Source of the DNA: a virus
Virus record (IMG/VR): IMGVR_UViG_3300048818_000025
Span: 1 to 55,830 of that record
Direction: 5' to 3' (one strand)
DNA: 55,830 bases
In this document: one piece after another, positions 1 to 55,830 of the stretch
Layout: the number at the start of each line of letters is the position of its first letter
How positions within the stretch are numbered: the stretch's first letter is position 1
Program-made: the position numbers and the translations under genes
The notes under the pieces: generated by a model
Told to the model about the DNA's origin: nothing
What the model saw: only the letters and a program-made list of their open reading frames with translations
Databases searched by the model: none

Positions 1-194
1 GCTTTTATGCTCGGGCATTTTGTGGGGTGCGGCCATGATGCGGGCCGAAGTGTTATATGCCCATGGTGTCCGAACTGGCGACTTCACAGCCCTTTTAGTC
101 GCGCGTGATTTATACCCGTATTTAAAATACATAGCTCAAGGCCCTGCACGGGCGGGTAGCATTCAAGACATAATCCGTGCGGTGCGTGAGGACC
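1..194. repeat. Left copy of terminal direct repeat
   Basis: These 194 bases recur at the other end of the window (55637-55830) with only three differences, at positions 28, 58 and 67. In all three the left copy has T and the right copy C, and the C is followed by G. This is either a circularly permuted assembly overlap or a direct terminal repeat. Bases 1-108 duplicate the last 36 codons of the O-antigen ligase-like gene. Confidence 0.95.
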
Positions 195-250
195 CAAGGG
201 CATTCGACCTTGCGGCAGCGCTACATCAACTTCAACCCAGGAGACACTAA
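35..250 (+). CDS. Small conserved protein overlapping the ligase 3' end
   Basis: No family recognised. A 71-residue, probably soluble alpha-helical protein starting at ATG 35 or ATG 38. The 5' part overlaps the last 74 bases of the O-antigen ligase-like gene in another frame. The second, partial copy at 55671-55830 differs at codon third positions only, leaving this protein unchanged, while each change replaces Arg with Cys in the ligase frame. That favours this frame being translated. It stops just before the Shine-Dalgarno sequence of the next gene. Confidence 0.55.
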   Translation: MMRAEVLYAHGVRTGDFTALLVARDLYPYLKYIAQGPARAGSIQDIIRAVREDPRAFDLAAALHQLQPRRH

Positions 251-251
251 A

Positions 252-851
252 ATGCGATTTAACTACAAGACGGCGCTGATGCTGGTCGCAATCATTGGCG
301 TCCCGCTTTCGGCGGCTTATGCGGCGGGTCTTTACCCTAACTATCCTCTGGTCGGCGGGGCGGCGGTTTGTTCCTCCACCTCAACTGGCGTGAGCGGTCA
401 GGTTTGCACCACCACCACGCCTGCCGGTCCTACCATCGTCACCGGCTCGGAAACTACGGCTTGGGATACCAACCTCAGTCAGGGCCGTTCTCCGCAGACC
501 GTGCGCCTTGGCATGGCGAGCATGAATGCTTTGCCGTGGACGTTTACGGCCTTGGTGCCTTCGGCTGCTACCCTTACGCAGACCACCCTATCAACGCAGG
601 GCGGATTGATGATTACTGGAGCGGCTTCACTCACGCCATCTATCGGCGTGATCCTGCCGCCTAGCCCGATTGACGGTCAACAGTTCTCTTTGTCTGCCAA
701 TGTAGCGCTTGCTGCATTGAATGTGGTTGGGTCCGGGTCAGCATCGGTTTCCGCTGGTCCTACGTCTCTAAGCCCATATGCGCTCGGCGCGCCGGTTGGC
801 TATAAGTTCATTTACCATGCGACAAATACCACATGGTATCGAGCCAATTGA
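252..851 (+). CDS. Exported Ser/Thr/Ala-rich late protein
   Basis: 199 residues, no family recognised. Residues 1-24 are a textbook Sec signal peptide: basic start (MRFNYK), hydrophobic core, and an AYA cleavage site before AGLYPN. The mature part is rich in Ser, Thr, Gly and Ala, low in charge and probably beta-structured, as in surface or fibre-associated proteins. ATG 252 was chosen over upstream in-frame starts because AGGAGA lies at 240-245 and because it opens directly into the signal peptide. It is probably co-transcribed with the packaging genes; a role at the cell surface or on the virion is inference only. Confidence 0.6.
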   Translation: MRFNYKTALMLVAIIGVPLSAAYAAGLYPNYPLVGGAAVCSSTSTGVSGQVCTTTTPAGPTIVTGSETTAWDTNLSQGRSPQTVRLGMASMNALPWTFTALVPSAATLTQTTLSTQGGLMITGAASLTPSIGVILPPSPIDGQQFSLSANVALAALNVVGSGSASVSAGPTSLSPYALGAPVGYKFIYHATNTTWYRAN

Positions 852-888
852 TTTCCCCGCTTGTGCAACCTCTCGCATAAGCAAACTT

Positions 889-915
889 GCCGGGGCTTAA
901 AAACCCCGGCTCTTT
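889..915 (+). terminator. Hairpin terminator or attenuator
   Basis: The arms GCCGGGG (889-895) and CCCCGGC (904-910) pair perfectly around an A-rich 8-base loop and are followed by TCTTTCC. It lies between two plus-strand late genes, so it may terminate partially and reduce expression of the packaging genes. Confidence 0.6.
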
Positions 916-930
916 CCTCAGAGACGCAAC

Positions 931-1455
931 ATGATTAGAATTATCACGGCACTAATGCTGACGTTGCTTGCGTCTCAGGCTTTGGGGCAATCAACGGTTA
1001 AGGTTTGCATTCCGACAGGTGTTGGAAATTCATGCCAAGACGTGACTTCAACTAACCCATTTTACGTCACGACCAATCCAGCGATTAGCATTGGAACGGT
1101 TAATCAGGGAACGTCCCCTTGGGTTGTGGGCGGAACGGTCGCGCTAACCGCAAGTACGCAAACGATAGGCAACGTTAATATAGCCGGGCTGAGCTATAAT
1201 AATATTTCAGCATACACGAATACGGTTGTGAAGCTGACGCCTGGGGTATTCGGCGGACTGTCTGTTAATTCCGCTGGCACAACCTCAACCGCAGTCGTCT
1301 ATGACAATACGGCGTGTAGCGGATCAATCATCGGCACATTCACCACGACTGCACAGGGCGCGGTTGTTCCAGTTAATGCCGCTGCGGCTACCGGGATTTG
1401 CGTGGCAACTGCTGGTTCACTTACGCCAGCCAACTTGACGGTTCTTTATCGTTGA
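931..1455 (+). CDS. Exported late protein, beta-rich
   Basis: 174 residues. Residues 1-19 form a Sec signal peptide (MIRIITALMLTLLASQALG, cut before QS). The remainder is polar, rich in Thr, Val, Asn and Gly, with short repeats resembling phage surface and fibre proteins, and contains cysteines (VCIPTG, NSCQDV, TACSG, GICVAT) that could form disulfides after export. No family recognised. It follows a hairpin terminator and its stop overlaps the proposed TTG start of the large terminase. Confidence 0.6.
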   Translation: MIRIITALMLTLLASQALGQSTVKVCIPTGVGNSCQDVTSTNPFYVTTNPAISIGTVNQGTSPWVVGGTVALTASTQTIGNVNIAGLSYNNISAYTNTVVKLTPGVFGGLSVNSAGTTSTAVVYDNTACSGSIIGTFTTTAQGAVVPVNAAAATGICVATAGSLTPANLTVLYR

Positions 1456-2786
1456 GCAGCATTGAAGTTAACTTCCCTGAAAAGACTGCGTTTCTATTCG
1501 AGCCGCATCCTTACAAGTGCATTTATGGTGGACGTGGCAAGTCAGCCTCTTGGAGTTTTGCCAGAGCGCTATTGATCCTTGGCCGTAGACGGAAGTTGTT
1601 TATCGTTTGCGCCCGTGAAATTCAGAAGTCCATCCAGGAATCAGTTCACAAGCTCATTGCCGATCAGATCGCAGAGCTTGGCTATGGATCAGGACAAGAG
1701 CATTACTTTTACGATGTGCAGAAGTCCGAGATTATCGGATTGAATGGGACGAAGTTTGCGTTCGTCGGCATTCGCAATAACGTCAATTCGATAAAGTCCA
1801 TGGAGGCGATTGATATATTCGCGGTGTTTGAAGCGGACGCCGTTTCTCACAACTCATGGGAAAAGGTTTTACCAACGGTCCGCCGCGACCCTCCGTTCGG
1901 GCCATTCGACTTAGGCTCTGAGGTTTGGTTGGAATTCAATCCCGAACTAGAAACTGATGAAACCTACAAACGATTTGTCATTGACCCGCCTGCCGGTTGC
2001 GTCTCGGTCGAAATGTCTTATCGCGACAATCCTTTTTTCCCGCAAATCCTGCGCACTCAAATGGAAGCGGCCCGAGGTAAGGACGAGGATAACTGGCGCA
2101 CGGTTTGGTTGGGCAAGCCTCGCAAGACGTTACAAGGCGCTATTTTTGGTAAGGAATTATCGCTGGCGATAAAAGAGGAACGGCTTAGCCCGCATATCAA
2201 GATCGATCCGATGAAGCCGTGTGTGTTTAGTTTTGACCTTGGGGACCATGACGTGTGTTGCTGGTGGGCATGGCAACAGATTGGAATGGAACATAATGCG
2301 GTTGATTATTATGGCAATACTGGTTTTGGTATTGATCATTATTTGGATGAGATCGAAAGCCGCAAGTTGAAGGTCAAGAATATCCTGCTCCCGCACGACG
2401 CTGCCCAGGCGCATCAATCGGCTAGAGGCGCGAAGTCTGGAAACACCATCGAAAAACAAGCGCGAGCCATCTATGGCGATAAGGTCAAACTGGTTCCGCG
2501 CGTTTCTGTGGTCAATCGAATTAATGCTGCGCGTTCTTTGTTTCCTCGCATTAACATTGCGGAGGGTCCTACATCGGACGGGGTGATGAACTTAACTCGG
2601 TATCGATATAAGATCAGTGCGCGCGGTCAGAGGTCGTCGGTTCCAGATCACGCAGATAGCGATCCGGCAGACGCCTTTACTTACTACGCCGTTTGGTTGC
2701 GCGAAGGTTCTAGCGATGCTCCCAAGCCGCAGCAGGAAGTTCATAGGGTTTCTCCGCTTGAACACAGCCTTGGTTGGATGGGCTGA
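1452..2786 (+). CDS. terL: Terminase large subunit (ATPase-nuclease)
   Basis: Motor that pumps and cuts phage DNA at the portal. From the proposed TTG start the protein has 444 residues. A Walker A loop (GGRGKS) is at about 26-31, a Walker B-like strand (IDIFAVFEAD) near 130, and the FNPE motif of Terminase_3-type ATPases near 160. The C-terminal RNase H-like nuclease shows its acidic residues in FSFDLGD, LLPHDA and DHADSDPADAF. TTG 1452 overlaps the previous stop (TTGA) and puts the P-loop at the usual distance from the N terminus. ATG 1398 is the alternative start but would add a stretch overlapping the upstream gene. The small subunit is far away at 53153. Confidence 0.93.
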   Translation: MSSIEVNFPEKTAFLFEPHPYKCIYGGRGKSASWSFARALLILGRRRKLFIVCAREIQKSIQESVHKLIADQIAELGYGSGQEHYFYDVQKSEIIGLNGTKFAFVGIRNNVNSIKSMEAIDIFAVFEADAVSHNSWEKVLPTVRRDPPFGPFDLGSEVWLEFNPELETDETYKRFVIDPPAGCVSVEMSYRDNPFFPQILRTQMEAARGKDEDNWRTVWLGKPRKTLQGAIFGKELSLAIKEERLSPHIKIDPMKPCVFSFDLGDHDVCCWWAWQQIGMEHNAVDYYGNTGFGIDHYLDEIESRKLKVKNILLPHDAAQAHQSARGAKSGNTIEKQARAIYGDKVKLVPRVSVVNRINAARSLFPRINIAEGPTSDGVMNLTRYRYKISARGQRSSVPDHADSDPADAFTYYAVWLREGSSDAPKPQQEVHRVSPLEHSLGWMG

Positions 2787-2788
2787 GC

Positions 2789-5083
2789 ATGGCACGCGCG
2801 CCGCGATTAGTTGAAGTTGCCGACGAGCCTGATGCAGAGGATAAGAAAATTCTGCAAGAGGCTAAGGACAATTTTAAGCGCTGGCAGGAATACGAATCAG
2901 ACTTTCGCAATCGGTATGTGGCAGACGTAAAGTTTTCCAATGCCGATAGCGACAATGGATGGCAATGGCCGAATGATCTAAGGGCGGACCGTGAGGCTAA
3001 TAAGCGTCCTGCTCTGACGATCAATAAGGTTCAGCGCCTTGTCGCGATGATTACCAACGATTGCAGCGAGAACAAGCCTGCGATCACGATTAAACCAACC
3101 GGGAACGAAAGCTCCTACAAGTCCGCGCTGGTTTATGAGGGTCTTGTCCGCGACATTGAATACAAATCTGCGGCGCAGAACATTTACGATGATTGCTCGG
3201 TAAGTCAGGTTGAAGGCGGCATAGCTTATTTCCGCATTGAGCAGGTCCATACCGACGATGAAAGCTTTGACCAGGAGCTAAGGGTTACGCCGGTCCGCGA
3301 TCATCTAGGCGTGTTTCTGGACTGTGACATTAAGCAGAAAGACGGGTCCGACGCGCTATGGGGCGGCGTGTTCGATGACATGCCAAGGGATGAGTTTGAA
3401 AAGCTCAATCCCGACATTGATATGCAGGAAGTCGGTGGCTCTACGGTATTTGGTGAGGCCGAAGGCGGGGATTGGCTTCGTGAGGATTCAATCCGCATTG
3501 CCGAGTATTATCGGATTGTTCAGAGCAACGATGAACTATATTGGGTTGAGGACGATCAAGGAAATACCGAGACGTTCAAGGCGTCGGAAGCACCTAAAGG
3601 TTTTAAGGCCACTCTAGTCCCGGGCAAGTACAAAAAACGAAAGATAGTTAACCGGCAGTTGGAATGGTACAAGATTGCCGGTCATAAGATCATCGCGAGA
3701 CGGGATAAAGATAACGACCCTCTCAAGGGAAAATACATTCCTATCGTTCGCGTGGTCGGGGTTGAGCGAGTTATTGACGGCAAGTTAGAACGCAAAGGTT
3801 ATGTGCGTCCTATCAAAGATGCGCAGCGGATGTTCAACTATGGAGCTTCGCAAAGTGTTGAAAGCGTGTCGCTTCAAACTAAAACCCCTTGGGTTGGACC
3901 AGCGGCTGCGTTTGAAGGCAACGAAGTAGCCTGGAATAATGCCAATACGCAGAATGCGGCTTATCTAACCTATCGGCATCAAGACGCTGATGGCAATCCA
4001 CTTCCTGCACCGCAGCGCTTAGAGCCGCCTAAATCTGCGGAAGGTTTTCTGCAAGAAATGCAGATAGCCGACAATCAAATGGCGATGGTTGGTGGTCGCG
4101 AGGATGCAGGGCTTGGACGTGAGGGCCAAGAAAAGTCCGGCATTGCCATCCAGCAGCGTCAACGCATGGGCGACAAGGCCAACGGAATTTGGCTGACTAA
4201 CCTCGCAATTGCGCTTTGCTATGCCGGTAGGATTATCATCGATCTTGTTCCGCACATTTACGATACCAAACGCGTTATTCAGATCATGGGACAGGACGGC
4301 GAACAGTCCAAGGTGACTGTCGATCCTGAGGCTGAACTGGCGTATCAGGAAGTCACTCAAGACGATGTAACAAACGTCTTGTTCAATCCGGCAGTCGGTA
4401 AATACGAAGTTCAATCCGCTCCAGGTCCGGCTTATGCAACGCAGCGTCAAGAAGCATGGAACGCCTTCGTCAGCATCGTCAGTGGCGCGCCTGACCTGAT
4501 TAACAAGATTGGCGACCTCATGTTTAGGTCTGCCGATTTCCCATTGGCTGACAAAATTGCTGAGCGTTTGCGCAGGGACATTAAGAATAGCGCGCCTTGG
4601 CTATTGGGTGACACGACTAACCCGCAAGTTGCTCAAATGCAGCAAATGCTTACCGACGCGCAGGGGCAGGTTGGCGAACTCATTCAGAAACTTGCCGAGA
4701 AAAACCTTGAGCTTAAGAACAAGGATGAGGAAAACGCGGTTAGACGGTTTGATGCGGACAGCAAGCGCCTGACCGCAGAATCCAATGCAATCACGGATAT
4801 GAAAAAATCCAATATTGAATTGCATCAACTACTGATGACCATCACCGGCACCTTAAATGATATGAAAAACGACAATATGGACCGCGAAAGCGACAGGTCT
4901 AATCCGGTTCAAGAGGCCGAGGCTGATCGAGACGAAGCGGCGGAAGGTGAGCCTGGATCGCCGGTAGAGCAGAATGAAGTGCCACCGTTTGAAGGTGCAC
5001 AAAAAGCAAAAGATGGAAACTGGTATCACGAATATCAGCCTGGGAAATATGCAGCGGTTCTAGGTGGCGCGAGTGCCCAATAA
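2789..5083 (+). CDS. Portal protein (P22 type)
   Basis: Forms the dodecameric ring at the capsid vertex through which DNA enters and leaves. 764 residues, close to P22 gp1 (725). The N-terminal region (RPALTINKVQRLV, then ENKPAITIKP) and central PVRDHLGVFLD are typical of P22-type portals. Residues about 610-700 are a Gln/Glu/Lys-rich helical segment resembling the portal barrel, followed by an acidic tail. ATG 2789 lies 3 bases after the terminase stop; TTG 2774 would add five residues. Confidence 0.93.
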   Translation: MARAPRLVEVADEPDAEDKKILQEAKDNFKRWQEYESDFRNRYVADVKFSNADSDNGWQWPNDLRADREANKRPALTINKVQRLVAMITNDCSENKPAITIKPTGNESSYKSALVYEGLVRDIEYKSAAQNIYDDCSVSQVEGGIAYFRIEQVHTDDESFDQELRVTPVRDHLGVFLDCDIKQKDGSDALWGGVFDDMPRDEFEKLNPDIDMQEVGGSTVFGEAEGGDWLREDSIRIAEYYRIVQSNDELYWVEDDQGNTETFKASEAPKGFKATLVPGKYKKRKIVNRQLEWYKIAGHKIIARRDKDNDPLKGKYIPIVRVVGVERVIDGKLERKGYVRPIKDAQRMFNYGASQSVESVSLQTKTPWVGPAAAFEGNEVAWNNANTQNAAYLTYRHQDADGNPLPAPQRLEPPKSAEGFLQEMQIADNQMAMVGGREDAGLGREGQEKSGIAIQQRQRMGDKANGIWLTNLAIALCYAGRIIIDLVPHIYDTKRVIQIMGQDGEQSKVTVDPEAELAYQEVTQDDVTNVLFNPAVGKYEVQSAPGPAYATQRQEAWNAFVSIVSGAPDLINKIGDLMFRSADFPLADKIAERLRRDIKNSAPWLLGDTTNPQVAQMQQMLTDAQGQVGELIQKLAEKNLELKNKDEENAVRRFDADSKRLTAESNAITDMKKSNIELHQLLMTITGTLNDMKNDNMDRESDRSNPVQEAEADRDEAAEGEPGSPVEQNEVPPFEGAQKAKDGNWYHEYQPGKYAAVLGGASAQ

Positions 5084-5345
5084 CCCGCTTCAACAAGAAC
5101 ATATCGTCCAATTATCTGGAGGCAGTCCAGTATCAATTGGTGGCTACCATATAGTTCCGGTAGACCATAATCCGTTCGATGATTCTATTGGAGATAAAGA
5201 ACGCCAGTTGCTTCATCAGAATATTTTAACTAACCGCGCCGCAACAGATATACAAACTCTTGATCCCGGCAGAACGTGGAATAATATGGATCAAAACGCG
5301 ATTGATCCGGCTAATATGCAAGCTCCGTTTCAAGAGGATATTTGA
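5064..5345 (+). CDS. Hypothetical late protein
   Basis: 93 residues if GTG 5064 is used; GTG 5073 is an in-frame alternative. It overlaps the portal 3' end by 20 bases and its stop overlaps the next start (TGATG). Polar, Asn- and Asp-rich, no transmembrane segment, no family recognised. Its place between portal and scaffold suggests a head-morphogenesis accessory role (inference). Confidence 0.6.
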   Translation: MARVPNNPLQQEHIVQLSGGSPVSIGGYHIVPVDHNPFDDSIGDKERQLLHQNILTNRAATDIQTLDPGRTWNNMDQNAIDPANMQAPFQEDI

Positions 5346-5707
5346 TGGTTGAGCAGACAGTCAGATCGGTTGCTAAGGAAATTGGCTCAGCCTTCTACGA
5401 GGAAAGCCAGCGCAGCCCAGGTTTCCGCCAAGCATTCCCAACGCTGCAAGCTTTCATGCGCGGTCAATGGTATCAACCGGACGGCTCGATTAAACTCTAT
5501 CGGCCCGGTTGGATGCACTTTGTCGATACCGCTCGTAAGCGCATTGCGCAGATGATTGGCAGCAACGGCACAAACGAATATCTGAAATACCGCATGTATG
5601 ATGCGTTGATTGAAGATCGCCAGCGGACATATCAGGCGGAAATAACCAACCGAAAGAACGTCAAGGATTTGCCGCAAGGCGTTTTGAATAGGAGGCTAGA
5701 TGGCTAA
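5345..5707 (+). CDS. Hypothetical late protein
   Basis: 120 residues, mixed alpha/beta, basic. The start at ATG 5345 is set by AAGAGGA just upstream and by one-base overlap with the previous stop. No recognised domain; the FMRGQWYQPDGSIKLYRPGW segment suggests a small folded domain. It overlaps the next start by 8 bases, so translation is probably coupled. Confidence 0.7.
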   Translation: MVEQTVRSVAKEIGSAFYEESQRSPGFRQAFPTLQAFMRGQWYQPDGSIKLYRPGWMHFVDTARKRIAQMIGSNGTNEYLKYRMYDALIEDRQRTYQAEITNRKNVKDLPQGVLNRRLDG

Positions 5708-5894
5708 TAAACTCGCAAAGCTTGCTGGCATTAAATCCGCGCCTACGGCCATGCCGGTCAATGAGGAAATGCAATACCGAGCGCGTGAAGCCTTGCATAC
5801 CATTCATAAAGCGGCTGAGCATAAGCGCGACAAAGATTTAATGCGGCACGTCACACGGCTGGCGAAGGCGCAAGTCAAAGCAGTTTGCAAGTAA
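5700..5894 (+). CDS. Small basic helical protein
   Basis: 64 residues, Lys/Arg/His/Ala-rich and helical. An ideal AGGAGG at 5690-5695 sits inside the end of the previous gene and fixes ATG 5700. No family recognised. Could be a head assembly factor; position is the only basis. Confidence 0.75.
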   Translation: MANKLAKLAGIKSAPTAMPVNEEMQYRAREALHTIHKAAEHKRDKDLMRHVTRLAKAQVKAVCK

Positions 5895-5942
5895 TTTAAC
5901 CAACGGTCCGGCCCGGTTGCCGTGCAATAAAGGAAACCTACG

Positions 5943-6764
5943 ATGGCTGACGAAAATACCGAAGTTGTGGCCGATGAACCGCAGCTTAAACTCGAAACTC
6001 CAAATATGGATGAACAATCATCCGCGCCGAAGGAAGTAGTTGAGCCTGTAATTCCAGATAAGGAAAAGCCCGGCGACGAAGAAAAGCCGGAAGTCAAAGA
6101 GCCGGTAAAGGCCGAGGAAGTTGAAGAAAAACCTGCCGAAACTGTCGATTGGAAAGACAAAGAACTCAAGCGCAAACACGCGCAGATCAAAGAGCGCGAC
6201 CGCGAACTAGAGACAATCCGAAAAGAGAACGAGGATTTACGCGCTCTAGCCGCACGCCCAGTTAAGGAAGGCGAAGAAAAGCCAACCGAACGCCCTGCGG
6301 CTAATATGACGCAGGCGCAAATCCAAGAAGCCGCGCGGGTAATGCGCGATCAAGAGCGCTACCAGGACGACCTGACAAGAATTAATGCGGATGGCGAGAA
6401 AAACTACAAAGGCGAATGGGCCAAATCTCTCGAAAACCTCGCCACGCTAGGCACGGTCGAAATGCCAGTGATGCAAGGTATTCTGGCAACCGATGATCCG
6501 GCGAAAGTCCTCTATGAACTCGGCAAAAACCCCGCCGAATATCAGCGCATTATGGAATTGCGGCCCGAGCGCAGACAGACCGAGTTTGTTAAATTGAGCC
6601 TCAAGGCCGTAGCTAAGCCAAAGCCATCGGCTGCACCTGAGCCGGTAGAAACCGTGAGAGGGCGCGTTACGCCGTCTGCGCTTCCTCAAGACAGCGACGA
6701 TGACGATACGTGGTATGCGAAGTGGGAGGCACATCAAGAAGCTAAGCGTAAGAAGTCTGCTTAA
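5943..6764 (+). CDS. Capsid scaffolding protein
   Basis: 273 residues, very rich in Glu and Lys. Acidic low-complexity N terminus (residues 1-65), a charged coiled coil (about 70-105), then a helical C-terminal half ending in a Lys-rich tail (AKRKKSA). Size, composition and position between portal and coat match P22-type scaffolds, which fill the procapsid and leave or are degraded before packaging. AAGGAAA precedes the start. Confidence 0.82.
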   Translation: MADENTEVVADEPQLKLETPNMDEQSSAPKEVVEPVIPDKEKPGDEEKPEVKEPVKAEEVEEKPAETVDWKDKELKRKHAQIKERDRELETIRKENEDLRALAARPVKEGEEKPTERPAANMTQAQIQEAARVMRDQERYQDDLTRINADGEKNYKGEWAKSLENLATLGTVEMPVMQGILATDDPAKVLYELGKNPAEYQRIMELRPERRQTEFVKLSLKAVAKPKPSAAPEPVETVRGRVTPSALPQDSDDDDTWYAKWEAHQEAKRKKSA

Positions 6765-6943
6765 TTAAAGCATAGTAGTCTCGGCTATCTCCGAATGCGA
6801 TCCCATACCTAGCAGGACAATAAATAAAGCTAGGCGATCCGGTCCGACGCCCCGTGCTTGCTCTAACTCTCGCGATTGAGCACCGCGAAACAAACCAACG
6901 GCTTGAAACCCCGTCCCCTCCTTAAGCACAGGATTAATCCGTC
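6765..6943 (+). promoter_or_regulatory. Leader upstream of coat gene
   Basis: 179 bases without a gene. It holds short potential stems (CCTAGC at about 6808 with GCTAGG at about 6829; TCGCG with CGCGA near 6883-6900). No convincing sigma70 promoter was seen. It may be a structured 5' leader raising coat mRNA stability. Confidence 0.3.
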
Positions 6944-8152
6944 ATGGCTAACAGCCTTTTGACTATTTCGCAGATCACAAGAATGGCTATCCCATTGTTT
7001 GTGAACAGTAATGCATTCATCAAGAATCTTGACCGCCAATACGATAAGGAATTCGGCAAGAACGGCGAGAAAATCGGTTCAACTCTCCGTATCCGCCTGC
7101 CGAATGATTACACAACTAATTCCGGCCCGGCTATTTCCGTTCAAGACACGACGGAAGTCCAGACCGTACTCACGATGGCCGATCAGGAAAACATCGCGGT
7201 TAGCTTCACGACTGCTGACCTCTTGCTTTCCATGGACGACTTTTCGGAACGTATTCTGTTGCCCATGATGAACAACCTTGCCGGTAAAGTTGCCGTCAAC
7301 ATCATGAACAACAATGCGCTTGCGATCTGCAATATGAACGCCAACCTTGATGCGAATGGCGGTCTGCTTACCCCGAATGACGGTACTTACCTGGATGCGA
7401 AAGCCTCTATGGCGATCAATTCCACTCCGCCTTCGATGCAGAAAATTATCAACGATCCTCGTACCGAAGCCCGCGTAGTTACGTCACTGGCTGGCTTGCT
7501 CAATCCGGCAAGCGCAATCAGTGATCAGTATTACGAAGGCATCATGTACAAGGCTCTTGGTGCGACGTGGTACTCAGACCAGACGATATTGAAAAATACT
7601 ACAGGGTCGGCCACTACTGCTACGGTGAACGGCGCTAATCAAACTGGTCCTATCTTGACCATTTTGGCTCTGACAGGAACAGCTCTTGCCGGCGATATTT
7701 GGTCTATCGCTGGCGTGAACGCGAGCAACATGGTGACGAAACAAGACACTGGCGAAGTTCGTCAGTTTGTTATTACCGTGTCGGCTGCGAACGGCGATAC
7801 ATCGTTGAACATTTTCCCCTCGATCATTCCTGAGGTTAATGGTCAACCAGTGCAGTATCAGACGGTTGTAAGTTCACCGGCTGATCAGGCTGTTATGACG
7901 CCATATCTTGCGGCCTCTACGACCTATCGGAATAACTTCCGGTACTCGCCACATGCAATCACTATGGCGACTGGTGATCTCCCTCTCCCTGCCAACAAGG
8001 TAACTGCTCGCCATAAATACGATAATGTCTCGATGCGTATGGCGCGTGACTGGATGGTTGGCACCGATCAGGAAATCACCCGCGTTGACGTGCTTTTCGG
8101 TTCGTTGACCGTGCGACCTCAGTGGGGGAGCAGGGTGCCTGACCGAATCTGA
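6944..8152 (+). CDS. Major capsid protein (P22 coat type)
   Basis: Builds the icosahedral shell. 402 residues (P22 gp5: 430). The start MANSLLTISQITRMAIPLF and the following FIKNLDRQYDKEF match the N arm of P22 coat homologues. An insertion of about 80 residues (near 205-290, Thr/Ala/Gly/Val-rich) occupies the place of the telokin-like I domain. The gene follows the scaffold, as expected, and a hairpin follows its stop. Confidence 0.92.
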   Translation: MANSLLTISQITRMAIPLFVNSNAFIKNLDRQYDKEFGKNGEKIGSTLRIRLPNDYTTNSGPAISVQDTTEVQTVLTMADQENIAVSFTTADLLLSMDDFSERILLPMMNNLAGKVAVNIMNNNALAICNMNANLDANGGLLTPNDGTYLDAKASMAINSTPPSMQKIINDPRTEARVVTSLAGLLNPASAISDQYYEGIMYKALGATWYSDQTILKNTTGSATTATVNGANQTGPILTILALTGTALAGDIWSIAGVNASNMVTKQDTGEVRQFVITVSAANGDTSLNIFPSIIPEVNGQPVQYQTVVSSPADQAVMTPYLAASTTYRNNFRYSPHAITMATGDLPLPANKVTARHKYDNVSMRMARDWMVGTDQEITRVDVLFGSLTVRPQWGSRVPDRI

Positions 8153-8167
8153 TTTGATTTACAACTT

Positions 8168-8200
8168 AGCGGTGGGGCAATCCCGTCCCACCGCTTCTAT
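8168..8200 (+). terminator. Hairpin after coat gene
   Basis: Perfect 9-bp arms AGCGGTGGG (8168-8176) and CCCACCGCT (8187-8195) followed by TCTATCTT. A weak terminator or 3' stabilising stem for the coat mRNA; the next gene follows at once with its own AGGAG. Confidence 0.6.
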
Positions 8201-8218
8201 CTTAGGAGTGTTTAACTA

Positions 8219-8557
8219 ATGCGAGATCTTCGCAAAAGCCTGCCACAGACGGCACAGAACGACCGCAACAAATTCCCTGACTACAAATATCAGCCATACC
8301 CCAAGATGATGACCAAAATCGTCGGGGACAAAAAAGTCCCTTATCTCAACGCTTCCGGTCAGCCCGTGATTGTAAACGACGCGACCGAGGAAGCTCAGTT
8401 CAAGGCTAAGCATGGCGTGGCTGTAGATGCAGAGCCGCAGGCCAAAACGGTTGCGGTTGAAACAAAACCCGTAACGCTTGCCGCCATTGCTTCCACGGAA
8501 GCCCCGGCCAAACGCAAATACACGAAACGCGCACTTCCGGCTGACCTTCCTGCATGA
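8219..8557 (+). CDS. Hypothetical head protein
   Basis: 112 residues with a basic N-terminal half and an Ala/Lys-rich tail (PAKRKYTKRALPADLPA). AGGAG at 8204-8208 supports ATG 8219. Located between coat and the gp4-like gene and coupled to the latter by ATGA. No family recognised; could be decoration or head completion. Confidence 0.7.
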   Translation: MRDLRKSLPQTAQNDRNKFPDYKYQPYPKMMTKIVGDKKVPYLNASGQPVIVNDATEEAQFKAKHGVAVDAEPQAKTVAVETKPVTLAAIASTEAPAKRKYTKRALPADLPA

Positions 8558-9294
8558 CAACCGGCGCTGACGTTGTAATTCAGGGTCTAAAGAAATCTGG
8601 CGTCACCGGACAGGGGCGCACGCCTTCTGCCGATGACAGTCAGGATGCTCTTTCTGATCTGAACGATATGTTGGCGGAATGGAATACGCAGCGTTGGATG
8701 ATTTGGCACTTGCTGGATTTGGGAGTTGTCTCGAACGGTCGCCAAACACCATACACGATAGGGCCGACCGGAGATTTTAACGTAGCGAGACGACCCGATA
8801 GGCTCGAATCTGCTTTCTTGCGGCAATTGGTTTCTACAGGCTTGGACGTTGATACCTTCATTGAGATTATTCCTTCTTGGGAGGAATATGCTCAAATCTC
8901 ACTTAAAAAGCTTCAATCGTTCTCGCTCTATGGGTTTTTGGATTCGACTTGGCCGCTCGGCAATCTCTATATTTACCCATGGCCGCAGGCTGCGAGATAT
9001 GAGTTCCACGTCCAGTTAAAAGATGTATTGCCGATAATTGATCTAGTCACCGATCTTTCGACCATTCCAGATCAATACGTTTCGGCAATGAAGTTCAACT
9101 TGGCAAGGCGTTTGCGTCAAGCCTATGGGAAGGGCTTAGCGCCTGACCCTGAGTTGAATAATCTGGCGCGCAATAGTCTGGACGTTGTTAAGACTTCAAA
9201 TATTGCCGTCCCAGAGTTGAAAATGCCCAAGGCTCTCATTCGCATGTCGAGTTCATGGAATATACTTTCTGACCAATTTTCAGGTAACGGCTAA
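8554..9294 (+). CDS. P22 gp4-like tail accessory factor
   Basis: 246 residues. The N-terminal segment (ALSDLNDMLAEWNTQRWMIW) is characteristic of the gp4-like head-completion family, which binds the portal and seals packaged DNA. Longer than P22 gp4 (166). It follows the coat region and precedes the gp10-like gene, the P22 order. Start by ATGA overlap with the preceding gene. Confidence 0.8.
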   Translation: MTTGADVVIQGLKKSGVTGQGRTPSADDSQDALSDLNDMLAEWNTQRWMIWHLLDLGVVSNGRQTPYTIGPTGDFNVARRPDRLESAFLRQLVSTGLDVDTFIEIIPSWEEYAQISLKKLQSFSLYGFLDSTWPLGNLYIYPWPQAARYEFHVQLKDVLPIIDLVTDLSTIPDQYVSAMKFNLARRLRQAYGKGLAPDPELNNLARNSLDVVKTSNIAVPELKMPKALIRMSSSWNILSDQFSGNG

Positions 9295-9333
9295 TGCGTA
9301 AATCCACCCAACACAAACTAAGGAGAAGCTAAA

Positions 9334-9735
9334 ATGATCGTCGGAATTCAGCCTGTTGCTGGTGGAGGCCCAGCCCTTGTTGACCAGACTTGGCTTAACG
9401 GCGTTGCCAATGGTCAAAACCAAAGCTTTGTTAACGGTCTTGTTGCCCATGCCGGTGGAACGAAAGCCGCTGCGCTTCAAATCCCTGCTGGTGTTGCCAT
9501 TGCTATTTTTGCCACGGTGGCAACGACTGGAGATAGCGCGCTACTCCCGCAAGCAAAACAGCGTAATACGCTCAAGGTTTATAACGCTGGCGCGCAGACG
9601 ATTGATCTTTACGGTCGTGGCACCGATACCGTTAATCAAGTCGCTACAGCTACGGCTTATACTTTGACTGCCGGACAGGCTGCGGAGTTTTTCTGCGGCG
9701 TTGATGGCAACTGGTCTGCCATAAAGAGCGCGTAG
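9334..9735 (+). CDS. Hypothetical virion protein
   Basis: 133 residues, beta-rich, rich in Ala, Gly and Thr. AAGGAGAAG at 9319-9327 supports ATG 9334. The LKVYNAGAQTIDLYGRGTD and GQAAEFFCGVDG segments resemble small beta-sandwich proteins that decorate heads or fibres. Similar phrasing occurs in the product at 11324 (ATLKVYPPIGATIDALG), suggesting related folds. Confidence 0.65.
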   Translation: MIVGIQPVAGGGPALVDQTWLNGVANGQNQSFVNGLVAHAGGTKAAALQIPAGVAIAIFATVATTGDSALLPQAKQRNTLKVYNAGAQTIDLYGRGTDTVNQVATATAYTLTAGQAAEFFCGVDGNWSAIKSA

Positions 9736-9741
9736 TTTTGA

Positions 9742-11187
9742 ATGGTCGCAATACCGCTTACGTCAGGTGCTTACAGTTCCAAGAGCATAATTAGTAATGC
9801 TCAGGTCTGCAAAAACCTGTACTTAGAGCAAAACCCTTCCGATACAAAACCACCACAGCCCACCACACATTATCCGCGTCCTGGTAAACTACTTCTAGCC
9901 ACTCCACCAACGCTAGGATCGGGACGCGGATTGTACCGGGCGACAAATGGCGATCTATACGTCGCAATCGACGACATAATCTATTTTGTCAGCGATACGT
10001 TTGTATTTACTCCGGTTGGAAACATAGCTCACGGTTCGTCGATTGTTTCCATGGCCGATAACGGTCAGGACATTGGCAATCAGATTTGCGTGGTGAACGG
10101 TTCGCCTAACGGGTGGACCATCGATATGACTACCCGCGCCTTTGCGATGATTGTGGATGGTACGGGTACGTTTGTAGGAGCTAATCGGGTTGATTATCTA
10201 CAGGGATATTTTCTGTTCAATGCGCCGGGTACTCCATACTGGTACATATCAAATCCGAATAGCGTTGTGTTTAACGCGCTGAACGTAGAGCCTAAATCGT
10301 CTTATGCGGACGCCATTCAAACGCTAGGGGTGAGACTTCGTGAAGTTTGGTTAATTGGAGTTCTGACTACAGAGCCGTGGTATCTTTCAGGCGCTCCAGA
10401 CTTTCCTTTCGAGGCGATTGCATCCACATTCGTTCCTTACGGCTGCATTGCTGTTTATTCCATGGCGTCGATTGACGTTTCTTTGTTCTGGCTTAGTCAG
10501 GATTTGAAGGGTCAAGGGATTGTCGTTAAATCAGACGGTTACAACGCCAAGCGAATTTCTACCTTCGCCATTGAGGCAGAGTTTCAGACCTATGGTGATT
10601 TGAGCGATGCTGTGGCCGGGACTTATCAGAAAGACGGCCATACGTTTTATGTGCTGACGTTTCCGACCGCTGACAAGACTTGGGTTTATGATCTAGCGAC
10701 TGACCAATGGTATGAATCGACATGGGTTGATAGCGATGGTAACGAGCATAGGGACCGCTGCCCGTTTTACGCCCATGCTTATAATCGAGTGATTGGGCAG
10801 GACTGGGAAACCGGCAAGCTTTACGAGATTGATAGTAATACTTACACGGATAACGGCGACCCGATTTATTGCCGCAGAGGTTTTCCGCACGTCCTAGACG
10901 AAATGGACCGGGTAACGCATTGGTGTCTGACCGCAGATATTCAGTGCGGAACTACAACCGATAACGACGCTGATCCGCAACTTAACATGCGATATTCCGA
11001 TGATCGCGGGCAAACATGGTCTGATCCGTTGATGGCTTCGTTCGGGAAAATTGGTGAATATCTGGTTTCTCCGCAGTTCCAACGCCTAGGAATGGCGCGC
11101 GATAGGGTTTATGAGTTGTTTTGGTCCGAGAATATCAAAACAGCCTTGAACGGCGTTTATATCGACGTAGAGAAAGCGGATTCGTGA
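9742..11187 (+). CDS. P22 gp10-like packaged-DNA stabilisation protein
   Basis: 481 residues, nearly the size of P22 gp10 (472). It begins MVAIPLTSGAYSSKSIISNA and has repeated beta-propeller-like blades (LYVAIDDIIYFV, WVYDLATDQWYES, GKLYEIDSNTYTD) as in the Phage_stabilise family, which forms the tail hub under gp4. The stop overlaps the next gene's GTG (GTGA). Confidence 0.88.
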   Translation: MVAIPLTSGAYSSKSIISNAQVCKNLYLEQNPSDTKPPQPTTHYPRPGKLLLATPPTLGSGRGLYRATNGDLYVAIDDIIYFVSDTFVFTPVGNIAHGSSIVSMADNGQDIGNQICVVNGSPNGWTIDMTTRAFAMIVDGTGTFVGANRVDYLQGYFLFNAPGTPYWYISNPNSVVFNALNVEPKSSYADAIQTLGVRLREVWLIGVLTTEPWYLSGAPDFPFEAIASTFVPYGCIAVYSMASIDVSLFWLSQDLKGQGIVVKSDGYNAKRISTFAIEAEFQTYGDLSDAVAGTYQKDGHTFYVLTFPTADKTWVYDLATDQWYESTWVDSDGNEHRDRCPFYAHAYNRVIGQDWETGKLYEIDSNTYTDNGDPIYCRRGFPHVLDEMDRVTHWCLTADIQCGTTTDNDADPQLNMRYSDDRGQTWSDPLMASFGKIGEYLVSPQFQRLGMARDRVYELFWSENIKTALNGVYIDVEKADS

Positions 11188-11336
11188 AAAAGGTTTGGGG
11201 CTGGTCCAAGGACGGTGAGTGGTTCCTTTCCAAGTTCAAGAAGGAACCTAATCGCCCGGCTAATAAATATGCTTCACAGGCCGAGGCAATCCAAGAGGCT
11301 GAGGCTAGAGGCTTGACGGTTGAATGGCTAGTGTAG
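11184..11336 (+). CDS. Small basic protein
   Basis: 50 residues from GTG 11184, overlapping the gp10-like stop by four bases. Rich in Lys and Trp (VWGWSKDGEWFLSKFKKE), then a helical Ala/Glu tail. The GTGA junction favours this start over an upstream ATG at 11121. No family recognised. Confidence 0.6.
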   Translation: MKKVWGWSKDGEWFLSKFKKEPNRPANKYASQAEAIQEAEARGLTVEWLV

Positions 11337-11755
11337 CGACCCAACCGCCATTGGCAATGCCAACCGAGACTATGCCGGTTTCCGACAGTACCGGAATTGT
11401 TAATCAGATTTGGTGGCGGTTTTTCTACGGTCTTTATAAACGCAATGCCTCGACCATTCCTTATCTTGTCGGCACGGCTTTAACTGCTGCTGGCACCACG
11501 CAAGCGAATGCCTTGGCGCTCACTACGGAATGGAGCGACATTGCGACGACGCCAGCCAACTCAGGTGTTCGGCTTAACAATTTCGGAGTGGGGTTAAATT
11601 CGGTGGTGTTCAACAACGGCGGCGCGACGTTGAAGGTTTACCCGCCCATAGGCGCGACGATTGATGCGCTTGGATTGAACGCCCCTTACTCATTGGCGAA
11701 CGGTTTAGATCGGGACTTTTACCAATTGACCGCAACGCAGTTTCGCTCACGATGA
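11324..11755 (+). CDS. Hypothetical virion-associated protein
   Basis: 143 residues. N-terminal helical part (GIVNQIWWRFFYGLYKRN) of a kind common in phage neck or fibre-attachment proteins, then a beta-rich domain like the product at 9334. Overlaps its neighbours on both sides (13 and 4 bases). Function not assigned. Confidence 0.7.
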   Translation: MASVATQPPLAMPTETMPVSDSTGIVNQIWWRFFYGLYKRNASTIPYLVGTALTAAGTTQANALALTTEWSDIATTPANSGVRLNNFGVGLNSVVFNNGGATLKVYPPIGATIDALGLNAPYSLANGLDRDFYQLTATQFRSR

Positions 11756-12183
11756 ACCAAGTTGTTCAGCTATCGGATAGAGACAAAGTAAATCTGATCG
11801 AATCGGAAATGCGAAAGCATCCGCAAGTTTCCTTATCTTTGAAACATTACAATGCACCTGGGGTTTATGCGCGCGAATTGTTCGTCCCGGCTGGAATTTT
11901 ATTGACAGGTAAAATTCACAAGTTTGCTCAGATCAACATTCTATCCAAAGGGACTATGCGCGTTTTAACTGAGGATGGAATTAAGGAAGTTTCTGCATCG
12001 TTCACAGTGGTTTCTCCTCCAGGAACTAAACGCATTGCTCTAGCCGTGACTGATTGCGTTTGGACAACCTTTTTGCCTACCGATGAAACTGACCCTGAAA
12101 AGATTGAAATAGAATTTACGGCTGAGAATGAAGATGAATACCAACTATTCCTAAAACAAGAGCAACAAAAATGTCTTTCGTAG
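11752..12183 (+). CDS. Cupin-like phage protein
   Basis: 143 residues. The alternating strands ELFVPAGILLTGKIHKFAQ, INILSKGTMRVLTEDG and FTVVSPPGTKRIALAV have the spacing of a single cupin barrel, with His and Glu-like positions thinned, so a catalytic metal site is doubtful. Similar cupin-fold proteins occur near neck genes in podophages. Role unknown; probably structural. Confidence 0.65.
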   Translation: MNQVVQLSDRDKVNLIESEMRKHPQVSLSLKHYNAPGVYARELFVPAGILLTGKIHKFAQINILSKGTMRVLTEDGIKEVSASFTVVSPPGTKRIALAVTDCVWTTFLPTDETDPEKIEIEFTAENEDEYQLFLKQEQQKCLS

Positions 12184-12959
12184 CGACTGCAATTGTTGGT
12201 GCTGGTGTTCTAGGGGCTGGCGCAAGCATTTATGCGGCTAATACGGCTGCTGGTGCTCAGACCTCGGCTGCTAATGCCGCGATTTCCGCACAGCAACAGC
12301 AATTCCAACAGACAAAGGCTATTGAACAGCCGTTTATAGACGTAGGCACTCAGACCGCGCCACAGGCGCAGGCATTTTCCGATACATCAAACCCTAATTC
12401 CACACTATCTCAGTTGATGGCATTAACAACGCCAGGAACCACTACGGACGCGAACGGAAATCCGACTTCCACTGAAACCGCCGCATTAGCGCAAACTCCC
12501 GGCTATCAATTCTCTCTACAGCAGGGAAATATTGGAGTGCAGAACGCTCTTGCGGCAAGAGGGCTTGCTGGCCCCGGTGGGGCGCTGGCTAAAGGCTCGG
12601 CTAACTTTGCTGAGGGGTTGGCCGGAACGACTTGGCAGAATGTAGTTAACGGGCTTCAAAACACCTATTCGTCCGGTTCCAGTGCATTGCAAAACCTGCT
12701 TTCAACTGGCGGCAATGCCGCAAACGCTTTGAGTGGCGCTTCGACAACTACGGGGCAGGGGATTTCCAATAATCTTATCGGTGCTGGCAATGCACAGGCC
12801 GGGGCGGCCATCGGTTCAGCTAATGCTATCGGTGGCCTAGGAAGTTCGATTAGCACCGCAGCGCTATTGAGCAAGTTATTGGGGAATACGAGCGGCGCTC
12901 AGGCTACAACAATTTATGGCGGCGCTGGTGGACTTGGCGTTCCTACTTTCCCGCCATAA
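12171..12959 (+). CDS. Ejection/DNA-transfer protein
   Basis: 262 residues. A hydrophobic Gly/Ala N terminus (TAIVGAGVLGAGASIYAA) is followed by a Gln-rich helix (AAISAQQQQFQQTKAIEQ) and a Gly/Ala/Ser-rich body. TPGYQFSLQQG and ALAARGLAGPGGALAKG are hallmarks of a phage ejection family that enters the host envelope with DNA. First of four ejection-type genes. Confidence 0.72.
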   Translation: MSFVATAIVGAGVLGAGASIYAANTAAGAQTSAANAAISAQQQQFQQTKAIEQPFIDVGTQTAPQAQAFSDTSNPNSTLSQLMALTTPGTTTDANGNPTSTETAALAQTPGYQFSLQQGNIGVQNALAARGLAGPGGALAKGSANFAEGLAGTTWQNVVNGLQNTYSSGSSALQNLLSTGGNAANALSGASTTTGQGISNNLIGAGNAQAGAAIGSANAIGGLGSSISTAALLSKLLGNTSGAQATTIYGGAGGLGVPTFPP

Positions 12960-12973
12960 GGAATAGGTCAAAA

Positions 12974-13378
12974 ATGAAACGCTATTATAGCAAGATCAAA
13001 TGCCGCATAGCTTCGATCACCTCATTCCGTTGTGTTGAGCGCGATCCAGAGAATAAATATAACGCGACCTATGAGTTTAACTGCGATGTGATGGCTGATG
13101 TTATTAAGGCTAATAATCCTAATGGAAATGGACTTCACATAGTCCGGTTTAAGCAAGACGATTTAGCTTACGATGGACGAAACGAACTCAGAGAAGTTGG
13201 CGAATGGGTTGTTTCTCCGCTCCCACTCTATCTTGTAGAACGCTATGACTTTGCGGAGGATGAGATAAAATACAACATCATCGATGAGCCAAGCTTTCAC
13301 AAGTTCTATTTTCAAGACGATGAGCCGGAACTGATCGAAATGCATGGCTTTGAGGAACCAATTAGGCGTACCGCATGA
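12974..13378 (+). CDS. Hypothetical protein
   Basis: 134 residues, acidic C-terminal half, no transmembrane segment, no recognised family. Preceded by AGGAATAGG. Its stop overlaps the next start (ATGA). Lies within the ejection gene cluster, so it may be virion-associated. Confidence 0.65.
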   Translation: MKRYYSKIKCRIASITSFRCVERDPENKYNATYEFNCDVMADVIKANNPNGNGLHIVRFKQDDLAYDGRNELREVGEWVVSPLPLYLVERYDFAEDEIKYNIIDEPSFHKFYFQDDEPELIEMHGFEEPIRRTA

Positions 13379-13521
13379 TACCTGATCTTAAAGAAGTAGA
13401 GATTGGAGCGAGGGCGCTTGCACAAGTTTATGGCCGCGACCCCGATAAGACTTGGATTCAGTTTTCTACTAGAGCGGAAGCGGTATTAAAAGCAGTTCAA
13501 GAGGCTAAAAATGACCAATGA
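13375..13521 (+). CDS. Small helical protein (48 residues)
   Basis: A coupled small gene: ATGA overlap upstream and an 11-base overlap with the next ATG. It encodes MIPDLKEVEIGARALAQVYG then a polar helix. The tight packing of starts and stops is the main evidence that it is real. Confidence 0.6.
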   Translation: MIPDLKEVEIGARALAQVYGRDPDKTWIQFSTRAEAVLKAVQEAKNDQ

Positions 13522-13675
13522 AGAATATGCCTATTGGGCTAGGAACTCAATTCAATCAAGCAACGCCAATGCTCTTAAATTTAATCATGAAACTGGAAAA
13601 CTTGAACGGATATTGCCGCCATTAGGCGCGGCTCAGATAGTTGAACTTCACTGCTCCAATAGTACGGAAGCCTAA
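13511..13675 (+). CDS. Small protein (54 residues)
   Basis: Starts inside the previous gene and ends TAATG with the next. Begins MTNEEYAYWARNSIQSSNAN. No family recognised; kept for the tight coupling on both sides. Confidence 0.6.
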   Translation: MTNEEYAYWARNSIQSSNANALKFNHETGKLERILPPLGAAQIVELHCSNSTEA

Positions 13676-14211
13676 TGCCTTCATTGCAAGACCTTCTAGC
13701 TGCTAAAGGCGCTCCTGCTATGCCTCCGCAGGGCCAGCAGGCTATGCCACAGCAACCCATGCAAGGTGGCAATCCTCTTGCTCAACTCGCTCCACAGCAG
13801 CAGCAACCTCCTCCGCCGCCACCGGCTCCTACCCATGCGCAGACCGTAGCGGCAGTTCATTACTTTGGGCAAATCAAACAAGCCATGAGGCCAGTATTGG
13901 ACGATCCTAATCTGGGATCAAAAAACATTCGTCCTAAGCTGCTCGATCAATTCTCAAAGCTTATCGCGTCAAAGACGTTGACACTTCCTGAGATTATGAA
14001 AGCCATCAAGTCACTTCCTGATGATCCAATACAGCAAAAATCATTCGTGGAAAATATTTATCAGGCCAACGACAAGGCTCAAATGCTAGTGCTCGGCCAT
14101 CACGCTATGGGACCGCAAGCACAGCCGGGCCAAGAGCCTGAACAATGGTCGCCTGATAATCATCAGGATCAAATGGCTGGTTTGATGCAGCAATATGGTG
14201 GGCAGCGGTAA
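13675..14211 (+). CDS. Gln/Pro-rich ejection-cluster protein
   Basis: 178 residues. Residues 1-52 are a Pro/Gln/Met-rich low-complexity tract with a run of six prolines; residues 53-135 are helical; the tail is again Gln-rich. Such composition is usual for internal virion proteins that unfold to pass through the portal. Both ends overlap neighbours by one base. Confidence 0.65.
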   Translation: MPSLQDLLAAKGAPAMPPQGQQAMPQQPMQGGNPLAQLAPQQQQPPPPPPAPTHAQTVAAVHYFGQIKQAMRPVLDDPNLGSKNIRPKLLDQFSKLIASKTLTLPEIMKAIKSLPDDPIQQKSFVENIYQANDKAQMLVLGHHAMGPQAQPGQEPEQWSPDNHQDQMAGLMQQYGGQR

Positions 14212-15545
14212 TGGCCGAGGTAAACACAGACATTTACAAATCGTTAGGTCAGAATAATCAGTCCATGTCGCCGTTGCAGATTATGCAACTCATTGGTCAG
14301 GTTAATCAAAACAAGTTATTTAACCAGACTTACGATGCCCGCCAAGGAATTGGCGAGGCATATAGTCAGAATGTTGGGCCGGATGGAAAGATCAATACTC
14401 CTGGATTAATTCAGTCTTTAACCGCAAAGCCTAATTTCCTAGCTGGCGATGCGGTTAACCAAGGCATTACCAATGCAACAAATCAGTTTTCATTGGATAC
14501 TGGCAAGACCAAATACGCACAGCAAACGCTTAGTGCGCTAGCTTCTAAAAAGGATTTGGCACCTTCGGACTTTGCTAGTTGGTCGGCCAATGCCGCTAGG
14601 GCTGGCGTTGATCCTTCGATTATTCACGGCGTCTTAAATGACGTTTATTCTGCTGGTAACAATCCTAAGGCTTTACGAGAGGCAGTAGCTACCCAAGGTA
14701 TTATGTCCATGGGAACAGATGCGCTTAGCGGCGAAGCCGGTCCACCTGATGATTCAGGAACCGCAACTACTATCCCTAAGGGCCAAGCAATAAACCAGCG
14801 TATGCAGCCGGGCGGCATGGCGACAACTAATCCTCCCGGTTTCCAAGAGGCTGCGGCTCATTCAGGACAAATGCTTGCTGCGGCGCGTGATCGCGCTAAT
14901 ACGTGGGGGTCGGATAACTTCGTTGCCACTAATCTGTTGAATAATCTTGAAAAGCTTGGACCTTCCGGTACAGGTCCAGGAACTAAAGAACTCAATAATA
15001 TGAAAGCGTTTGTGCAATCTAATCTGAATTGGTTACCGGGTGCCGATAAACTCGTTGGCGACCCGAACAAGATTGATAATTATTATCAGGCTGAAAAGTA
15101 TGCAACTCAGTTGGCAGGTTCGCGCGCTTCTATGTTTGGTGGTGGTACAGATCAGTCAATGTCTCTTGCACTCACTGGTTCCCCGAGTACGCATATTGCC
15201 AACATGGCCGGTCAGGATTTGACCAAGGCCGTTATTGGATTGCGTAACATGGAGCAGGTGCAAACGTCTGAGGCTGATAGGCTTGGTATTAAGCCGGGAC
15301 AATACTCGTCTTGGGCGTCAAGGTGGGTGTCCGGTATTAATCCTCAGACCATGAAGCCTGATAAGAATTACGCAATTGATCCTAATGCTTTCATGGCTCA
15401 TTTGATGACGCCAGAACAGTTACAGAATTATTCAAAGACACTCAACACGCCAGCCAAACGCGACAAGTTCAACCGTTCATATCAGTTGGGTTTGGATAAT
15501 GGCGTGATTGATGATCCATCCGGCCAACATACTGGTGCGCAATAG
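14211..15545 (+). CDS. Internal virion (ejection) protein
   Basis: 444 residues, Asn/Gln/Ala-rich and largely helical, with no enzymatic motif seen. Position and composition match P22 gp20-like or gp7-like ejection proteins. The central part (LNNLEKLGPSGTGPGTKELN) looks like a globular domain. One-base overlaps on both sides indicate coupling with the hydrolase-bearing gene that follows. Confidence 0.68.
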   Translation: MAEVNTDIYKSLGQNNQSMSPLQIMQLIGQVNQNKLFNQTYDARQGIGEAYSQNVGPDGKINTPGLIQSLTAKPNFLAGDAVNQGITNATNQFSLDTGKTKYAQQTLSALASKKDLAPSDFASWSANAARAGVDPSIIHGVLNDVYSAGNNPKALREAVATQGIMSMGTDALSGEAGPPDDSGTATTIPKGQAINQRMQPGGMATTNPPGFQEAAAHSGQMLAAARDRANTWGSDNFVATNLLNNLEKLGPSGTGPGTKELNNMKAFVQSNLNWLPGADKLVGDPNKIDNYYQAEKYATQLAGSRASMFGGGTDQSMSLALTGSPSTHIANMAGQDLTKAVIGLRNMEQVQTSEADRLGIKPGQYSSWASRWVSGINPQTMKPDKNYAIDPNAFMAHLMTPEQLQNYSKTLNTPAKRDKFNRSYQLGLDNGVIDDPSGQHTGAQ

Positions 15546-17968
15546 TGGCTGATAACGACCTCTCTCCGCAAGATCGCGATATGCTTATAAGGACTGTGAT
15601 CGGGGAAGCTGCAAATCAGCCGCCTATCGGTCAAGCTGCCGTTGCTCATGTAGTTTTGAACCGTTTGAACTCTGGAAATTATGGCGACACGGCTTCACAG
15701 GTTGTCTTATCTCCACATCAATTTGAGCCTTGGCAAACTAGGACACAGGAACTTGCTACTATCCCGCGCACCTCACAGCAATATCAGGATATTGGTAAGA
15801 TAGTTGACGGGGCTGCTAGTGGTGATATTCCAGACCCTACGCAAGGGGCCACAAACTTTGCAAACGTTAAGACAGTTCAAGATCGTGGCAACACGAAAGG
15901 AATGAACTGGATTAACTCAATGACCAATCAAACCCGCATTGGCGATCACACATTCGGCAACGCCGATGGTCAGAAAGCTATAAACAAGGCGGCTAATATT
16001 CAGGATAGCCAACCTACAACGGCATTACAGTTTCAGGATGCTGTGCCGGACCATCTTGGCGCGCTTCTAAGTTCAAGTGGTGCTACGGATAATGTGCCAG
16101 CCGTAGCTTCTGACAGCACAACGCCGGACCATCTTGGCGAGTTGCTAAAAACCAATAGCTCTAAGCCACTACCTCCTGAGGGTTATTATGGCGGCAAGCT
16201 TCATATCAACATTACGCCCGGCGTTCCTCTATCGACCGAAGATAGCAGTGGAAATACCGTCTATATCCAACCGGGTGATCCGCGCTATCCTGTAGCCAAC
16301 CCTAATCCGAGTATGGTTCCTCAGATTGCCAAGGATTATGTTGGCCGCTTGAATGAACTTGCTGGGCAGAATGCCAGCATGGCCGGAGAAGGCCTAAGCG
16401 ATATTTCTCAAGGCAATGTGGCTACAGGGTCAGTCAAGGCGGGGCTTGGAGCATTGGGATATGTATTTTCTCCGGCCAGCGCGATAGATAAACCGATTGA
16501 AAACATTACTGGGAATAAAAATCTTGGAGAAATAGCGTCTCTTATAGGGCCGGGAACCCTATTGGGGAAAGCGGCAAATGCCGCGCGCCCTGCCGTTAGT
16601 GCCTTGTCGGATATTATCAAAGACGTTGGCGCTGAGAATATTCCGTCTATTGTCTCACGGCTTGAAAGCAATCCTAAGCTTACACTTATGGATGTAGCCC
16701 CGACCGTTAGAGGCAATGCCGCTGGTCTAGCGACAGACCCGCGCAACGTTCCGGCCATGAACCAACTCAATCAATTCCAGCAGGCTAGAATGGCTGATCG
16801 TTCGGGTGATGCTGTTAATATATTTGAGGATGCGCTTGGGCCAACACCTAATATGGCTGCTACTAAAAAAGAACTAACCCAATCCATTGCTGATGTAGGA
16901 AAGAAATTTGACCCGGTAATCGATAAAATTGGGCCGGTGGACATTACGCCTGTAATCAATAACATTGATTCTCAATTCCCTGCTTCAACACTTAATCAAT
17001 TGAAACAAAATAAATATGAAGGGCCTCAGTTATCTCCAGAATTGAGTAGACTATGGGAAATGAGAGAAAAGTTGAGGGGTAATTGGTCCGATAGAGAACA
17101 AATGTTTGCTAATGCGGCAGATTTGCATAAACAACAACGTGATCTTCGGCTGAAATACGGCAATAGTCGGGACCCAGGCTCTTATGAGGCGCGTCAAGTG
17201 CGCCGAGAAATCATTAATGCCATCGATGAAAAATCAGGTGGAAAATACAAACCTATTCAAAAAGAATACAAAGACGCCAACGATGTTGATAAGGCTTTTC
17301 AAGAAGGTTTCAGCGTATTCTCCAATCCGACAAGCGCAAAAGGTGCAATAGATAATCACCCTGACGTATGGCGTGAATGGATGAATGATGCTTCTGACAC
17401 TGAGAAACGCGCGGTCGCCCAAGGCATTCTATTCGGCGCTAACAATAAAATAATGAATACGCGACGTGGAATTGACGTTCCTGAGAACAGCTATGCCCAT
17501 GAACGAATAGCCTCTGTAGTTGGCAAGCCAAATGCTGATGAAATTGTGAGACGCCTAGGTGATTGGAGAGACATTGCCGAGACTGATAATCTCCTAACTA
17601 AAAACTCGGCAACTGCTGTTCGCCAAGCTGGTCAAGAGGCTCGGTCAGTGCGGGATGCGCGTTCAGGCCATGATATATTGCAAAGCCTTATGCCAGCAGC
17701 CGTAGTTGGTGGGGCGGCGCATTTGGCGTCTGGTGGCAGGGGACTACTAAGCGCAATAGCGGCTGGTACTGCCATAGGAGCAGGCAAGGCGGCTAATTAT
17801 GCCGGGAAGGCTCATGATCTTGCAAGTAATAAAGCCTATGCGCAGTGGGCGTCGGCTACAGGATCAAAGAAAGAGGATTTAATCACGGCCTTGCGCGCGA
17901 TGGCTGAGAAACAAAATCCCGGCAATCGACTTTCGACAAGCTCTATCTTGCAAGCTTTGCCACGCTAG
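15545..17968 (+). CDS. Ejection protein with SleB-like wall hydrolase domain
   Basis: 807 residues from GTG 15545, overlapping the previous TAG by one base. Residues about 10-100 match the SleB/Hydrolase_2 fold: RTVIGEAANQPPIGQAAVAH with the probable catalytic Glu at 21, then VLNRLNSGNYGD and FEPW. The rest is a long helical body, with a Gly/Ala-rich hydrophobic segment near 725-760. It probably opens peptidoglycan locally during DNA entry, like virion-associated transglycosylases of other podophages. Confidence 0.8.
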   Translation: MADNDLSPQDRDMLIRTVIGEAANQPPIGQAAVAHVVLNRLNSGNYGDTASQVVLSPHQFEPWQTRTQELATIPRTSQQYQDIGKIVDGAASGDIPDPTQGATNFANVKTVQDRGNTKGMNWINSMTNQTRIGDHTFGNADGQKAINKAANIQDSQPTTALQFQDAVPDHLGALLSSSGATDNVPAVASDSTTPDHLGELLKTNSSKPLPPEGYYGGKLHINITPGVPLSTEDSSGNTVYIQPGDPRYPVANPNPSMVPQIAKDYVGRLNELAGQNASMAGEGLSDISQGNVATGSVKAGLGALGYVFSPASAIDKPIENITGNKNLGEIASLIGPGTLLGKAANAARPAVSALSDIIKDVGAENIPSIVSRLESNPKLTLMDVAPTVRGNAAGLATDPRNVPAMNQLNQFQQARMADRSGDAVNIFEDALGPTPNMAATKKELTQSIADVGKKFDPVIDKIGPVDITPVINNIDSQFPASTLNQLKQNKYEGPQLSPELSRLWEMREKLRGNWSDREQMFANAADLHKQQRDLRLKYGNSRDPGSYEARQVRREIINAIDEKSGGKYKPIQKEYKDANDVDKAFQEGFSVFSNPTSAKGAIDNHPDVWREWMNDASDTEKRAVAQGILFGANNKIMNTRRGIDVPENSYAHERIASVVGKPNADEIVRRLGDWRDIAETDNLLTKNSATAVRQAGQEARSVRDARSGHDILQSLMPAAVVGGAAHLASGGRGLLSAIAAGTAIGAGKAANYAGKAHDLASNKAYAQWASATGSKKEDLITALRAMAEKQNPGNRLSTSSILQALPR

Positions 17969-18079
17969 AAAACAATACCACAGCGCGGCAAACTTCGTCA
18001 CATACCAAAAATATCTAATGATGGGCCAGATTAACGGTTGCATGTACTCCCTTATGCCTAAAACACCGGAAAAGTCAAA

Positions 18080-21000
18080 ATGCTCGCTAGGATAATCTCA
18101 GGCATTCTCATCTATGTAATGGCCGTTACCCAAGTGGTAGCGCAGACCGCCACGCTATTGCCTAATGCCAAGCAGACTTTTCTAGGAACTACTGGAGCGC
18201 CGTTAGCGGCTGGTACGGTTACGCTTTACACGCCTAACTCAACCAATAAAAAGACGACTTGGGTTGATCCTAACCAAGTCTCTGCCAATACAAATCCGAT
18301 TAACTTGGACGCCGCTGGCCGGGCTATTATCTTCGGGCAGGGCAACTATCGCCAAGTTGTTAAGGACGTAAATGGCGTAACAATTTGGGATGCGTTTACA
18401 TCTGCGGTTGGTTCGGCTTCACCTTCCGGTTCTACGGGGACAGATACGGCTCCGGTTGGAACTGTCCTGCCGTATTCCGGGTTTGCGATTCCGACAAATT
18501 GGCAGTTGGCTTATGGGCAACCGTTAAATCGCGTCACGTTTGCATCGCTTCTGACCGCAATCACTATTTCCAATACAGCCGTATCATGCACGGCAACGTC
18601 AACGACCTTAACCGGATTTGCCAGCACGGCACAGTTTTCAGCCGGTGAGCCGATTGAGGCCACGTGCTTACCTGCCAATACAACGATTGCTTCGATAACT
18701 AACTCGACAACGATTGTCGTAAGTGCAGCGGCTATTTCTAGCGCTGCACTTACCGCAGTTGTGTTTCCATGGGGCAATGGCGACGGAAACTCAACATTCA
18801 ATGTTCCTGACTTGCGCGGGCGTGTTTTTGCCGGCGCAGATGCTATGGGCGGAACGGCGGCAAATCTTCTAACGGCGTCTTATTATGGAGCAAGTGCTGC
18901 GGCTCCAGGAATATCAGGTGGTTCTCAAAGTCACACTCTACTTCAAGCCGAGTTGCCAGCATTCAAACCGGCAATTACAATTACCGATCCTGGGCATACT
19001 CATCCTATTGGAGGAGGAGGAAATTCCGGTGGTGGCCTTTCTACCGCAATTAGTGGAACTATAAGCCAAACTAATAATACTGGCACTTCTACAACTGGTA
19101 TTACCGCCGCGCTCACAAGCAATCTTGGTTCTGGAACGGCCCTAGCAATAATTCAGCCTACGCTCACCGTCAATTACATCATCAAGGTTGCGCCTAATGC
19201 TTCTGGCGCAGGAGGCGTTGTTTCTATCGGAGGAATGTTTGGGGATATTATTTGCGATGCGACTTTCCTTTGTACCAATCAAACTATTGGGTTGGCAACT
19301 CAGTTAACCGGGACAATTCTGGCTAATATTGGTGCGTCCACAATGACGCCAACTGCCGTAACATTAAGTAATATTATGGATGATACTTGTGGCTCTTCAC
19401 AAGGTGATATTTTCTATCGTGGTCCGTCAACATGGAATTGCTTGCCTCCAGGAACGGCTGGCTTTGCTCTTTTAACGCAAGGAGGCGGCACAAGTCCTTT
19501 ATGGGGACCAACTGCAACTAGCGATTCTACGGCAGTTAAAGCCCCGGCCCAAATTGCAACGACCGGAAGCAATATAACTCTTTCTGGCGAACAGACGATT
19601 GATGGAGTTCTAACCAATTTCTCTCGCGTCGTTGTTAAGGATCAAAGTATTTCTAGTCAAAATGGTATTTACAATACATCTCCTGGTACATGGAACAGAT
19701 CGACAGACGCCAACACAACTGGTCAACTTGTAACCGGAACTCAAGTATTTGTGACATCTGGTACTGTCAATGGGCAGAAGTTCTTCGCAGTCACTTCTAC
19801 TAATCCAATATTTATTGGAACATCATCTATTAATTTAGTCCTTTACACAGGAAACGTCATATCTAATGGTGGTACTGCGGGACAGATTGCGCTATTCAAC
19901 GATCCACAGCACATCTACGGCGTGACCGCGCTAACGACTGTTCTCAACACGCAACTTGGCACTACCTACACAGTTCAATCGACTGACCAAAATTCTACTA
20001 TTGCTTTCAGCAATAGTAGCCCTTTTGCTATAGCCCTCCCTCAAGCTGGCGGCCTATTCCCAACTGGATGGGCCATTACACTTTTCAACATTGGTACGTC
20101 GAACGCAACTATTACGCCAGCAACATCGACAATCAATGGTCTGACTTCGCTCATTCTCCAACCATCCGATTCCGTCACCCTTATTTCAGATGGCACAAAT
20201 TACAAGGGTATCATCTCGCCTGGCTATCTTTCGACCATTAATGCTGTGGGCGGAAGATTAGTTGTTTCATCAGGGTCCAATACTGCATCTCCAACATATA
20301 CGACCGCTGGAACTGGCGTTATTACTGCCATTAGTAACAACGTAAATACAACAGGTGGTATTGCTACATACCCGATCAATATATCGGCCCCAATCAACGC
20401 TCAAACCGGAACGACCTACACAGTCTTGTCCACGGATAACGGAAAACTTGTAACCTTCACGAATGCGTCGCCCATTGCAATCACATTACCAGCGGCGACA
20501 GGATCATTTGGGAGCGGATTTGCCACGACCCTATTCTGCCTCTCGACCAGCACGGGATCATGCACGATCACGGCGGGGGCAGCCGTAAATAATAACACCA
20601 CCATTGTCTTGCAGCCTGGCGATTCGATCTACGTCGAGTCAAACGGGTCAATCTACGTCGGGACCGTTTCTCTGGGTTATATGCAGCAGATCGCGGGGAA
20701 CAGCACGCGGATATTGACGGCTCCAGCTACCAACGGTATCTCGCCGTCTTACTTCACAGCCGCGACCGGCGTTCAGACTGCGCTTGGCGTGAGCATTGGG
20801 TCTGCTGGGTCTTTTGTTGTGAATGGTGGCGCGTTGGGCACCCCATCATCTGGCACCGGAACAAACATTACCGGCATCAGCGCTTCGAACGTGACTTCGG
20901 GATCACTCCCCGTTGCGCAGCTTGGCGCGAGCGCGGCATCACATGCCTCACTGATAGATGTTGGTGGAACGGCAACGTGGAAAGTAATACCGGACTGCCT

Positions 21001-22795
21001 AGATTCAGGCGGCAATCACCTCAACTACACGCAATCCACGGACGCCTATAGTTGCGGGACAAGTGGCAACAGCGGCCTTGTTGTTGGCACGACGGCTATC
21101 ACCAGTGGCGTGATTGGTGGATTTCTTTACCAGACCAGCGGCAATGTACTAGGCAATTCTGCGGCGGCGTCATCGGCATCATTGATTTTTAACCAAAACG
21201 CTGCGGCTTCGCCAACGGTGTTGGGTAGTTTCGGTGCCTTGACCCTTATAACGGCAGACGCACAAAACACTGGTTTGATTATTAACGGTTTTGGCACCTC
21301 CAATGGCGTTACATTAAATATAGCCAAAGCAAATGGGACGGGGGCATCGCCTACCGCTTTAGGAAGCGGAAACATCATCAGCGACATTCTATCCTGGGGA
21401 TATAATGGCGCTTCGTATATCGACACAATTAAGATTGAGTGTTCCTCAACTGAGGCGTGGAGCGTAGGACACAACGGCACTAAATGCGTATGGGCAACAA
21501 CGCCGAACGGCTCCGCTTCGCTTGTAACAGCAATAACGCTTGGTCAAGACCAGAGCCTGACCGTCGTTGGTCCCGTGGTGTCCCCTACCGGGACGTTTAC
21601 CACCGCCGTGACCTCACCGACATTGACGTTAGGCACCATCTCATCGGCCACTGGCACGTTGAAACTAGCCAATGCTTCGTCGGCTAATCTAACGACTATC
21701 CAAGCCGGTAATGCAGCGGCGGCACGGACATACACATGGCCGACAGACTTCGGCGCGGCTGGTACAGTTCTAACCGACGCTGCGGGTAACGGCACATTAA
21801 GCTGGGCTGCTGGGGGAAGTGGGATCACGGCGCTTACCGGCGACGTAACAGCAAGTGGCACAGGTTCAGTAGCGGCGAACGTTGCCAAAATTGCAGGTGT
21901 TGCCGTAGGCACTCCTACAGGGACAGGCAACGTCGCGTTTTCCGCATCACCAACATTTACAGGTACGGCAAACTTTGCGGCACTGACCGCGAGTGGCGTC
22001 ATAACTTCTGGTGCTGGAGGCGTATCGGCTCCAGGCATTGCGGTCGGTGCCAGCAACTATGGACTATATCAAGCGACCAACCAACTTGGTTTCACTATCG
22101 CAGGAACTAAGCGGCTTGACTACGGCATCACGCAGTCTGCGATTTGGACATTTAATAATGCTTCCGGCGTTGAGATTACAGCAAATGGTGTAAGCACTGG
22201 AAATCTTATCCAACTTATACCTAATGCTTCCAATGGAGGCGTCGTTTCCATTTTTTCAAGTTATTCTGTCACTGAGGGTCCGCTGGCTCTAGGTACTTAT
22301 AGTAACTACACCACACAACTTGTTTTGAACCCTAATGGAACCGTGAGCATCGGCGCTGGAAATCTTTTGATTGCTGGGAGCAATCAACTCAACATTGCGG
22401 CGATGACAAATGCCGCGACCACGAGTTCAGTTTGTTACAATACTGGAACTGGTGCGGTGACATATGACGGCACTCTCGGAACCTGTACGGTTTCCGATGA
22501 GCGTCTAAAAAATATGGGCGAGCGTATTCCAAACGCGCTTGATCGACTGCTGCAAATTAACGGCGTCTATTACACTTGGAAAGACCCATCGATGGGCGCT
22601 GGTCGCCAAATTGGCGTGGGCGCGCAGACGGTTGAGGCAGTATTCCCTGAGTTAGTGCAAACAGACTCCAACGGCCGAAAGAGTGCCGACTATCAACGCC
22701 TTACCGCGCCTATTATTGAGGCGTTGCGCGAGTTAAAAGCCAACAACGACAATCTGCAAAATGAGATTGAATCCATCAAGAAGGCCGTTCGATGA
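18080..22795 (+). CDS. Tail fibre with collar and S74 chaperone domains
   Basis: 1571 residues; largest gene. An N-terminal signal-peptide-like segment (MLARIISGILIYVMAVTQVVA, then QTATLL) is unusual for a tail protein. Residues about 125-265 form a Tail_Collar domain (VGTVLPYSGFAIPTNWQLAY, later DLRGRVFAGAD). A long Thr/Ser/Gly repetitive shaft follows, with repeated phrases such as TGTTYTV...LP.A.G.F. The C-terminal 100 residues are a Peptidase_S74 intramolecular chaperone (SDERLKN, RQIGVGAQTVEAVFPELV) that trimerises the fibre and is then cleaved off. Upstream 17969-18079 is gene-free. The stop overlaps the tailspike start (ATGA). Confidence 0.93.
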   Translation: MLARIISGILIYVMAVTQVVAQTATLLPNAKQTFLGTTGAPLAAGTVTLYTPNSTNKKTTWVDPNQVSANTNPINLDAAGRAIIFGQGNYRQVVKDVNGVTIWDAFTSAVGSASPSGSTGTDTAPVGTVLPYSGFAIPTNWQLAYGQPLNRVTFASLLTAITISNTAVSCTATSTTLTGFASTAQFSAGEPIEATCLPANTTIASITNSTTIVVSAAAISSAALTAVVFPWGNGDGNSTFNVPDLRGRVFAGADAMGGTAANLLTASYYGASAAAPGISGGSQSHTLLQAELPAFKPAITITDPGHTHPIGGGGNSGGGLSTAISGTISQTNNTGTSTTGITAALTSNLGSGTALAIIQPTLTVNYIIKVAPNASGAGGVVSIGGMFGDIICDATFLCTNQTIGLATQLTGTILANIGASTMTPTAVTLSNIMDDTCGSSQGDIFYRGPSTWNCLPPGTAGFALLTQGGGTSPLWGPTATSDSTAVKAPAQIATTGSNITLSGEQTIDGVLTNFSRVVVKDQSISSQNGIYNTSPGTWNRSTDANTTGQLVTGTQVFVTSGTVNGQKFFAVTSTNPIFIGTSSINLVLYTGNVISNGGTAGQIALFNDPQHIYGVTALTTVLNTQLGTTYTVQSTDQNSTIAFSNSSPFAIALPQAGGLFPTGWAITLFNIGTSNATITPATSTINGLTSLILQPSDSVTLISDGTNYKGIISPGYLSTINAVGGRLVVSSGSNTASPTYTTAGTGVITAISNNVNTTGGIATYPINISAPINAQTGTTYTVLSTDNGKLVTFTNASPIAITLPAATGSFGSGFATTLFCLSTSTGSCTITAGAAVNNNTTIVLQPGDSIYVESNGSIYVGTVSLGYMQQIAGNSTRILTAPATNGISPSYFTAATGVQTALGVSIGSAGSFVVNGGALGTPSSGTGTNITGISASNVTSGSLPVAQLGASAASHASLIDVGGTATWKVIPDCLDSGGNHLNYTQSTDAYSCGTSGNSGLVVGTTAITSGVIGGFLYQTSGNVLGNSAAASSASLIFNQNAAASPTVLGSFGALTLITADAQNTGLIINGFGTSNGVTLNIAKANGTGASPTALGSGNIISDILSWGYNGASYIDTIKIECSSTEAWSVGHNGTKCVWATTPNGSASLVTAITLGQDQSLTVVGPVVSPTGTFTTAVTSPTLTLGTISSATGTLKLANASSANLTTIQAGNAAAARTYTWPTDFGAAGTVLTDAAGNGTLSWAAGGSGITALTGDVTASGTGSVAANVAKIAGVAVGTPTGTGNVAFSASPTFTGTANFAALTASGVITSGAGGVSAPGIAVGASNYGLYQATNQLGFTIAGTKRLDYGITQSAIWTFNNASGVEITANGVSTGNLIQLIPNASNGGVVSIFSSYSVTEGPLALGTYSNYTTQLVLNPNGTVSIGAGNLLIAGSNQLNIAAMTNAATTSSVCYNTGTGAVTYDGTLGTCTVSDERLKNMGERIPNALDRLLQINGVYYTWKDPSMGAGRQIGVGAQTVEAVFPELVQTDSNGRKSADYQRLTAPIIEALRELKANNDNLQNEIESIKKAVR

Positions 22796-24471
22796 TGTTG
22801 CGCTGGCTCGCAAATGCTACCGGCGCGGTCCTCTTGGCGCTGACCATCATGTTGCCATTGAGTGCCGCTCTACATGCCCAAGGCACGCCACAGTTCCTAC
22901 GCGGAACCCCTCAGATCATCGCGCCAGTCCCGCTCACGACGACCTTCATCGTGGCCGAAGGTGACAGCATCACACAAAACAATGCCACAGGCGTTATAAC
23001 CTATCCAATAAAGTTTGCGCCAGATACATCACTCGTTACACTAATTGACACTGGTCACGCGGGGGACCAATTAGCTGCTGTTGTAGCTCGCGAGGCGTCG
23101 GATACGGCACTGTTTGCTGCTAATCCTGGATTCAAAAACTATATTTACACGGTCCTTATCGGTGTTAATAATTGTTGCGGGTTTGACCCGACTACTCTCG
23201 CTGCTGGCATTGGTACACTTGCAGCAACGATGAAAACCAACATCCAAGGTGTTGTTGCGCCTGGAAGTAATGTTTATGTTGTTGTATCGACGCTTCCCGA
23301 TTTTAGCGACGGCGACGCAACGAAGGAGGCTTGGCGAACCACGCTTAACGCTGGGATCGTCACGCTAGTACCTTCACAGGCCGACGCAGTTATCGACTAC
23401 GGTGCTGACCCCATTATGGGGCCGGCAGGTGCAGCCATAAATGTTTCGCTATTTTTTGACCAACTTCATCCGACCAATCTCGGTCAGACTTACGTGGAGC
23501 GCGACTATGCGGTAGTCGTTAACAGTCTTATCGCTGGTTCTGTTGCACCCGGCGCACCAACAGCACCTTACGCGAATGGTATACAGCAAACGGCAGTAAC
23601 GCTGACTTGGACACCACCCGCGACGGGCGGCTACTATTCGGATTTTACAATTCAGTACCGCACTCATGGTTCTGGTGCGGCGTGGTCAACTTTCTCTCAT
23701 ACCGCTTCGCGCGCACCAACGGCCTACATTACCGGCCTTGTTGCAAATACGAGTTATGATTTCCAGGTTGCCGCTACAGGTATGTTTGGACAAAGTGAAT
23801 TTGCAGCGTTATCAGGCATAACTACTAACGCCACACCTTATACAAACACGTTTGATACAATCAGCGCTGCGGCTCTTGGGGTAACATTTTCAAATAGCAA
23901 CCTCACAGTCAATGCGACAGCGCAAGGCTTTGCGGGCCTTGCAAAGACATTTGCTGGTAAATCATCCGGCAAATGGTACTTTGAGTTCAAAATAACTAAA
24001 AGCACCGCTGGGGTGTTTACCTTTGGTATTATCGACGGCACCGCCGCACAGATTCTTCCAAATTGGTTGGATTTAGGGCTTATACCAAACTCGGCAGCAG
24101 CTGGTGCTGTGACCAATCAAACGGGGTTTAATCTCGTCAACGTGCCGGGAATATCACCAGGCCTAAACGACATTATTGGCATCGCCTTTGACGCAACGGC
24201 CAAAAAGGTTTGGGTTGCAGTGAACAACACCTACACAGCTTCTGGCAATCCAGGAACTGGGGCAAACCCTTGGGAAACCTGGTCGCCCACATACACCATC
24301 TATGGCGCGGCGGAGGTTAGCTTTAACGGTGACGCAGTAACCTACTCGGGGGCAAGTCCGTTCTACTCGCCACCGAGCGGTTTCTCGATCTTGACACCGT
24401 ATCTCCTCAAACGCGATCTTTATCCGGCAAGCAATGACAATTCTCCAGTTGGAATAAATCATGCTGCGTAG
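22792..24471 (+). CDS. SGNH-hydrolase tailspike with Fn3 and SPRY-like domains
   Basis: 559 residues. Signal-like N terminus (to about 30, LHA before QGTPQ). Residues about 48-250 are an SGNH/GDSL esterase: VAEGDSITQ with nucleophile Ser59, Gly in DTGHAGD, IGVNN in the block III position, and FFDQLHP giving Asp223 and His226. A fibronectin type III domain spans about 255-345, and a SPRY-like sandwich (GKWYFEFKITKS, later IGIAFDATAKKVWVAVNN) ends the protein. It probably removes acetyl groups from surface polysaccharide during adsorption. Directly after the tail fibre and coupled to it. Confidence 0.85.
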   Translation: MMLRWLANATGAVLLALTIMLPLSAALHAQGTPQFLRGTPQIIAPVPLTTTFIVAEGDSITQNNATGVITYPIKFAPDTSLVTLIDTGHAGDQLAAVVAREASDTALFAANPGFKNYIYTVLIGVNNCCGFDPTTLAAGIGTLAATMKTNIQGVVAPGSNVYVVVSTLPDFSDGDATKEAWRTTLNAGIVTLVPSQADAVIDYGADPIMGPAGAAINVSLFFDQLHPTNLGQTYVERDYAVVVNSLIAGSVAPGAPTAPYANGIQQTAVTLTWTPPATGGYYSDFTIQYRTHGSGAAWSTFSHTASRAPTAYITGLVANTSYDFQVAATGMFGQSEFAALSGITTNATPYTNTFDTISAAALGVTFSNSNLTVNATAQGFAGLAKTFAGKSSGKWYFEFKITKSTAGVFTFGIIDGTAAQILPNWLDLGLIPNSAAAGAVTNQTGFNLVNVPGISPGLNDIIGIAFDATAKKVWVAVNNTYTASGNPGTGANPWETWSPTYTIYGAAEVSFNGDAVTYSGASPFYSPPSGFSILTPYLLKRDLYPASNDNSPVGINHAA

Positions 24472-24529
24472 TTCCACACTGTTAATGACGGATTAGAATG
24501 GCTCTAAATACAATACGGGAGGTCGCAAC

Positions 24530-25114
24530 TTGGTTGATCTAGTCTCTCTGTCAAAATCCAACCTTACGCGATGGAATGTCGCGAAGGTTTGGCCAGAGCT
24601 TACTAAGGCAATATCGGCTGTTTCCAATCGCCTAGTTTTGGCCAAGTCACGTTATCAGACTGTTTCTAGTGAAACGGAAGTTCCGTGGTTTATCATTGCG
24701 GTTATCCACGAACGCGAAAGCTCGCAAAGCTGGCTGGCAAGTCTGGCGCAAGGCGACCCCTGGAATAGACCGTCAATTCATGTTCCTGTCGGGCGTGGGC
24801 CGTTTGCAAGTTGGGAGGATGCGGCTGTTGATGCATTGACCACTTGCGCTCCCCATGCATCGGAATGGAAGGATTGGACTTCTGGTGGTGCGCTGACTTT
24901 GCTAGAGCAATACAATGGACTAGGCTATGCTATGCACGGCGTGCCGTCACCATATATTTGGTCGTCTACCGACCAATATCATTCTGGAAAATACATAGCT
25001 GACGGACATTACGATCCGCAAGCGATTGACCATCAAATTGGGTGCGCCGCGCTCATCAAACAAATGCAGGTTTTGGATTCAACAATTCAGTTCTCAGAGG
25101 AAACAACGGTATGA
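24530..25114 (+). CDS. Endolysin (lysozyme family, COG5526-like)
   Basis: 194 residues from TTG 24530, set by GGGAGG at 24517-24522. The signature VPWFIIAVIHERESSQSW contains the likely catalytic Glu, followed by LAQGDPWNRPSIHVPVGRGP, YNGLGYAMHG and the YIWSSTDQYHSGKYIADGHY block. This is a phage lysozyme family common in alphaproteobacterial prophages. No signal peptide, so release depends on the holin-like neighbour. The stop overlaps the next ATG by four bases. Confidence 0.85.
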   Translation: MVDLVSLSKSNLTRWNVAKVWPELTKAISAVSNRLVLAKSRYQTVSSETEVPWFIIAVIHERESSQSWLASLAQGDPWNRPSIHVPVGRGPFASWEDAAVDALTTCAPHASEWKDWTSGGALTLLEQYNGLGYAMHGVPSPYIWSSTDQYHSGKYIADGHYDPQAIDHQIGCAALIKQMQVLDSTIQFSEETTV

Positions 25115-25509
25115 GCATCAATTCATTGACGCCGCCAGCACCTACAAATAAGTCGGCTGCTACACCTGTATCACCGCCATCCATATTATCATTACTTACT
25201 AAATTCGTTGACGCCAACAAACTTGGCGGCTGGGTACGCGCTATCGTAGCCGCAGGGTTTGTGGCCTTGATTGCCGAATATCCCGTGCTTGGCAATTACG
25301 TTGCCCCTGCCGTGCAAACGCAAATTGCTGCTGCAATCGCAGCAATCGTAGTTGGATATTGGTCGCAATTGACAAAATCAGACGAAGCAAAAATTAAAAT
25401 GGTAACTGACCTTCCTGGCGTAGATACCGTTAATATCAATGCAACGGCTACCGATGGTGTAGCCAAGGCTGCTGCCGACCCAACTCAACCAAAGGTAATT
25501 CAAGCATGA
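25111..25509 (+). CDS. Holin-like membrane protein
   Basis: 132 residues. Pro/Ser-rich N terminus, then two hydrophobic segments (about 43-60, WVRAIVAAGFVALIA; about 72-92, AAIAAIVVGYW), then a polar C-terminal domain. Coupled to the endolysin by ATGA and to the next gene likewise. Topology and position support a holin; the family was not identified with certainty. Confidence 0.65.
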   Translation: MSINSLTPPAPTNKSAATPVSPPSILSLLTKFVDANKLGGWVRAIVAAGFVALIAEYPVLGNYVAPAVQTQIAAAIAAIVVGYWSQLTKSDEAKIKMVTDLPGVDTVNINATATDGVAKAAADPTQPKVIQA

Positions 25510-26060
25510 AAAAAATCATTATTATTGCCGCACTACTTGCAATATCAACCATCGCCAATGCGCAAGTCAGGAAACCGGCATTAACCGGAGATCCACTGAA
25601 AGACATTCAGACAGATATTACCGGAACGCAAAAGGTTGTTGGAACGGACATTGCAAATTTTCTGACAAACCTCGCTGCGATCCCCGATGCAATAACGCTC
25701 AGCACATCAATTACCGGGTTGAACGATCCGGTTGGCAATGCCTGCTGGACGCAGTTCGGCCCATTGGGCGAATTAATTAAAACTCACCCATTGATTATTT
25801 CAGGTAAAGCCGCTGCTGATATTGAGGCATTAAGATTGGCCGCTATTGGTCTTAATCAAATTTGCGCTAATCCAAATTGCGGACAAATGTTTGTTGACGC
25901 AACAAATGCTGCAACTGCTATCGCGGGTAATTCATCAATGGGAATTTCATTAGCTTCTTTGTGCGGCAAAGTTCCTGTTATCGGAACGTCTGCCGTACCC
26001 ACAACAAATGTGCCTACGGCTGGTGTTGGTACAGTTGCAACCCCTGCTGTAGCAAAATGA
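25506..26060 (+). CDS. Exported protein of lysis cassette
   Basis: 184 residues with a classic Sec signal peptide (MKKIIIIAALLAISTIANA, then QV). The mature part has cysteines (NACWTQF, QICANPNCGQMF, SLCGKV) that could form disulfides in the periplasm. A Thr/Ala/Val tail follows. No lipobox cysteine at +1, so not an obvious spanin lipoprotein. Function unknown; probably periplasmic during lysis. Confidence 0.65.
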   Translation: MKKIIIIAALLAISTIANAQVRKPALTGDPLKDIQTDITGTQKVVGTDIANFLTNLAAIPDAITLSTSITGLNDPVGNACWTQFGPLGELIKTHPLIISGKAAADIEALRLAAIGLNQICANPNCGQMFVDATNAATAIAGNSSMGISLASLCGKVPVIGTSAVPTTNVPTAGVGTVATPAVAK

Positions 26061-26719
26061 TAACTGATAAAGACATTGCTGAATTGTGTGTGGGGAGCTA
26101 TGGCACGCCAGCAATTTCATGGGATTTTTGGGAGGACGGCACTACAAATGATGGTGTAAAATACGGCGTAAAAATTATTGACGGCATCGACGTAATAATT
26201 TTACCGGGTTCGGAAGTGATGCTTGATTGGCGGCGCGACCTTGATACATTTCCTGAAACAGCGACAAATCACCCTCAACTTGGACAACTCCATACCGGCT
26301 TCTACACCGGAATGGAACAAACTTGGCAAAAGATAAAATCGCGCAATAGGTCTAAGCGAATAGGTGGTGCACATTCACTTGGCGCTTCACGCTTGCGAAT
26401 ACTAGCCGGTCTAGCTGTTATCGACCAACAACCACCGATAGCTTGCATTACTTTTGGTGAACCGAAGGCTGGAATGCAGCAACTTGCCGATATAACTAAA
26501 AGTGTTAGTGGACGGACCTATCGAAACGGTGGCACGTTATTCCACGATCCGGTTACTGATGTTCCATATTTTTTGCCACCAAAACTACTGTTTATTCACG
26601 ATAGGGAATTTACACTTGTCAGCAACTCGCCACCATCAGATGATGAATGGGGATTTTTTTCGTATCATCATATACCGCTTTATGCCGAAGTAACACCGGC
26701 CACTTTAATTGTTTCATAG
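26057..26719 (+). CDS. Class-3 lipase-like hydrolase
   Basis: 220 residues, alpha/beta hydrolase of the Lipase_3 type. LHTGFYTGMEQTW precedes the nucleophile elbow GGAHSLGA (Ser107). The probable acid is Asp168 in TDVPYFLPP and the base His204 or His205 in YHHIPLY. No signal peptide. It lies between the exported lysis-cassette protein and two membrane-anchored proteins and is ATGA-coupled to the former, so it may attack membrane phospholipid once the holin opens the membrane. Confidence 0.8.
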   Translation: MITDKDIAELCVGSYGTPAISWDFWEDGTTNDGVKYGVKIIDGIDVIILPGSEVMLDWRRDLDTFPETATNHPQLGQLHTGFYTGMEQTWQKIKSRNRSKRIGGAHSLGASRLRILAGLAVIDQQPPIACITFGEPKAGMQQLADITKSVSGRTYRNGGTLFHDPVTDVPYFLPPKLLFIHDREFTLVSNSPPSDDEWGFFSYHHIPLYAEVTPATLIVS

Positions 26720-26728
26720 AGACTTAAC

Positions 26729-27076
26729 ATGCGAGTTCAATGGGAACCAAAAATAGGCCCCGCCGCAATTGTCGGTGTATTGAGCATTGTCGCGACTTTG
26801 CTATCTGTTGGTGTGCTTTGGGGAAATGTGACTAGCAGACAAGATACTACTCTTGACGCCATTAAAGCAGTTATTACTACACAAGAAAAATTTTGGAATA
26901 TTGTTGGCACGATGGATAAAAATGTAGGTGATATAAAAACGTCACAAGCAACAATGGTTGCAAATTTTAATTCACATACTCGCGAAGATGATGCATTTGA
27001 AAATACGGTCAAGGCTGCAATTCAAGATCACGAAAACAGGCTTCGCATGATTTCTCAGCCTCCGGTGCGACCGTGA
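26729..27076 (+). CDS. Membrane-anchored coiled-coil protein
   Basis: 115 residues. Transmembrane segment at about 11-32 (AAIVGVLSIVATLLSVGVLW), then a long polar helix. Resembles inner-membrane spanin or holin-accessory topology, but no outer-membrane lipoprotein partner is visible. GTGA overlap with the next gene suggests the two act together. Confidence 0.6.
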   Translation: MRVQWEPKIGPAAIVGVLSIVATLLSVGVLWGNVTSRQDTTLDAIKAVITTQEKFWNIVGTMDKNVGDIKTSQATMVANFNSHTREDDAFENTVKAAIQDHENRLRMISQPPVRP

Positions 27077-27369
27077 TTGACGCAACAATTACTATCGGAA
27101 ACATTATTGAAATAACAGTTATTGGTTGTGGTGGGATAGCAGCCGTTGTTGCGGTTAGAAATAGTGTTATTAATTTAGGTCGTGATCTAATGCGAATGGA
27201 AGCAGATTTTCAAGATATGAAAGTTGAAATTAAAAAAGTCGGCGATGTTCTCATTGCAATGGCTACTACTGATTTGCGTTTGACAAATGTCGAGCAAGAC
27301 ATTCGAGAAATGAAGCACGGACAAGGCTTCATTCAGCGCCAGCTAACCGGCGAGTATCCGCCACGATAG
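27073..27369 (+). CDS. Membrane-anchored coiled-coil protein
   Basis: 98 residues from GTG 27073. Transmembrane segment near the N terminus (IIEITVIGCGGIAAVVAV) and a heptad-rich helical tail (about 30-80). Same topology as the upstream neighbour, possibly a heteromer. Last gene of the rightward late block; a convergent minus-strand gene ends 24 bases further. Confidence 0.6.
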   Translation: MIDATITIGNIIEITVIGCGGIAAVVAVRNSVINLGRDLMRMEADFQDMKVEIKKVGDVLIAMATTDLRLTNVEQDIREMKHGQGFIQRQLTGEYPPR

Positions 27370-27393
27370 TGGGTGGAACTAAAAAGCACGTTC

Positions 27394-27726
27394 CTAATTA
27401 TTCAGGTCTAGCCCTAAAACTTTCCGCATTTCGGGTGACAGATGCTTTGCGGCGTCTTGGCCTGACGGGCTACGCGCCCATTCGTCGCTTTCCTCTTTCG
27501 TCGCGTCAAACTCGCCGTTGGCAACGCGGGTCGCAAATTTGGTGAGGCCAGCAGCCGTCAATTCGGAATGGAGTTGCGTGATAGGACAGGCGTAGGTATC
27601 GGCATAATCATCAAACTCGCCAGTCTCGGCACGTTTCGCAAACGCTTCATACTGATCGCGTTTCCAGTTGACGCTCTCCACGCCAACCTTGCGAAGCTCT
27701 GCCGCTAGTTTATCGCGTGTTCGCAT
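27394..27726 (-). CDS. Hypothetical protein
   Basis: 110 residues, charged and helical, no membrane segment. Last gene of the leftward operon, overlapping the upstream HTH gene by 17 bases. No family recognised. It may act with the HTH protein. Confidence 0.6.
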   Translation of the reverse strand: MRTRDKLAAELRKVGVESVNWKRDQYEAFAKRAETGEFDDYADTYACPITQLHSELTAAGLTKFATRVANGEFDATKEESDEWARSPSGQDAAKHLSPEMRKVLGLDLNN

Positions 27727-27904
27727 TATGATGCTCCAGTTTTTCGATTGCCGCGTTTAATTGATCTATCGCCCATTCCGGCACGTCATATTCCCCAAGC
27801 GCCCAACGGCGTGACGTGCGCTCATTCACGCCAAGAAACTTCCCGGCCTTAACTTGTGAAAGGCCGAGAAGCTTTATTGCTGCGCGGTATTGGGCTGGAG
27901 TCAC
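27710..27904 (-). CDS. Cro/CI-like HTH protein
   Basis: 64 residues. The helix-turn-helix reads LGLSQVKAGKFLGVNERTSR followed by RWALG. Closely related in layout to the HTH protein at 39838 (shared MxPxxYR..I..LGL start and RWA). Likely a transcription repressor of an early operon. Overlaps neighbours by 4 and 17 bases. Confidence 0.75.
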   Translation of the reverse strand: MTPAQYRAAIKLLGLSQVKAGKFLGVNERTSRRWALGEYDVPEWAIDQLNAAIEKLEHHNANTR

Positions 27905-28053
27905 CGCGCGTTAATCCACTTATTAAATCCAAACGTGAAGGCCCAAGCCGCCCATAGGCGCTCAGACCATTTTCGGCTGACTGTGATCGTGTAGTGATTG
28001 GGGTTGTGCTGCAACGCTTCCTGTCGCTCGATCTTCTCAACAATCGTGACCAT
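27901..28053 (-). CDS. Small hypothetical protein
   Basis: 50 residues from ATG 28053, supported by AAGGA five bases upstream; an ATG at 28101 is less likely because it lies in the overlapping methyltransferase remnant. Basic, Trp-rich C terminus (WAAWAFTFGFNKW). ATGA-coupled to the HTH gene. Confidence 0.5.
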   Translation of the reverse strand: MVTIVEKIERQEALQHNPNHYTITVSRKWSERLWAAWAFTFGFNKWINAR

Positions 28054-28150
28054 ATTCCTTGTTCTCGCAGAAAGCAACCGTAGAGATACCGGCGCGATCA
28101 AAGCCTATCGCGTGGTTGCCGATGCAAGAAAACAAGTCGAGAGAGTTCAC
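28037..28150 (-). CDS. N-terminal remnant of C5-cytosine DNA methyltransferase
   Basis: 37 residues from GTG 28150, GTGA-coupled to the upstream gene. It reproduces the N terminus and SAM-binding motif I of Dcm-type enzymes: LDLFSCIGNHAIGFDRAG then VAFCE. Normal enzymes have FSGIGG at this place. The reading frame then stops, so all catalytic motifs (PC, ENV) are missing. Either a degraded gene or a retained micro-protein. Confidence 0.6.
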   Translation of the reverse strand: MNSLDLFSCIGNHAIGFDRAGISTVAFCENKEYGHDC

Positions 28151-28623
28151 GCTTGGTCATCCTTCAAAACAGGCGTTACGCCTTCAAATTCCCCTGCAAA
28201 AATCTTGCGCATTGTCTCGTTAAAGTCGGCGCGCGTTTCTGCGGTATCTGGCTCAAGAGTAACCGCGCCATCCTCAGCGAACTTCGCAACATATCGCGGC
28301 GACATGCTCGGCTTCAATTTTGACATTGCTGTTTCTGCATCTTCGATGGCCCTCATAAGATCACCGCTATTTTTACGCGCCCATTCTGGATCAAGGTTCC
28401 CGATTGCATAACCAGCCATTTCAGTCAGGAAGCGGAGCGCGTCGTATAAATCTGGCGCGGCGCAGATCAGGTTGGCGTTGGCCTCGATGATTGCCGGGTC
28501 CCCTTGCGAGCCGGGCGTAGCCATAAAGCAGATACGGCGTTCGCTGTCTTGGTGAATGACCAAGTTGGGCAAGTCATCGTCGCCGTATTCGTGGATAGTC
28601 CACGGACTAGGAGTGTGTGTCAT
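28147..28623 (-). CDS. Conserved phage protein (AAPDLYDAL family)
   Basis: 158 residues starting MTHTPSPWTI, preceded by AAGGGA. NANLICAAPDLYDALRFL is a phrase shared by many phage and prophage proteins of unknown role. Helical middle, acidic C-terminal region. ATGA overlap upstream and GTGA downstream place it in a translationally coupled series. Confidence 0.75.
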   Translation of the reverse strand: MTHTPSPWTIHEYGDDDLPNLVIHQDSERRICFMATPGSQGDPAIIEANANLICAAPDLYDALRFLTEMAGYAIGNLDPEWARKNSGDLMRAIEDAETAMSKLKPSMSPRYVAKFAEDGAVTLEPDTAETRADFNETMRKIFAGEFEGVTPVLKDDQA

Positions 28624-28853
28624 CGGCGCAAATCCCTTAGTGCCTGACGGGCAATTTCCTGCAAGTGTGATGCGCTGGTAGCGATTGTGTAAGCGTTTCT
28701 CTCTAGCTTCTCGTTGTTGATCGAGGCGCGGCGTTGCAGCATAACCAACGGGCTGACTATTTCCTCTAGCGCCATCGTCAAACATTCGTTTTGCGAGCGC
28801 AGCATCTTTACTTCTCGTACCATCGCTTCCCATTCCAGAGCTTTGTTAGTCAC
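28620..28853 (-). CDS. Small coiled-coil protein
   Basis: 77 residues from GTG 28853, which overlaps the upstream stop (GTGA). Almost entirely helical with heptad pattern. No family recognised. Confidence 0.6.
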   Translation of the reverse strand: MTNKALEWEAMVREVKMLRSQNECLTMALEEIVSPLVMLQRRASINNEKLERNAYTIATSASHLQEIARQALRDLRR

Positions 28854-29050
28854 GCGACGTTCTCCGGCCAGCCCATGACCTTGAACTTTAGCCAATCGCC
28901 AATGCGGGCGGCCACGTCGCAGTTTTCTTTGTCACGTCCATAGGTGGTGACATGTTCGCCACCACCAACCTTGCGAGCTATGACGACTACCTGATCGTAG
29001 TCGTATTTATCGGCGATGACCTTCGCCGCGCTGATCGGAATTGGTTTCAT
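28850..29050 (-). CDS. Small conserved phage protein
   Basis: 66 residues, start MKPIPISAAKVIADKYDYDQ, a pattern seen widely in phage early regions of many hosts. AAGGTG lies upstream, and ATG 29050 overlaps the previous stop. Role unknown. Confidence 0.72.
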   Translation of the reverse strand: MKPIPISAAKVIADKYDYDQVVVIARKVGGGEHVTTYGRDKENCDVAARIGDWLKFKVMGWPENVA

Positions 29051-29235
29051 TAAAACACCTTGATCTGAAACGACATGCGTTGAGTGCTGCCGTAGGCGGT
29101 TTCTAGGCAAGTTGTCGGCACTGAGAAATGCCGATTTACGATGCAAGTGCATGGGTCCATATCCGCGCGCTCACATGCCGTAGCGGCTTCCTCCCAAGTA
29201 GCGAAAGTACCAACTGGCGTTTCATAATTTATCAT
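29050..29235 (-). CDS. Small cysteine-containing protein
   Basis: 61 residues; cysteines in CERADMDPCTC and TTCLE may bind metal. Coupled upstream by ATGA and downstream by TAATG. No family recognised. Confidence 0.55.
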   Translation of the reverse strand: MINYETPVGTFATWEEAATACERADMDPCTCIVNRHFSVPTTCLETAYGSTQRMSFQIKVF

Positions 29236-29432
29236 TCCGGCACCATCGCCATAAAACGCAGACCGTGAATATCGGTCATTTCGTTAAAGCGCTTAGCTTT
29301 CGAGCGAGCGCCGTCCAGGTTTTGATAAGTGAAAGCCTCAGAAACTTTCGGGCTAACCCAACCATCGCCAGCCCGGCCAGTATAGAAAAACTCTTTACCG
29401 TCTTTGTCGAGAGCGCGGAGAAGGTAGTTCAT
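29232..29432 (-). CDS. Small hypothetical protein
   Basis: 66 residues, mixed alpha/beta (MNYLLRALDKDGKEFFYTGR). First gene of the distal leftward sub-operon; upstream lies a divergent intergenic region. Overlaps the next gene by ATGA. Confidence 0.6.
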   Translation of the reverse strand: MNYLLRALDKDGKEFFYTGRAGDGWVSPKVSEAFTYQNLDGARSKAKRFNEMTDIHGLRFMAMVPE

Positions 29433-29636
29433 TTGAAGCCCCTACTTGCCGGGCTGAATTGCCCTTGCAGGCATTGGTATGCCCTAGGACGCGGAATGGG
29501 TCAAGAGCTATTTTATGGTGCAGTGCAGTATTGCAGCCAAGGCCAGTTTCGGATAGATAATCCGTTCCCCCTCACAGCACAGGAGCCTAACCGAGTTTCA
29601 CATCGCAACCCCGCAACACAAATACGGAGCTACGAA
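29433..29636. promoter_or_regulatory. Divergent intergenic region
   Basis: 204 bases between a leftward operon start and a rightward exported-protein gene. It should hold promoters for both, but no sigma70 pair with good spacing could be defined by eye. The weak purine stretch CGGAG at 29625 precedes ATG 29637. Confidence 0.35.
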
Positions 29637-30269
29637 ATGAACCCGTCTAAACTCCTTGCAATTATTTTCTGTCTCACAACTTTAGTATATGTCAGCCCTG
29701 CTGACGCAAAAAGTAAGCATTTGTCCCTTAATCACACACAACGGCACGTTTCCAACCATCGGCACCATTTAGCCAAGGCGCAGCCGTGGCAACCTAGCGG
29801 TCTATTCGATCAAGCCGCTATCGCGCCATACCCAACCGAGCAAACCCGCCAGAATCGCATTATTGCAAGCCCAATGGGGCGTCGGCATATCGCGCCGAGC
29901 CGGGGCTATGATATGGCGGAAGGGATTATAGGTCACCCGGCAGGCTGCCCGCATAGCCAGTTTTGTGGCTGCGGGGCTTCCGTACGTATATTCGGCCATC
30001 CAGTTCGCGAACTCTACCTCGCAAGCAATTGGTTCCAGTTTGCACATACCGCGCCGGGGCCTGGAATGGTCGCTGTCCGCAATCACCATGTCTTTGTGAT
30101 AGAATCGGTTAACGGCGATGGTACGGTAGTGGCTTGGGATGCAAATTCAGGTGGCCATGCCACAAGGATTCATACCGTTAGTTTATCCGGCTATTCAGTC
30201 CGCGACCCGCATAGTGCAGGCCAGACATTCTCAGCCAATCGTCATCATCGCCAAATGAGTTCGCTATGA
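29637..30269 (+). CDS. Exported rhizobial-type Cys/His protein
   Basis: 210 residues. Signal peptide (KLLAIIFCLTTLVYV, ADA before KSKH), a His-rich linker, then a C-terminal domain with SQFCGCGASVRIFG, a helix (RELYLASNWFQF) and RNHHVFVIE. The Cys...His layout recalls a group of rhizobial CHAP/NlpC-like exported proteins. Alternatively non-enzymatic. It runs against the surrounding leftward operon, as a moron would. Confidence 0.6.
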   Translation: MNPSKLLAIIFCLTTLVYVSPADAKSKHLSLNHTQRHVSNHRHHLAKAQPWQPSGLFDQAAIAPYPTEQTRQNRIIASPMGRRHIAPSRGYDMAEGIIGHPAGCPHSQFCGCGASVRIFGHPVRELYLASNWFQFAHTAPGPGMVAVRNHHVFVIESVNGDGTVVAWDANSGGHATRIHTVSLSGYSVRDPHSAGQTFSANRHHRQMSSL

Positions 30270-30361
30270 GAACAGTAACTCGCATCGAGCTATTCGCGCT
30301 GGCCATCTTCATTCCGGTGGCGTTTACGATCTTGAGCCGTCCGCTCGTTCCACCAGGCTAG
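30266..30361 (+). CDS. Single-span membrane micro-protein
   Basis: 31 residues coupled by ATGA to the exported protein. One hydrophobic helix (ELFALAIFIPVAFTIL). Its stop overlaps the stop of the convergent gene 30358-30564. Real if the coupling is meaningful. Confidence 0.5.
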   Translation: MRTVTRIELFALAIFIPVAFTILSRPLVPPG

Positions 30362-30564
30362 AACATCATCGGATCATGCGGTGTAAATATCGGCGCGACG
30401 AAATATATCAGCGCAAGCGCCAAGCCGACCAACGCAAAGGCTAAGGCGGTCAGGACAACCCGCACGGCGCGGAAGCCGTAGCGGCCTATATCAATAGGCA
30501 AATGCCTTACAGCCAACGGCCTGTTCCATTGATGCTGTTTTGGAAAGCCGAAATGACGGTGCAT
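30358..30564 (-). CDS. Small membrane protein
   Basis: 68 residues from ATG 30564, whose start overlaps the upstream stop (TAATG). Cytoplasmic basic N terminus and one hydrophobic helix (VVLTALAFALVGLALALIYF). No family recognised. Confidence 0.6.
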   Translation of the reverse strand: MHRHFGFPKQHQWNRPLAVRHLPIDIGRYGFRAVRVVLTALAFALVGLALALIYFVAPIFTPHDPMMF

Positions 30565-30644
30565 TATCCGAACTCCACCTCTAGCCAAAGCGCGAGCATG
30601 AATGCGAAGGTTGCAGCGGCGATGAATTGAGTAATGTGCTGCAT
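30564..30644 (-). CDS. Single-span membrane micro-protein
   Basis: 26 residues, nearly all one helix (FIAAATFAFMLALWL). Starts 4 bases after the upstream gene's stop and ends TAATG with the next gene. Confidence 0.5.
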   Translation of the reverse strand: MQHITQFIAAATFAFMLALWLEVEFG

Positions 30645-30648
30645 TGGC

Positions 30649-30837
30649 CTAAGTCTGCTGATTAAGAAACTCTATAACGCGCTCGACAGAAATAGCTTCT
30701 TTCGGAATATCTCGAACGGATTTGTGCAATAGAACGAATTGCCCCATCCCTGGGATGACGGTCACACCATGACCGCCTCCGGTAAATTCTGGCAAGCCAT
30801 TCGTCGGCGCTTTCCAAAAGTAATACATGGCCCTCAT
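30649..30837 (-). CDS. Small hypothetical protein
   Basis: 62 residues from ATG 30837; GTG 30840 and ATG 30828 are alternatives. Contains YFWKAPTNGLPEFTGGGHGV and a helical C terminus. No family recognised. Confidence 0.55.
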   Translation of the reverse strand: MRAMYYFWKAPTNGLPEFTGGGHGVTVIPGMGQFVLLHKSVRDIPKEAISVERVIEFLNQQT

Positions 30838-30840
30838 CAC

Positions 30841-31101
30841 CTATAACTGATCGTCTCTGCGGCCAAGGTGGCCCTTGATCCAATCGGCCTTTGTTATTTC
30901 CAGACGACCGATTGCCTCAGAAAACTTGTTTGTGCCGCTGCTCCTATTTGTCCATTCCCCGTTGGGGTGGCTCAACAACATGATAACGGTATCTATATTC
31001 CCGGCTTCTGCCTCGGCCAGCGTCTCGCGCAAAATGCTGATGATGCTTTCTCGGACTTCATCTTGCGCTGTAGGCTTAGGAACTAGGGTAACAGGTTTCA
31101 T
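30841..31101 (-). CDS. Conserved small phage protein
   Basis: 86 residues; a helix (SIISILRETLAEAEAGNIDT) followed by a WT.RSSGT motif. The pattern is shared by small phage proteins of rhizobial phages. Coupled upstream by ATGA. Confidence 0.65.
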   Translation of the reverse strand: MKPVTLVPKPTAQDEVRESIISILRETLAEAEAGNIDTVIMLLSHPNGEWTNRSSGTNKFSEAIGRLEITKADWIKGHLGRRDDQL

Positions 31102-31169
31102 GGAATGACCTTCGCCACAACATAGCCGATTAGAAAACCAATAGAAGCGCCGATGATTGCTGTTGCCAT
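31098..31169 (-). CDS. Glycine-zipper membrane micro-protein
   Basis: 23 residues with a single hydrophobic helix carrying small-residue spacing (IIGASIGFLIGYVVA). ATGA-coupled to the following gene. Such peptides can oligomerise in membranes. Confidence 0.5.
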   Translation of the reverse strand: MATAIIGASIGFLIGYVVAKVIP

Positions 31170-31178
31170 TGTCAGTCT

Positions 31179-31337
31179 CTATTTATAAGCGCCGTAAGCT
31201 TCTTTTTTCAGGTGACGTATCTCGCCGCGCAACTTCTTTATTTCGGTCGCCTGATCGACGGTCACGATCCTAAGACGCTCCAATTCCTCGCCACGCTCGG
31301 CAAGCCTTTTGGTGAGAAATTCCTCGCGCTTGTTCAT
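31179..31337 (-). CDS. Small charged coiled-coil protein
   Basis: 52 residues, very rich in Lys, Arg and Glu, fully helical (KRLAERGEELERLRIVTVDQ). No membrane segment. Lies between two micro membrane-protein genes. Confidence 0.55.
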   Translation of the reverse strand: MNKREEFLTKRLAERGEELERLRIVTVDQATEIKKLRGEIRHLKKEAYGAYK

Positions 31338-31350
31338 TGGCGCTGACTGC

Positions 31351-31524
31351 CTATGACCGCCGAACTTTGATTAAATCGACGGTTGCCACACCCGCCAAAA
31401 CGCCAGCTACATAGCTCGCCCCGCCTGACCAGTTTATTGAGCCGACTTCGTGAGGCAATCCGTTTGCCATCAGAACTAGCCCGAAAGAGGCACACCACAT
31501 TGAAACCTTATATTGCCAATCCAT
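31351..31524 (-). CDS. Two-span small membrane protein
   Basis: 57 residues with two hydrophobic stretches (VSMWCASFGLVLMA and ASYVAGVLAGVATV) joined by a short polar loop, then a basic tail. Small holins have this shape, but lysis genes lie elsewhere, so an early membrane role is equally possible. Confidence 0.55.
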   Translation of the reverse strand: MDWQYKVSMWCASFGLVLMANGLPHEVGSINWSGGASYVAGVLAGVATVDLIKVRRS

Positions 31525-31699
31525 TTTGGCGCTTCCTTCCGATCACAGGGCCGCTTTCCGGCATACGCTTGCGGTCAATGGCTCCAAACCACAGGATAAG
31601 CTCCTGTAGGACCAAGTTCCGGCAGTCATAAACTTTTCGTGCCAGTGTTTTATCTGCCGAGCCTTGATTAGCTCCAGCGGCATGTCGCCCAAGTCCTGC
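31508..31699 (-). pseudogene. Coding-like frame without a start (DCRNL protein)
   Basis: The frame is open from 31699 to the stop at 31508 and encodes SADKTLARKVYDCRNL, then WFGAIDRKRMPESGPVIG, which resembles a small rhizobial phage protein. No ATG or GTG exists; CTG 31645 or TTG 31615 are the only candidates. It overlaps the integrase remnant in another frame, so an indel or a frameshifted fusion is likely. Confidence 0.4.
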
Positions 31700-31809
31700 T
31701 CAATGCGCTTGCACAAATGGCCGTAATGCTCTCGCGTGTGATAGCGGAGTTTGTGAAATGGAGAATCCACATCTGAGATATAGGACGCAATCAACTCGTT
31801 CGGTGTCAT
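31543..31809 (-). CDS. Truncated tyrosine-integrase core-binding domain
   Basis: 88 residues. SPFHKLRYHTREHYGHLCKR and ARQIKHWHEKF follow the SAM-like core-binding domain of phage integrases, but no catalytic R...H-x-x-R...Y domain follows. The last 25 residues look like out-of-frame translation of the overlapping frame. Probably a remnant of a former lysogeny module, or a DNA-binding micro-protein. ATGA-coupled upstream. Confidence 0.55.
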   Translation of the reverse strand: MTPNELIASYISDVDSPFHKLRYHTREHYGHLCKRIEQDLGDMPLELIKARQIKHWHEKFMTAGTWSYRSLSCGLEPLTASVCRKAAL

Positions 31810-32180
31810 TTCATTTCCTTAATGTCGGTGGCTATCTTCTGCATTGCTTCTAAGTCGTTTCTCGCATCCCAAAGCGCCTTGGCTATCGGTAGCGGATCAA
31901 TCCCCATATTAGACCACCAACTAAATTCCCCGGAATTGTGCTGCGCGTTTGGATATAGACGATGATGACCTGCACATAACGGTAAAATCCAACGATGATC
32001 GCGCCCATTAAGTTTTTTGTATCTAGCGTCACTAAACCGGAGGTGCGCCGCTTCTGCTTCCGCGCCGCAAATCAAACATGGGCATTGTCTGATATTCTTT
32101 ATGAACTTCCCAAACGCATCCGGCTGGCGCTTGCTTCGGCTGGTTGTTTTATCCAAACGAGAAATTACTTTACCACTCAT
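31806..32180 (-). CDS. HNH/DUF968-like phage nuclease
   Basis: 124 residues. PCLICGAEAEAAHLRFSDA holds a CxxC and the first His; then WILPLCAGHHRLYP and QHNSG. This C-x2-C...AH...C-x2-HH layout is that of Ref/DUF968-like HNH proteins of phages, often linked to recombination. Tail GIDPLPIAKALWDARN is also typical. In the same operon as the SSB-like gene. Confidence 0.75.
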   Translation of the reverse strand: MSGKVISRLDKTTSRSKRQPDAFGKFIKNIRQCPCLICGAEAEAAHLRFSDARYKKLNGRDHRWILPLCAGHHRLYPNAQHNSGEFSWWSNMGIDPLPIAKALWDARNDLEAMQKIATDIKEMK

Positions 32181-32341
32181 TCCACAACCTTCTTGGGCCT
32201 TCCCCTTTTCCGCTTAACCGGAATTTCATCTACCGCCTTGCGCAGTTCTGCAATTGGCTTTGCGGAAACCTTGGCGCTGGCGAACCTGGATTCACGCTGT
32301 TCGCGTAGTGCTATTTCCTTGGGGCCTAGAGTTTTAGACAC
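32177..32341 (-). CDS. Small basic protein with RGRPKK-like tail
   Basis: 54 residues from GTG 32341. Begins MSKTLGPKEIALREQRE and ends VKRKGRPKKVVE, an AT-hook-like basic patch suggesting DNA binding. Ends ATGA into the HNH gene; starts inside the previous gene. Confidence 0.6.
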   Translation of the reverse strand: MSKTLGPKEIALREQRESRFASAKVSAKPIAELRKAVDEIPVKRKRGRPKKVVE

Positions 32342-32498
32342 TTCTCGTTGCTCTTATCTCGGCCCGCAGTTGTTTCGTAACCAAGCCCTGTAGCTTGGCA
32401 TGACAAGCGTTTGCTGCCTTAAGCCGCCGATGCTTCATGTGTTCGTGATAGCGGCGCTTGAGGCTGAATATCTGTTCGGACCTAGTAGCTATATTCAT
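32334..32498 (-). CDS. Small basic helical protein
   Basis: 54 residues, Arg/Lys/His-rich (SLKRRYHEHMKHRRLKAANA). ATG 32498 overlaps the stop of the upstream HNH gene by ATGA. No family recognised. Confidence 0.55.
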   Translation of the reverse strand: MNIATRSEQIFSLKRRYHEHMKHRRLKAANACHAKLQGLVTKQLRAEIRATRSV

Positions 32499-32950
32499 AT
32501 ATGCCTCCATGTCTTTCCAGTTTTAATATTGGAAATGACAGATTGAGATATATTGTATGATTTTGATATTTCTTTTTGCAATCTATTATCCAAACGAATA
32601 TCCAAAATATCCTTTGGTGTTAAAACTGCGAAATGATGATTAACCCCGCATGGGTGCGGTGGCATTTTCATTCTTTTTTTATTTCTCATATCATCCATAT
32701 TTTCTTGATGGGTGCCGAGAAATAAATGATCAACATTTACACAGAGAGGATTGTCGCATCTATGACACACAAAAAATTCTTGAGGATCACCATTCGTAAT
32801 AATCCACGCAACACGATGGGCGAGGCGATTTTTCCCATAATATGAAATTCTTCCATACCCCACATTGCTAAGTGCGCCCAACCAAATAAAGCAGCCAGAG
32901 TTTGGCTCTGGAATATATTTATTCTCAAATCTTTCAATGAGAGTTCTCAT
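32495..32950 (-). CDS. HNH homing endonuclease
   Basis: 151 residues. LAHRVAWIITNGDPQEFFVC, HRCDNPLCVNVDHLFLGTHQ and ENMDDM are the HNH_3 signature with zinc cysteines and His pair; the C terminus has an HTH-like ISQSVISNIKTG. The gene is visibly AT-richer than neighbours, a sign of recent acquisition. Probably a free-standing selfish endonuclease. Confidence 0.88.
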   Translation of the reverse strand: MRTLIERFENKYIPEPNSGCFIWLGALSNVGYGRISYYGKNRLAHRVAWIITNGDPQEFFVCHRCDNPLCVNVDHLFLGTHQENMDDMRNKKRMKMPPHPCGVNHHFAVLTPKDILDIRLDNRLQKEISKSYNISQSVISNIKTGKTWRHI

Positions 32951-32954
32951 AGCT

Positions 32955-33266
32955 TTATATCCTGCGCTCCGCTCTTGCCGTTGCTTCGGCTGATTGTTGC
33001 TCGCTGAATTTCATTCTAATCCACTCAAGCTGAACCTTCAAAAGATTTGCATGCTTGCGGGCGTCCGTCATTGTCTTGATGTAGCTCGTCCATTGCTCAG
33101 AGGCCTTTGCCAGCATTTCAGCTTTGGAAACCGAGTCGGCGTTGGTCGCTAGCATCATCTGAGAAAGGTTGGCTGATTTAGTCTCTTCGAGAAGAGAGGC
33201 GGCGGCATCGGCCTCAACCCAGGCCTTTGCCGCCAGCCTAAAAGTTTCTGAGAGTATCTTTGCCAT
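32955..33266 (-). CDS. Helical protein next to SSB-like gene
   Basis: 103 residues, predominantly helical, Ala/Lys/Glu-rich. One-base overlap with the SSB-like gene (TGATG), hence likely a functional partner. No family recognised. Confidence 0.6.
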   Translation of the reverse strand: MAKILSETFRLAAKAWVEADAAASLLEETKSANLSQMMLATNADSVSKAEMLAKASEQWTSYIKTMTDARKHANLLKVQLEWIRMKFSEQQSAEATARAERRI

Positions 33267-33718
33267 CAGAACGGGATTTCGTCGTCCATATCGCCAGGTT
33301 GACGAGACGGCACCTGATCGTCGGCAAAGTCATCATCAGCATTAGCTTGTAATTTGGACGGCTGGCGTTGCTGTGCAGGCTGCGCTTGCTGCTGTGGTGG
33401 ACGGGCTGATTTATTTCGTGATGGCCCGCGCACGCGGATCGCCGGGACTGTCTTACCCTGAAAATCCACCATAGCTTCAAACAGAACGATTTCGTGCCCC
33501 GTCCAATCGTCGGTTTCATCGCCATAGATTATTGAGATATTGTTGGCGTTGGTCTTGTTCAAAACCATGCCCTTTTCCTTGCCCTGGAAATATAGGATTA
33601 GTTTCTTATCGTCGCCAATCATTTCATATTCAACCCGGCCCATCTTAACCAAAACTTGCCGCTGTTGCAGATCGGATGCTTTCAGGTATTTTGATGGAAA
33701 GGCTTCTGAGGTACGCAT
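33266..33718 (-). CDS. SSB-like single-strand DNA-binding protein
   Basis: 150 residues. Residues 1-100 form a compact beta-rich domain; the linker is Gln/Pro-rich; the end is DMDDEIPF, essentially the acidic tip of bacterial SSB that recruits repair and replication proteins. EAFPSKYLKASDLQQRQV and GMVLNKTNANNI match a phage family replacing SSB. AAAGGAAC precedes ATG 33718. It probably coats phage DNA during replication or recombination. Confidence 0.75.
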   Translation of the reverse strand: MRTSEAFPSKYLKASDLQQRQVLVKMGRVEYEMIGDDKKLILYFQGKEKGMVLNKTNANNISIIYGDETDDWTGHEIVLFEAMVDFQGKTVPAIRVRGPSRNKSARPPQQQAQPAQQRQPSKLQANADDDFADDQVPSRQPGDMDDEIPF

Positions 33719-33741
33719 GTAGGTTCCTTTGAGGTTAAGTG

Positions 33742-34503
33742 TTAGATTTCTCTTGTCGTTTCGGCTATTACGCCATCTGGCAGCGCGCCTTTTAATTTAC
33801 GATAATCCCTCGCTGCCAAAAGGATTGCCGCTTCTATTTTCTCATTTGGACCAATAGCCTTTATGGCCTTTGCATAGCTGGTCAAAACAAGAGTTTCCTT
33901 GGTCCGCATGGAAAGGGCGCGACCTGAAAAGCCACCACCAACGCGCACGTTAACGTCGCGCTCGGCTCTAACGGCCTCACGGGAGGCTTTGCCGTAGTCA
34001 GCAAAGGCGCTATCAGCCTCGGCAATGGCTTCGCCTACGTTAGCTCCAATTTCGCCTACCGCTGCGTCGGCTTTGATATTTTGCTCGCGCTGTTCGGCTT
34101 CGCGCGCAACTCGTTCGGCTTCTTCGGCACGCTGTCTAGCTTCCTCTGCTATGCGGAGGCGCTTTTCTTCTTCGGCTTGTGCAAAGGCCGTCAATCGCGC
34201 TTTAAGCTCGCTGAAAATACGGTCAAATATGCCGGGCCGTTTGGGGTCGGTATTGTGGTGCGATTTGAATTGATCGTTAATATCGGCTAGTTTTGTATTG
34301 AGCGGCGTAACGAGTTGAACGCGCTCGGCCTCAATGTCGTCAAGGGTTGATCTAGTGCGGTCAAAGAAAAGCTTGCCTTGCTCAGCTTGTGCACCGTTTT
34401 CAATAACGGGATTTTCCGCAAGCCACGCCGACAAGTCCGCCATGGCAGCCTTGCCAAGATCAATAGACCCAGGCGGCATATTGTGACCAACTTCGGCATT
34501 CAT
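33742..34503 (-). CDS. Long coiled-coil phage protein
   Basis: 253 residues. A heptad-rich segment (about 105-150, AEEARQRAEEAERVAREAEQ) lies between globular ends. Similar coiled-coil proteins are found beside recombination genes in rhizobial phages. No enzymatic motif seen. Confidence 0.65.
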   Translation of the reverse strand: MNAEVGHNMPPGSIDLGKAAMADLSAWLAENPVIENGAQAEQGKLFFDRTRSTLDDIEAERVQLVTPLNTKLADINDQFKSHHNTDPKRPGIFDRIFSELKARLTAFAQAEEEKRLRIAEEARQRAEEAERVAREAEQREQNIKADAAVGEIGANVGEAIAEADSAFADYGKASREAVRAERDVNVRVGGGFSGRALSMRTKETLVLTSYAKAIKAIGPNEKIEAAILLAARDYRKLKGALPDGVIAETTREI

Positions 34504-34691
34504 TACATCAACTCCCCAAGGACCATATTGCCGATGCTGACAAACCGATTATCGGCCTGCATAACTGGATTAGTGAACGACACAAAGATTTCTCCGCAAC
34601 GCTTGGTTATGTCCTGCGTTGCTTCGTAAACATCGGCTATGGTTTGGCCGGTTACGATGATTGCGCCTTTGTCGGCTTCAATCATGGTCAT
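34503..34691 (-). CDS. Small hypothetical protein
   Basis: 62 residues, alpha/beta, starting at ATG 34691 that overlaps the upstream stop (ATGA). No recognised domain. Confidence 0.6.
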   Translation of the reverse strand: MTMIEADKGAIIVTGQTIADVYEATQDITKRCGEIFVSFTNPVMQADNRFVSIGNMVLGELM

Positions 34692-34852
34692 GGTTCTTCA
34701 CCTTCTATGCAAGGACCAACCCACTTCGCATCATCAGGCAACCCTACGAGGCGAAACTTCTTGTGGTATCTCTCGGCCTCGTCAAACGATACAAACTCAT
34801 CGCATTCGTTTGTGTATTGCTTGCGGGAGGGAGAATAAAGCACATAGAACAT
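34688..34852 (-). CDS. Small acidic protein
   Basis: 54 residues (MFYVLYSPSRKQYTNECDEF, acidic end). ATGA-coupled to the next gene. Kept because the frame is well filled and tightly placed. Confidence 0.55.
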   Translation of the reverse strand: MFYVLYSPSRKQYTNECDEFVSFDEAERYHKKFRLVGLPDDAKWVGPCIEGEEP

Positions 34853-34857
34853 ATCAC

Positions 34858-35022
34858 TCACTTGAACTTCTCCAATGGCATCGCCAGTCTGGCGTAACAG
34901 TTATTGGTTTTCAGATCGCACCATGCATCGCGCTTGACCGGCTCATAGCTAGACCAAAACAGCACAAACATAAGAGCGCCGATTAATGCGCCGCAGCCTA
35001 GGAGTGTTTTGGTTTCAGTCAT
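34858..35022 (-). CDS. Single-span membrane protein
   Basis: 54 residues with one hydrophobic helix (LLGCGALIGALMFVLFW) and a polar tail with two cysteines. Second gene from the leftward promoter. Confidence 0.55.
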   Translation of the reverse strand: MTETKTLLGCGALIGALMFVLFWSSYEPVKRDAWCDLKTNNCYARLAMPLEKFK

Positions 35023-35052
35023 GTTTGTTCTGTGTTGACGATTGAATGTGCA

Positions 35053-35226
35053 TTAGCCAGTGTACGGGACTTGGCCAGTTTGAACTGGCTTATCTTGAAG
35101 CCGGGTAACGGTTAGGCCGTCGCGGCTGATAACTACATCGAGTTTCTTTTCGAGAAACCCAATGAATGCTTCCCGCGCCTGTTCTTTGGCGTCGTAGTTG
35201 ATGCAAGATGACATGAATTTCTGCAT
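35053..35226 (-). CDS. First gene of the leftward operon
   Basis: 57 residues from ATG 35226, preceded by AAGGGGA. Helical N-terminal half (AKEQAREAFIGFLEKKLDVV). No family recognised. Immediately downstream of the leftward promoter. Confidence 0.6.
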   Translation of the reverse strand: MQKFMSSCINYDAKEQAREAFIGFLEKKLDVVISRDGLTVTRLQDKPVQTGQVPYTG

Positions 35227-35249
35227 TGGCTTTCCCCTTGCGTTGACCC

Positions 35250-35278
35250 TATAAAGCACACGGTTGACATGCCGTCAA
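35250..35278 (-). promoter_or_regulatory. Leftward sigma70-type promoter
   Basis: On the minus strand TTGACG (35278-35273), a 17-base spacer, and TTTATA (35255-35250). It drives the leftward operon beginning at 35226. Its -35 box is the right half of the inverted repeat TTGAC-N5-GTCAA. Confidence 0.7.
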
Positions 35279-35290
35279 TACCTGTATAGA
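35264..35290 (+). promoter_or_regulatory. Rightward promoter with shared operator
   Basis: TTGACA (35264-35269), 15-base spacer, TATAGA (35285-35290). The inverted repeat TTGAC-ATGCC-GTCAA (35264-35278) contains the -35 boxes of this promoter and the opposing one. Predicted transcript start is about 35297, three bases before ATG 35300. Confidence 0.65.
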
Positions 35291-35299
35291 AATTAAAAC

Positions 35300-35449
35300 A
35301 TGAAAAAGACGCCGGTTGCCTACAAGCTTAATCCATTGCTAATTAAGCGCCTAAAGGCCGCATCTAAAGGCCATTATGCGCCTACTATGACAGCAATCCT
35401 AGAGCGCGGGATTGAGTTAGCGTTGCGGGAATTGGAGAGAAAGAAATGA
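35300..35449 (+). CDS. Ribbon-helix-helix regulator
   Basis: 49 residues. A short strand (VAYKLNPLLIKRL) followed by two helices (TAILERGIELALRELERKK) fits Arc/CopG-type repressors. No Shine-Dalgarno sequence, and the promoter places the mRNA 5' end almost at the ATG, so the message is probably leaderless. It is the best candidate to bind the adjacent operator. Confidence 0.68.
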   Translation: MKKTPVAYKLNPLLIKRLKAASKGHYAPTMTAILERGIELALRELERKK

Positions 35450-35622
35450 GTGGCTTGGAATGGATTTTAATTCTGGCTCATTATGTTGGCCCCACTTCCT
35501 CACCTTACATAGAGGTTAAGCATTTTCCAACGGAACAAGCTTGTATGGACTATGAAAAAAGACGTGATGGTGGGACAAGCTGTTTTGAGATACCAGTCTC
35601 ATCAATGCGCATTGTTAGATAG
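35446..35622 (+). CDS. Small hypothetical protein
   Basis: 58 residues, ATGA-coupled to the RHH gene. Hydrophobic start (MSGLEWILILAHYVGP), then polar with two cysteines (QACMDY, TSCFEI), resembling small exported or membrane-edge phage proteins. Confidence 0.6.
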   Translation: MSGLEWILILAHYVGPTSSPYIEVKHFPTEQACMDYEKRRDGGTSCFEIPVSSMRIVR

Positions 35623-35635
35623 TCTCAGGACACAC

Positions 35636-35803
35636 ATGGCAAACTCACCAAAGCGAGATAATGAAACGCAAAGTTCCTATGTGATCCGTCTCATTCAAGA
35701 GGAGGAGCGCGAGCGGTGTGCTAAGATTGCAGAGAATTGGGCTTATCCTCCGGTTGAAACTGCCTCTGGAATTGCCGCCGCTATTCGCAAGCAAGTCTCT
35801 TAA
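35636..35803 (+). CDS. Small phage protein (ERERCAKIAE type)
   Basis: 55 residues from ATG 35636. EEERERCAKIAENWAYPP and a final AAAIRKQVS are a widespread pattern in small phage proteins. An upstream ATG at 35552 would overlap the preceding gene heavily and is rejected. Confidence 0.6.
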   Translation: MANSPKRDNETQSSYVIRLIQEEERERCAKIAENWAYPPVETASGIAAAIRKQVS

Positions 35804-35819
35804 CAAATCCAGACTGACA
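35796..35819 (+). repeat. 24-bp direct repeat, copy 1
   Basis: The sequence from TCTCTTAACAA to CAGACTGACA covers a stop codon and the leader of the next gene. It matches 38255-38278 at 22 of 24 positions. Confidence 0.75.
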
Positions 35820-35821
35820 AA

Positions 35822-35992
35822 ATGATTATAGTTGCTTGCAAATGTGGATGGGAAGGCGACCAAGAACTATTGGTTGAAGTGAAGGGCTGTGACGGCAAAT
35901 ACTGCCCTCATTGTGGCAAATGGTTTGCAAGGTGGCCTGCAAGGGCAATAGTCATGGAAGATATGAGAGACGCCACGGGAGAGTTCAAATGA
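35822..35992 (+). CDS. Zinc-ribbon-like small protein
   Basis: 56 residues. ACKCGWEGD and KYCPHCGKWF supply paired cysteines of a zinc ribbon. Ends ATGA into the next gene. Possibly a regulator or adaptor; partner unknown. Confidence 0.65.
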   Translation: MIIVACKCGWEGDQELLVEVKGCDGKYCPHCGKWFARWPARAIVMEDMRDATGEFK

Positions 35993-36213
35993 CCGCAGCC
36001 TCCTTGCGCGAAATGGCCTACCGCATGTGTAATTGGAGCGCATACGATCTGATTAAGGCTGGTGTGCTGGTCGCGGATAGCAAGGGTGAGCCAGCAGTCG
36101 GCGGATCGGACTGGAAACGCTTCAACATCGACCCTTGGACATTCATCATTAAGCTGCCGGACGACCGACTTGCAAATCTCGCATCACTCATCGATGCGCG
36201 GACTATAAAATAG
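35989..36213 (+). CDS. Small hypothetical protein
   Basis: 74 residues from ATG 35989 (ATGA overlap). Contains helical REMAYRMCNWSAYDLIKAG and DWKRFNIDPWTFIIKLPDD. No recognised family. Confidence 0.6.
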   Translation: MTAASLREMAYRMCNWSAYDLIKAGVLVADSKGEPAVGGSDWKRFNIDPWTFIIKLPDDRLANLASLIDARTIK

Positions 36214-36253
36214 TGCAACGATGCACCTTTGCTGCCACTTAGAAAGCAGACTC

Positions 36254-36754
36254 ATGCCAAACCCGATTTCATCTTGGACCGACGAGCGAACGTTTCTTGC
36301 GCGTGAGCTTTACGAATCTGGAAAGCATAGCAATGCGCAGATTGCTCGTCGGCTAGGTGGCGTGAGCCGGAATGGCGTCATAGGAAAAGCAAACCGCGAA
36401 GGTTGGGTAAATCCTAATCCTAAACGCGGTGGCACAAAGCCTGGAGAGAAAAGACCGCGAGCCGCTGGCTGGAGCCGCAAGAGTGCGCTATCAATATTCG
36501 GCAATCTATCTCGCAATGATCCTGGCGAAGCTTCCCTTCCCGCTCAAATCACCCCGCCTGAGTTTCTTGCTCTAACACTGGTGGAGCTTGGCAATCGACA
36601 ATGCCATTATATCCCAGGCAATGACCGCCTTTACTGCGGGCAGCCGACTGAGGGAGAATCCTCATATTGCGGATGGTGCAGAAAAATAATATACCAGCCT
36701 ATGTACAGAAGTCATGGGCGATTAACTTTAGTTCCAGTAAACAGTAAGGGGTAA
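36254..36754 (+). CDS. GcrA-like cell-cycle regulator
   Basis: 166 residues. Residues 7-50 match GcrA: SSWTDERTFLARELYESGKH then AQIARRLGGVSRNGVIGKAN. The C-terminal part has the cysteine and histidine block QCHYIPGNDRLYCGQ and SSYCGWC of the family. In Caulobacter, GcrA binds sigma70 and activates promoters carrying methylated GANTC. A phage copy could redirect host cell-cycle transcription or serve phage promoters. ATG 36254 begins at the domain; an upstream TTG at 36221 is rejected. Confidence 0.88.
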   Translation: MPNPISSWTDERTFLARELYESGKHSNAQIARRLGGVSRNGVIGKANREGWVNPNPKRGGTKPGEKRPRAAGWSRKSALSIFGNLSRNDPGEASLPAQITPPEFLALTLVELGNRQCHYIPGNDRLYCGQPTEGESSYCGWCRKIIYQPMYRSHGRLTLVPVNSKG

Positions 36755-36756
36755 AA

Positions 36757-37383
36757 ATGGCCTACTTGGAATCCGAACCAAATTCAGTTCAGCGCGAATT
36801 TCGGCAGGCTCATATTGAGCGACGATTGCGAATAGCCTCGGCAGCTAGGGTTGATAGGCCGATAAATCTCAAGTTCAAGAATGGGATCGACCCATCCATA
36901 GTTAAACGGATTGAGATAAAATCTGTTGATAAAGAGCAAGAAAATATAAACTCTATTCATATCAAAGAGTTAATGGAAAAGTGCATAGCTCTAGAACTTC
37001 AATATAAACAGCTTATGCACAAGTTTTTTCCGCTTGAAACCGCTCCAGATACCCCAGAACCTACCATTTTGATCCGCAAGCCAAGCGTGGCAGAAATAAT
37101 AAAAGAGGTCGCGTTATTTTCGGGATTTACGCGGCTAGATATTCTCTCGCCACGAAGGGAAAAAGAGGTCTGCCGGGCGCGGCAAATATCAGTTTACTTG
37201 GCTAAGAAATTTACCCTACGTAGTTTCCCGGAACTCGGCAGAATATTCGGGCGCGATCATTCTACTCTCGTCCATTCTAGTCAGAAGATCGAGAAAAATC
37301 GCGCAGTTGATCCAATATTGGATGATAATATTAAAGAGCTAGAACTTAGAATTTCTATCATCGCGTCTAAGACTGCACTGTAA
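36757..37383 (+). CDS. DnaA domain IV-like DNA-binding protein
   Basis: 208 residues. Residues about 110-190 match the DnaA-box-binding domain: VCRARQISVYLAKKFTLRSF then LGRIFGRDHSTLVHS, the DnaA signature. Domains I and III (AAA+ ATPase) are absent; the N-terminal 105 residues are unrelated and Lys/Glu-rich. It could mark the phage origin or compete with host DnaA at oriC. Starts 2 bases after the GcrA-like stop. Confidence 0.87.
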   Translation: MAYLESEPNSVQREFRQAHIERRLRIASAARVDRPINLKFKNGIDPSIVKRIEIKSVDKEQENINSIHIKELMEKCIALELQYKQLMHKFFPLETAPDTPEPTILIRKPSVAEIIKEVALFSGFTRLDILSPRREKEVCRARQISVYLAKKFTLRSFPELGRIFGRDHSTLVHSSQKIEKNRAVDPILDDNIKELELRISIIASKTAL

Positions 37384-37426
37384 TCGGCGTACAATAAAAC
37401 TGCACCGCGTTACTAAGCCGGGCCGG

Positions 37427-38080
37427 TTGACTGCCGTCCATTGCTCAGACTTGCCGCGTACAAAATCGACGCATGGCGAAATTGGGCTTTACGATATGCC
37501 AGGTGATATTATCAAGGCCCATATAGAAAACGGGTGGACCTACCACAGCCGAATTACTGTCTGGAAAGACCCTGTAGTGGAAATGCAGCGCACCAAGGCG
37601 CTAGGGCTGCTCTATAAGCAGCTACAGAAAGACGCTACGCGGTCTAGGCAGGGGATGCCGGACTATGTTTTGGTGTTTCGTAAGACCCCGGACGTAGAGC
37701 AGTCCAGCGACCCTGTGGGGCAGGATGCGGCCCATTTCCCGGTTGACCAGTGGCAGCGTTGGGCTTCCCCGGTTTGGATGGATATTAACCAAACCAATGT
37801 CTTGAATGTCCGTATGGCGAAAGAGGACAAAGACGAAAAGCATCTATGCCCGTTGCAATTAGATTTGATCGATCGGGCAATTTACCTTTGGACCAATCGA
37901 GACGATATTGTTCTTTCACCTTTTATGGGCATTGGGTCTGAGGGTGTCATGGCCCTTAAATGCGGGCGTAAATTTGTTGGTGCCGAGCTTAAGCAGTCCT
38001 ACTACCAGCAAGCTATCAAGAATTTAGAGTTTCAGGAATCTGAAAGTGCCGGAGGGGATTTGCTGACAGGTGCAGCGTGA
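37427..38080 (+). CDS. Truncated N6/N4-type DNA methyltransferase
   Basis: 217 residues from TTG 37427. SRQGMPDYVLVFRKT and DIVLSPFMGIGSEGVMALKC belong to the C-terminal half of N6_N4 methyltransferases; the latter is SAM-binding motif I. The catalytic SPP(Y/F) motif IV normally precedes this region and is absent. The frame stays open upstream and reads RVTKPGR, which matches the family just before TAVHC, so a 5' part was lost near 37395. Either inactive or a SAM/DNA-binding remnant. GTGA overlap with the next gene. Confidence 0.72.
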   Translation: MTAVHCSDLPRTKSTHGEIGLYDMPGDIIKAHIENGWTYHSRITVWKDPVVEMQRTKALGLLYKQLQKDATRSRQGMPDYVLVFRKTPDVEQSSDPVGQDAAHFPVDQWQRWASPVWMDINQTNVLNVRMAKEDKDEKHLCPLQLDLIDRAIYLWTNRDDIVLSPFMGIGSEGVMALKCGRKFVGAELKQSYYQQAIKNLEFQESESAGGDLLTGAA

Positions 38081-38262
38081 CGCCGGAACGAAAAGTTGAA
38101 TCTGCTTTAGATAATTGGTTTCGCGGCGAAGGATGGACGCTAGATATTTCTGGCGGCGATCACATCGCCAACCAATTCTATGATGATGAAAGTGACGAAG
38201 GATACGAGATTAGCTTGAACTTGACCGAGCTAGCCAAATCAATCGTCACAGAAATCTCTTAA
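38077..38262 (+). CDS. Small acidic protein
   Basis: 61 residues from GTG 38077 (GTGA overlap). Acidic centre (DDESDEGYEISLNLT). Last gene of the GcrA/DnaA operon. No family recognised. Confidence 0.6.
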   Translation: MTPERKVESALDNWFRGEGWTLDISGGDHIANQFYDDESDEGYEISLNLTELAKSIVTEIS

Positions 38263-38278
38263 CAACTACAGACTGACA
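38255..38278 (+). repeat. 24-bp direct repeat, copy 2
   Basis: Covers the stop of the preceding gene and matches 35796-35819 at 22 of 24 positions. The next plus-strand gene is 3 kb away, so a leader function is unlikely for this copy. Confidence 0.75.
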
Positions 38279-38284
38279 GTTGGC

Positions 38285-38359
38285 CTATTTTAATAGAATT
38301 GTGAGTGCTATGGTAAACAATCCGCAAACTATGAACCATTCCGCTGCTGCGCTTTGCAT
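38285..38359 (-). CDS. Single-span membrane micro-protein
   Basis: 24 residues with one hydrophobic helix (FIVCGLFTIALTILL). It starts 6 bases after the upstream gene's stop, at the distal end of the second leftward operon. Confidence 0.45.
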   Translation of the reverse strand: MQSAAAEWFIVCGLFTIALTILLK

Positions 38360-38365
38360 ATCGGC

Positions 38366-38536
38366 CTATTCTGACTTAAGGGCAGCGACGGCAATGCGCC
38401 TCGCTCTCACCCGGCAAGCTGGCTTGTAGCTATCCTCTTTTCGGTCGCGTAGAGGCAGGTCCGCGATCTTCTGCAACGCCTTCCGCAACCGCGTCACGGT
38501 CAAGGCTAAATGCACTATGCGTTCCTGGCGCGTCAC
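38366..38536 (-). CDS. Small basic helical protein
   Basis: 56 residues from GTG 38536. Arg/Lys/Leu-rich (ALTVTRLRKALQKIADLPLR), fully helical. No ATG is available in frame. Plausible nucleic-acid or protein binder. Confidence 0.5.
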   Translation of the reverse strand: MTRQERIVHLALTVTRLRKALQKIADLPLRDRKEDSYKPACRVRARRIAVAALKSE

Positions 38537-38548
38537 GGCGGGGTAATC

Positions 38549-38758
38549 CTACTGCTTGACCTTCTCAAATCGAAGGCTGTGGAATTTAGCAAATTCGGCG
38601 ACGGCTTTCAGGTTAGGCAAGTCAACGTCCGCATTCTGCACAGCACCAGTCCAGACCTTATTCGAGCGGCCATTGCCATGCTGGTCGCAAGCGATTAGCT
38701 CGCCGCATAGGCGCTCGCCTTCATAAAACCGAACCGTTGTGCATTCTTGGCGCGGCAT
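38549..38758 (-). CDS. Small hypothetical protein
   Basis: 69 residues starting MPRQECTTVRFYEGERLCGE, beta-rich first half. No family recognised; position in a dense leftward operon supports it. Confidence 0.6.
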   Translation of the reverse strand: MPRQECTTVRFYEGERLCGELIACDQHGNGRSNKVWTGAVQNADVDLPNLKAVAEFAKFHSLRFEKVKQ

Positions 38759-38762
38759 TGGG

Positions 38763-38954
38763 CTATTCCTTCAACTTTAGAAGTGCATTGAGACAAGCGT
38801 TAAGTTCAATCTCGTCGCGTTCCGTCCATGGGGCCATTCCGTAATTGAATGTGCAAACTTCTCGATCCCATGAAGCGTGGATAGTGCGCCGATTACGATC
38901 AGGTTTGCCACCAAGTAGCGTCTGCAATACAAAATATGGCGGCAGCGTAACCAT
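38763..38954 (-). CDS. Small hypothetical protein
   Basis: 63 residues from ATG 38954, chosen because ATG 39005 would run 34 bases into the upstream gene. Contains RTIHASWDREVCTFNYGMAP. No family recognised. Confidence 0.55.
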   Translation of the reverse strand: MVTLPPYFVLQTLLGGKPDRNRRTIHASWDREVCTFNYGMAPWTERDEIELNACLNALLKLKE

Positions 38955-38971
38955 CGGCGGGGCCTCTATAT

Positions 38972-39307
38972 TCAACGGGTGGGTGGTGCTGGTAGCAGCA
39001 TCCAATAAGTCGGATTTACGAGGGACAGCAATTCAGCTTCAAGCGACCCCTCGTACCAGCCAGCGGGGGCGAAATCGCCGTCCTCGTCGTAGTCATGCTT
39101 TGGTAGGTCGTCGCGATACTGCGCGTGCATGGACCGCCACTTGCCGAGCGAGTTGAAAAACCCGACCAGCAACAGCCGATCCTTCGGCGCTGTCTCAATC
39201 GGTTTCCACTCGTCGCTTTTGGCTTTTCCGGGTAGCTGGCAAATATCGGCAACGTCATGATCGTGTTGCAGATGATCGCTCAGTTGTGATGCTAGCGTTT
39301 CGGTCAT
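38972..39307 (-). CDS. DUF551-like phage protein
   Basis: 111 residues. DEWKPIETAPKDRLLLVGFF and the ending NPTYWMLLPAPPTR are the hallmark of DUF551-type phage proteins, a frequent early-region family with unknown function. Confidence 0.8.
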   Translation of the reverse strand: MTETLASQLSDHLQHDHDVADICQLPGKAKSDEWKPIETAPKDRLLLVGFFNSLGKWRSMHAQYRDDLPKHDYDEDGDFAPAGWYEGSLEAELLSLVNPTYWMLLPAPPTR

Positions 39308-39317
39308 GGCTGCGGGC

Positions 39318-39446
39318 CTATTTCGCTAGGTTTTGGATTTGCGTTTCTAGGTGGCGCACATCGGCCTCGCAGCCGCACGCCTTGGCATCGGCAAGCTCTT
39401 TAGTGAGCCGATTTAGCTTGGCCTGTTTTCGGTCCTGTGCGGTCAT
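39318..39446 (-). CDS. Small coiled-coil protein
   Basis: 42 residues, helical with a central cysteine pair (LADAKACGCEADVRHLETQ). Recognised from frame and placement; no family. Confidence 0.5.
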   Translation of the reverse strand: MTAQDRKQAKLNRLTKELADAKACGCEADVRHLETQIQNLAK

Positions 39447-39454
39447 TTTCGGGC

Positions 39455-39607
39455 CTATTCTAACTGATCGCGGAGGTCGCTGACGGCTTCCGCTTCCGTC
39501 TTGCCGTAGCCAATGGGGCGGCCCGGCTCATAGCCATCCTCAACCGCCGACCAATCAAACGATCTTATCGGAATTGGTGGATAAATATGGGCGGTGACTA
39601 TTTTCAT
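39455..39607 (-). CDS. Small conserved phage protein
   Basis: 50 residues, SFDWSAVEDGYEPGRPIGYG then TEAEAVSDL, a motif set common to small phage proteins. ATGA-coupled to the upstream gene. Confidence 0.68.
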   Translation of the reverse strand: MKIVTAHIYPPIPIRSFDWSAVEDGYEPGRPIGYGKTEAEAVSDLRDQLE

Positions 39608-39780
39608 GCCGCCATTTTCACCTTCGCCAAAATGGCCTGATTGGTGAGTTTGACATTCAGCTTAAGGTTATTTGTTGCGAACGATAGGGCTGCGGGAAGC
39701 GTCCAAAATCCCAATTCATCGCCCCGCTCTGAAATCTTGAGGAACCAGCAGTTGTTCCGGTAATCAATGGTGGTGGTCAT
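39604..39780 (-). CDS. Small hypothetical protein
   Basis: 58 residues from ATG 39780, preceded by GGAGAG. Just downstream of a 21-bp palindrome, so its expression is probably repressed or activated there. No family recognised. Confidence 0.6.
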   Translation of the reverse strand: MTTTIDYRNNCWFLKISERGDELGFWTLPAALSFATNNLKLNVKLTNQAILAKVKMAA

Positions 39781-39808
39781 TTGTGCTCTCCGTTTCCGAT
39801 AAATATAC

Positions 39809-39829
39809 AATACGCCAATTTGGCGTATT
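39809..39829. promoter_or_regulatory. Palindromic operator
   Basis: Perfect 10-base arms AATACGCCAA and TTGGCGTATT around a single central T. It lies between a Cro-like HTH gene (39838-40047) and the next leftward gene (39780), with an AT-rich TATATT-like box on the leftward side. Likely the binding site of that HTH protein. Confidence 0.7.
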
Positions 39830-39837
39830 TGCAATAG

Positions 39838-40047
39838 CTATCTGCGCAACTTTATTGCTTTCTTTTGGAGCCTGTTTAGGGCCATCCGGTCCTTACCAAC
39901 GGCCAGCAAAACCATAGAAACGGCCAGTGGTGGGCCTTCTGAAGCCCAACGCTGGCCGCTGCGGGCGCTGGTGCCAAATAGCTCGCCTGCAGCTTCCTGG
40001 GTAAGCCCAAGGGCCTCAATACGGCTGCGGTAGGCTTCTGGCGACAC
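39838..40047 (-). CDS. Cro/CI-like HTH protein
   Basis: 69 residues. HTH LGLTQEAAGELFGTSARSGQ then RWASEG. Similar in start and turn to the product at 27710. Short C-terminal basic helix (LNRLQKKAIKLRR). Probably autoregulates through the palindrome just beyond its stop. Confidence 0.75.
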   Translation of the reverse strand: MSPEAYRSRIEALGLTQEAAGELFGTSARSGQRWASEGPPLAVSMVLLAVGKDRMALNRLQKKAIKLRR

Positions 40048-40053
40048 GGCGGC

Positions 40054-40314
40054 CTAATCTAACAGGGTTAGAGTTTCGCGGGCCTTGGTAAGACAGCCCT
40101 GCATATCGGTGTGGTGTTCGGTGATCCATTCCAGCGCATCCTTCGCCGCGACCAGCCTCATATCGCGCTCCATCACAAGATCAGCAATCTCGGCCTCGAC
40201 TTGCTTGCGCTCGGTAGCTATTGCGCCAGCGACCTGATCCCTCAACGCGCCGGAATGAGCCGCGACTATCGCGTTAGCCTTGTCAAAATCCTCGTTGTGG
40301 ATAGCTACGGGCAT
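40054..40314 (-). CDS. Coiled-coil protein
   Basis: 86 residues, helical with charged heptads (GAIATERKQVEAEIADLVME). No family recognised. Confidence 0.6.
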   Translation of the reverse strand: MPVAIHNEDFDKANAIVAAHSGALRDQVAGAIATERKQVEAEIADLVMERDMRLVAAKDALEWITEHHTDMQGCLTKARETLTLLD

Positions 40315-40329
40315 TTCGGGCCTTATTTG

Positions 40330-40785
40330 TTAGATTGCTTCGCCAATAATCTCACGCTCAAGAGCGCCGTATTTTTCATCGTCACCGACGACTTGGCCCT
40401 TGAGCGCGACGATCCACCACCGCTCACCTTTCCACTTTGGCGGAATAAGTGTGGCGTGGAGAGTGCCTTTTTTGCAGAGGTCGAGCGGCCCAGGCGAAGT
40501 GTGAATAACGCCGGGCGCTGGCGTCTCGACTTTAACACCGCCGTTTGCCGGGGAGCCGTCCGGGTTAGACCGCCAGAACGCAATCTTGGCACCGTCCCGC
40601 GTTAGTTCGTTCATGCGTTTCTGCTGGCGCTCGTTCCACTTGGCGGCGAAGTAAGCAATACAGGACTGCCAATAGTAGCCGTCGGCGGAGCCGTCGCCGG
40701 AGCCGTAGCCGTAGCCGTAGCCGTAGCCGTCGCCGTTTGCCGGGAAGCCGTCCGGCAGCTTACCTTGCAGGACTACCGGGACCAC
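40330..40785 (-). CDS. Gly-Tyr repeat protein, short copy (DUF7666-like)
   Basis: 151 residues from GTG 40785. An N-terminal run of about nine Gly-Tyr, Gly-Ser, Gly-Asp dipeptides (GDGYGYGYGYGSGDG) is followed by YWQSCIAYFAAKW and a conserved domain (PGVIHTSPGPLDLC, LHATLIPPKWKGERWW). The paralogue at 49578 has the same domain and a fourfold longer repeat. The GTG overlaps the upstream stop in the same register as the paralogue. Function unknown. Confidence 0.8.
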   Translation of the reverse strand: MVPVVLQGKLPDGFPANGDGYGYGYGYGSGDGSADGYYWQSCIAYFAAKWNERQQKRMNELTRDGAKIAFWRSNPDGSPANGGVKVETPAPGVIHTSPGPLDLCKKGTLHATLIPPKWKGERWWIVALKGQVVGDDEKYGALEREIIGEAI

Positions 40786-41075
40786 GGCGCGGCCTCCCAA
40801 GCAACAGCCGCTGCGGGCGTAACTTCGGCAACGCAGGTAATATCCCGCAGTTCAATATCTGCCGCAGGCCCGACGCGAGCGCCGTCAACCGGCCCCATTG
40901 AAGCTAGGCCGAGAAAGCCCTTATTCGCAGTCGGCCACGAAATGCAGTTACGGGCGGCGCGGAGCTTAATCATCACGCCGTCAGTCTTGATCGCGTAGCC
41001 GAAGAACACGCCCCGGTGCGAGGTTGTGACCAGCACGGCGCGTTCGTTCTTTTTGCGGTTAGGGTGGTTTACCAT
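40773..41075 (-). CDS. DUF6948-like protein, copy 1
   Basis: 100 residues from ATG 41075 (AGGAG upstream). ERAVLVTTSHRGVFFGYA and GFLGLASMGP match the plus-strand protein at 49282 closely. The two form a conserved pair with the repeat gene. Family name from memory; function unknown. Confidence 0.78.
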   Translation of the reverse strand: MVNHPNRKKNERAVLVTTSHRGVFFGYAIKTDGVMIKLRAARNCISWPTANKGFLGLASMGPVDGARVGPAADIELRDITCVAEVTPAAAVAWEAAPWSR

Positions 41076-41128
41076 CTTGGCTCCTATGCCCCTGAATGCC
41101 GAGGCGCACATTGCCCGAAGGTTCGGGC

Positions 41129-41302
41129 CTACTTTGACTTCGGTGGGGTATCGAGTTCGGTTCGCAGCGCATCCATTTCCGTCACCAGCGCCTCGATACG
41201 TTTGCGCGTGGTGCCGATGTAGGTGTCCTTGTACGTTGGCGACTTGAGGTAGTGGCGAAGGCCCTCTACCGCGTCAAACAGCACATCCGAAACCATCGCC
41301 AT
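41129..41302 (-). CDS. First gene of second leftward operon
   Basis: 57 residues from ATG 41302, GGGAGA upstream. Helical (VSDVLFDAVEGLRHYLKSP, then a polar tail). Directly downstream of the leftward promoter at 41319-41348. Confidence 0.6.
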   Translation of the reverse strand: MAMVSDVLFDAVEGLRHYLKSPTYKDTYIGTTRKRIEALVTEMDALRTELDTPPKSK

Positions 41303-41318
41303 ATCTCCCTGTTGACCG

Positions 41319-41348
41319 TATATAGGCAAAGCCTTGACAACTTGTCAA
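41319..41348 (-). promoter_or_regulatory. Leftward promoter
   Basis: Minus-strand TTGACA (41348-41343), 18-base spacer, TATATA (41324-41319). Its -35 box is one half of the perfect palindrome TTGACAA-C-TTGTCAA (41334-41348). Confidence 0.72.
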
Positions 41349-41376
41349 TAGCCCTATACGCATAGTTGACAACTTG
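41334..41376 (+). promoter_or_regulatory. Rightward promoter with repeated operator
   Basis: TTGACA (41334-41339), 15-base spacer, TATACG (41355-41360). The 11-base box TTGACAACTTG occurs twice (41334-41344 and 41366-41376), the first inside a perfect palindrome. Same TTGAC-N5-GTCAA layout as at 35264. The second box lies just before the recombinase start and could also be part of a recombination site. Confidence 0.65.
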
Positions 41377-41388
41377 ATAGGGTTCGGA

Positions 41389-42033
41389 ATGTCCACCGAT
41401 TTACTGCCAAAAGGGTTTTTAGTCGGCTATGCGAGAGTTTCCACAGAAGATCAAAAGCTCGACCTCCAGCTTGATGCACTTAGATCAGCCGGGGTGCTAC
41501 CTGATAATTTGCACGTCGAAAAAATCTCAGGCGCTTCCGCTAAACGTCCGGCTCTTGATCTTGCTATTAAAGACCTTCGCCAAGGCGATACATTGGTCGT
41601 GTGGCGCTTGGATCGTTTGGCCCGAAGTATGCGCCAACTCTACATGCGCCTCGACCAAATTTACGCAAAGGGGGCGAATTTCCGAAGCATTACGGAAGCC
41701 TTCGACTTCGGCACAGTCAGCGGCAAATTCGTCCTCGGAATCCTGGGACTTGTCGCTGAGTTTGAACGCCAGATCATCGCCCAAAGAACGTCAGCAGGCA
41801 TCGCGGCGCTCAAGTCTCGCAAGGGCAAGGAATACAAGTGGGGACGTACATTGCACATGACACCGGAGCGCGTGGCGCTCGTTGGGGACTATCTCAACGG
41901 TCGCAATGGCAAGCCACAGTTGAGCGGACCGAAGATCGCCGCGAAGCTCAAGGTTTCTACGGCCTCAATCTATGGGTATTGGAAACAGGCAGGCAAGGGC
42001 CGGTTCACTCGCCGGAAAGCTACGCCGAAATGA
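41389..42033 (+). CDS. Serine recombinase (resolvase/invertase)
   Basis: 214 residues. Catalytic N-terminal domain: GYARVSTEDQ with nucleophile Ser18, VVWRLDRLARS with the conserved arginines, and FDFGTVSGKFVLGILGLVAE then FERQIIAQR. A C-terminal HTH (GPKIAAKLKVSTASIYGYWK) completes the small resolvase type. May resolve multimers or integrate; no partner site was proven. ATG 41389 follows AGGG; TTG 41374 is alternative. Confidence 0.93.
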   Translation: MSTDLLPKGFLVGYARVSTEDQKLDLQLDALRSAGVLPDNLHVEKISGASAKRPALDLAIKDLRQGDTLVVWRLDRLARSMRQLYMRLDQIYAKGANFRSITEAFDFGTVSGKFVLGILGLVAEFERQIIAQRTSAGIAALKSRKGKEYKWGRTLHMTPERVALVGDYLNGRNGKPQLSGPKIAAKLKVSTASIYGYWKQAGKGRFTRRKATPK

Positions 42034-42551
42034 CCGAAAGGCTTTACGTGTACGTCGCAGAAAGCTCCAAGGGCTTAATCAAGATCGGCTTCTCGGCTAA
42101 CCCGAAACGCCGCGTGAAGTATTTGAGCGGAACCGTGCTTCATGCACACCGTCCGGTTACTTTCTTGCGAGCTAAGCGCATGGACGCAATAGCTGCATAC
42201 AAGGTGGAAAAGTTCACTCAGTACCTTCTAGCCGAACACGCAGCCCCTATGACTTACCCCGGCCTTGGGCCTTCGATGGAGTGGTTTCAATGCTCACAGG
42301 AAGCCGCCTTTAAGGCCCTAAGAACCGCCGTTCGTTGCGTGCAGAACGCAACAGAGTATTTCGGGCATGATCGGTTTAACTGGCGGCGAGCCGTGCCGTT
42401 TATAAAGGCACGAAAAGGATTGGTGTTGCCGCATAAATTCGACATGTGGCTTACTCGGCAAATCGAACTATCTAAGGGCGAGCGCCTTGATGCGATGATT
42501 GATGTTCAACGTAAGATGCACAATCTATGCGCTACGGCGCAGAACAATTAG
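42030..42551 (+). CDS. GIY-YIG-like nuclease (T5orf172/Mug113 type)
   Basis: 173 residues, ATGA-coupled to the recombinase. LYVYVAESSKGLIKIGFSAN has the GIY-YIG strand pair with KIG, then PKRRVKYLSG and the helix KVEKFTQYLLAEH, and EWF closes the domain. Probably a DNA endonuclease. The coupling to a recombinase suggests joint action. Confidence 0.78.
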   Translation: MTERLYVYVAESSKGLIKIGFSANPKRRVKYLSGTVLHAHRPVTFLRAKRMDAIAAYKVEKFTQYLLAEHAAPMTYPGLGPSMEWFQCSQEAAFKALRTAVRCVQNATEYFGHDRFNWRRAVPFIKARKGLVLPHKFDMWLTRQIELSKGERLDAMIDVQRKMHNLCATAQNN

Positions 42552-42560
42552 GAGACTGGC

Positions 42561-42890
42561 GTGGCCGACGTGAAGCTCACAGAACTCGAACCGCAATGGC
42601 TCACGCGGGACGGCAAGCGCGTGGGCGTGATATTTCGCAATCCGTCGCCAGAGCATCGGAAGTGGCGGGTGACTTGCTTCGCTGCGCCGACGCCGAATGA
42701 CGATCAAGAGGCAATCGTTCACGCGGCTGTCGGGGAGACGGATATGTGGCAGGGCTGCAATCCGGCGTCGGGCTGGAAATTTGAAGGCGGTATAGACGGC
42801 GCTACATTCGAGACGCTGACAATCACGCCTTCGCTCGATGGTGGTCAGCATTGGTGGCACGGATTTGTTACCGGCGGGGTTTGCAGGTGA
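42561..42890 (+). CDS. Hypothetical protein (possible DUF6527 relative)
   Basis: 109 residues from GTG 42561, TAGGAG at 42549-42554. The ending TLTITPSLDGGQHWWHGFVT resembles the TPSI...WHG.I..G signature of DUF6527, but zinc-binding residues differ, so the assignment is weak. Beta-rich. Confidence 0.5.
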   Translation: MADVKLTELEPQWLTRDGKRVGVIFRNPSPEHRKWRVTCFAAPTPNDDQEAIVHAAVGETDMWQGCNPASGWKFEGGIDGATFETLTITPSLDGGQHWWHGFVTGGVCR

Positions 42891-43165
42891 GCGACAAGTG
42901 CCACATGTGTGGGAGGCCGCCCTCGGAACATTCTTGGGACACCCGCTCCATATGCAACTTCTATCTCGGCGCGGCCGGGTCAAATCTCACGAAAGACCAG
43001 GAGGACGCAGTCTATGCCGCATATCTCGGCATCTGCTTTCTTCAAACGATGTGCCGCAGAGTGAACCTGAAACTTGGTGAGCAGCGTGCACAAGAATTGC
43101 TTACCGAATTAGGCGTCGCCTTCCCGTTCATTCCCGAACGGGTCGGTTTGTCCGCCTTACGTTGA
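42887..43165 (+). CDS. Cysteine-containing small protein
   Basis: 92 residues from GTG 42887 (GTGA overlap). DKCHMCGRPPSEHSWDTRSI gives a CxxC plus His. Helical C-terminal half. No family recognised. Confidence 0.55.
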   Translation: MSDKCHMCGRPPSEHSWDTRSICNFYLGAAGSNLTKDQEDAVYAAYLGICFLQTMCRRVNLKLGEQRAQELLTELGVAFPFIPERVGLSALR

Positions 43166-43182
43166 ATATGCAGGAGTTTAGC

Positions 43183-43314
43183 GTGACGATCAAAGAGGCA
43201 ATAGAAATTCTCACGGAAGAAGTGGTTGCGCGCAAGACGAGCCCGAATAGTTGTTCGGAAGAAGTTACTCAGGCAATTGAAACGCTTTTGTCCGTCATCA
43301 CACAGAAAGCTTAG
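43183..43314 (+). CDS. Small helical protein
   Basis: 43 residues from GTG 43183, six bases after AGGAG; ATG 43168 is the alternative. Polar helix. Its stop TAG is the first part of the TAGGAG that serves the next gene. Confidence 0.55.
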   Translation: MTIKEAIEILTEEVVARKTSPNSCSEEVTQAIETLLSVITQKA

Positions 43315-43326
43315 GAGAATTTTGCT

Positions 43327-43548
43327 GTGACCGTAGCAACCGATTTTAAGCGCGCCTACTTGCAAGAAAACAAACGCGCCAACTATGCCGAGGGCGCGCT
43401 GCGCAACATCGTTCTGGCATGGAACAAACTCAAGCCCGGCAATTACTCCAAGGACGTATGGGAAACGTGGCTGGAAGAAACTCTCAAGCCTGCCGTAGTG
43501 GCTGGCGAGGTTGCGCTGACTGTTCTAAATAATCAGCGAAAGAATTAG
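43327..43548 (+). CDS. Small hypothetical protein
   Basis: 73 residues from GTG 43327, helical, with WNKLKPGNYSKDVWETWLEE. The stop TAG begins the next TAGGAG. No family recognised. Confidence 0.6.
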   Translation: MTVATDFKRAYLQENKRANYAEGALRNIVLAWNKLKPGNYSKDVWETWLEETLKPAVVAGEVALTVLNNQRKN

Positions 43549-43558
43549 GAGTTTTTAG

Positions 43559-43756
43559 ATGGCGTGGACCGCAAAGCAGAAGGCCGCGTTCAAAAAGGAA
43601 CGGCGGAATTTCAGCGCCAAGACCTATCTCAAGGTCAAGAAGGAATTTGACCGGCAACGCAAGCTGCCGCGCAACGCGCCTGTCTGGTACATGAACAAGA
43701 CTGAATGGAACGCAATATCGTCGGCGCTCAAGATTGCTGCCGATCACTCTAAATAA
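43559..43756 (+). CDS. Small basic protein
   Basis: 65 residues, Lys/Arg-rich (MAWTAKQKAAFKKERRNFSA), with VWYMNKTEWNAIS. AGGAG 8 bases upstream. Possible nucleic-acid binder. Confidence 0.6.
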   Translation: MAWTAKQKAAFKKERRNFSAKTYLKVKKEFDRQRKLPRNAPVWYMNKTEWNAISSALKIAADHSK

Positions 43757-43771
43757 TTAGGAGCCGAGGCG

Positions 43772-44008
43772 GTGTACGAGAAAATGAGTGCCAGCGAGAT
43801 TGTTTTGCAAGCCCTCATTTGGGGCGAGGAAAGCATTACCGAAATGATAAACGGCACCCATGAATCAGAACCGCACCGCGCCGAATTGGTCGAGTTGCGA
43901 AGGCAGATGCGAGTTTACAGGAAGCGGCGTTACGGCAAGCCGGTTGATCCCTTCGCAAACGCCAAGCTTGTCAGCGCCTTTGATCTGCCCATTACGAAAG
44001 AGGGATAA
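43772..44008 (+). CDS. Small charged protein
   Basis: 78 residues from GTG 43772, preceded by TAGGAG at 43758-43763. Helical with a basic middle (LRRQMRVYRKRRYGKP). Ends one base before the next GTG. Confidence 0.55.
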   Translation: MYEKMSASEIVLQALIWGEESITEMINGTHESEPHRAELVELRRQMRVYRKRRYGKPVDPFANAKLVSAFDLPITKEG

Positions 44009-44009
44009 C

Positions 44010-44792
44010 GTGGTTTCTCCGGTTCCAAAGCACCTACGCGCCGATGACGAGTACGACGCTATCGCTGGCGAGCTGCGAGATCATCGGTATGGCCTAGAGG
44101 TTGACCGATCAAAGGGAGTTGACCTTCCCGGCATCGGCGCGCACCGCGCCAAGTACGCGCCCGGCCTTGCAACGGCACTCTTGGCGCTGGCCGGGACCGA
44201 TGACGTTGGCGACCCGATGTGCGGGACCGGGACGCTTGGACGAGAAACCGGGAAGCTAGTTGCCCTGAACGACATTGATTACGGCATGTGGAATTTTTTG
44301 GAGCCTCTTGGGAAAAATGGGTGCCAAGTCACGTTTGGTCCCGCTACCGAGATTAAGTGGCGGCGCGAAGTCTGCATCTTTTCGCCGCCGTATTATCCGA
44401 AGGCCGATCGCTGCAAGCCGTGCGCTCACAATGACGCGAGGCGCGGCCCGGTCGTCGGCTTCCGTGATTCCTATTCTGGCGACCATCCTCAATTCGTCGG
44501 CAACCCCGGCGGCGTGAACGCTATTCTAAAATATCGCCAGCAGATGACCGCGATCTATGACCACCTTAAAACGGTCTGCGACCGCATGATTGTAGTCACA
44601 AAAAACTGGACGCGGCTTGGCGTGGAAATGCGCCTCGACCTCGACACGATATTGATGGCGCAATCGGTCGGCTGGTACTGCGAAGGGCGGAACGGATTTG
44701 AGCCGTCGCCGTCTTTGTGGTCGCGCTACAATAAGCAACGCGGCGGCGGTGTCACCGTCGAAGATGTGTTGATGTTCTCGAAACCCCGTTGA
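44010..44792 (+). CDS. DNA N6/N4 methyltransferase
   Basis: 260 residues from GTG 44010. SAM motif I is GDPMCGTGTLG (about 67-77) and catalytic motif IV is FSPPYYP (about 124-130); order I then IV. No cognate nuclease gene nearby, so an orphan modification enzyme, perhaps anti-restriction or regulatory. It is intact, unlike the other two methyltransferase-like genes of this genome. Confidence 0.82.
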   Translation: MVSPVPKHLRADDEYDAIAGELRDHRYGLEVDRSKGVDLPGIGAHRAKYAPGLATALLALAGTDDVGDPMCGTGTLGRETGKLVALNDIDYGMWNFLEPLGKNGCQVTFGPATEIKWRREVCIFSPPYYPKADRCKPCAHNDARRGPVVGFRDSYSGDHPQFVGNPGGVNAILKYRQQMTAIYDHLKTVCDRMIVVTKNWTRLGVEMRLDLDTILMAQSVGWYCEGRNGFEPSPSLWSRYNKQRGGGVTVEDVLMFSKPR

Positions 44793-44809
44793 AGAATTAG
44801 GAGAATTTA

Positions 44810-44998
44810 ATGCGCTGGCGTCACAAGAAGCGCGGAACGACTTACGAGGAAATTGGTCGCGCCAAGCTCCAAGCCTCTGACACTGGCGGTATGGGCGACC
44901 ATCATCCGATGGTAGTTTATCGTGGTGAGGATGGTCAGCTTTGGGTGCGGCCAGAAGATGAATTTGAAGATGGCCGCTTCGAGCGGCTGGTGGATTAG
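44810..44998 (+). CDS. Small protein resembling DUF1653
   Basis: 62 residues. RWRHKKRGTTYEEIGRAKLQ, then MVVYRGEDGQLWVRPEDEF follows the YxHyKG...VvYr...lWvRp..mF pattern of DUF1653-like beta domains. TAGGAG upstream at 44798-44803. Confidence 0.6.
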   Translation: MRWRHKKRGTTYEEIGRAKLQASDTGGMGDHHPMVVYRGEDGQLWVRPEDEFEDGRFERLVD

Positions 44999-45007
44999 GA
45001 GTTTGAA

Positions 45008-45235
45008 ATGGCTACCAACACCCCGTTCTATCCCGGCGATACTCACTGGTCCTACGTCAAGCGTTGGGCGTGGCTGATGTGGGTGCAGTATTGGTCGCCG
45101 CTCGGGTCGAGCGTCTCGACGCAGTATGTTTGTGCAGTTACCAAACCAAAGGAACTGAAAAATGAAATACTTGAACGACAAGTGCCAGCGTTGTGCCAAC
45201 AGCCGAGGACTTCACGCCGCCGTCATCAAGACTAA
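45008..45235 (+). CDS. Trp-rich small protein
   Basis: 75 residues; aromatic segment WSYVKRWAWLMWVQYWSPLG then a Lys/Arg tail. The last 25 codons overlap the next gene in another frame and look less protein-like, so the native end could be earlier or shifted. TAGGAG at 44996-45001. Confidence 0.5.
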   Translation: MATNTPFYPGDTHWSYVKRWAWLMWVQYWSPLGSSVSTQYVCAVTKPKELKNEILERQVPALCQQPRTSRRRHQD

Positions 45236-45293
45236 TACGCAACAGCGATGGCCGCTCGTGTGCGAAGCGTTCAAAGAGGCTGATGAGAATTAG
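45162..45293 (+). CDS. Small cysteine protein
   Basis: 43 residues (MKYLNDKCQRCANSRGLHAA, then a single Cys). AAAGGAACTG upstream fits. Ends with TAG that forms TAGGAG. No family recognised. Confidence 0.55.
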   Translation: MKYLNDKCQRCANSRGLHAAVIKTNTQQRWPLVCEAFKEADEN

Positions 45294-45304
45294 GAGAATG
45301 AAAC

Positions 45305-45442
45305 ATGCGCGTCGAATTTACTTGGTCTAAGTGGTGCGTCCTATTCACACAGCAGCCGACGCCATCCGGTCTTGATCGGTGGTTTACAATCGGTCCGGCC
45401 CATTTTCGGTGGACCGCCAAGCAACTTCGCCCGCTGTCATAG
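45305..45442 (+). CDS. Small Trp-rich protein
   Basis: 45 residues (MRVEFTWSKWCVLFTQQPTP). TAGGAG at 45291-45296 provides the ribosome site. No family recognised. Confidence 0.5.
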   Translation: MRVEFTWSKWCVLFTQQPTPSGLDRWFTIGPAHFRWTAKQLRPLS

Positions 45443-45505
45443 GCGGTCAGTCCCCGTCGCCCGGTGAAGAAAGCCGGGCACCGTTTGAATTTAGAGGAGT
45501 TTGCC

Positions 45506-45649
45506 GTGGTCATAGAAAACATTGGCCTTGGCTTCCACTGGCATAAAATCAGACACGCCTATAAAGAATTTTACGATATGTGGTCAGGATATTGTAGCGG
45601 ACCAAGTGAGTGCGTGTGGATTGTGCCGGGAACGGCACTAGAGGACTAG
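45506..45649 (+). CDS. Small paralogous protein, copy 1
   Basis: 47 residues from GTG 45506. VIENIGLGFHWHKIRHAYKE is almost the same as in the product at 51618; both have a conserved His cluster and CVWIVP end. GAGGAG upstream. A GC hairpin (GCCCGG/CCGGGC, 45459-45479) lies in the leader. Confidence 0.65.
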   Translation: MVIENIGLGFHWHKIRHAYKEFYDMWSGYCSGPSECVWIVPGTALED

Positions 45650-45823
45650 GAACGACCATGCCGATCACGTCAGAGCAGCGCGAAATTCGCAATCTGAAAA
45701 AACACCTTCGCGGGCTGACGGCGCAGGTCATGGAGACGATTGCTAGGATAGACAGGATTATGAAAATTCCGGAAGGACCATTGCGCGGCAAGATGATTGC
45801 CGAGGCGACGAACGCGCTGGAAA

Positions 45824-45831
45824 TGACAAAT
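45824..45831 (+). repeat. Target-site duplication, left
   Basis: TGACAAAT directly before the left inverted repeat, identical to 47564-47571. Eight bases is the usual duplication length for IS1595-type elements. Confidence 0.9.
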
Positions 45832-45846
45832 CATGCTTATCCGGTT

Positions 45847-46917
45847 TCAACATGCAGGCTCTAGCGGTTGATGTGTTCCATGACTGACATTCGGGTGCGT
45901 CCACTCGCCGCTATACAGCCCGTCATAGGTCGGGCTTTCGCCGTTTGCGCCGATGCCCAAGAGCGAGCGGAAGGCATTGAATGGGTAGAAGCGGCGATTG
46001 AACCGGAAGGTAAATTCGTTGAGGTAGGCTTGCAGGTGCTTCGGCTCGACGCGCCCGTGGTGCGTGCCTTGCAGCCAAGCTTTGAGGTTGCTGAAAACAA
46101 GGTGAACGATAGGCAGGTATTCTTCGGCAACATCGGGCTTGTTGGACTCGACCACGGGCATGTGAGCGTAGCCGCGATCAGCAAGCGAGTTGTAGCCGCC
46201 CCAAGCGTCGGTAACGACCATGTTGGACGTAGGATCAACCGCAGCCTCTACAAAGCCGCACAGCGACTTGGCGGTACGGTCGGGGGCGATTTCCAGCCTG
46301 AGACGGCCAGCATATCGGCCACCGCGCCGCATGGGCTTGTCGCCCTTCTTGGCCGGGCGCTGCCGAACCTCGACGGCGGCGACTACGAGCGTCTTGTCGT
46401 CGGCATGGGGACCTTTGCCCTCGCCCCGCGTCACGCCGCCGATGTAGGTTTCGTCAATCTCGATATGGTCGCGGCCCGAAATGCTGCCACCGATCCGGTC
46501 GCGGTCTTGGCGCACCATACCGGCTCGCAGCTTGTGCAGGATGCCGAAGGCGGTTTCGTATCGGGTAAGGCCAAGCTGGCGCTGAAATTGAACGGCGGAC
46601 AGGCCGGGCGTCATGCTGGAAATGAGGTAAGCCCCCCAAAACCAAGTCGTCAGCGGCGTATGGGTGCGTTCCATGACCGTGCCGACCGTCAGGGAGGTTT
46701 GCTTACGGCATTTGCGGCAGGCCACCACATGCGGACGCGCCGCAGAACAGTACAGCGGCTCGCCAATGGCCTTGCAGTGCGGGCAGCGGAAGCCGTCAGG
46801 CCATTTTGCGCCTTCCAGATAACGAGCGCAGGCCGCGTCGTCAGGGAACAGCTTTTGGAACTGCGGCAGGGACTTGGGGAATGGCAGTTTTTCCCATTGG
46901 TGAATGTCTTGGATCAT
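45847..46917 (-). CDS. IS1595-family transposase (ISXO2-like)
   Basis: 356 residues. N-terminal zinc ribbon (RCPHC, CRKC), then the ISXO2-like DDE core: IEIDETYIGG holds the first Asp, VVTDAWGGYNSL the second, and HLVFSNLKAWLQGTHHGRV with FTFRFNRR the last part (Asn in place of Glu is a known variant in the family). The stop lies within the left inverted repeat. Confidence 0.93.
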   Translation of the reverse strand: MIQDIHQWEKLPFPKSLPQFQKLFPDDAACARYLEGAKWPDGFRCPHCKAIGEPLYCSAARPHVVACRKCRKQTSLTVGTVMERTHTPLTTWFWGAYLISSMTPGLSAVQFQRQLGLTRYETAFGILHKLRAGMVRQDRDRIGGSISGRDHIEIDETYIGGVTRGEGKGPHADDKTLVVAAVEVRQRPAKKGDKPMRRGGRYAGRLRLEIAPDRTAKSLCGFVEAAVDPTSNMVVTDAWGGYNSLADRGYAHMPVVESNKPDVAEEYLPIVHLVFSNLKAWLQGTHHGRVEPKHLQAYLNEFTFRFNRRFYPFNAFRSLLGIGANGESPTYDGLYSGEWTHPNVSHGTHQPLEPAC

Positions 46918-46920
46918 GGC

Positions 46921-47181
46921 CTATTTTCCTGTTTTGGCCTGATAAGCGTCGGCGGCGTCGGACGGGTTGTATCCAAGGTCTTGATATTCAGCCAAGCCGC
47001 GCCGTTCCTCAGTTGTGATGACGTGGCCGGGGTTACGGTAGTCCAAAAGCGCCTCGCAAGCATCGCCGACCCACAACATGCGCTTCATGCTGAGTCCGCT
47101 CATGCGGACGTTCCCGAGCTTGTTGACCATATCCTGATGCGCCGGGCCGTGCCCCTCATGGTGTTTCGAGGTACTTGCCAC
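46921..47181 (-). CDS. IS passenger gene B
   Basis: 86 residues, His-rich start (MASTSKHHEGHGPAHQ), acidic middle, no recognised domain. Three bases separate its stop from the transposase ATG, so they are co-translated. Not part of the transposition core as known for the family. Confidence 0.65.
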   Translation of the reverse strand: MASTSKHHEGHGPAHQDMVNKLGNVRMSGLSMKRMLWVGDACEALLDYRNPGHVITTEERRGLAEYQDLGYNPSDAADAYQAKTGK

Positions 47182-47182
47182 G

Positions 47183-47485
47183 TTAGCCTACCTTTCCGGC
47201 AGGATCGGCTATGCGATCCTTTAGCTCGCCCGGTTCAATCGTGGAGTCCTCATGGCTCCAACTATGGCCTGCCCAGTCCGCGACATACCATTTTGTGCCG
47301 TCGCCCGGCACGGTGCGGTCGAGCTTTACCATCGAGCCGTCATGCGAGACAAAAACCTGTTCGGGCGCTAGTTCATCGCGTCGAGCGTACCAGTCGGTCG
47401 TTTTTCCTACGGTATCCACGCCCGTTTGATGGGCTATGCCGCCTCGCGGATCGCTTCCGTGTCCTTTTGCGTCTTTCATGTTCAA
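47183..47485 (-). CDS. IS passenger gene A
   Basis: 100 residues; beta-rich with TKWYVADWAGHSWSHEDSTI, polar ends. First gene of the element's operon, 1 base from passenger B. No family recognised. Could be regulatory for transposition or a cargo trait. Confidence 0.65.
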   Translation of the reverse strand: MNMKDAKGHGSDPRGGIAHQTGVDTVGKTTDWYARRDELAPEQVFVSHDGSMVKLDRTVPGDGTKWYVADWAGHSWSHEDSTIEPGELKDRIADPAGKVG

Positions 47486-47521
47486 CTCCCGTTAACTACG
47501 AGCCTTTCGGCCTCTGCAATC

Positions 47522-47550
47522 TATATAGCACTAGTAGGTGCATGTGTCAA
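47522..47550 (-). promoter_or_regulatory. Strong promoter of the IS operon
   Basis: Minus-strand TTGACA (47550-47545), exactly 17 bases, TATATA (47527-47522). The -35 lies inside the right inverted repeat. It reads into passenger A, then B and the transposase. Confidence 0.85.
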
Positions 47551-47563
47551 GCGGATAAGCATG

Positions 47564-47571
47564 TGACAAAT
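47564..47571 (+). repeat. Target-site duplication, right
   Basis: TGACAAAT directly after the right inverted repeat, identical to 45824-45831. Confidence 0.9.
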
Positions 47572-47685
47572 GACGGCGCGCGGTACTTTGGCCTTGGCGT
47601 AGATTTCCGCAAGGACCGCAAGCCGGGCCGAGACAACGCACCGCCGAAATTTCGTGAAATGCGCGGTATCTTGAAGTCACAATAG

Positions 47686-48201
47686 GAGTAATCCGTCGAT
47701 TATAACCACAGACAGCGCATCGGCGGCTAAGTGAGTTTGTCTTGCGGTGTTAATGGTCTTTACATCTATTAGTAGCGATTGTGCGGCGTAAAAAACTACG
47801 CTAGAAAAAATCAGCGCCGCGCAGGAGGTCTATTTCCTGGCGGCGCAGACCCGAATTGATGCTTGGCGGCTGAAACTCGGGCCAATGACTTAAGAACTAT
47901 ATAGCCTGCGGGCTAGTTCCGGTCAAATCATAAAATCCATGCCGCCAGAAGCCGCCAGAAGGCCCGGGATGCATTTATTTGCATTCTAGGCTCTCGTAGC
48001 AGGGGCGGAACGTGCAGGGTGTAGGGGCGAGGCCCCAACTTGGATGTGCGGCTACGGAAAAGGCCAAGTATGGCTGACGGGACGCTCGGCTCCATTGAGC
48101 AGAATCCTAAGCCACTTCCTCTTGCCTTCCATTGGTTTCCAATGGGGGTAAGGGGGGTGTGGCTTCCGAACACTCTCACCATTGAGCAGGATTAAGTAAA
48201 G
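47686..48201. other. Gene-poor region with structured elements
   Basis: 516 bases without a confident gene. One plus frame (about 47790-47893) reads EKISAAQEVYFLAAQTRIDA and looks coding but has no start, so it may be a decayed gene. Other elements: GAACT...AGTTC hairpin at 47894-47919; CCATTGG-TTT-CCAATGG at 48129-48145; CCATTGAGCAG repeated at 48092 and 48179, the latter just before the HNH gene. Confidence 0.5.
47805..47846 (-). terminator. Leftward Rho-independent terminator
   Basis: Arms GCGCCGC (47814-47820) and GCGGCGC (47840-47846) plus an inner CAGGA/TCCTG pair with one bulged base. On the minus strand the stem is followed by six Ts (47810-47805). It would stop leftward transcripts, but no convincing leftward gene lies to its right. 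Confidence 0.6.
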
Positions 48202-48843
48202 ATGAAAGCTAGAAATAAGAAAGAGGCTGCGATAGTAGTTATTACTAATGCAGCTTTAGTTAATAAAATTGTTGGCGTTAATTTTTCCGATAAATGTAAA
48301 TTATTGGCTCAAAAATACTGTTTTGAATGTCCGATAGTATTAGCTTCAAATCACGCGACCGGAATGGTTACAGCGGATGTAATTGTTTTTGCAACAATGA
48401 TTGCTAAGGAAATCCAGAAGGATTTTCCAAGTTGGTGTCGGCGAGCTTTAGATCATTTAGAAGATAAGGTGGCAAAGCCTTCGACAAAGAGAAAAATAAG
48501 ATTTTTTGAAAAATCAACTAATCCAAATGCGGCCCCAAGCCAAAAGAAAATTGATAATTTTTATGGGTCTTGGGAATGGAAAAGATTGCGGTATGATTTT
48601 ATAAAAAAGAATATCAGAAAATGTAAATGCTGCGGTGCCACACCTGATGATGGCATATCAATTAACGTCGATCATATTAAGCCAATTAGGCATTATTGGC
48701 ATTTGCGCACCAAGGAATACAATCTCCAAGTACTTTGTGCAGATTGCAATATGGGAAAAGGAAGCCGCGATGAGACGGACTGGAGGGGAGATAGGATAGT
48801 CTCTCTTGACTTAATTCGGGAACAACTAAAACCAAGGGGATAA
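48202..48843 (+). CDS. HNH endonuclease
   Basis: 213 residues. The C-terminal HNH: KCKCCGATPDDGISINVDHI, then KPIRHYWHL, LQVLCADCNMGKG with two CxxC pairs. The N-terminal 100 residues are Lys-rich with unknown fold. AT-rich relative to neighbours. Probably a selfish endonuclease, or a packaging-associated HNH; distance from the terminase makes the first more likely. Confidence 0.88.
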   Translation: MKARNKKEAAIVVITNAALVNKIVGVNFSDKCKLLAQKYCFECPIVLASNHATGMVTADVIVFATMIAKEIQKDFPSWCRRALDHLEDKVAKPSTKRKIRFFEKSTNPNAAPSQKKIDNFYGSWEWKRLRYDFIKKNIRKCKCCGATPDDGISINVDHIKPIRHYWHLRTKEYNLQVLCADCNMGKGSRDETDWRGDRIVSLDLIREQLKPRG

Positions 48844-48845
48844 CT

Positions 48846-49199
48846 ATGCTAACATTTTCTGAATTTTGGTCATCCTACCCTAAACGCCTCGGCTCTAATC
48901 CAAAATCAGCGGCTCAAAAGAAATACAATGCACTGGTTAAATCTGGCATTGAACCTGAGCGAATGATAAACTCGGCCAAAGCCTACGCCGATGAATTGCG
49001 CGACCAAAAGAAACTTGGAACAGAGTTTGTTTGCCAAGCGCGAACATGGTTAAATCAAGAGCGCTATAACGACTACGCGCCAGACCCAGGATCAGCCGAA
49101 CGGACTGCCAAAATCAACGCGGATATGCTAAGACGCGGATGGAAATGGAACGGCGCGAAGTGGGAAAAGATCGAAGCCAATATCCTAAGCGCAGGCTAA
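48846..49199 (+). CDS. Replisome-organiser C-domain-like protein
   Basis: 117 residues. FSEFWSSYPKRLGSNPKSAA and FVCQARTWLNQERYND match the DnaT/O-like domain seen at the C terminus of phage replication initiators, here alone. Could load host helicase at the phage origin, perhaps with the DnaA-like protein. Two bases after the HNH stop. Confidence 0.68.
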   Translation: MLTFSEFWSSYPKRLGSNPKSAAQKKYNALVKSGIEPERMINSAKAYADELRDQKKLGTEFVCQARTWLNQERYNDYAPDPGSAERTAKINADMLRRGWKWNGAKWEKIEANILSAG

Positions 49200-49206
49200 A
49201 TCTCTA

Positions 49207-49236
49207 TTGACGCACTTACGCATATCTGCGTATAAA
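49207..49236 (+). promoter_or_regulatory. Promoter with palindrome in spacer
   Basis: TTGACG (49207-49212), 18-base spacer, TATAAA (49231-49236). The spacer holds TACGCA-TATC-TGCGTA (49217-49232), a candidate operator. Reads into the second copy of the two-gene repeat-protein module. Confidence 0.65.
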
Positions 49237-49281
49237 TAATCACCGTGCGCCTCGACGGTCCACTGGGGCGGAGAACTGAAA

Positions 49282-49590
49282 ATGAATACTCACCCAAATC
49301 GTACTAAGCGAACTGGCGAACGTGCCGTTATGGTCACGACTTCGCATCGTGGCGTTTTCTTTGGCTATGCCGCCAAAACGGACGGCGCGATCATCAAACT
49401 GCGGCGCGCCCGCAACTGCATCTATTGGGGAACCGATAATAAGGGTTTCCTGGGCCTCGCCTCAATGGGACCGACCAGCACAGCGAAGATCGGTCCCGCA
49501 GCCGATATTGAGCTTTGCGATATTACTTGCGTGGCTGAGTGTTCCGAAGAAGCCACGAAGGCCTGGGAGACGGCCCCATGGAGCCGGTAA
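49282..49590 (+). CDS. DUF6948-like protein, copy 2
   Basis: 102 residues. ERAVMVTTSHRGVFFGYAAK and GFLGLASMGP, with AADIELCDITCVAE, closely follow the product at 40773. GGAGA precedes ATG 49282. The end (APWSR) overlaps the next ATG, the same junction as in copy 1. Confidence 0.78.
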   Translation: MNTHPNRTKRTGERAVMVTTSHRGVFFGYAAKTDGAIIKLRRARNCIYWGTDNKGFLGLASMGPTSTAKIGPAADIELCDITCVAECSEEATKAWETAPWSR

Positions 49591-50201
49591 TCCTTAAAGG
49601 AGACGCCGCGAAAGCGGCGGCAATTCTTGGCTATGGCTCTGGCTCTGGCTATGGCGATGGCTCTGGCGATGGCTATGGCTCTGGCGATGGCTATGGCTAT
49701 GGCTCTGGCTATGGCGATGGCTCTGGCTATGGCTCTGGCTCTGGCGATGGCTATGGCTCTGGCGATGGCTATGGCTATGGCTCTGGCTATGGCTATGGCT
49801 ATGGCGATGGCTCTGGCGATGGCTATGGCTCTGGCGATGGCTATGGCTCTGGCTCTTATTGGTCCTCCTGTATTGCTTACTTTGCTTCCAAGTGGACTGA
49901 CGCTGATCGCGCTCGATTTACCGCAGCTAAAAAATTAAAAACCAAGATCGCTATCTGGCGATCAACCGATAAAGGCTTGCCGTCGAATGGTGGTGGCAAG
50001 ATTGAACCAGCGGCTCCCGGCGTTATCCATACTGCACCTGGACCGCTCAATCTATGCCACAAAGACACACTCCACGCCACCCTTATTCCTCCGAAATGGA
50101 AAGGCGAGCGGTGGTGGGTTGTGGCACTCCACGGCGAAGTCATTGGTGACGATGAAAAGTATGGCTGCCTGAAACGAGAAATTATTGGCGAATGCCTGTA
50201 A
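49578..50201 (+). CDS. Gly-Tyr/Ser/Asp repeat protein, long copy (DUF7666-like)
   Basis: 207 residues. 38 consecutive Gly-Tyr, Gly-Ser or Gly-Asp dipeptides (about residues 18-93) are followed by YWSSCIAYFASKW and the domain with PGVIHTAPGPLNLC and LHATLIPPKWKGERWW. Copy 1 at 40330 has about nine dipeptides. Gly-Tyr and Gly-Ser tracts of this sort are flexible and adhesive; Gly-Asp pairs recall calcium-binding repeats, but no nonapeptide order is seen. Overlaps the next gene by 10 bases. Confidence 0.82.
   Translation: MEPVILKGDAAKAAAILGYGSGSGYGDGSGDGYGSGDGYGYGSGYGDGSGYGSGSGDGYGSGDGYGYGSGYGYGYGDGSGDGYGSGDGYGSGSYWSSCIAYFASKWTDADRARFTAAKKLKTKIAIWRSTDKGLPSNGGGKIEPAAPGVIHTAPGPLNLCHKDTLHATLIPPKWKGERWWVVALHGEVIGDDEKYGCLKREIIGECL
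49629..49856 (+). repeat. Hexamer coding repeat (GGCTAT, GGCTCT, GGCGAT)
   Basis: 38 in-frame hexamers, 228 bases, all of the form GGC followed by TAT, TCT or GAT. Because the unit is 6 bases, copy-number change keeps the frame. A second frame through the tract is also open. Confidence 0.95.
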
Positions 50202-50572
50202 TTTTCCAACACAGAATCTACCGCTTAGACCTAGTTGCGAATCCGTCTGTCCTTTATCTTTTTGGGGACAACGAACAGCGAGTAGGCCTAGGCGGTCAAG
50301 CCGCTATGATGCGCGGCGAACCAAATGCGGTTGGCGTTTGCACCAAAGCTACGCCGGGTGGCCCGAATGAGTTTTGGGGTGATGATAGGTTTGAGGAAAA
50401 TTGCACCGTTATTGATGCAGATTTAACGCGAGCCTTTAACCATGCAAGGAAAGGCGGCAACATCGTTATTCCTTCCGATGGTCTAGGGACTGGGCTTGCC
50501 CAACTCGACACTAAAGCGCCGAGAACTTTCAAATATTTGTCAGGGCGGCTTTCCAAACTGGAAAGAACCTAA
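50192..50572 (+). CDS. Conserved phage protein (DUF7831-like)
   Basis: 126 residues. LYLFGDNEQRVGLGGQAAMM, then GEPNAVGVCTKATPG and IPSDGLGTGLAQL are highly distinctive of a widespread phage family with unknown activity. Glycine-rich loops suggest a nucleotide-type pocket. Name from memory. Confidence 0.78.
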   Translation: MPVIFQHRIYRLDLVANPSVLYLFGDNEQRVGLGGQAAMMRGEPNAVGVCTKATPGGPNEFWGDDRFEENCTVIDADLTRAFNHARKGGNIVIPSDGLGTGLAQLDTKAPRTFKYLSGRLSKLERT

Positions 50573-50781
50573 TGCCTGCCGGACCTTGGATGGATATTTT
50601 TGCGGTTGAAAAGATGCTTCGGCGCATGGTCGAAGGGAATCAAGCTGCTTGGGCAAAGCGCAACAAAATATCACTCGGCTATGTGAACGATGTTCTCAAT
50701 GGCCGCCGATTGCCGGGCGACAAAATCACTCAAGCCATGGGGTTGGAAAAGGCTTTACTTTGGCGAGTGCCAAACAAATAA
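50572..50781 (+). CDS. HTH-type small regulator
   Basis: 69 residues. GNQAAWAKRNKISLGYVNDV then LNGRRLPGDKI follows Cro-like helix-turn-helix. TAATG overlap fixes ATG 50572; ATG 50590 is alternative. Confidence 0.65.
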   Translation: MPAGPWMDIFAVEKMLRRMVEGNQAAWAKRNKISLGYVNDVLNGRRLPGDKITQAMGLEKALLWRVPNK

Positions 50782-50800
50782 TTGGAAATTGAGTCCGCCA

Positions 50801-51067
50801 ATGAAAATCGAAAACGACACCGCTACCTTTTCTTCTGGCCGCACAGCATATGCGAATCGTGGGATTATTGGGCTATCGCCAGAATTAAATCTTTCCGAAG
50901 GCTATGACGGCGGATTTTGCGCTTGGCCTATTCCTGAATGGTGGAGTGACGAAGAAAAGCGCGCCTGTTTGCAATCTTCTGATATGATTGAGCTTGCAGA
51001 TTACATGATTTCTCAATGGGGAAAGTTCAAAGAATTAGTTTCCGAGAAAGCCAATGATGTCCTGTAA
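50801..51067 (+). CDS. Small conserved phage protein
   Basis: 88 residues from ATG 50801. LSEGYDGGFCAWPIPEWWSD followed by a helix (LADYMISQWGKFKEL), typical of small early phage proteins. Role unknown. Confidence 0.65.
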   Translation: MKIENDTATFSSGRTAYANRGIIGLSPELNLSEGYDGGFCAWPIPEWWSDEEKRACLQSSDMIELADYMISQWGKFKELVSEKANDVL

Positions 51068-51093
51068 TCCCGCAACAACGCCAATAGTTTAGC

Positions 51094-51330
51094 ATGAACA
51101 TCACCAATATCCACGAAGGCCGAATGCCAGCGATGCTTCTAATGGTGTTTCGCCAGATTGAACGCTTAGCGCAGGGCTGCACTCTCGCAACGAAACTACC
51201 TATCTCGCCAGACTACTTTGGCGAGGCTTGCGCGGAATGCAAAGGACACGGCTGGATTAAGAAGGAGCGAGATACACATGCCAAGGCTTTGCCTTGTAAG
51301 GCTTGTGGGAGCGATGGATGGTCTAAATGA
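51094..51330 (+). CDS. Zinc-binding small protein
   Basis: 78 residues. ACAECKGHGWIKKER and LPCKACGSDGW form DnaJ-like CxxCxGxG pairs. N-terminal helix. No family assigned. Confidence 0.65.
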   Translation: MNITNIHEGRMPAMLLMVFRQIERLAQGCTLATKLPISPDYFGEACAECKGHGWIKKERDTHAKALPCKACGSDGWSK

Positions 51331-51408
51331 TGTTCTGAGCGACGAATCATTCCAACGATCCTAGAGCCAATTCCGCGAAGCCTAAGGGCATCTTTAGGAC
51401 ACGTCGCA

Positions 51409-51618
51409 ATGTCATCGAGGGAAATAGCAGCCCTCAATCGCAATCAGCCCGGCGATCATGAAATTCTGCAAGAAGTTGTGGAAATCTGCCAAGCCGAAGA
51501 TATGGCCGACGCAATGAGAACCTGGAAATTCAAGCCGCGAAAGGTTACGGCTAAGACAGCAAAGCTTGCGCCAAGTCACAGGCTAGCTATGAAAAGCGCC
51601 ATTCGCGCGGGGAAATAA
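51409..51618 (+). CDS. Small basic protein
   Basis: 69 residues; acidic first half, basic second half (RTWKFKPRKVTAKTAKLAPS). AGGAC upstream. Its stop overlaps the next start (TAATG). Confidence 0.55.
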   Translation: MSSREIAALNRNQPGDHEILQEVVEICQAEDMADAMRTWKFKPRKVTAKTAKLAPSHRLAMKSAIRAGK

Positions 51619-51776
51619 TGGTCGTAGAAAACATCGGCCTTGGTTTTCATTGGCATAAAATTCGACATAGCTACCAAGAGTTTTATGATCGATGGTCGGG
51701 ACATTGTAGCGGATGTAACGAATGTGTTTGGATTGTTCCTGAAACAGTTTTAGAAAACGAGGAATCTAAACTTTGA
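51618..51776 (+). CDS. Small paralogous protein, copy 2
   Basis: 52 residues. VVENIGLGFHWHKIRHSYQE parallels the product at 45506. The His cluster and CSGCNECVWIVP could bind metal. TTGA overlap with the NusG-like gene. Confidence 0.65.
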   Translation: MVVENIGLGFHWHKIRHSYQEFYDRWSGHCSGCNECVWIVPETVLENEESKL

Positions 51777-52276
51777 TAATATGGGGTGCCGCTTATACAG
51801 AGCCTCGCAAGGAATTTCAGGCTCAAGGCGAAATAAAACGCTTGGGCTTTGAAACATTCTTGCCGGTCCTAACGCGAACTAAAATGGTGCGGCGCAAGAA
51901 GATGCTTTTATCGGAGGCTGTTTTCTCCCGGTATTTATTCGTGGCATTCGACCCGGCCCACGGCACCTACGGAGCGGTTAAAAGAGCTAAAGGGGTAGTT
52001 TGCCTCCTAGAGAACCAGTCAGGCCCTCAGCGGGTGCCCTTTGAGGCAATAGAGCGGTTCAGACAGGCAGAGCGCGCCGGGCTATTCGACATGACGAAGC
52101 CAAAGATTGATTTTGTCGCCGGACAAGAGGTTAAAATCACGGAAGGCCCCTTTGCAGGATTGATAGCCAAGGTAAGATCGGCCAGCCCAAGCAAGCGGGT
52201 AAAGTTGCTAATGCGATTGTTAGGCGGCGACGTATCGCTCGAAATCAATGCCGAAGATTTGCAAAAGGTGGGATAG
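51773..52276 (+). CDS. NusG/RfaH-like antitermination protein
   Basis: 167 residues from TTG 51773. The N-terminal NGN domain shows WGAAYTEPRKEFQAQGEIKR, LGFETFLPVL and SRYLFVAFD; the C-terminal KOW reads GQEVKITEGPFAGLIAKV. NusG-type proteins bind RNA polymerase and change termination. A phage copy just ahead of the late genes may allow read-through of internal hairpins such as those at 889 and 8168. Confidence 0.85.
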   Translation: MIIWGAAYTEPRKEFQAQGEIKRLGFETFLPVLTRTKMVRRKKMLLSEAVFSRYLFVAFDPAHGTYGAVKRAKGVVCLLENQSGPQRVPFEAIERFRQAERAGLFDMTKPKIDFVAGQEVKITEGPFAGLIAKVRSASPSKRVKLLMRLLGGDVSLEINAEDLQKVG

Positions 52277-52277
52277 C

Positions 52278-52703
52278 ATGGGCATGTTACTATCAATCGG
52301 CGCGGAGAGCGAGCTTACGATTGGAATGCTCACGCGGGAAATGCTGCGCTTAACGGCAGAATATATGCGAGATCATCCGGTAGAATTTGACGGCAATCAG
52401 CCGCCCGAAGGAACTAAGCTATTTCAAAAGCAGGTTCAATTGGAAGTGACAGACAAGATGTTGAGCCAAACTTTAGATGATGTCGCAGAACGCGAGATTC
52501 ATCCGTTGGCCCATGCGTTAGCTGATAATCTCAAGCATATGAAAATCAAAAACTCCTACGCGCTGCACCTGAATAGCGGCTCAAGCGGTCTAAAGGAATC
52601 ATTCCATATATTAGACGGTTTGGCTATGCGTGGTAGGTTGGGCTTTATGCCTGGAACAGATAATAAACTGGCGGTTTTTGATGTGCTTGGCGCGGCTGAG
52701 TAG
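52278..52703 (+). CDS. Hypothetical protein
   Basis: 141 residues from ATG 52278 with AGGTGGGA upstream. Helical, with LMLTREMLRL-like and EREIHPLAHALADNLKHMKI segments. Begins just after the NusG-like gene. No family recognised. Confidence 0.6.
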   Translation: MGMLLSIGAESELTIGMLTREMLRLTAEYMRDHPVEFDGNQPPEGTKLFQKQVQLEVTDKMLSQTLDDVAEREIHPLAHALADNLKHMKIKNSYALHLNSGSSGLKESFHILDGLAMRGRLGFMPGTDNKLAVFDVLGAAE

Positions 52704-52841
52704 CCCCCTTGCATTCCACAAAAACTTAGCTACCATTACTAAATCTGGTAGGTCTATGGCGGCACCGTGCGCAAAGGCAGACTAGCTATCCGCATGTGCG
52801 GATTAGTATGGGTTTCTCGGTTTGAGAGGCCCGATTTATAA
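52704..52841 (+). promoter_or_regulatory. Structured leader before packaging genes
   Basis: 138 bases. ATCCGCA-TG-TGCGGAT is a near-palindrome at 52788-52803, and GGGTTTCTC (52810-52818) can pair with GAGAGGCCC (52824-52832), with G-U pairs, to form a second stem. It may act as a terminator, or a processing or regulatory leader for the small-terminase transcript. Confidence 0.45.
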
Positions 52842-53066
52842 ATGGGGAAACGAATGCGCGAAGCAATCCACCACTCGCCAATTCGATTTATCTCCGATAT
52901 TGAACGGCGCGCACAGCGAAAGTTAGAACGTGCTGCCAAACGCGAGAGCAAACAAGCCAACTATCACGCGAATGGTTTGAATGGCCCTAACGCAATGGCC
53001 CGTCGCGCTAAACAGGCAGAAAATTCACCTTGCGCGTCGCCCTTTCCGCGCAACGCCCGCGCCTAA
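52842..53066 (+). CDS. Small basic protein
   Basis: 74 residues, Arg/Lys/Ala-rich (ERRAQRKLERAAKRESKQAN). No family recognised; may bind nucleic acid. Precedes the small terminase by 86 bases. Confidence 0.5.
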   Translation: MGKRMREAIHHSPIRFISDIERRAQRKLERAAKRESKQANYHANGLNGPNAMARRAKQAENSPCASPFPRNARA

Positions 53067-53152
53067 CCTTATTCGTCCCCCATGCGTAAGGCGGCGCGGG
53101 CAATAAATCAAAGAGGCGTTGATTAAATTGAATTCATACAGAGACAATCAAA

Positions 53153-53563
53153 GTGGCGAAGGGCGGTAAGCGCGAAGGCGCGGGGCGTAAGAAGGGCGCG
53201 CTCACAAAACGCACTAGGGCTATTGCTGAGCAGGCCTTGGCGACTGGGACAACGCCATTAGAAGTTATGCTTGAGAACATGCGACATTTCCGACAGGTCG
53301 CATTAGACGCCGAGCAAACGATAGCTGGTCTTAGCGTTGAGGAAATGGGTGGTGGAAAACTTGAACCAGAGGAACAGTTCAAGCTAATTCTGGCGCAAGT
53401 TAAGAAGGCTGCTGGCCTGCGACAAATGGCCCAAGAATGTGCTAGGGATGCAGCTTCTTACACACATGCAAAGCTTTCTGCGATAACCATGCAGGGCAAT
53501 CCTGATAAGCCATTAAAATATGAACTTTCAATCCGTTTTGTAAGCGCAAAGGCAGACGAATGA
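53153..53563 (+). CDS. Terminase small subunit-like
   Basis: 136 residues from GTG 53153. Begins with AKGGKREGAGRKKGALTKRT, the basic leader typical of many small terminase subunits, then a long helical core. It should recognise the packaging start site on phage DNA. Separated from the large subunit by about seven genes across the closure. Confidence 0.72.
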   Translation: MAKGGKREGAGRKKGALTKRTRAIAEQALATGTTPLEVMLENMRHFRQVALDAEQTIAGLSVEEMGGGKLEPEEQFKLILAQVKKAAGLRQMAQECARDAASYTHAKLSAITMQGNPDKPLKYELSIRFVSAKADE

Positions 53564-53811
53564 AACGCTGGCTCCTAGCTCTCGCCCTACTCGCAAATCA
53601 CTGGATGCTCTTGCCTGCCAATGCGCAGGAGGTTTCAGTAACGCTCACGGTTAATCAAGCTGATCTAGCCTTGGTAAGCAAGGGTCTTGGCGGGTTGCCA
53701 TTTGCGGAAGTAGCCCCGTTGATGAATAAGTTGCAAACTCAGGTCATGGAACAGCAGAAAGCTAAGGCTGCGCCAATTGTCCCGACTGCGCCGATAGAGC
53801 CGCCGAAGTAG
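53560..53811 (+). CDS. Exported small protein
   Basis: 83 residues; signal peptide (LLALALLANHWMLLPANA, then QEVSV). Mature helical part. ATGA-coupled to the small terminase. No family recognised. Confidence 0.6.
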   Translation: MKRWLLALALLANHWMLLPANAQEVSVTLTVNQADLALVSKGLGGLPFAEVAPLMNKLQTQVMEQQKAKAAPIVPTAPIEPPK

Positions 53812-53838
53812 AATTTTATTCTTACCGTCTCGGGCAAG

Positions 53839-53943
53839 ATGAAAAAGTTATTCTACGGTCAAAACAGCACAGCGGAACGAATAGACATGCCGCATGTTGT
53901 CCATCCGACTAGCGGCAATCCTGCTGCTGAGATCAAAGGATAA
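53839..53943 (+). CDS. Micro-protein (34 residues)
   Basis: Begins MKKLFYGQNSTAERIDMPHV. Sits between two late genes with 5 bases to the next ATG. Weakly supported. Confidence 0.4.
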   Translation: MKKLFYGQNSTAERIDMPHVVHPTSGNPAAEIKG

Positions 53944-53948
53944 TCCCC

Positions 53949-54731
53949 ATGCAAGTCTATGACACTCTGCGCGCAGGCGCTATTCATGACGTTCGAGTTG
54001 GACATTCGGTAGTTGCTCCCAACGCGGCTCCGGCTCAATCCGTTCCTAACACCAACACGCTCAAGGCTAAGACGGCGCATGTTCAAAAGCTCAATGACAT
54101 TGGCGCAGATACTACGTTGACTGCGGCCCAAAAGCGCGAGGCCGTCGCGGCTGAGAATGAAAGCTACGCGGCCAACGTGCCGACTAAGGACTTTCATCCT
54201 GATTATGCCGCTGAACATCGCGACCGTCTAGCGGCTATTGCAGCTGATACTTCGCTGACTGATGCGCAGAAAAAGGCGGCGACCGACGCAGAGAATGCGG
54301 ACTATGCCGCCGATGAAAATCAGGACGGCGTTCCCGACGAGACGCAGGACATCATCCACCTGACCCTTAATGGTGGTGAGAAGCGTTCCATCCTCCGTTC
54401 TGATCTGCTGTTTGCGCCAGCCATTATAGCGCGTCGGCAGGCTGATTATCCTGCTTATGCACAGCGCGGGCCGGATAAGAACGGAGTGACCGGGCCTAAC
54501 TCATTGAACTCGGCCAATACGGTTAATTCGGCACAGGCTGGAAGTGGTCAATCGTTTACTGAGCCAAAGCCGGCGGATGAGGTCAAATCTGACGAAGCTA
54601 AGAGTAATGACGTTTACCCCCGCATCGGGGATTATCTGGTTGAGGACTTCGACATTTTGACCGACACCTATACGCAGAAAATCTATGATGCCGCGACGTT
54701 CGCGCGGTACTTCAAGGCGAGCTTGAACTAA
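53949..54731 (+). CDS. Repeat-containing hypothetical late protein
   Basis: 260 residues. Two helical repeats follow each other: LNDIGADTTLTAAQKREAVA and LAAIAADTSLTDAQKKAATD, each with a downstream ENxxYAA. The C-terminal half is polar, Asn/Ala-rich. Probably virion or maturation related; no family recognised. Confidence 0.65.
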   Translation: MQVYDTLRAGAIHDVRVGHSVVAPNAAPAQSVPNTNTLKAKTAHVQKLNDIGADTTLTAAQKREAVAAENESYAANVPTKDFHPDYAAEHRDRLAAIAADTSLTDAQKKAATDAENADYAADENQDGVPDETQDIIHLTLNGGEKRSILRSDLLFAPAIIARRQADYPAYAQRGPDKNGVTGPNSLNSANTVNSAQAGSGQSFTEPKPADEVKSDEAKSNDVYPRIGDYLVEDFDILTDTYTQKIYDAATFARYFKASLN

Positions 54732-54736
54732 GTGGC

Positions 54737-55744
54737 ATGGCGGGACTGAACTATGCAAAATGGTTTGCTCCCGCCACCGCTTTCCTTATCTCGGTCGCCT
54801 TCTGGCCTGGAATTTCAGGCGCAGCCACTTCGCCTCGATGGGCCATCGCTGCCGTCTCTCTCGGCTACTTGGATTGGCGCTTGCTGCCTTTCGTCGCCTT
54901 TTGTTTCTTTGCAGTTGACTTTGACAGCGCCGTTCATTGGGCAATCGTTTGTGCGGCGTTCTGTTGGGGGTTGAATGAAGGACAAGGAACTGGAAGCAAT
55001 ATACGAAAGGTCTGCGCAGCTACGTGCGGAGGCATCGCAATTTCTGGCGTCATTGCCGCCTTCCAATGCTACGGCTTTGAAGGCATTCCCCAACTCGCCA
55101 TCCCAGGCGGATTGTTCCTCAACAAAAACTTCATGGGCGAAGCCGCATGTCTTGCTCTCATCGCCAGTCTACAGTATCGACTATGGCTCCCCGCTCTAAT
55201 ATGCGTTCCGGCCCTGATCCTATCGACGAGCAGAGCTTCCTGGATTGGAGCTATCCTCAGTATTTGCTTTATATTGCCTTGGCGTTGGGCGGCTGGTCTA
55301 TTATTTTTGGCAGCTATTATGCTCTGCGCTGGCTATCTGGCGGGGGTTGAAACGTCGCCAGCCACGTTACTACAGCGCCTTTCACTTTGGCATGACGCAA
55401 TACAGAATTTCCATTGGTTAGGTTCGGGAGCTTACGATTATTCCACCATTCAATACCGCGAACCAAACCTGCACAACGATTGGCTACAGCTAATCTATGA
55501 GTTCGGCATCGTCGGGCTTATTCCTCTCATCGTCGTTTTCATGGCCGGAGGAAATGGCCTGCCTTTCGCTGTGGCACTCTTGGTCATTGGCTCATTCGGT
55601 TTTCCTCTACAGATGCCAGCTACTGCTTGGTTTGCTGCTTTTATGCTCGGGCATTTTGTGGGGCGCGGCCATGATGCGGGCCGAAGTGTTATACGCCCAT
55701 GGCGTCCGAACTGGCGACTTCACAGCCCTTTTAGTCGCGCGTGA
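54737..55744 (+). CDS. O-antigen ligase/polymerase-like membrane protein (Wzy_C)
   Basis: 335 residues with about ten hydrophobic helices. LFLNKNFMGEAACLALIASL, STSRASWIGA and the periplasmic-loop signature NLHNDWLQLIYEFGIVG are typical of Wzy_C ligases and polymerases. Such a phage gene could alter host surface polysaccharide, blocking superinfection or receptor re-adsorption. The 3' end is repeated at 1-108, there with three Arg-to-Cys changes. Confidence 0.8.
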   Translation: MAGLNYAKWFAPATAFLISVAFWPGISGAATSPRWAIAAVSLGYLDWRLLPFVAFCFFAVDFDSAVHWAIVCAAFCWGLNEGQGTGSNIRKVCAATCGGIAISGVIAAFQCYGFEGIPQLAIPGGLFLNKNFMGEAACLALIASLQYRLWLPALICVPALILSTSRASWIGAILSICFILPWRWAAGLLFLAAIMLCAGYLAGVETSPATLLQRLSLWHDAIQNFHWLGSGAYDYSTIQYREPNLHNDWLQLIYEFGIVGLIPLIVVFMAGGNGLPFAVALLVIGSFGFPLQMPATAWFAAFMLGHFVGRGHDAGRSVIRPWRPNWRLHSPFSRA

Positions 55745-55830
55745 TTTATACCCGTATTTAAAATACATAGCTCAAGGCCCTGCACGGGCGGGTAGCATTC
55801 AAGACATAATCCGTGCGGTGCGTGAGGACC
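55637..55830. repeat. Right copy of terminal direct repeat
   Basis: Matches 1-194 except at 55664, 55694 and 55703, where it has C instead of T. It contains the 3' end of the O-antigen ligase-like gene and the beginning of the small gene found complete at 35-250. Confidence 0.95.
55671..55830 (+). CDS. Partial second copy of the small overlapping gene
   Basis: Encodes the first 53 residues of the product at 35-250 with identical amino acids, then the window ends. It shows that the small gene lies directly downstream of, and overlaps by 74 bases, the ligase-like gene on the closed genome. Confidence 0.6.
   Translation, partial: MMRAEVLYAHGVRTGDFTALLVARDLYPYLKYIAQGPARAGSIQDIIRAVRED

Follow-up and report, generated by a model that had tools for sequence, protein, structure and literature searches.

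The genome examined here has adjacent genes for a GcrA-family protein and for a protein with DnaA domain IV at its C-terminus, and with moderate confidence we read the two as members of an early phage operon, co-expressed to start phage expression and replication in an alphaproteobacterial host of the CcrM/GcrA type. The window, i.e. the whole stretch of DNA analysed, is an entire viral record of 55,830 bases and represents a P22-like podovirus. GcrA and DnaA are proteins that time the cell cycle in alphaproteobacterial hosts. The early-operon reading is supported by the presence of both domains, the near-touching and co-oriented genes, the recurrence of the pair and the gene order in a sister phage, G004. 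In such an operon, the phage GcrA would bind sigma2 and (methylated) GANTC promoters, and the DnaA domain IV protein would bind DnaA-box-like sites at a phage origin. As it could not unwind an origin without an AAA+ domain, the latter would then hand the origin to primosomal or host replication proteins.

The open reading frame (ORF) at 36254–36754 (+ strand) encodes a protein of 166 amino acids (aa) that matched PF07750 over nearly the whole profile (E 6e-20; 72.6 bits, curated cut-off 26.9), and residues 7–151 could be aligned with Caulobacter crescentus GcrA (PDB 7ye1; E 1.5e-10), bearing out the preliminary description of a GcrA homologue at this position. The DNA-binding and sigma-interacting ends of C. 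crescentus GcrA both align with the phage protein, and both ends of its structural model were confident. As in the host GcrA structures (C. crescentus; PDB 7ye1, 5yiu and 5yix), an N-terminal HTH (residues 7–50) is combined with a C-terminal Cys domain of the sigma-interacting type (C117, C128, C139 and C142). The third-helix segment is SRNGVIGKANREG in the phage protein and TRNAVIGKVHRLG in C. crescentus GcrA. The C-terminal Cys pattern is retained, but the phage protein has Cys (YCGWC) where the host protein has His (YCVEH) at the fourth metal-type position, and it scored 55.7 bits against the GcrA equivalog NF050816, far under the 280-bit cut-off. A start at 36221 was rejected, as alignment to relatives favours 36254. 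The gene has a low codon-model score and was not called by the codon model. A GACTC (GANTC) site found by sequence scan at 36249–36253 abuts the start codon and is a candidate CcrM/GcrA site; the four GANTC sites in 521 bp around gcrA are not significantly clustered (p about 0.48).

The second gene, at 36757–37383 (+ strand), encodes a 208 aa protein that matched PF08299 (Bac_DnaA_C; E 3e-19; 69.4 bits, cut-off 31.5), with domain IV at residues 111–207. In the AlphaFold model, domain IV was predicted with a pLDDT of about 97, and the first 110 aa are helical and of low confidence. The domain IV model superposes at 0.7 Å on the DnaA-box-bound Escherichia coli structure 1j1v and on 3pvp, which, together with the profile match, confirms that this is a DnaA domain IV protein, as had been proposed. 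The GcrA and DnaA domain IV assignments both far exceed what chance would give. The positions aligned with R399, R407, Q408, D433, H434 and T436 of E. coli domain IV are retained and T435 is replaced by S; we take these seven to be the DNA-contacting residues of the E. coli domain. Only Bac_DnaA_C was matched, and no AAA+ domain III was found in the protein, which is thus not a complete initiator and could neither do the full work of DnaA nor unwind an origin by itself. Other phage proteins with DnaA domain IV (phrog_16091 and phrog_27829; Bradyrhizobium phage WAX24401.1; ctOK67 UOF79249.1) are likewise short, with domain IV at the C-terminus and a replication neighbourhood. However, the protein in the window differs from these in being paired with gcrA and in its longer helical N-terminus, and the Bradyrhizobium phage examples have no GcrA nearby. 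Single-protein searches of viral contigs confirmed no close relatives of either the GcrA or the DnaA-like protein of the window.

Translational coupling of the two genes is likely, as the gcrA stop and the dnaA-like start are separated by 2 nt and AAGGGG lies just 5′ of the second ATG. Upstream, a 49-aa ORF (35300–35449; + strand) had been described as a ribbon-helix-helix protein and appears Arc-like by eye, but this short ORF had no match in Pfam, PHROG or NCBIfam, and no profile supports the assignment. The small ORFs that follow on the same strand in 35446–36213 (35446–35622, 35552/35636–35803, 35822–35992 and 35989–36213) belong to no database family and have no relatives in the fetched loci. 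A single regulated promoter had also been proposed and is unsupported, with five promoter-like matches in the region against a shuffled expectation of 5.0 in a scan for an E. coli-type consensus.

Downstream of the dnaA-like gene, an N-terminally truncated remnant of an N4/N6 DNA methyltransferase (MTase) was identified at 37397–38080 (+ strand; TTG start at 37427). The homology begins 14 nt after the dnaA-like stop codon and abruptly at residue 72 of the 298 of the intact enzyme in the relative L022, and the remaining C-terminal three quarters is 85% identical to that enzyme. Neither motif IV (SPPF), nor the missing N-terminus, nor the helicase gene usually found upstream is present anywhere in the window. 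A 61-aa ORF (38077–38262; + strand) has the same syntenic position as the one downstream of the complete MTase gene in L022. In the relative L039 the gene order is gcrA-dnaA-helicase-MTase, and deletion of the helicase and the 5′ end of the MTase gene from this layout would give the arrangement in the window, suggesting that the fragment is what is left of the helicase–MTase pair located after gcrA-dnaA in L039 and similar relatives. The C-terminal part is shared with phage helicase–MTase pairs (phrog_16/phrog_67; N6_N4_Mtase), whereas the start, motif IV and helicase have been lost. From its sequence, the fragment is predicted to play no catalytic role in the operon, and with motif IV lost it could have no MTase activity. 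Hence, the methyltransferase derivation in the preliminary description is real, though only for a fragment, and the link drawn there to CcrM does not hold: the intact L022 enzyme scored 42 against 830 bits for the CcrM equivalog and its best PDB match was another methylase, making the fragment a relic of a different phage MTase.

The gcrA-dnaA-MTase′ segment is bracketed by a 27-nt direct repeat (35793–35819 and 38252–38278; + strand; right copy 89% identical, 24 matches), each copy of which overlaps an ORF stop codon. No further copies were found in the window. The possibility that the repeat is a widespread element was rejected, as its matches in viral contigs were unrelated.

Of 50 related viral records searched whole, 18 had a GcrA match above the cut-off, 10 had one to DnaA_C, and four (G004, G023, G033 and G043) had both, with the two genes immediately adjacent in three of these. 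In a larger pool of loci, fetched via the MTase or portal, via GcrA and via DnaA and including the window, 20 distinct viral lineages carried both genes nearby, and the genes were co-oriented in all 20. They were less than 100 bp apart in half of these lineages, with gcrA first in 8 of the 10. A simulation of 20,000 trials gave 2.5 such close pairs on average and never more than 9, a comparison to be read with the caveats that early phage genes cluster anyway and that the fetched stretches are unequal in length. Several of the pair partners were checked against Pfam and confirmed; the gene boundaries in L243 are uncertain, as its two ORFs share 305 bp in different frames. In the majority of phages that carry one of the two genes, the partner does not occur within 4 kb (7 of 80 and 10 of 79 have both). 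The claim that the two proteins belong together is thus supported, by the relatives more than by the window genome alone, and the recurrence of a co-oriented pair across many phage lineages gives reason to think that both act together. Phage GcrA has already been published and DnaA-domain phage proteins are known as families; no description of the recurrent pair was found in the literature searched, which covered few subscription journals.

The gene order in G004 is SSB-like (reverse), gcrA-dnaA-DUF1376-NusG and, further on, terminase-portal-capsid. Its proteins share 33% (GcrA), 38% (DnaA domain IV) and 52% (portal) aa identity with those of the window, and retention of the order at such divergence argues for retained function. 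The SSB-like gene faces gcrA-dnaA in both phages; in the window this divergent early gene (33266–33718; − strand; 55% identical in G004) belongs to no named family and was recognised by eye from an acidic tail. The gene for a NusG/RfaH-like antiterminator lies at 51773–52276 (+ strand) in the window, and two genes after dnaA in G004. The distance from the dnaA-like gene to NusG is about 0.5 kb in G004, and in the window about 14 kb of extra genes (38300–51700), including serine resolvase, IS, HNH and methyltransferase-like genes, lie between the two.

The genes following the DnaA domain IV gene were examined in 66 loci, and primosomal (9), helicase (9), replication initiation (5) and DnaB (2) genes were found, compared with primosomal (3) and replication initiation (2) for control genes in the same loci, though helicases are over-represented in this count, as many of the loci had been retrieved via an MTase gene next to a helicase. 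A replisome organizer gene directly follows the DnaA domain IV gene in ctOK67, a gene resembling the N-terminal domain of DnaB follows it in L066, and a CHC2 zinc-finger (DnaG-type) gene, identified by eye, is just upstream in L243. The window itself has a fragment (48846–49199; + strand; phrog_270, E 5e-20) that corresponds to the C-terminus of a phage replication initiation/primosomal protein, and neither a polymerase nor a replicative helicase turned up among those of its genes that were scanned.

DnaA boxes, for which a scan of the phage had been suggested, occur in the window genome at the level expected by chance (37 against 40 expected), and are in weak excess near dnaA-like genes across the relatives (0.40 against 0.29 per kb). 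An AT-rich stretch within the dnaA-like gene (36861–37030), which includes a perfect DnaA box (TTATGCACA; 37013–37021) and a box with one mismatch (36924–36932), is a possible, though weak, candidate for a phage origin. Lambda carries its origin inside O. No convincing iterons were found, and the minimum of the GC skew (34,998) falls at the transcription switch.

The host was sought via the portal gene (2774–5083), which is P22-like, with a best named-phage match of 44% in Pseudomonas phage PAE2 and up to 76% in uncultured relatives; the search of named genomes recovered only a Pandoraea prophage and one metagenome-assembled genome. The density of GANTC, also raised in the preliminary description, proved to be reduced 3.6-fold (55 sites against ~196 expected), and in the window no other gapped palindrome of this type is avoided to such a degree, the others being near expectation. 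The observed/expected ratio is about 0.3 in related phages, and about 0.9–1.4 in L146 (the Pandoraea prophage, 0.87), L147 (1.04) and L099 (1.36). A link between this depletion and GcrA was rejected (median ratio 0.35 with and 0.29 without GcrA nearby; p 0.36), and the equal depletion in phage stretches without GcrA fits a host-type signature better. The phage genome also contains an IS1595/ISXO2-type transposase gene (45847–46917), the closest relative of which is Acidiphilium ISAcr1 (64%). The shared GANTC depletion and the ISAcr1-like transposase point to a CcrM-bearing alphaproteobacterium as the probable host, and GANTC depletion could serve to predict hosts of this kind.

A phage GcrA was proposed to act in host takeover in phiCbK (gp222) in 2012 (PMC3556154), and others have been reported in Atu_ph08 (gp5; PMC6630229), brucellaphage Y17 (ORF4/5; PMC11836647), phiLM21-like prophages (PMC12429752) and a coral-associated phage (PMC11309003). 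The phiCbK-like, Atu_ph08, Y17 and phiLM21-like cases resemble the present one in that GcrA is carried by an alphaproteobacterial phage and is proposed to act on host transcription or replication. However, no adjacent DnaA domain IV partner was found in their descriptions, and the window is from a P22-like podovirus. Neither GcrA sites nor DnaA sites showed a positional signal in a survey of phages of alphaproteobacteria (PMC9437464). Takeover of the cell cycle was also the interpretation in the preliminary description. In such a takeover, GcrA would activate S-phase host genes, and the DnaA domain IV protein would sit on the DnaA boxes of the host, so that host initiation and transcription driven by DnaA would be blocked or redirected during phage replication. 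The retention in both proteins of only DNA-binding or sigma-binding parts, as expected of regulators or competitors, and their recurrence together are consistent with this, as is the phiCbK proposal. We nevertheless consider it possible but doubtful, given that the neighbours of DnaA domain IV genes are often phage replication genes, that DnaA domain IV is not nearby in most GcrA phages, that GANTC is equally depleted where GcrA is lacking and DnaA boxes are at chance, and that neither full DnaA work nor MTase activity could be expected from the products encoded here.

As DnaA domain IV alone is an HTH, it could instead serve as an ordinary DNA-binding domain, and both proteins would then be phage transcription regulators, of immunity or of an early-late switch, and would play no part in replication. 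The position of the operon at a divergent transcription switch and the NusG-like gene that follows in G004 are in keeping with such a role, but the primosomal, DnaB and replication initiation genes associated with DnaA domain IV make it unlikely. That the genes are chance neighbours, perhaps passengers, in a decaying mosaic early region is very improbable. The truncated MTase, the flanking 27-nt repeat and the low codon-model score of gcrA could be so explained, but both frames are intact with family residues retained, the pair and its order persist in G004 at 33–38% protein identity, and the pair occurs in other lineages. Against the favoured early-operon reading are the lack of DnaA box enrichment, a skew minimum located at a transcription switch, and the absence of a nearby partner in most phages that have one of the two genes.

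It is also conceivable, though rather doubtful, that gcrA and a DnaA domain IV gene form a mobile 'S-phase cassette' repeatedly assembled by alphaproteobacterial phages, which would set host transcription to the replicating state and compete with host DnaA; if so, phage replication would be coupled to, or override, the host cell cycle. From 2012 onwards, GcrA homologues of phages have been reported one at a time, and their function was only guessed. With the recurrent pair, it becomes testable whether phages of alphaproteobacteria employ cell-cycle regulators of the host type to replicate their own DNA or to act against the host.

Several 6-mer palindromes are missing from the window despite expectation (GGCGCC, 0 of 27; GATATC, 0 of 17; CCGCGG, 0 of 16), which suggests restriction avoidance. 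A two-gene block, apparently duplicated in opposite orientation (40330–41075 and 49282–50201), encodes a Gly/Tyr/Ser/Asp-repeat protein and its neighbour (HPNRxxxxERAVxVTTSHRGVFFGYA).

Follow-up and report, generated by a model that had tools for sequence, protein, structure and literature searches.

We propose that a complete IS1595-family element has inserted into a small ORF of an uncultivated P22-like phage with an alphaproteobacterial host. In our reading it is a transporter insertion sequence (tIS), that is, an IS with passenger genes unrelated to transposition (PMC3129680, PMC7986276), and it belongs to a phage-enriched lineage that swaps its cargo. We give this reading a probability of roughly 0.78. 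The window analyzed here is the whole 55,830-nucleotide stretch of the virus record IMGVR_UViG_3300048818_000025; unless another locus (L number) is named, all positions refer to it.

The insertion itself is confirmed. The element occupies 45832-47563 on the minus strand (1,732 bp; 59.3% GC against 50.7% for the window) and is bounded on either side by the 8-bp sequence TGACAAAT, at 45824-45831 and 47564-47571, the two copies being an exact match as the initial annotation had reported. With the element and one copy of the target site duplication (TSD) removed, the plus-strand segment 45658-45831 (58 codons from an ATG, left TSD copy included) joins in frame to 47572-47685 (plus strand, 37 codons and a stop), and the 95-amino acid frame that had been claimed is restored together with its stop codon. 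Left as it stands, the frame from the ATG at 45658 meets a stop about 10 codons into the element. Position 47685, previously given as the end of the insertion, is in fact the end of the split gene, and the element itself ends at 47563. Third-position GC is 0.655 in one half-gene and 0.658 in the other, which is weak evidence but what would be expected if the two had once been a single gene. When we scanned for 8-bp direct repeats bounding inverted repeats that matched at 18 or more of 25 positions, there was one case in the window and none in 20 mononucleotide shuffles.

The restored protein has no homologue in the viral contigs, the phage collection, Pfam, or 12 portal-related records, and since the split gene is thus without a detectable homologue, we infer, rather than observe, that the insertion is recent. 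The loci compared did not include an empty site of any lineage member; the two matches that spanned a site were weak and lay at a bacterial locus. Two further features of this region can be recorded. An HNH endonuclease gene (48202-48843) is found about 500 bp from the interrupted gene, and a 605-amino acid open frame on the plus strand (45868-47685) runs antisense across the whole element into the 3' half of the split gene. The latter most likely reflects GC-rich coding sequence on the opposite strand.

The element ends in inverted repeats of 25 nucleotides, 21 of which (84%) are complementary, in keeping with what had been described. One repeat (45832-45856, plus strand; CATGCTTATCCGGTTTCAACATGCA) lies behind the transposase and carries a motif also seen in relatives, and the other (47539-47563, minus strand; CATGCTTATCCGCTTGACACATGCA in the minus-strand reading) forms the promoter end. 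Here, the predicted sigma-70-like promoter is present on the minus strand as proposed, with a -35 box (TTGACA, 47545-47550) inside the inverted repeat and, after 17 nucleotides, a -10 box (TATATA, 47522-47527); TTGAC is kept in the phage relatives. From this end, and all on the minus strand, the order is inverted repeat and promoter, passenger ORF P2 (47183-47479, 98 amino acids from an ATG, beginning MKDAKGHGS), passenger ORF P1 (46921-47181, 86 amino acids, GTG start), the transposase (45847-46917, 356 amino acids, with a zinc ribbon and an ISXO2-like catalytic domain), and the second inverted repeat. The label "IS1595 insertion" was right as to family, but it missed the two passenger ORFs between promoter and transposase, and it is because these are carried that the element is longer than its cellular relatives.

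P1 has no match in Pfam, NCBIfam, or the viral contigs, and P2 has no domain match above cut-off. Homologues of the two in viral contigs could not be confirmed, though the N-terminus of P2 recurs in L017, L065, and L067, the remainder of the protein being different. The promoter end is conserved in the viral members, which share a CATGCTTATCCGGTTGACACATAC-like sequence, a TGCTAGTAT-like -10 region, a short leader, and a ribosome binding site; the 24-bp end of the lineage is CATGCTTATCCGSTTGACACATRC. In many members, a hairpin can be made out by eye in the leader; it received no support from RNAalifold (-0.13 kcal/mol) and is not claimed. A composite transposon was also considered and rejected, as this would need two IS copies flanking the cargo and the record has one.

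Assignment to the IS1595 family is well founded. The transposase matches NF033547 (188.9 bits, cut-off 75, 1e-55), PF12762 (108.7, cut-off 27, 3.5e-31), and PF12760 (36.9, cut-off 25.4, 3.6e-09), which upholds the initial view of a complete element of this family placed cleanly in an open frame. Across 121 aligned relatives, residues D155, D237, H272, and K279 are invariant and the cysteines of the zinc ribbon almost invariant; triads of the DDHK type occur in the IS1595 family. The 8-bp TSD is likewise that of the family and of ISAcr1, and the inverted-repeat core TATCCG(G/C)TTGAC is common to the window element and the ISAcr1 copy in L172. As for the transporter IS label, relatives of the element hold methyltransferases, a PAPS-reductase-like protein, and others inside their inverted repeats; P1 and P2 of the window are without a family match.

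The host phage encodes P22-like portal and coat proteins, a terminase, and an endolysin. A gene for a GcrA cell-cycle regulator adjoins one for a DnaA C-terminal domain protein (36221-37383). GcrA is alphaproteobacterial, and the two genes point to an alphaproteobacterial host, with whose cell cycle the phage may interfere through them. IS elements are regarded as rare in phage genomes and as very rare where the phage is virulent (PMC8136500), and the initial annotation had taken this phage to be virulent. That description is not supported, the phage having a serine recombinase (41374-42033, 219 amino acids; PF00239, 3e-38; weakly like Mpi-type invertases and XisF) and an O-antigen-ligase-like (Wzy_C) gene at the end of the record (54737-55744), though the record, which is possibly incomplete, has no tyrosine integrase. 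These two genes make a temperate lifestyle possible, and the Wzy_C protein is possibly concerned with serotype conversion.

Where the element came from is best judged from its relatives. Scanning of viral contigs gave 73 loci that encode related transposases, with identities of up to 96%. Plasmids gave a best match of 64% (63.7%), of the ISAcr1 type, and the annotated phage collection one of 26%, with no DNA match to either the element or the structural region. An ordinary IS1595 insertion from the host chromosome, for example during a prophage stage, with passengers that are incidental junk, is the usual explanation for IS elements in phages (PMC8136500), and it would suit both a phage that is possibly temperate and an element of 59% GC in a phage of 51%. 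We nevertheless consider it unlikely. All of the nearest relatives, 93-96% identical, come from viral contigs, whereas the best from bacterial and archaeal genomes is 79% identical, bearing in mind that the viral and cellular collections are sampled differently and that IS elements are under-binned in MAGs. Since close relatives are common in viral contigs, the window element does not look like a chance visitor from a host chromosome. Nor would one expect junk to be kept as small co-oriented ORFs, with leader and spacing unchanged, in nearly all clade members whose ends could be mapped.

In a tree of 121 transposases, the clade that holds the window element has 39 members, 34 viral and 5 cellular, and cargo is present in every member that could be scored. 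The sister cellular group (ISAcr1 and others) consists of elements of about 1.1 kb that are mostly bare. Cellular relatives in general are mostly 1.08-1.15 kb long, leaving no room for cargo, and the sequence ahead of the transposase is mostly under 120 bp in these as against mostly 340-1,220 bp of cargo in viral elements. Over all scorable elements, the ratio of those with to those without cargo was 40/2 in viral contigs and 11/26 in genomes, but seven independent tree pairs did not separate cargo from ancestry. The link between cargo and residence in phages thus rests on few independent events, both following the same clade.

Four of the five cellular members of this clade (L075, L076, L079, and L080) have metabolic or unassigned neighbors and no phage families beside them. 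These non-phage neighbors are an argument for a chromosomal source and, barring binning errors, mean that the lineage is phage-enriched and not phage-confined. Terminase phrog_2 was found in 22 of 50 viral records with related elements, and other searches added a few further terminases; the many records without a detected terminase may be fragments or misclassified. A tyrosine integrase was found in 18 of the 50. The lineage thus occurs with and without a detected integrase; many of the records are fragments. L054 and L055, in two viral contigs from a single source genome, are of the cellular type and carry no cargo; they are near to copies from Sphingomonadales plasmids. L009 (6543-8416) and L038 (8296-10377, minus strand) are second, differently related IS1595 elements near a first copy on the same viral contig, each with its own 8-bp TSDs and cargo.

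A sign of cargo exchange comes from close relatives. Of 17 element pairs whose transposase DNA reaches 85% identity or more, only one shared cargo. In the same pairs, the shared block at the promoter end stops at 25-114 bp, and homology restarts between -31 and +9 nucleotides of the transposase start, usually at the ribosome binding site or start codon. Most often, 15 or 18 nucleotides separate the last stop codon of the cargo from the matched transposase start. An example is the window element and L017, where the transposases are 96% identical, and only the first 111 bp and the transposase end are held in common. Within the window's subclade, the first cargo protein starts like MKDAKGHGS and then diverges; in L067 this start runs into a 134-residue protein that is absent from the window. 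In L002, the first 50-odd bp of the transposase gene are duplicated ahead of the last cargo gene, which, on the sequence, looks like the scar of such a join.

The majority of the cargo consists of small ORFs without recognized function. Among the families that can be named are five DNA methyltransferases (three DNA methylases of the N6/N4 type and two C5 methyltransferases), a nucleoside deoxyribosyltransferase-like protein and a PAPS-reductase-like protein in L004, and a match to an XcyI-type restriction enzyme. In the case of L056 (126-2761), an N6/N4-type methyltransferase lies beside a 126-amino acid ORF. This ORF is probably the source of the XcyI-type match, in which case this phage-borne IS would carry a restriction-modification pair. 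Relatives of some cargo genes lie in other phage contigs, outside the mapped elements: the second cargo gene of L027 is 82% identical to L025 (8462-8767), and the methyltransferase of L005 is 47% identical to genes in L014 and L066. Related cargo also occurs in diverged elements, the first cargo gene of L013 having a 70% identical counterpart in the cargo slot of the second TSD-bounded element on the contig of L009. The window itself has a phrog_1273 gene (28147-28833); two cargo proteins also match phrog_1273, and the L076 cargo is 40% identical to the window gene.

Cargo that varies independently of its transposase, and a serine recombinase about 4 kb from the element, might suggest that the IS is secondary to a cassette array of phage genes, or to a composite element, and that another recombinase moves the cargo. 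We regard this as highly improbable. Matching 8-bp repeats lie directly outside matching inverted repeats that enclose cargo and transposase together, both in the window and at 46 of the 73 viral loci. This argues that cargo and transposase move as a single unit; the 8-bp repeat varies between viral contigs, bar near-identical ones, and the window has no second copy of the element. An assembly chimera, in which the assembler joined the element to a phage contig, is less probable still, for although this is a metagenome-derived virus record and assemblers can be misled by repeats, the exact TSD and restored frame require a true insertion at the site and the record contains just the one copy.

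The preferred reading, a cargo-swapping tIS resident mainly in phages, would work as follows. The element would jump into a small phage ORF and duplicate 8 bp of the target. It would act as a compact operon, with a -35 box in the inverted repeat, a short leader, one to three passengers, and a transposase with its own ribosome binding site, such that one transcript might express both cargo and transposase. The slot from leader to transposase would take up unrelated genes anew within short spans of evolutionary time; the likeliest route would be recombination at the shared leader and transposase ends, with either another element or phage DNA as the partner. If the lineage is currently active, accessory genes, some of them DNA methyltransferases or of modification type, could pass between phages and now and then enter host chromosomes, with a possible benefit to the phage.

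In short, the element may be a shuttle that moves accessory genes between phages. A bolder version, which we put forward tentatively and at slightly less than even odds, is that this IS1595 lineage has adapted to phage genomes as a gene shuttle made up of a terminal promoter-leader, swappable cargo, and a transposase, and that it allows the transposon-borne exchange of counter-defence and modification genes, in addition to exchange by homologous recombination, also among integrase-less phages, in which IS elements are regarded as very rare. If transposons of one lineage persist in phages by carrying small genes of phage type, this would give phage mosaicism and the spread of accessory genes a further route. 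The fixed ends also make the cargo predictable, and a search for these ends could yield a large number of small, as yet unknown phage genes.

Among known systems, the nearest is ISAcr1 of Acidiphilium (the plasmid pACMV1 copy, L172), which has a 63.7% identical transposase, the D-D-H-K residues, the inverted-repeat core TATCCGGTTGAC, and an 8-bp TSD. It differs in being 1,080 bp long, free of passengers, and resident on plasmids and chromosomes, whereas the window element is 1,732 bp long with two passengers and is found in a phage. Phage morons are accessory genes with their own promoter among phage genes, as here, but without flanking inverted repeats, TSDs, or a transposase. The tIS idea, reportedly taken from the 2009 paper of Siguier on the IS1595 family, fits the extra genes found between the IS ends. 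Both the family and the idea were therefore already known; the difference is that here a whole lineage bears cargo, is mostly phage-borne, and combines a fixed promoter-leader with quick cargo swaps. Such a phage-enriched lineage appears to be undescribed in the open literature searched, in which no account of phage-borne transporter IS elements was found. Integrons and gene cassettes in phages (PMC9892861) resemble the element in effect, a promoter being followed by exchangeable genes. In the window element, by contrast, the transposase comes last in the gene order, and the element moves in its entirety with a TSD.
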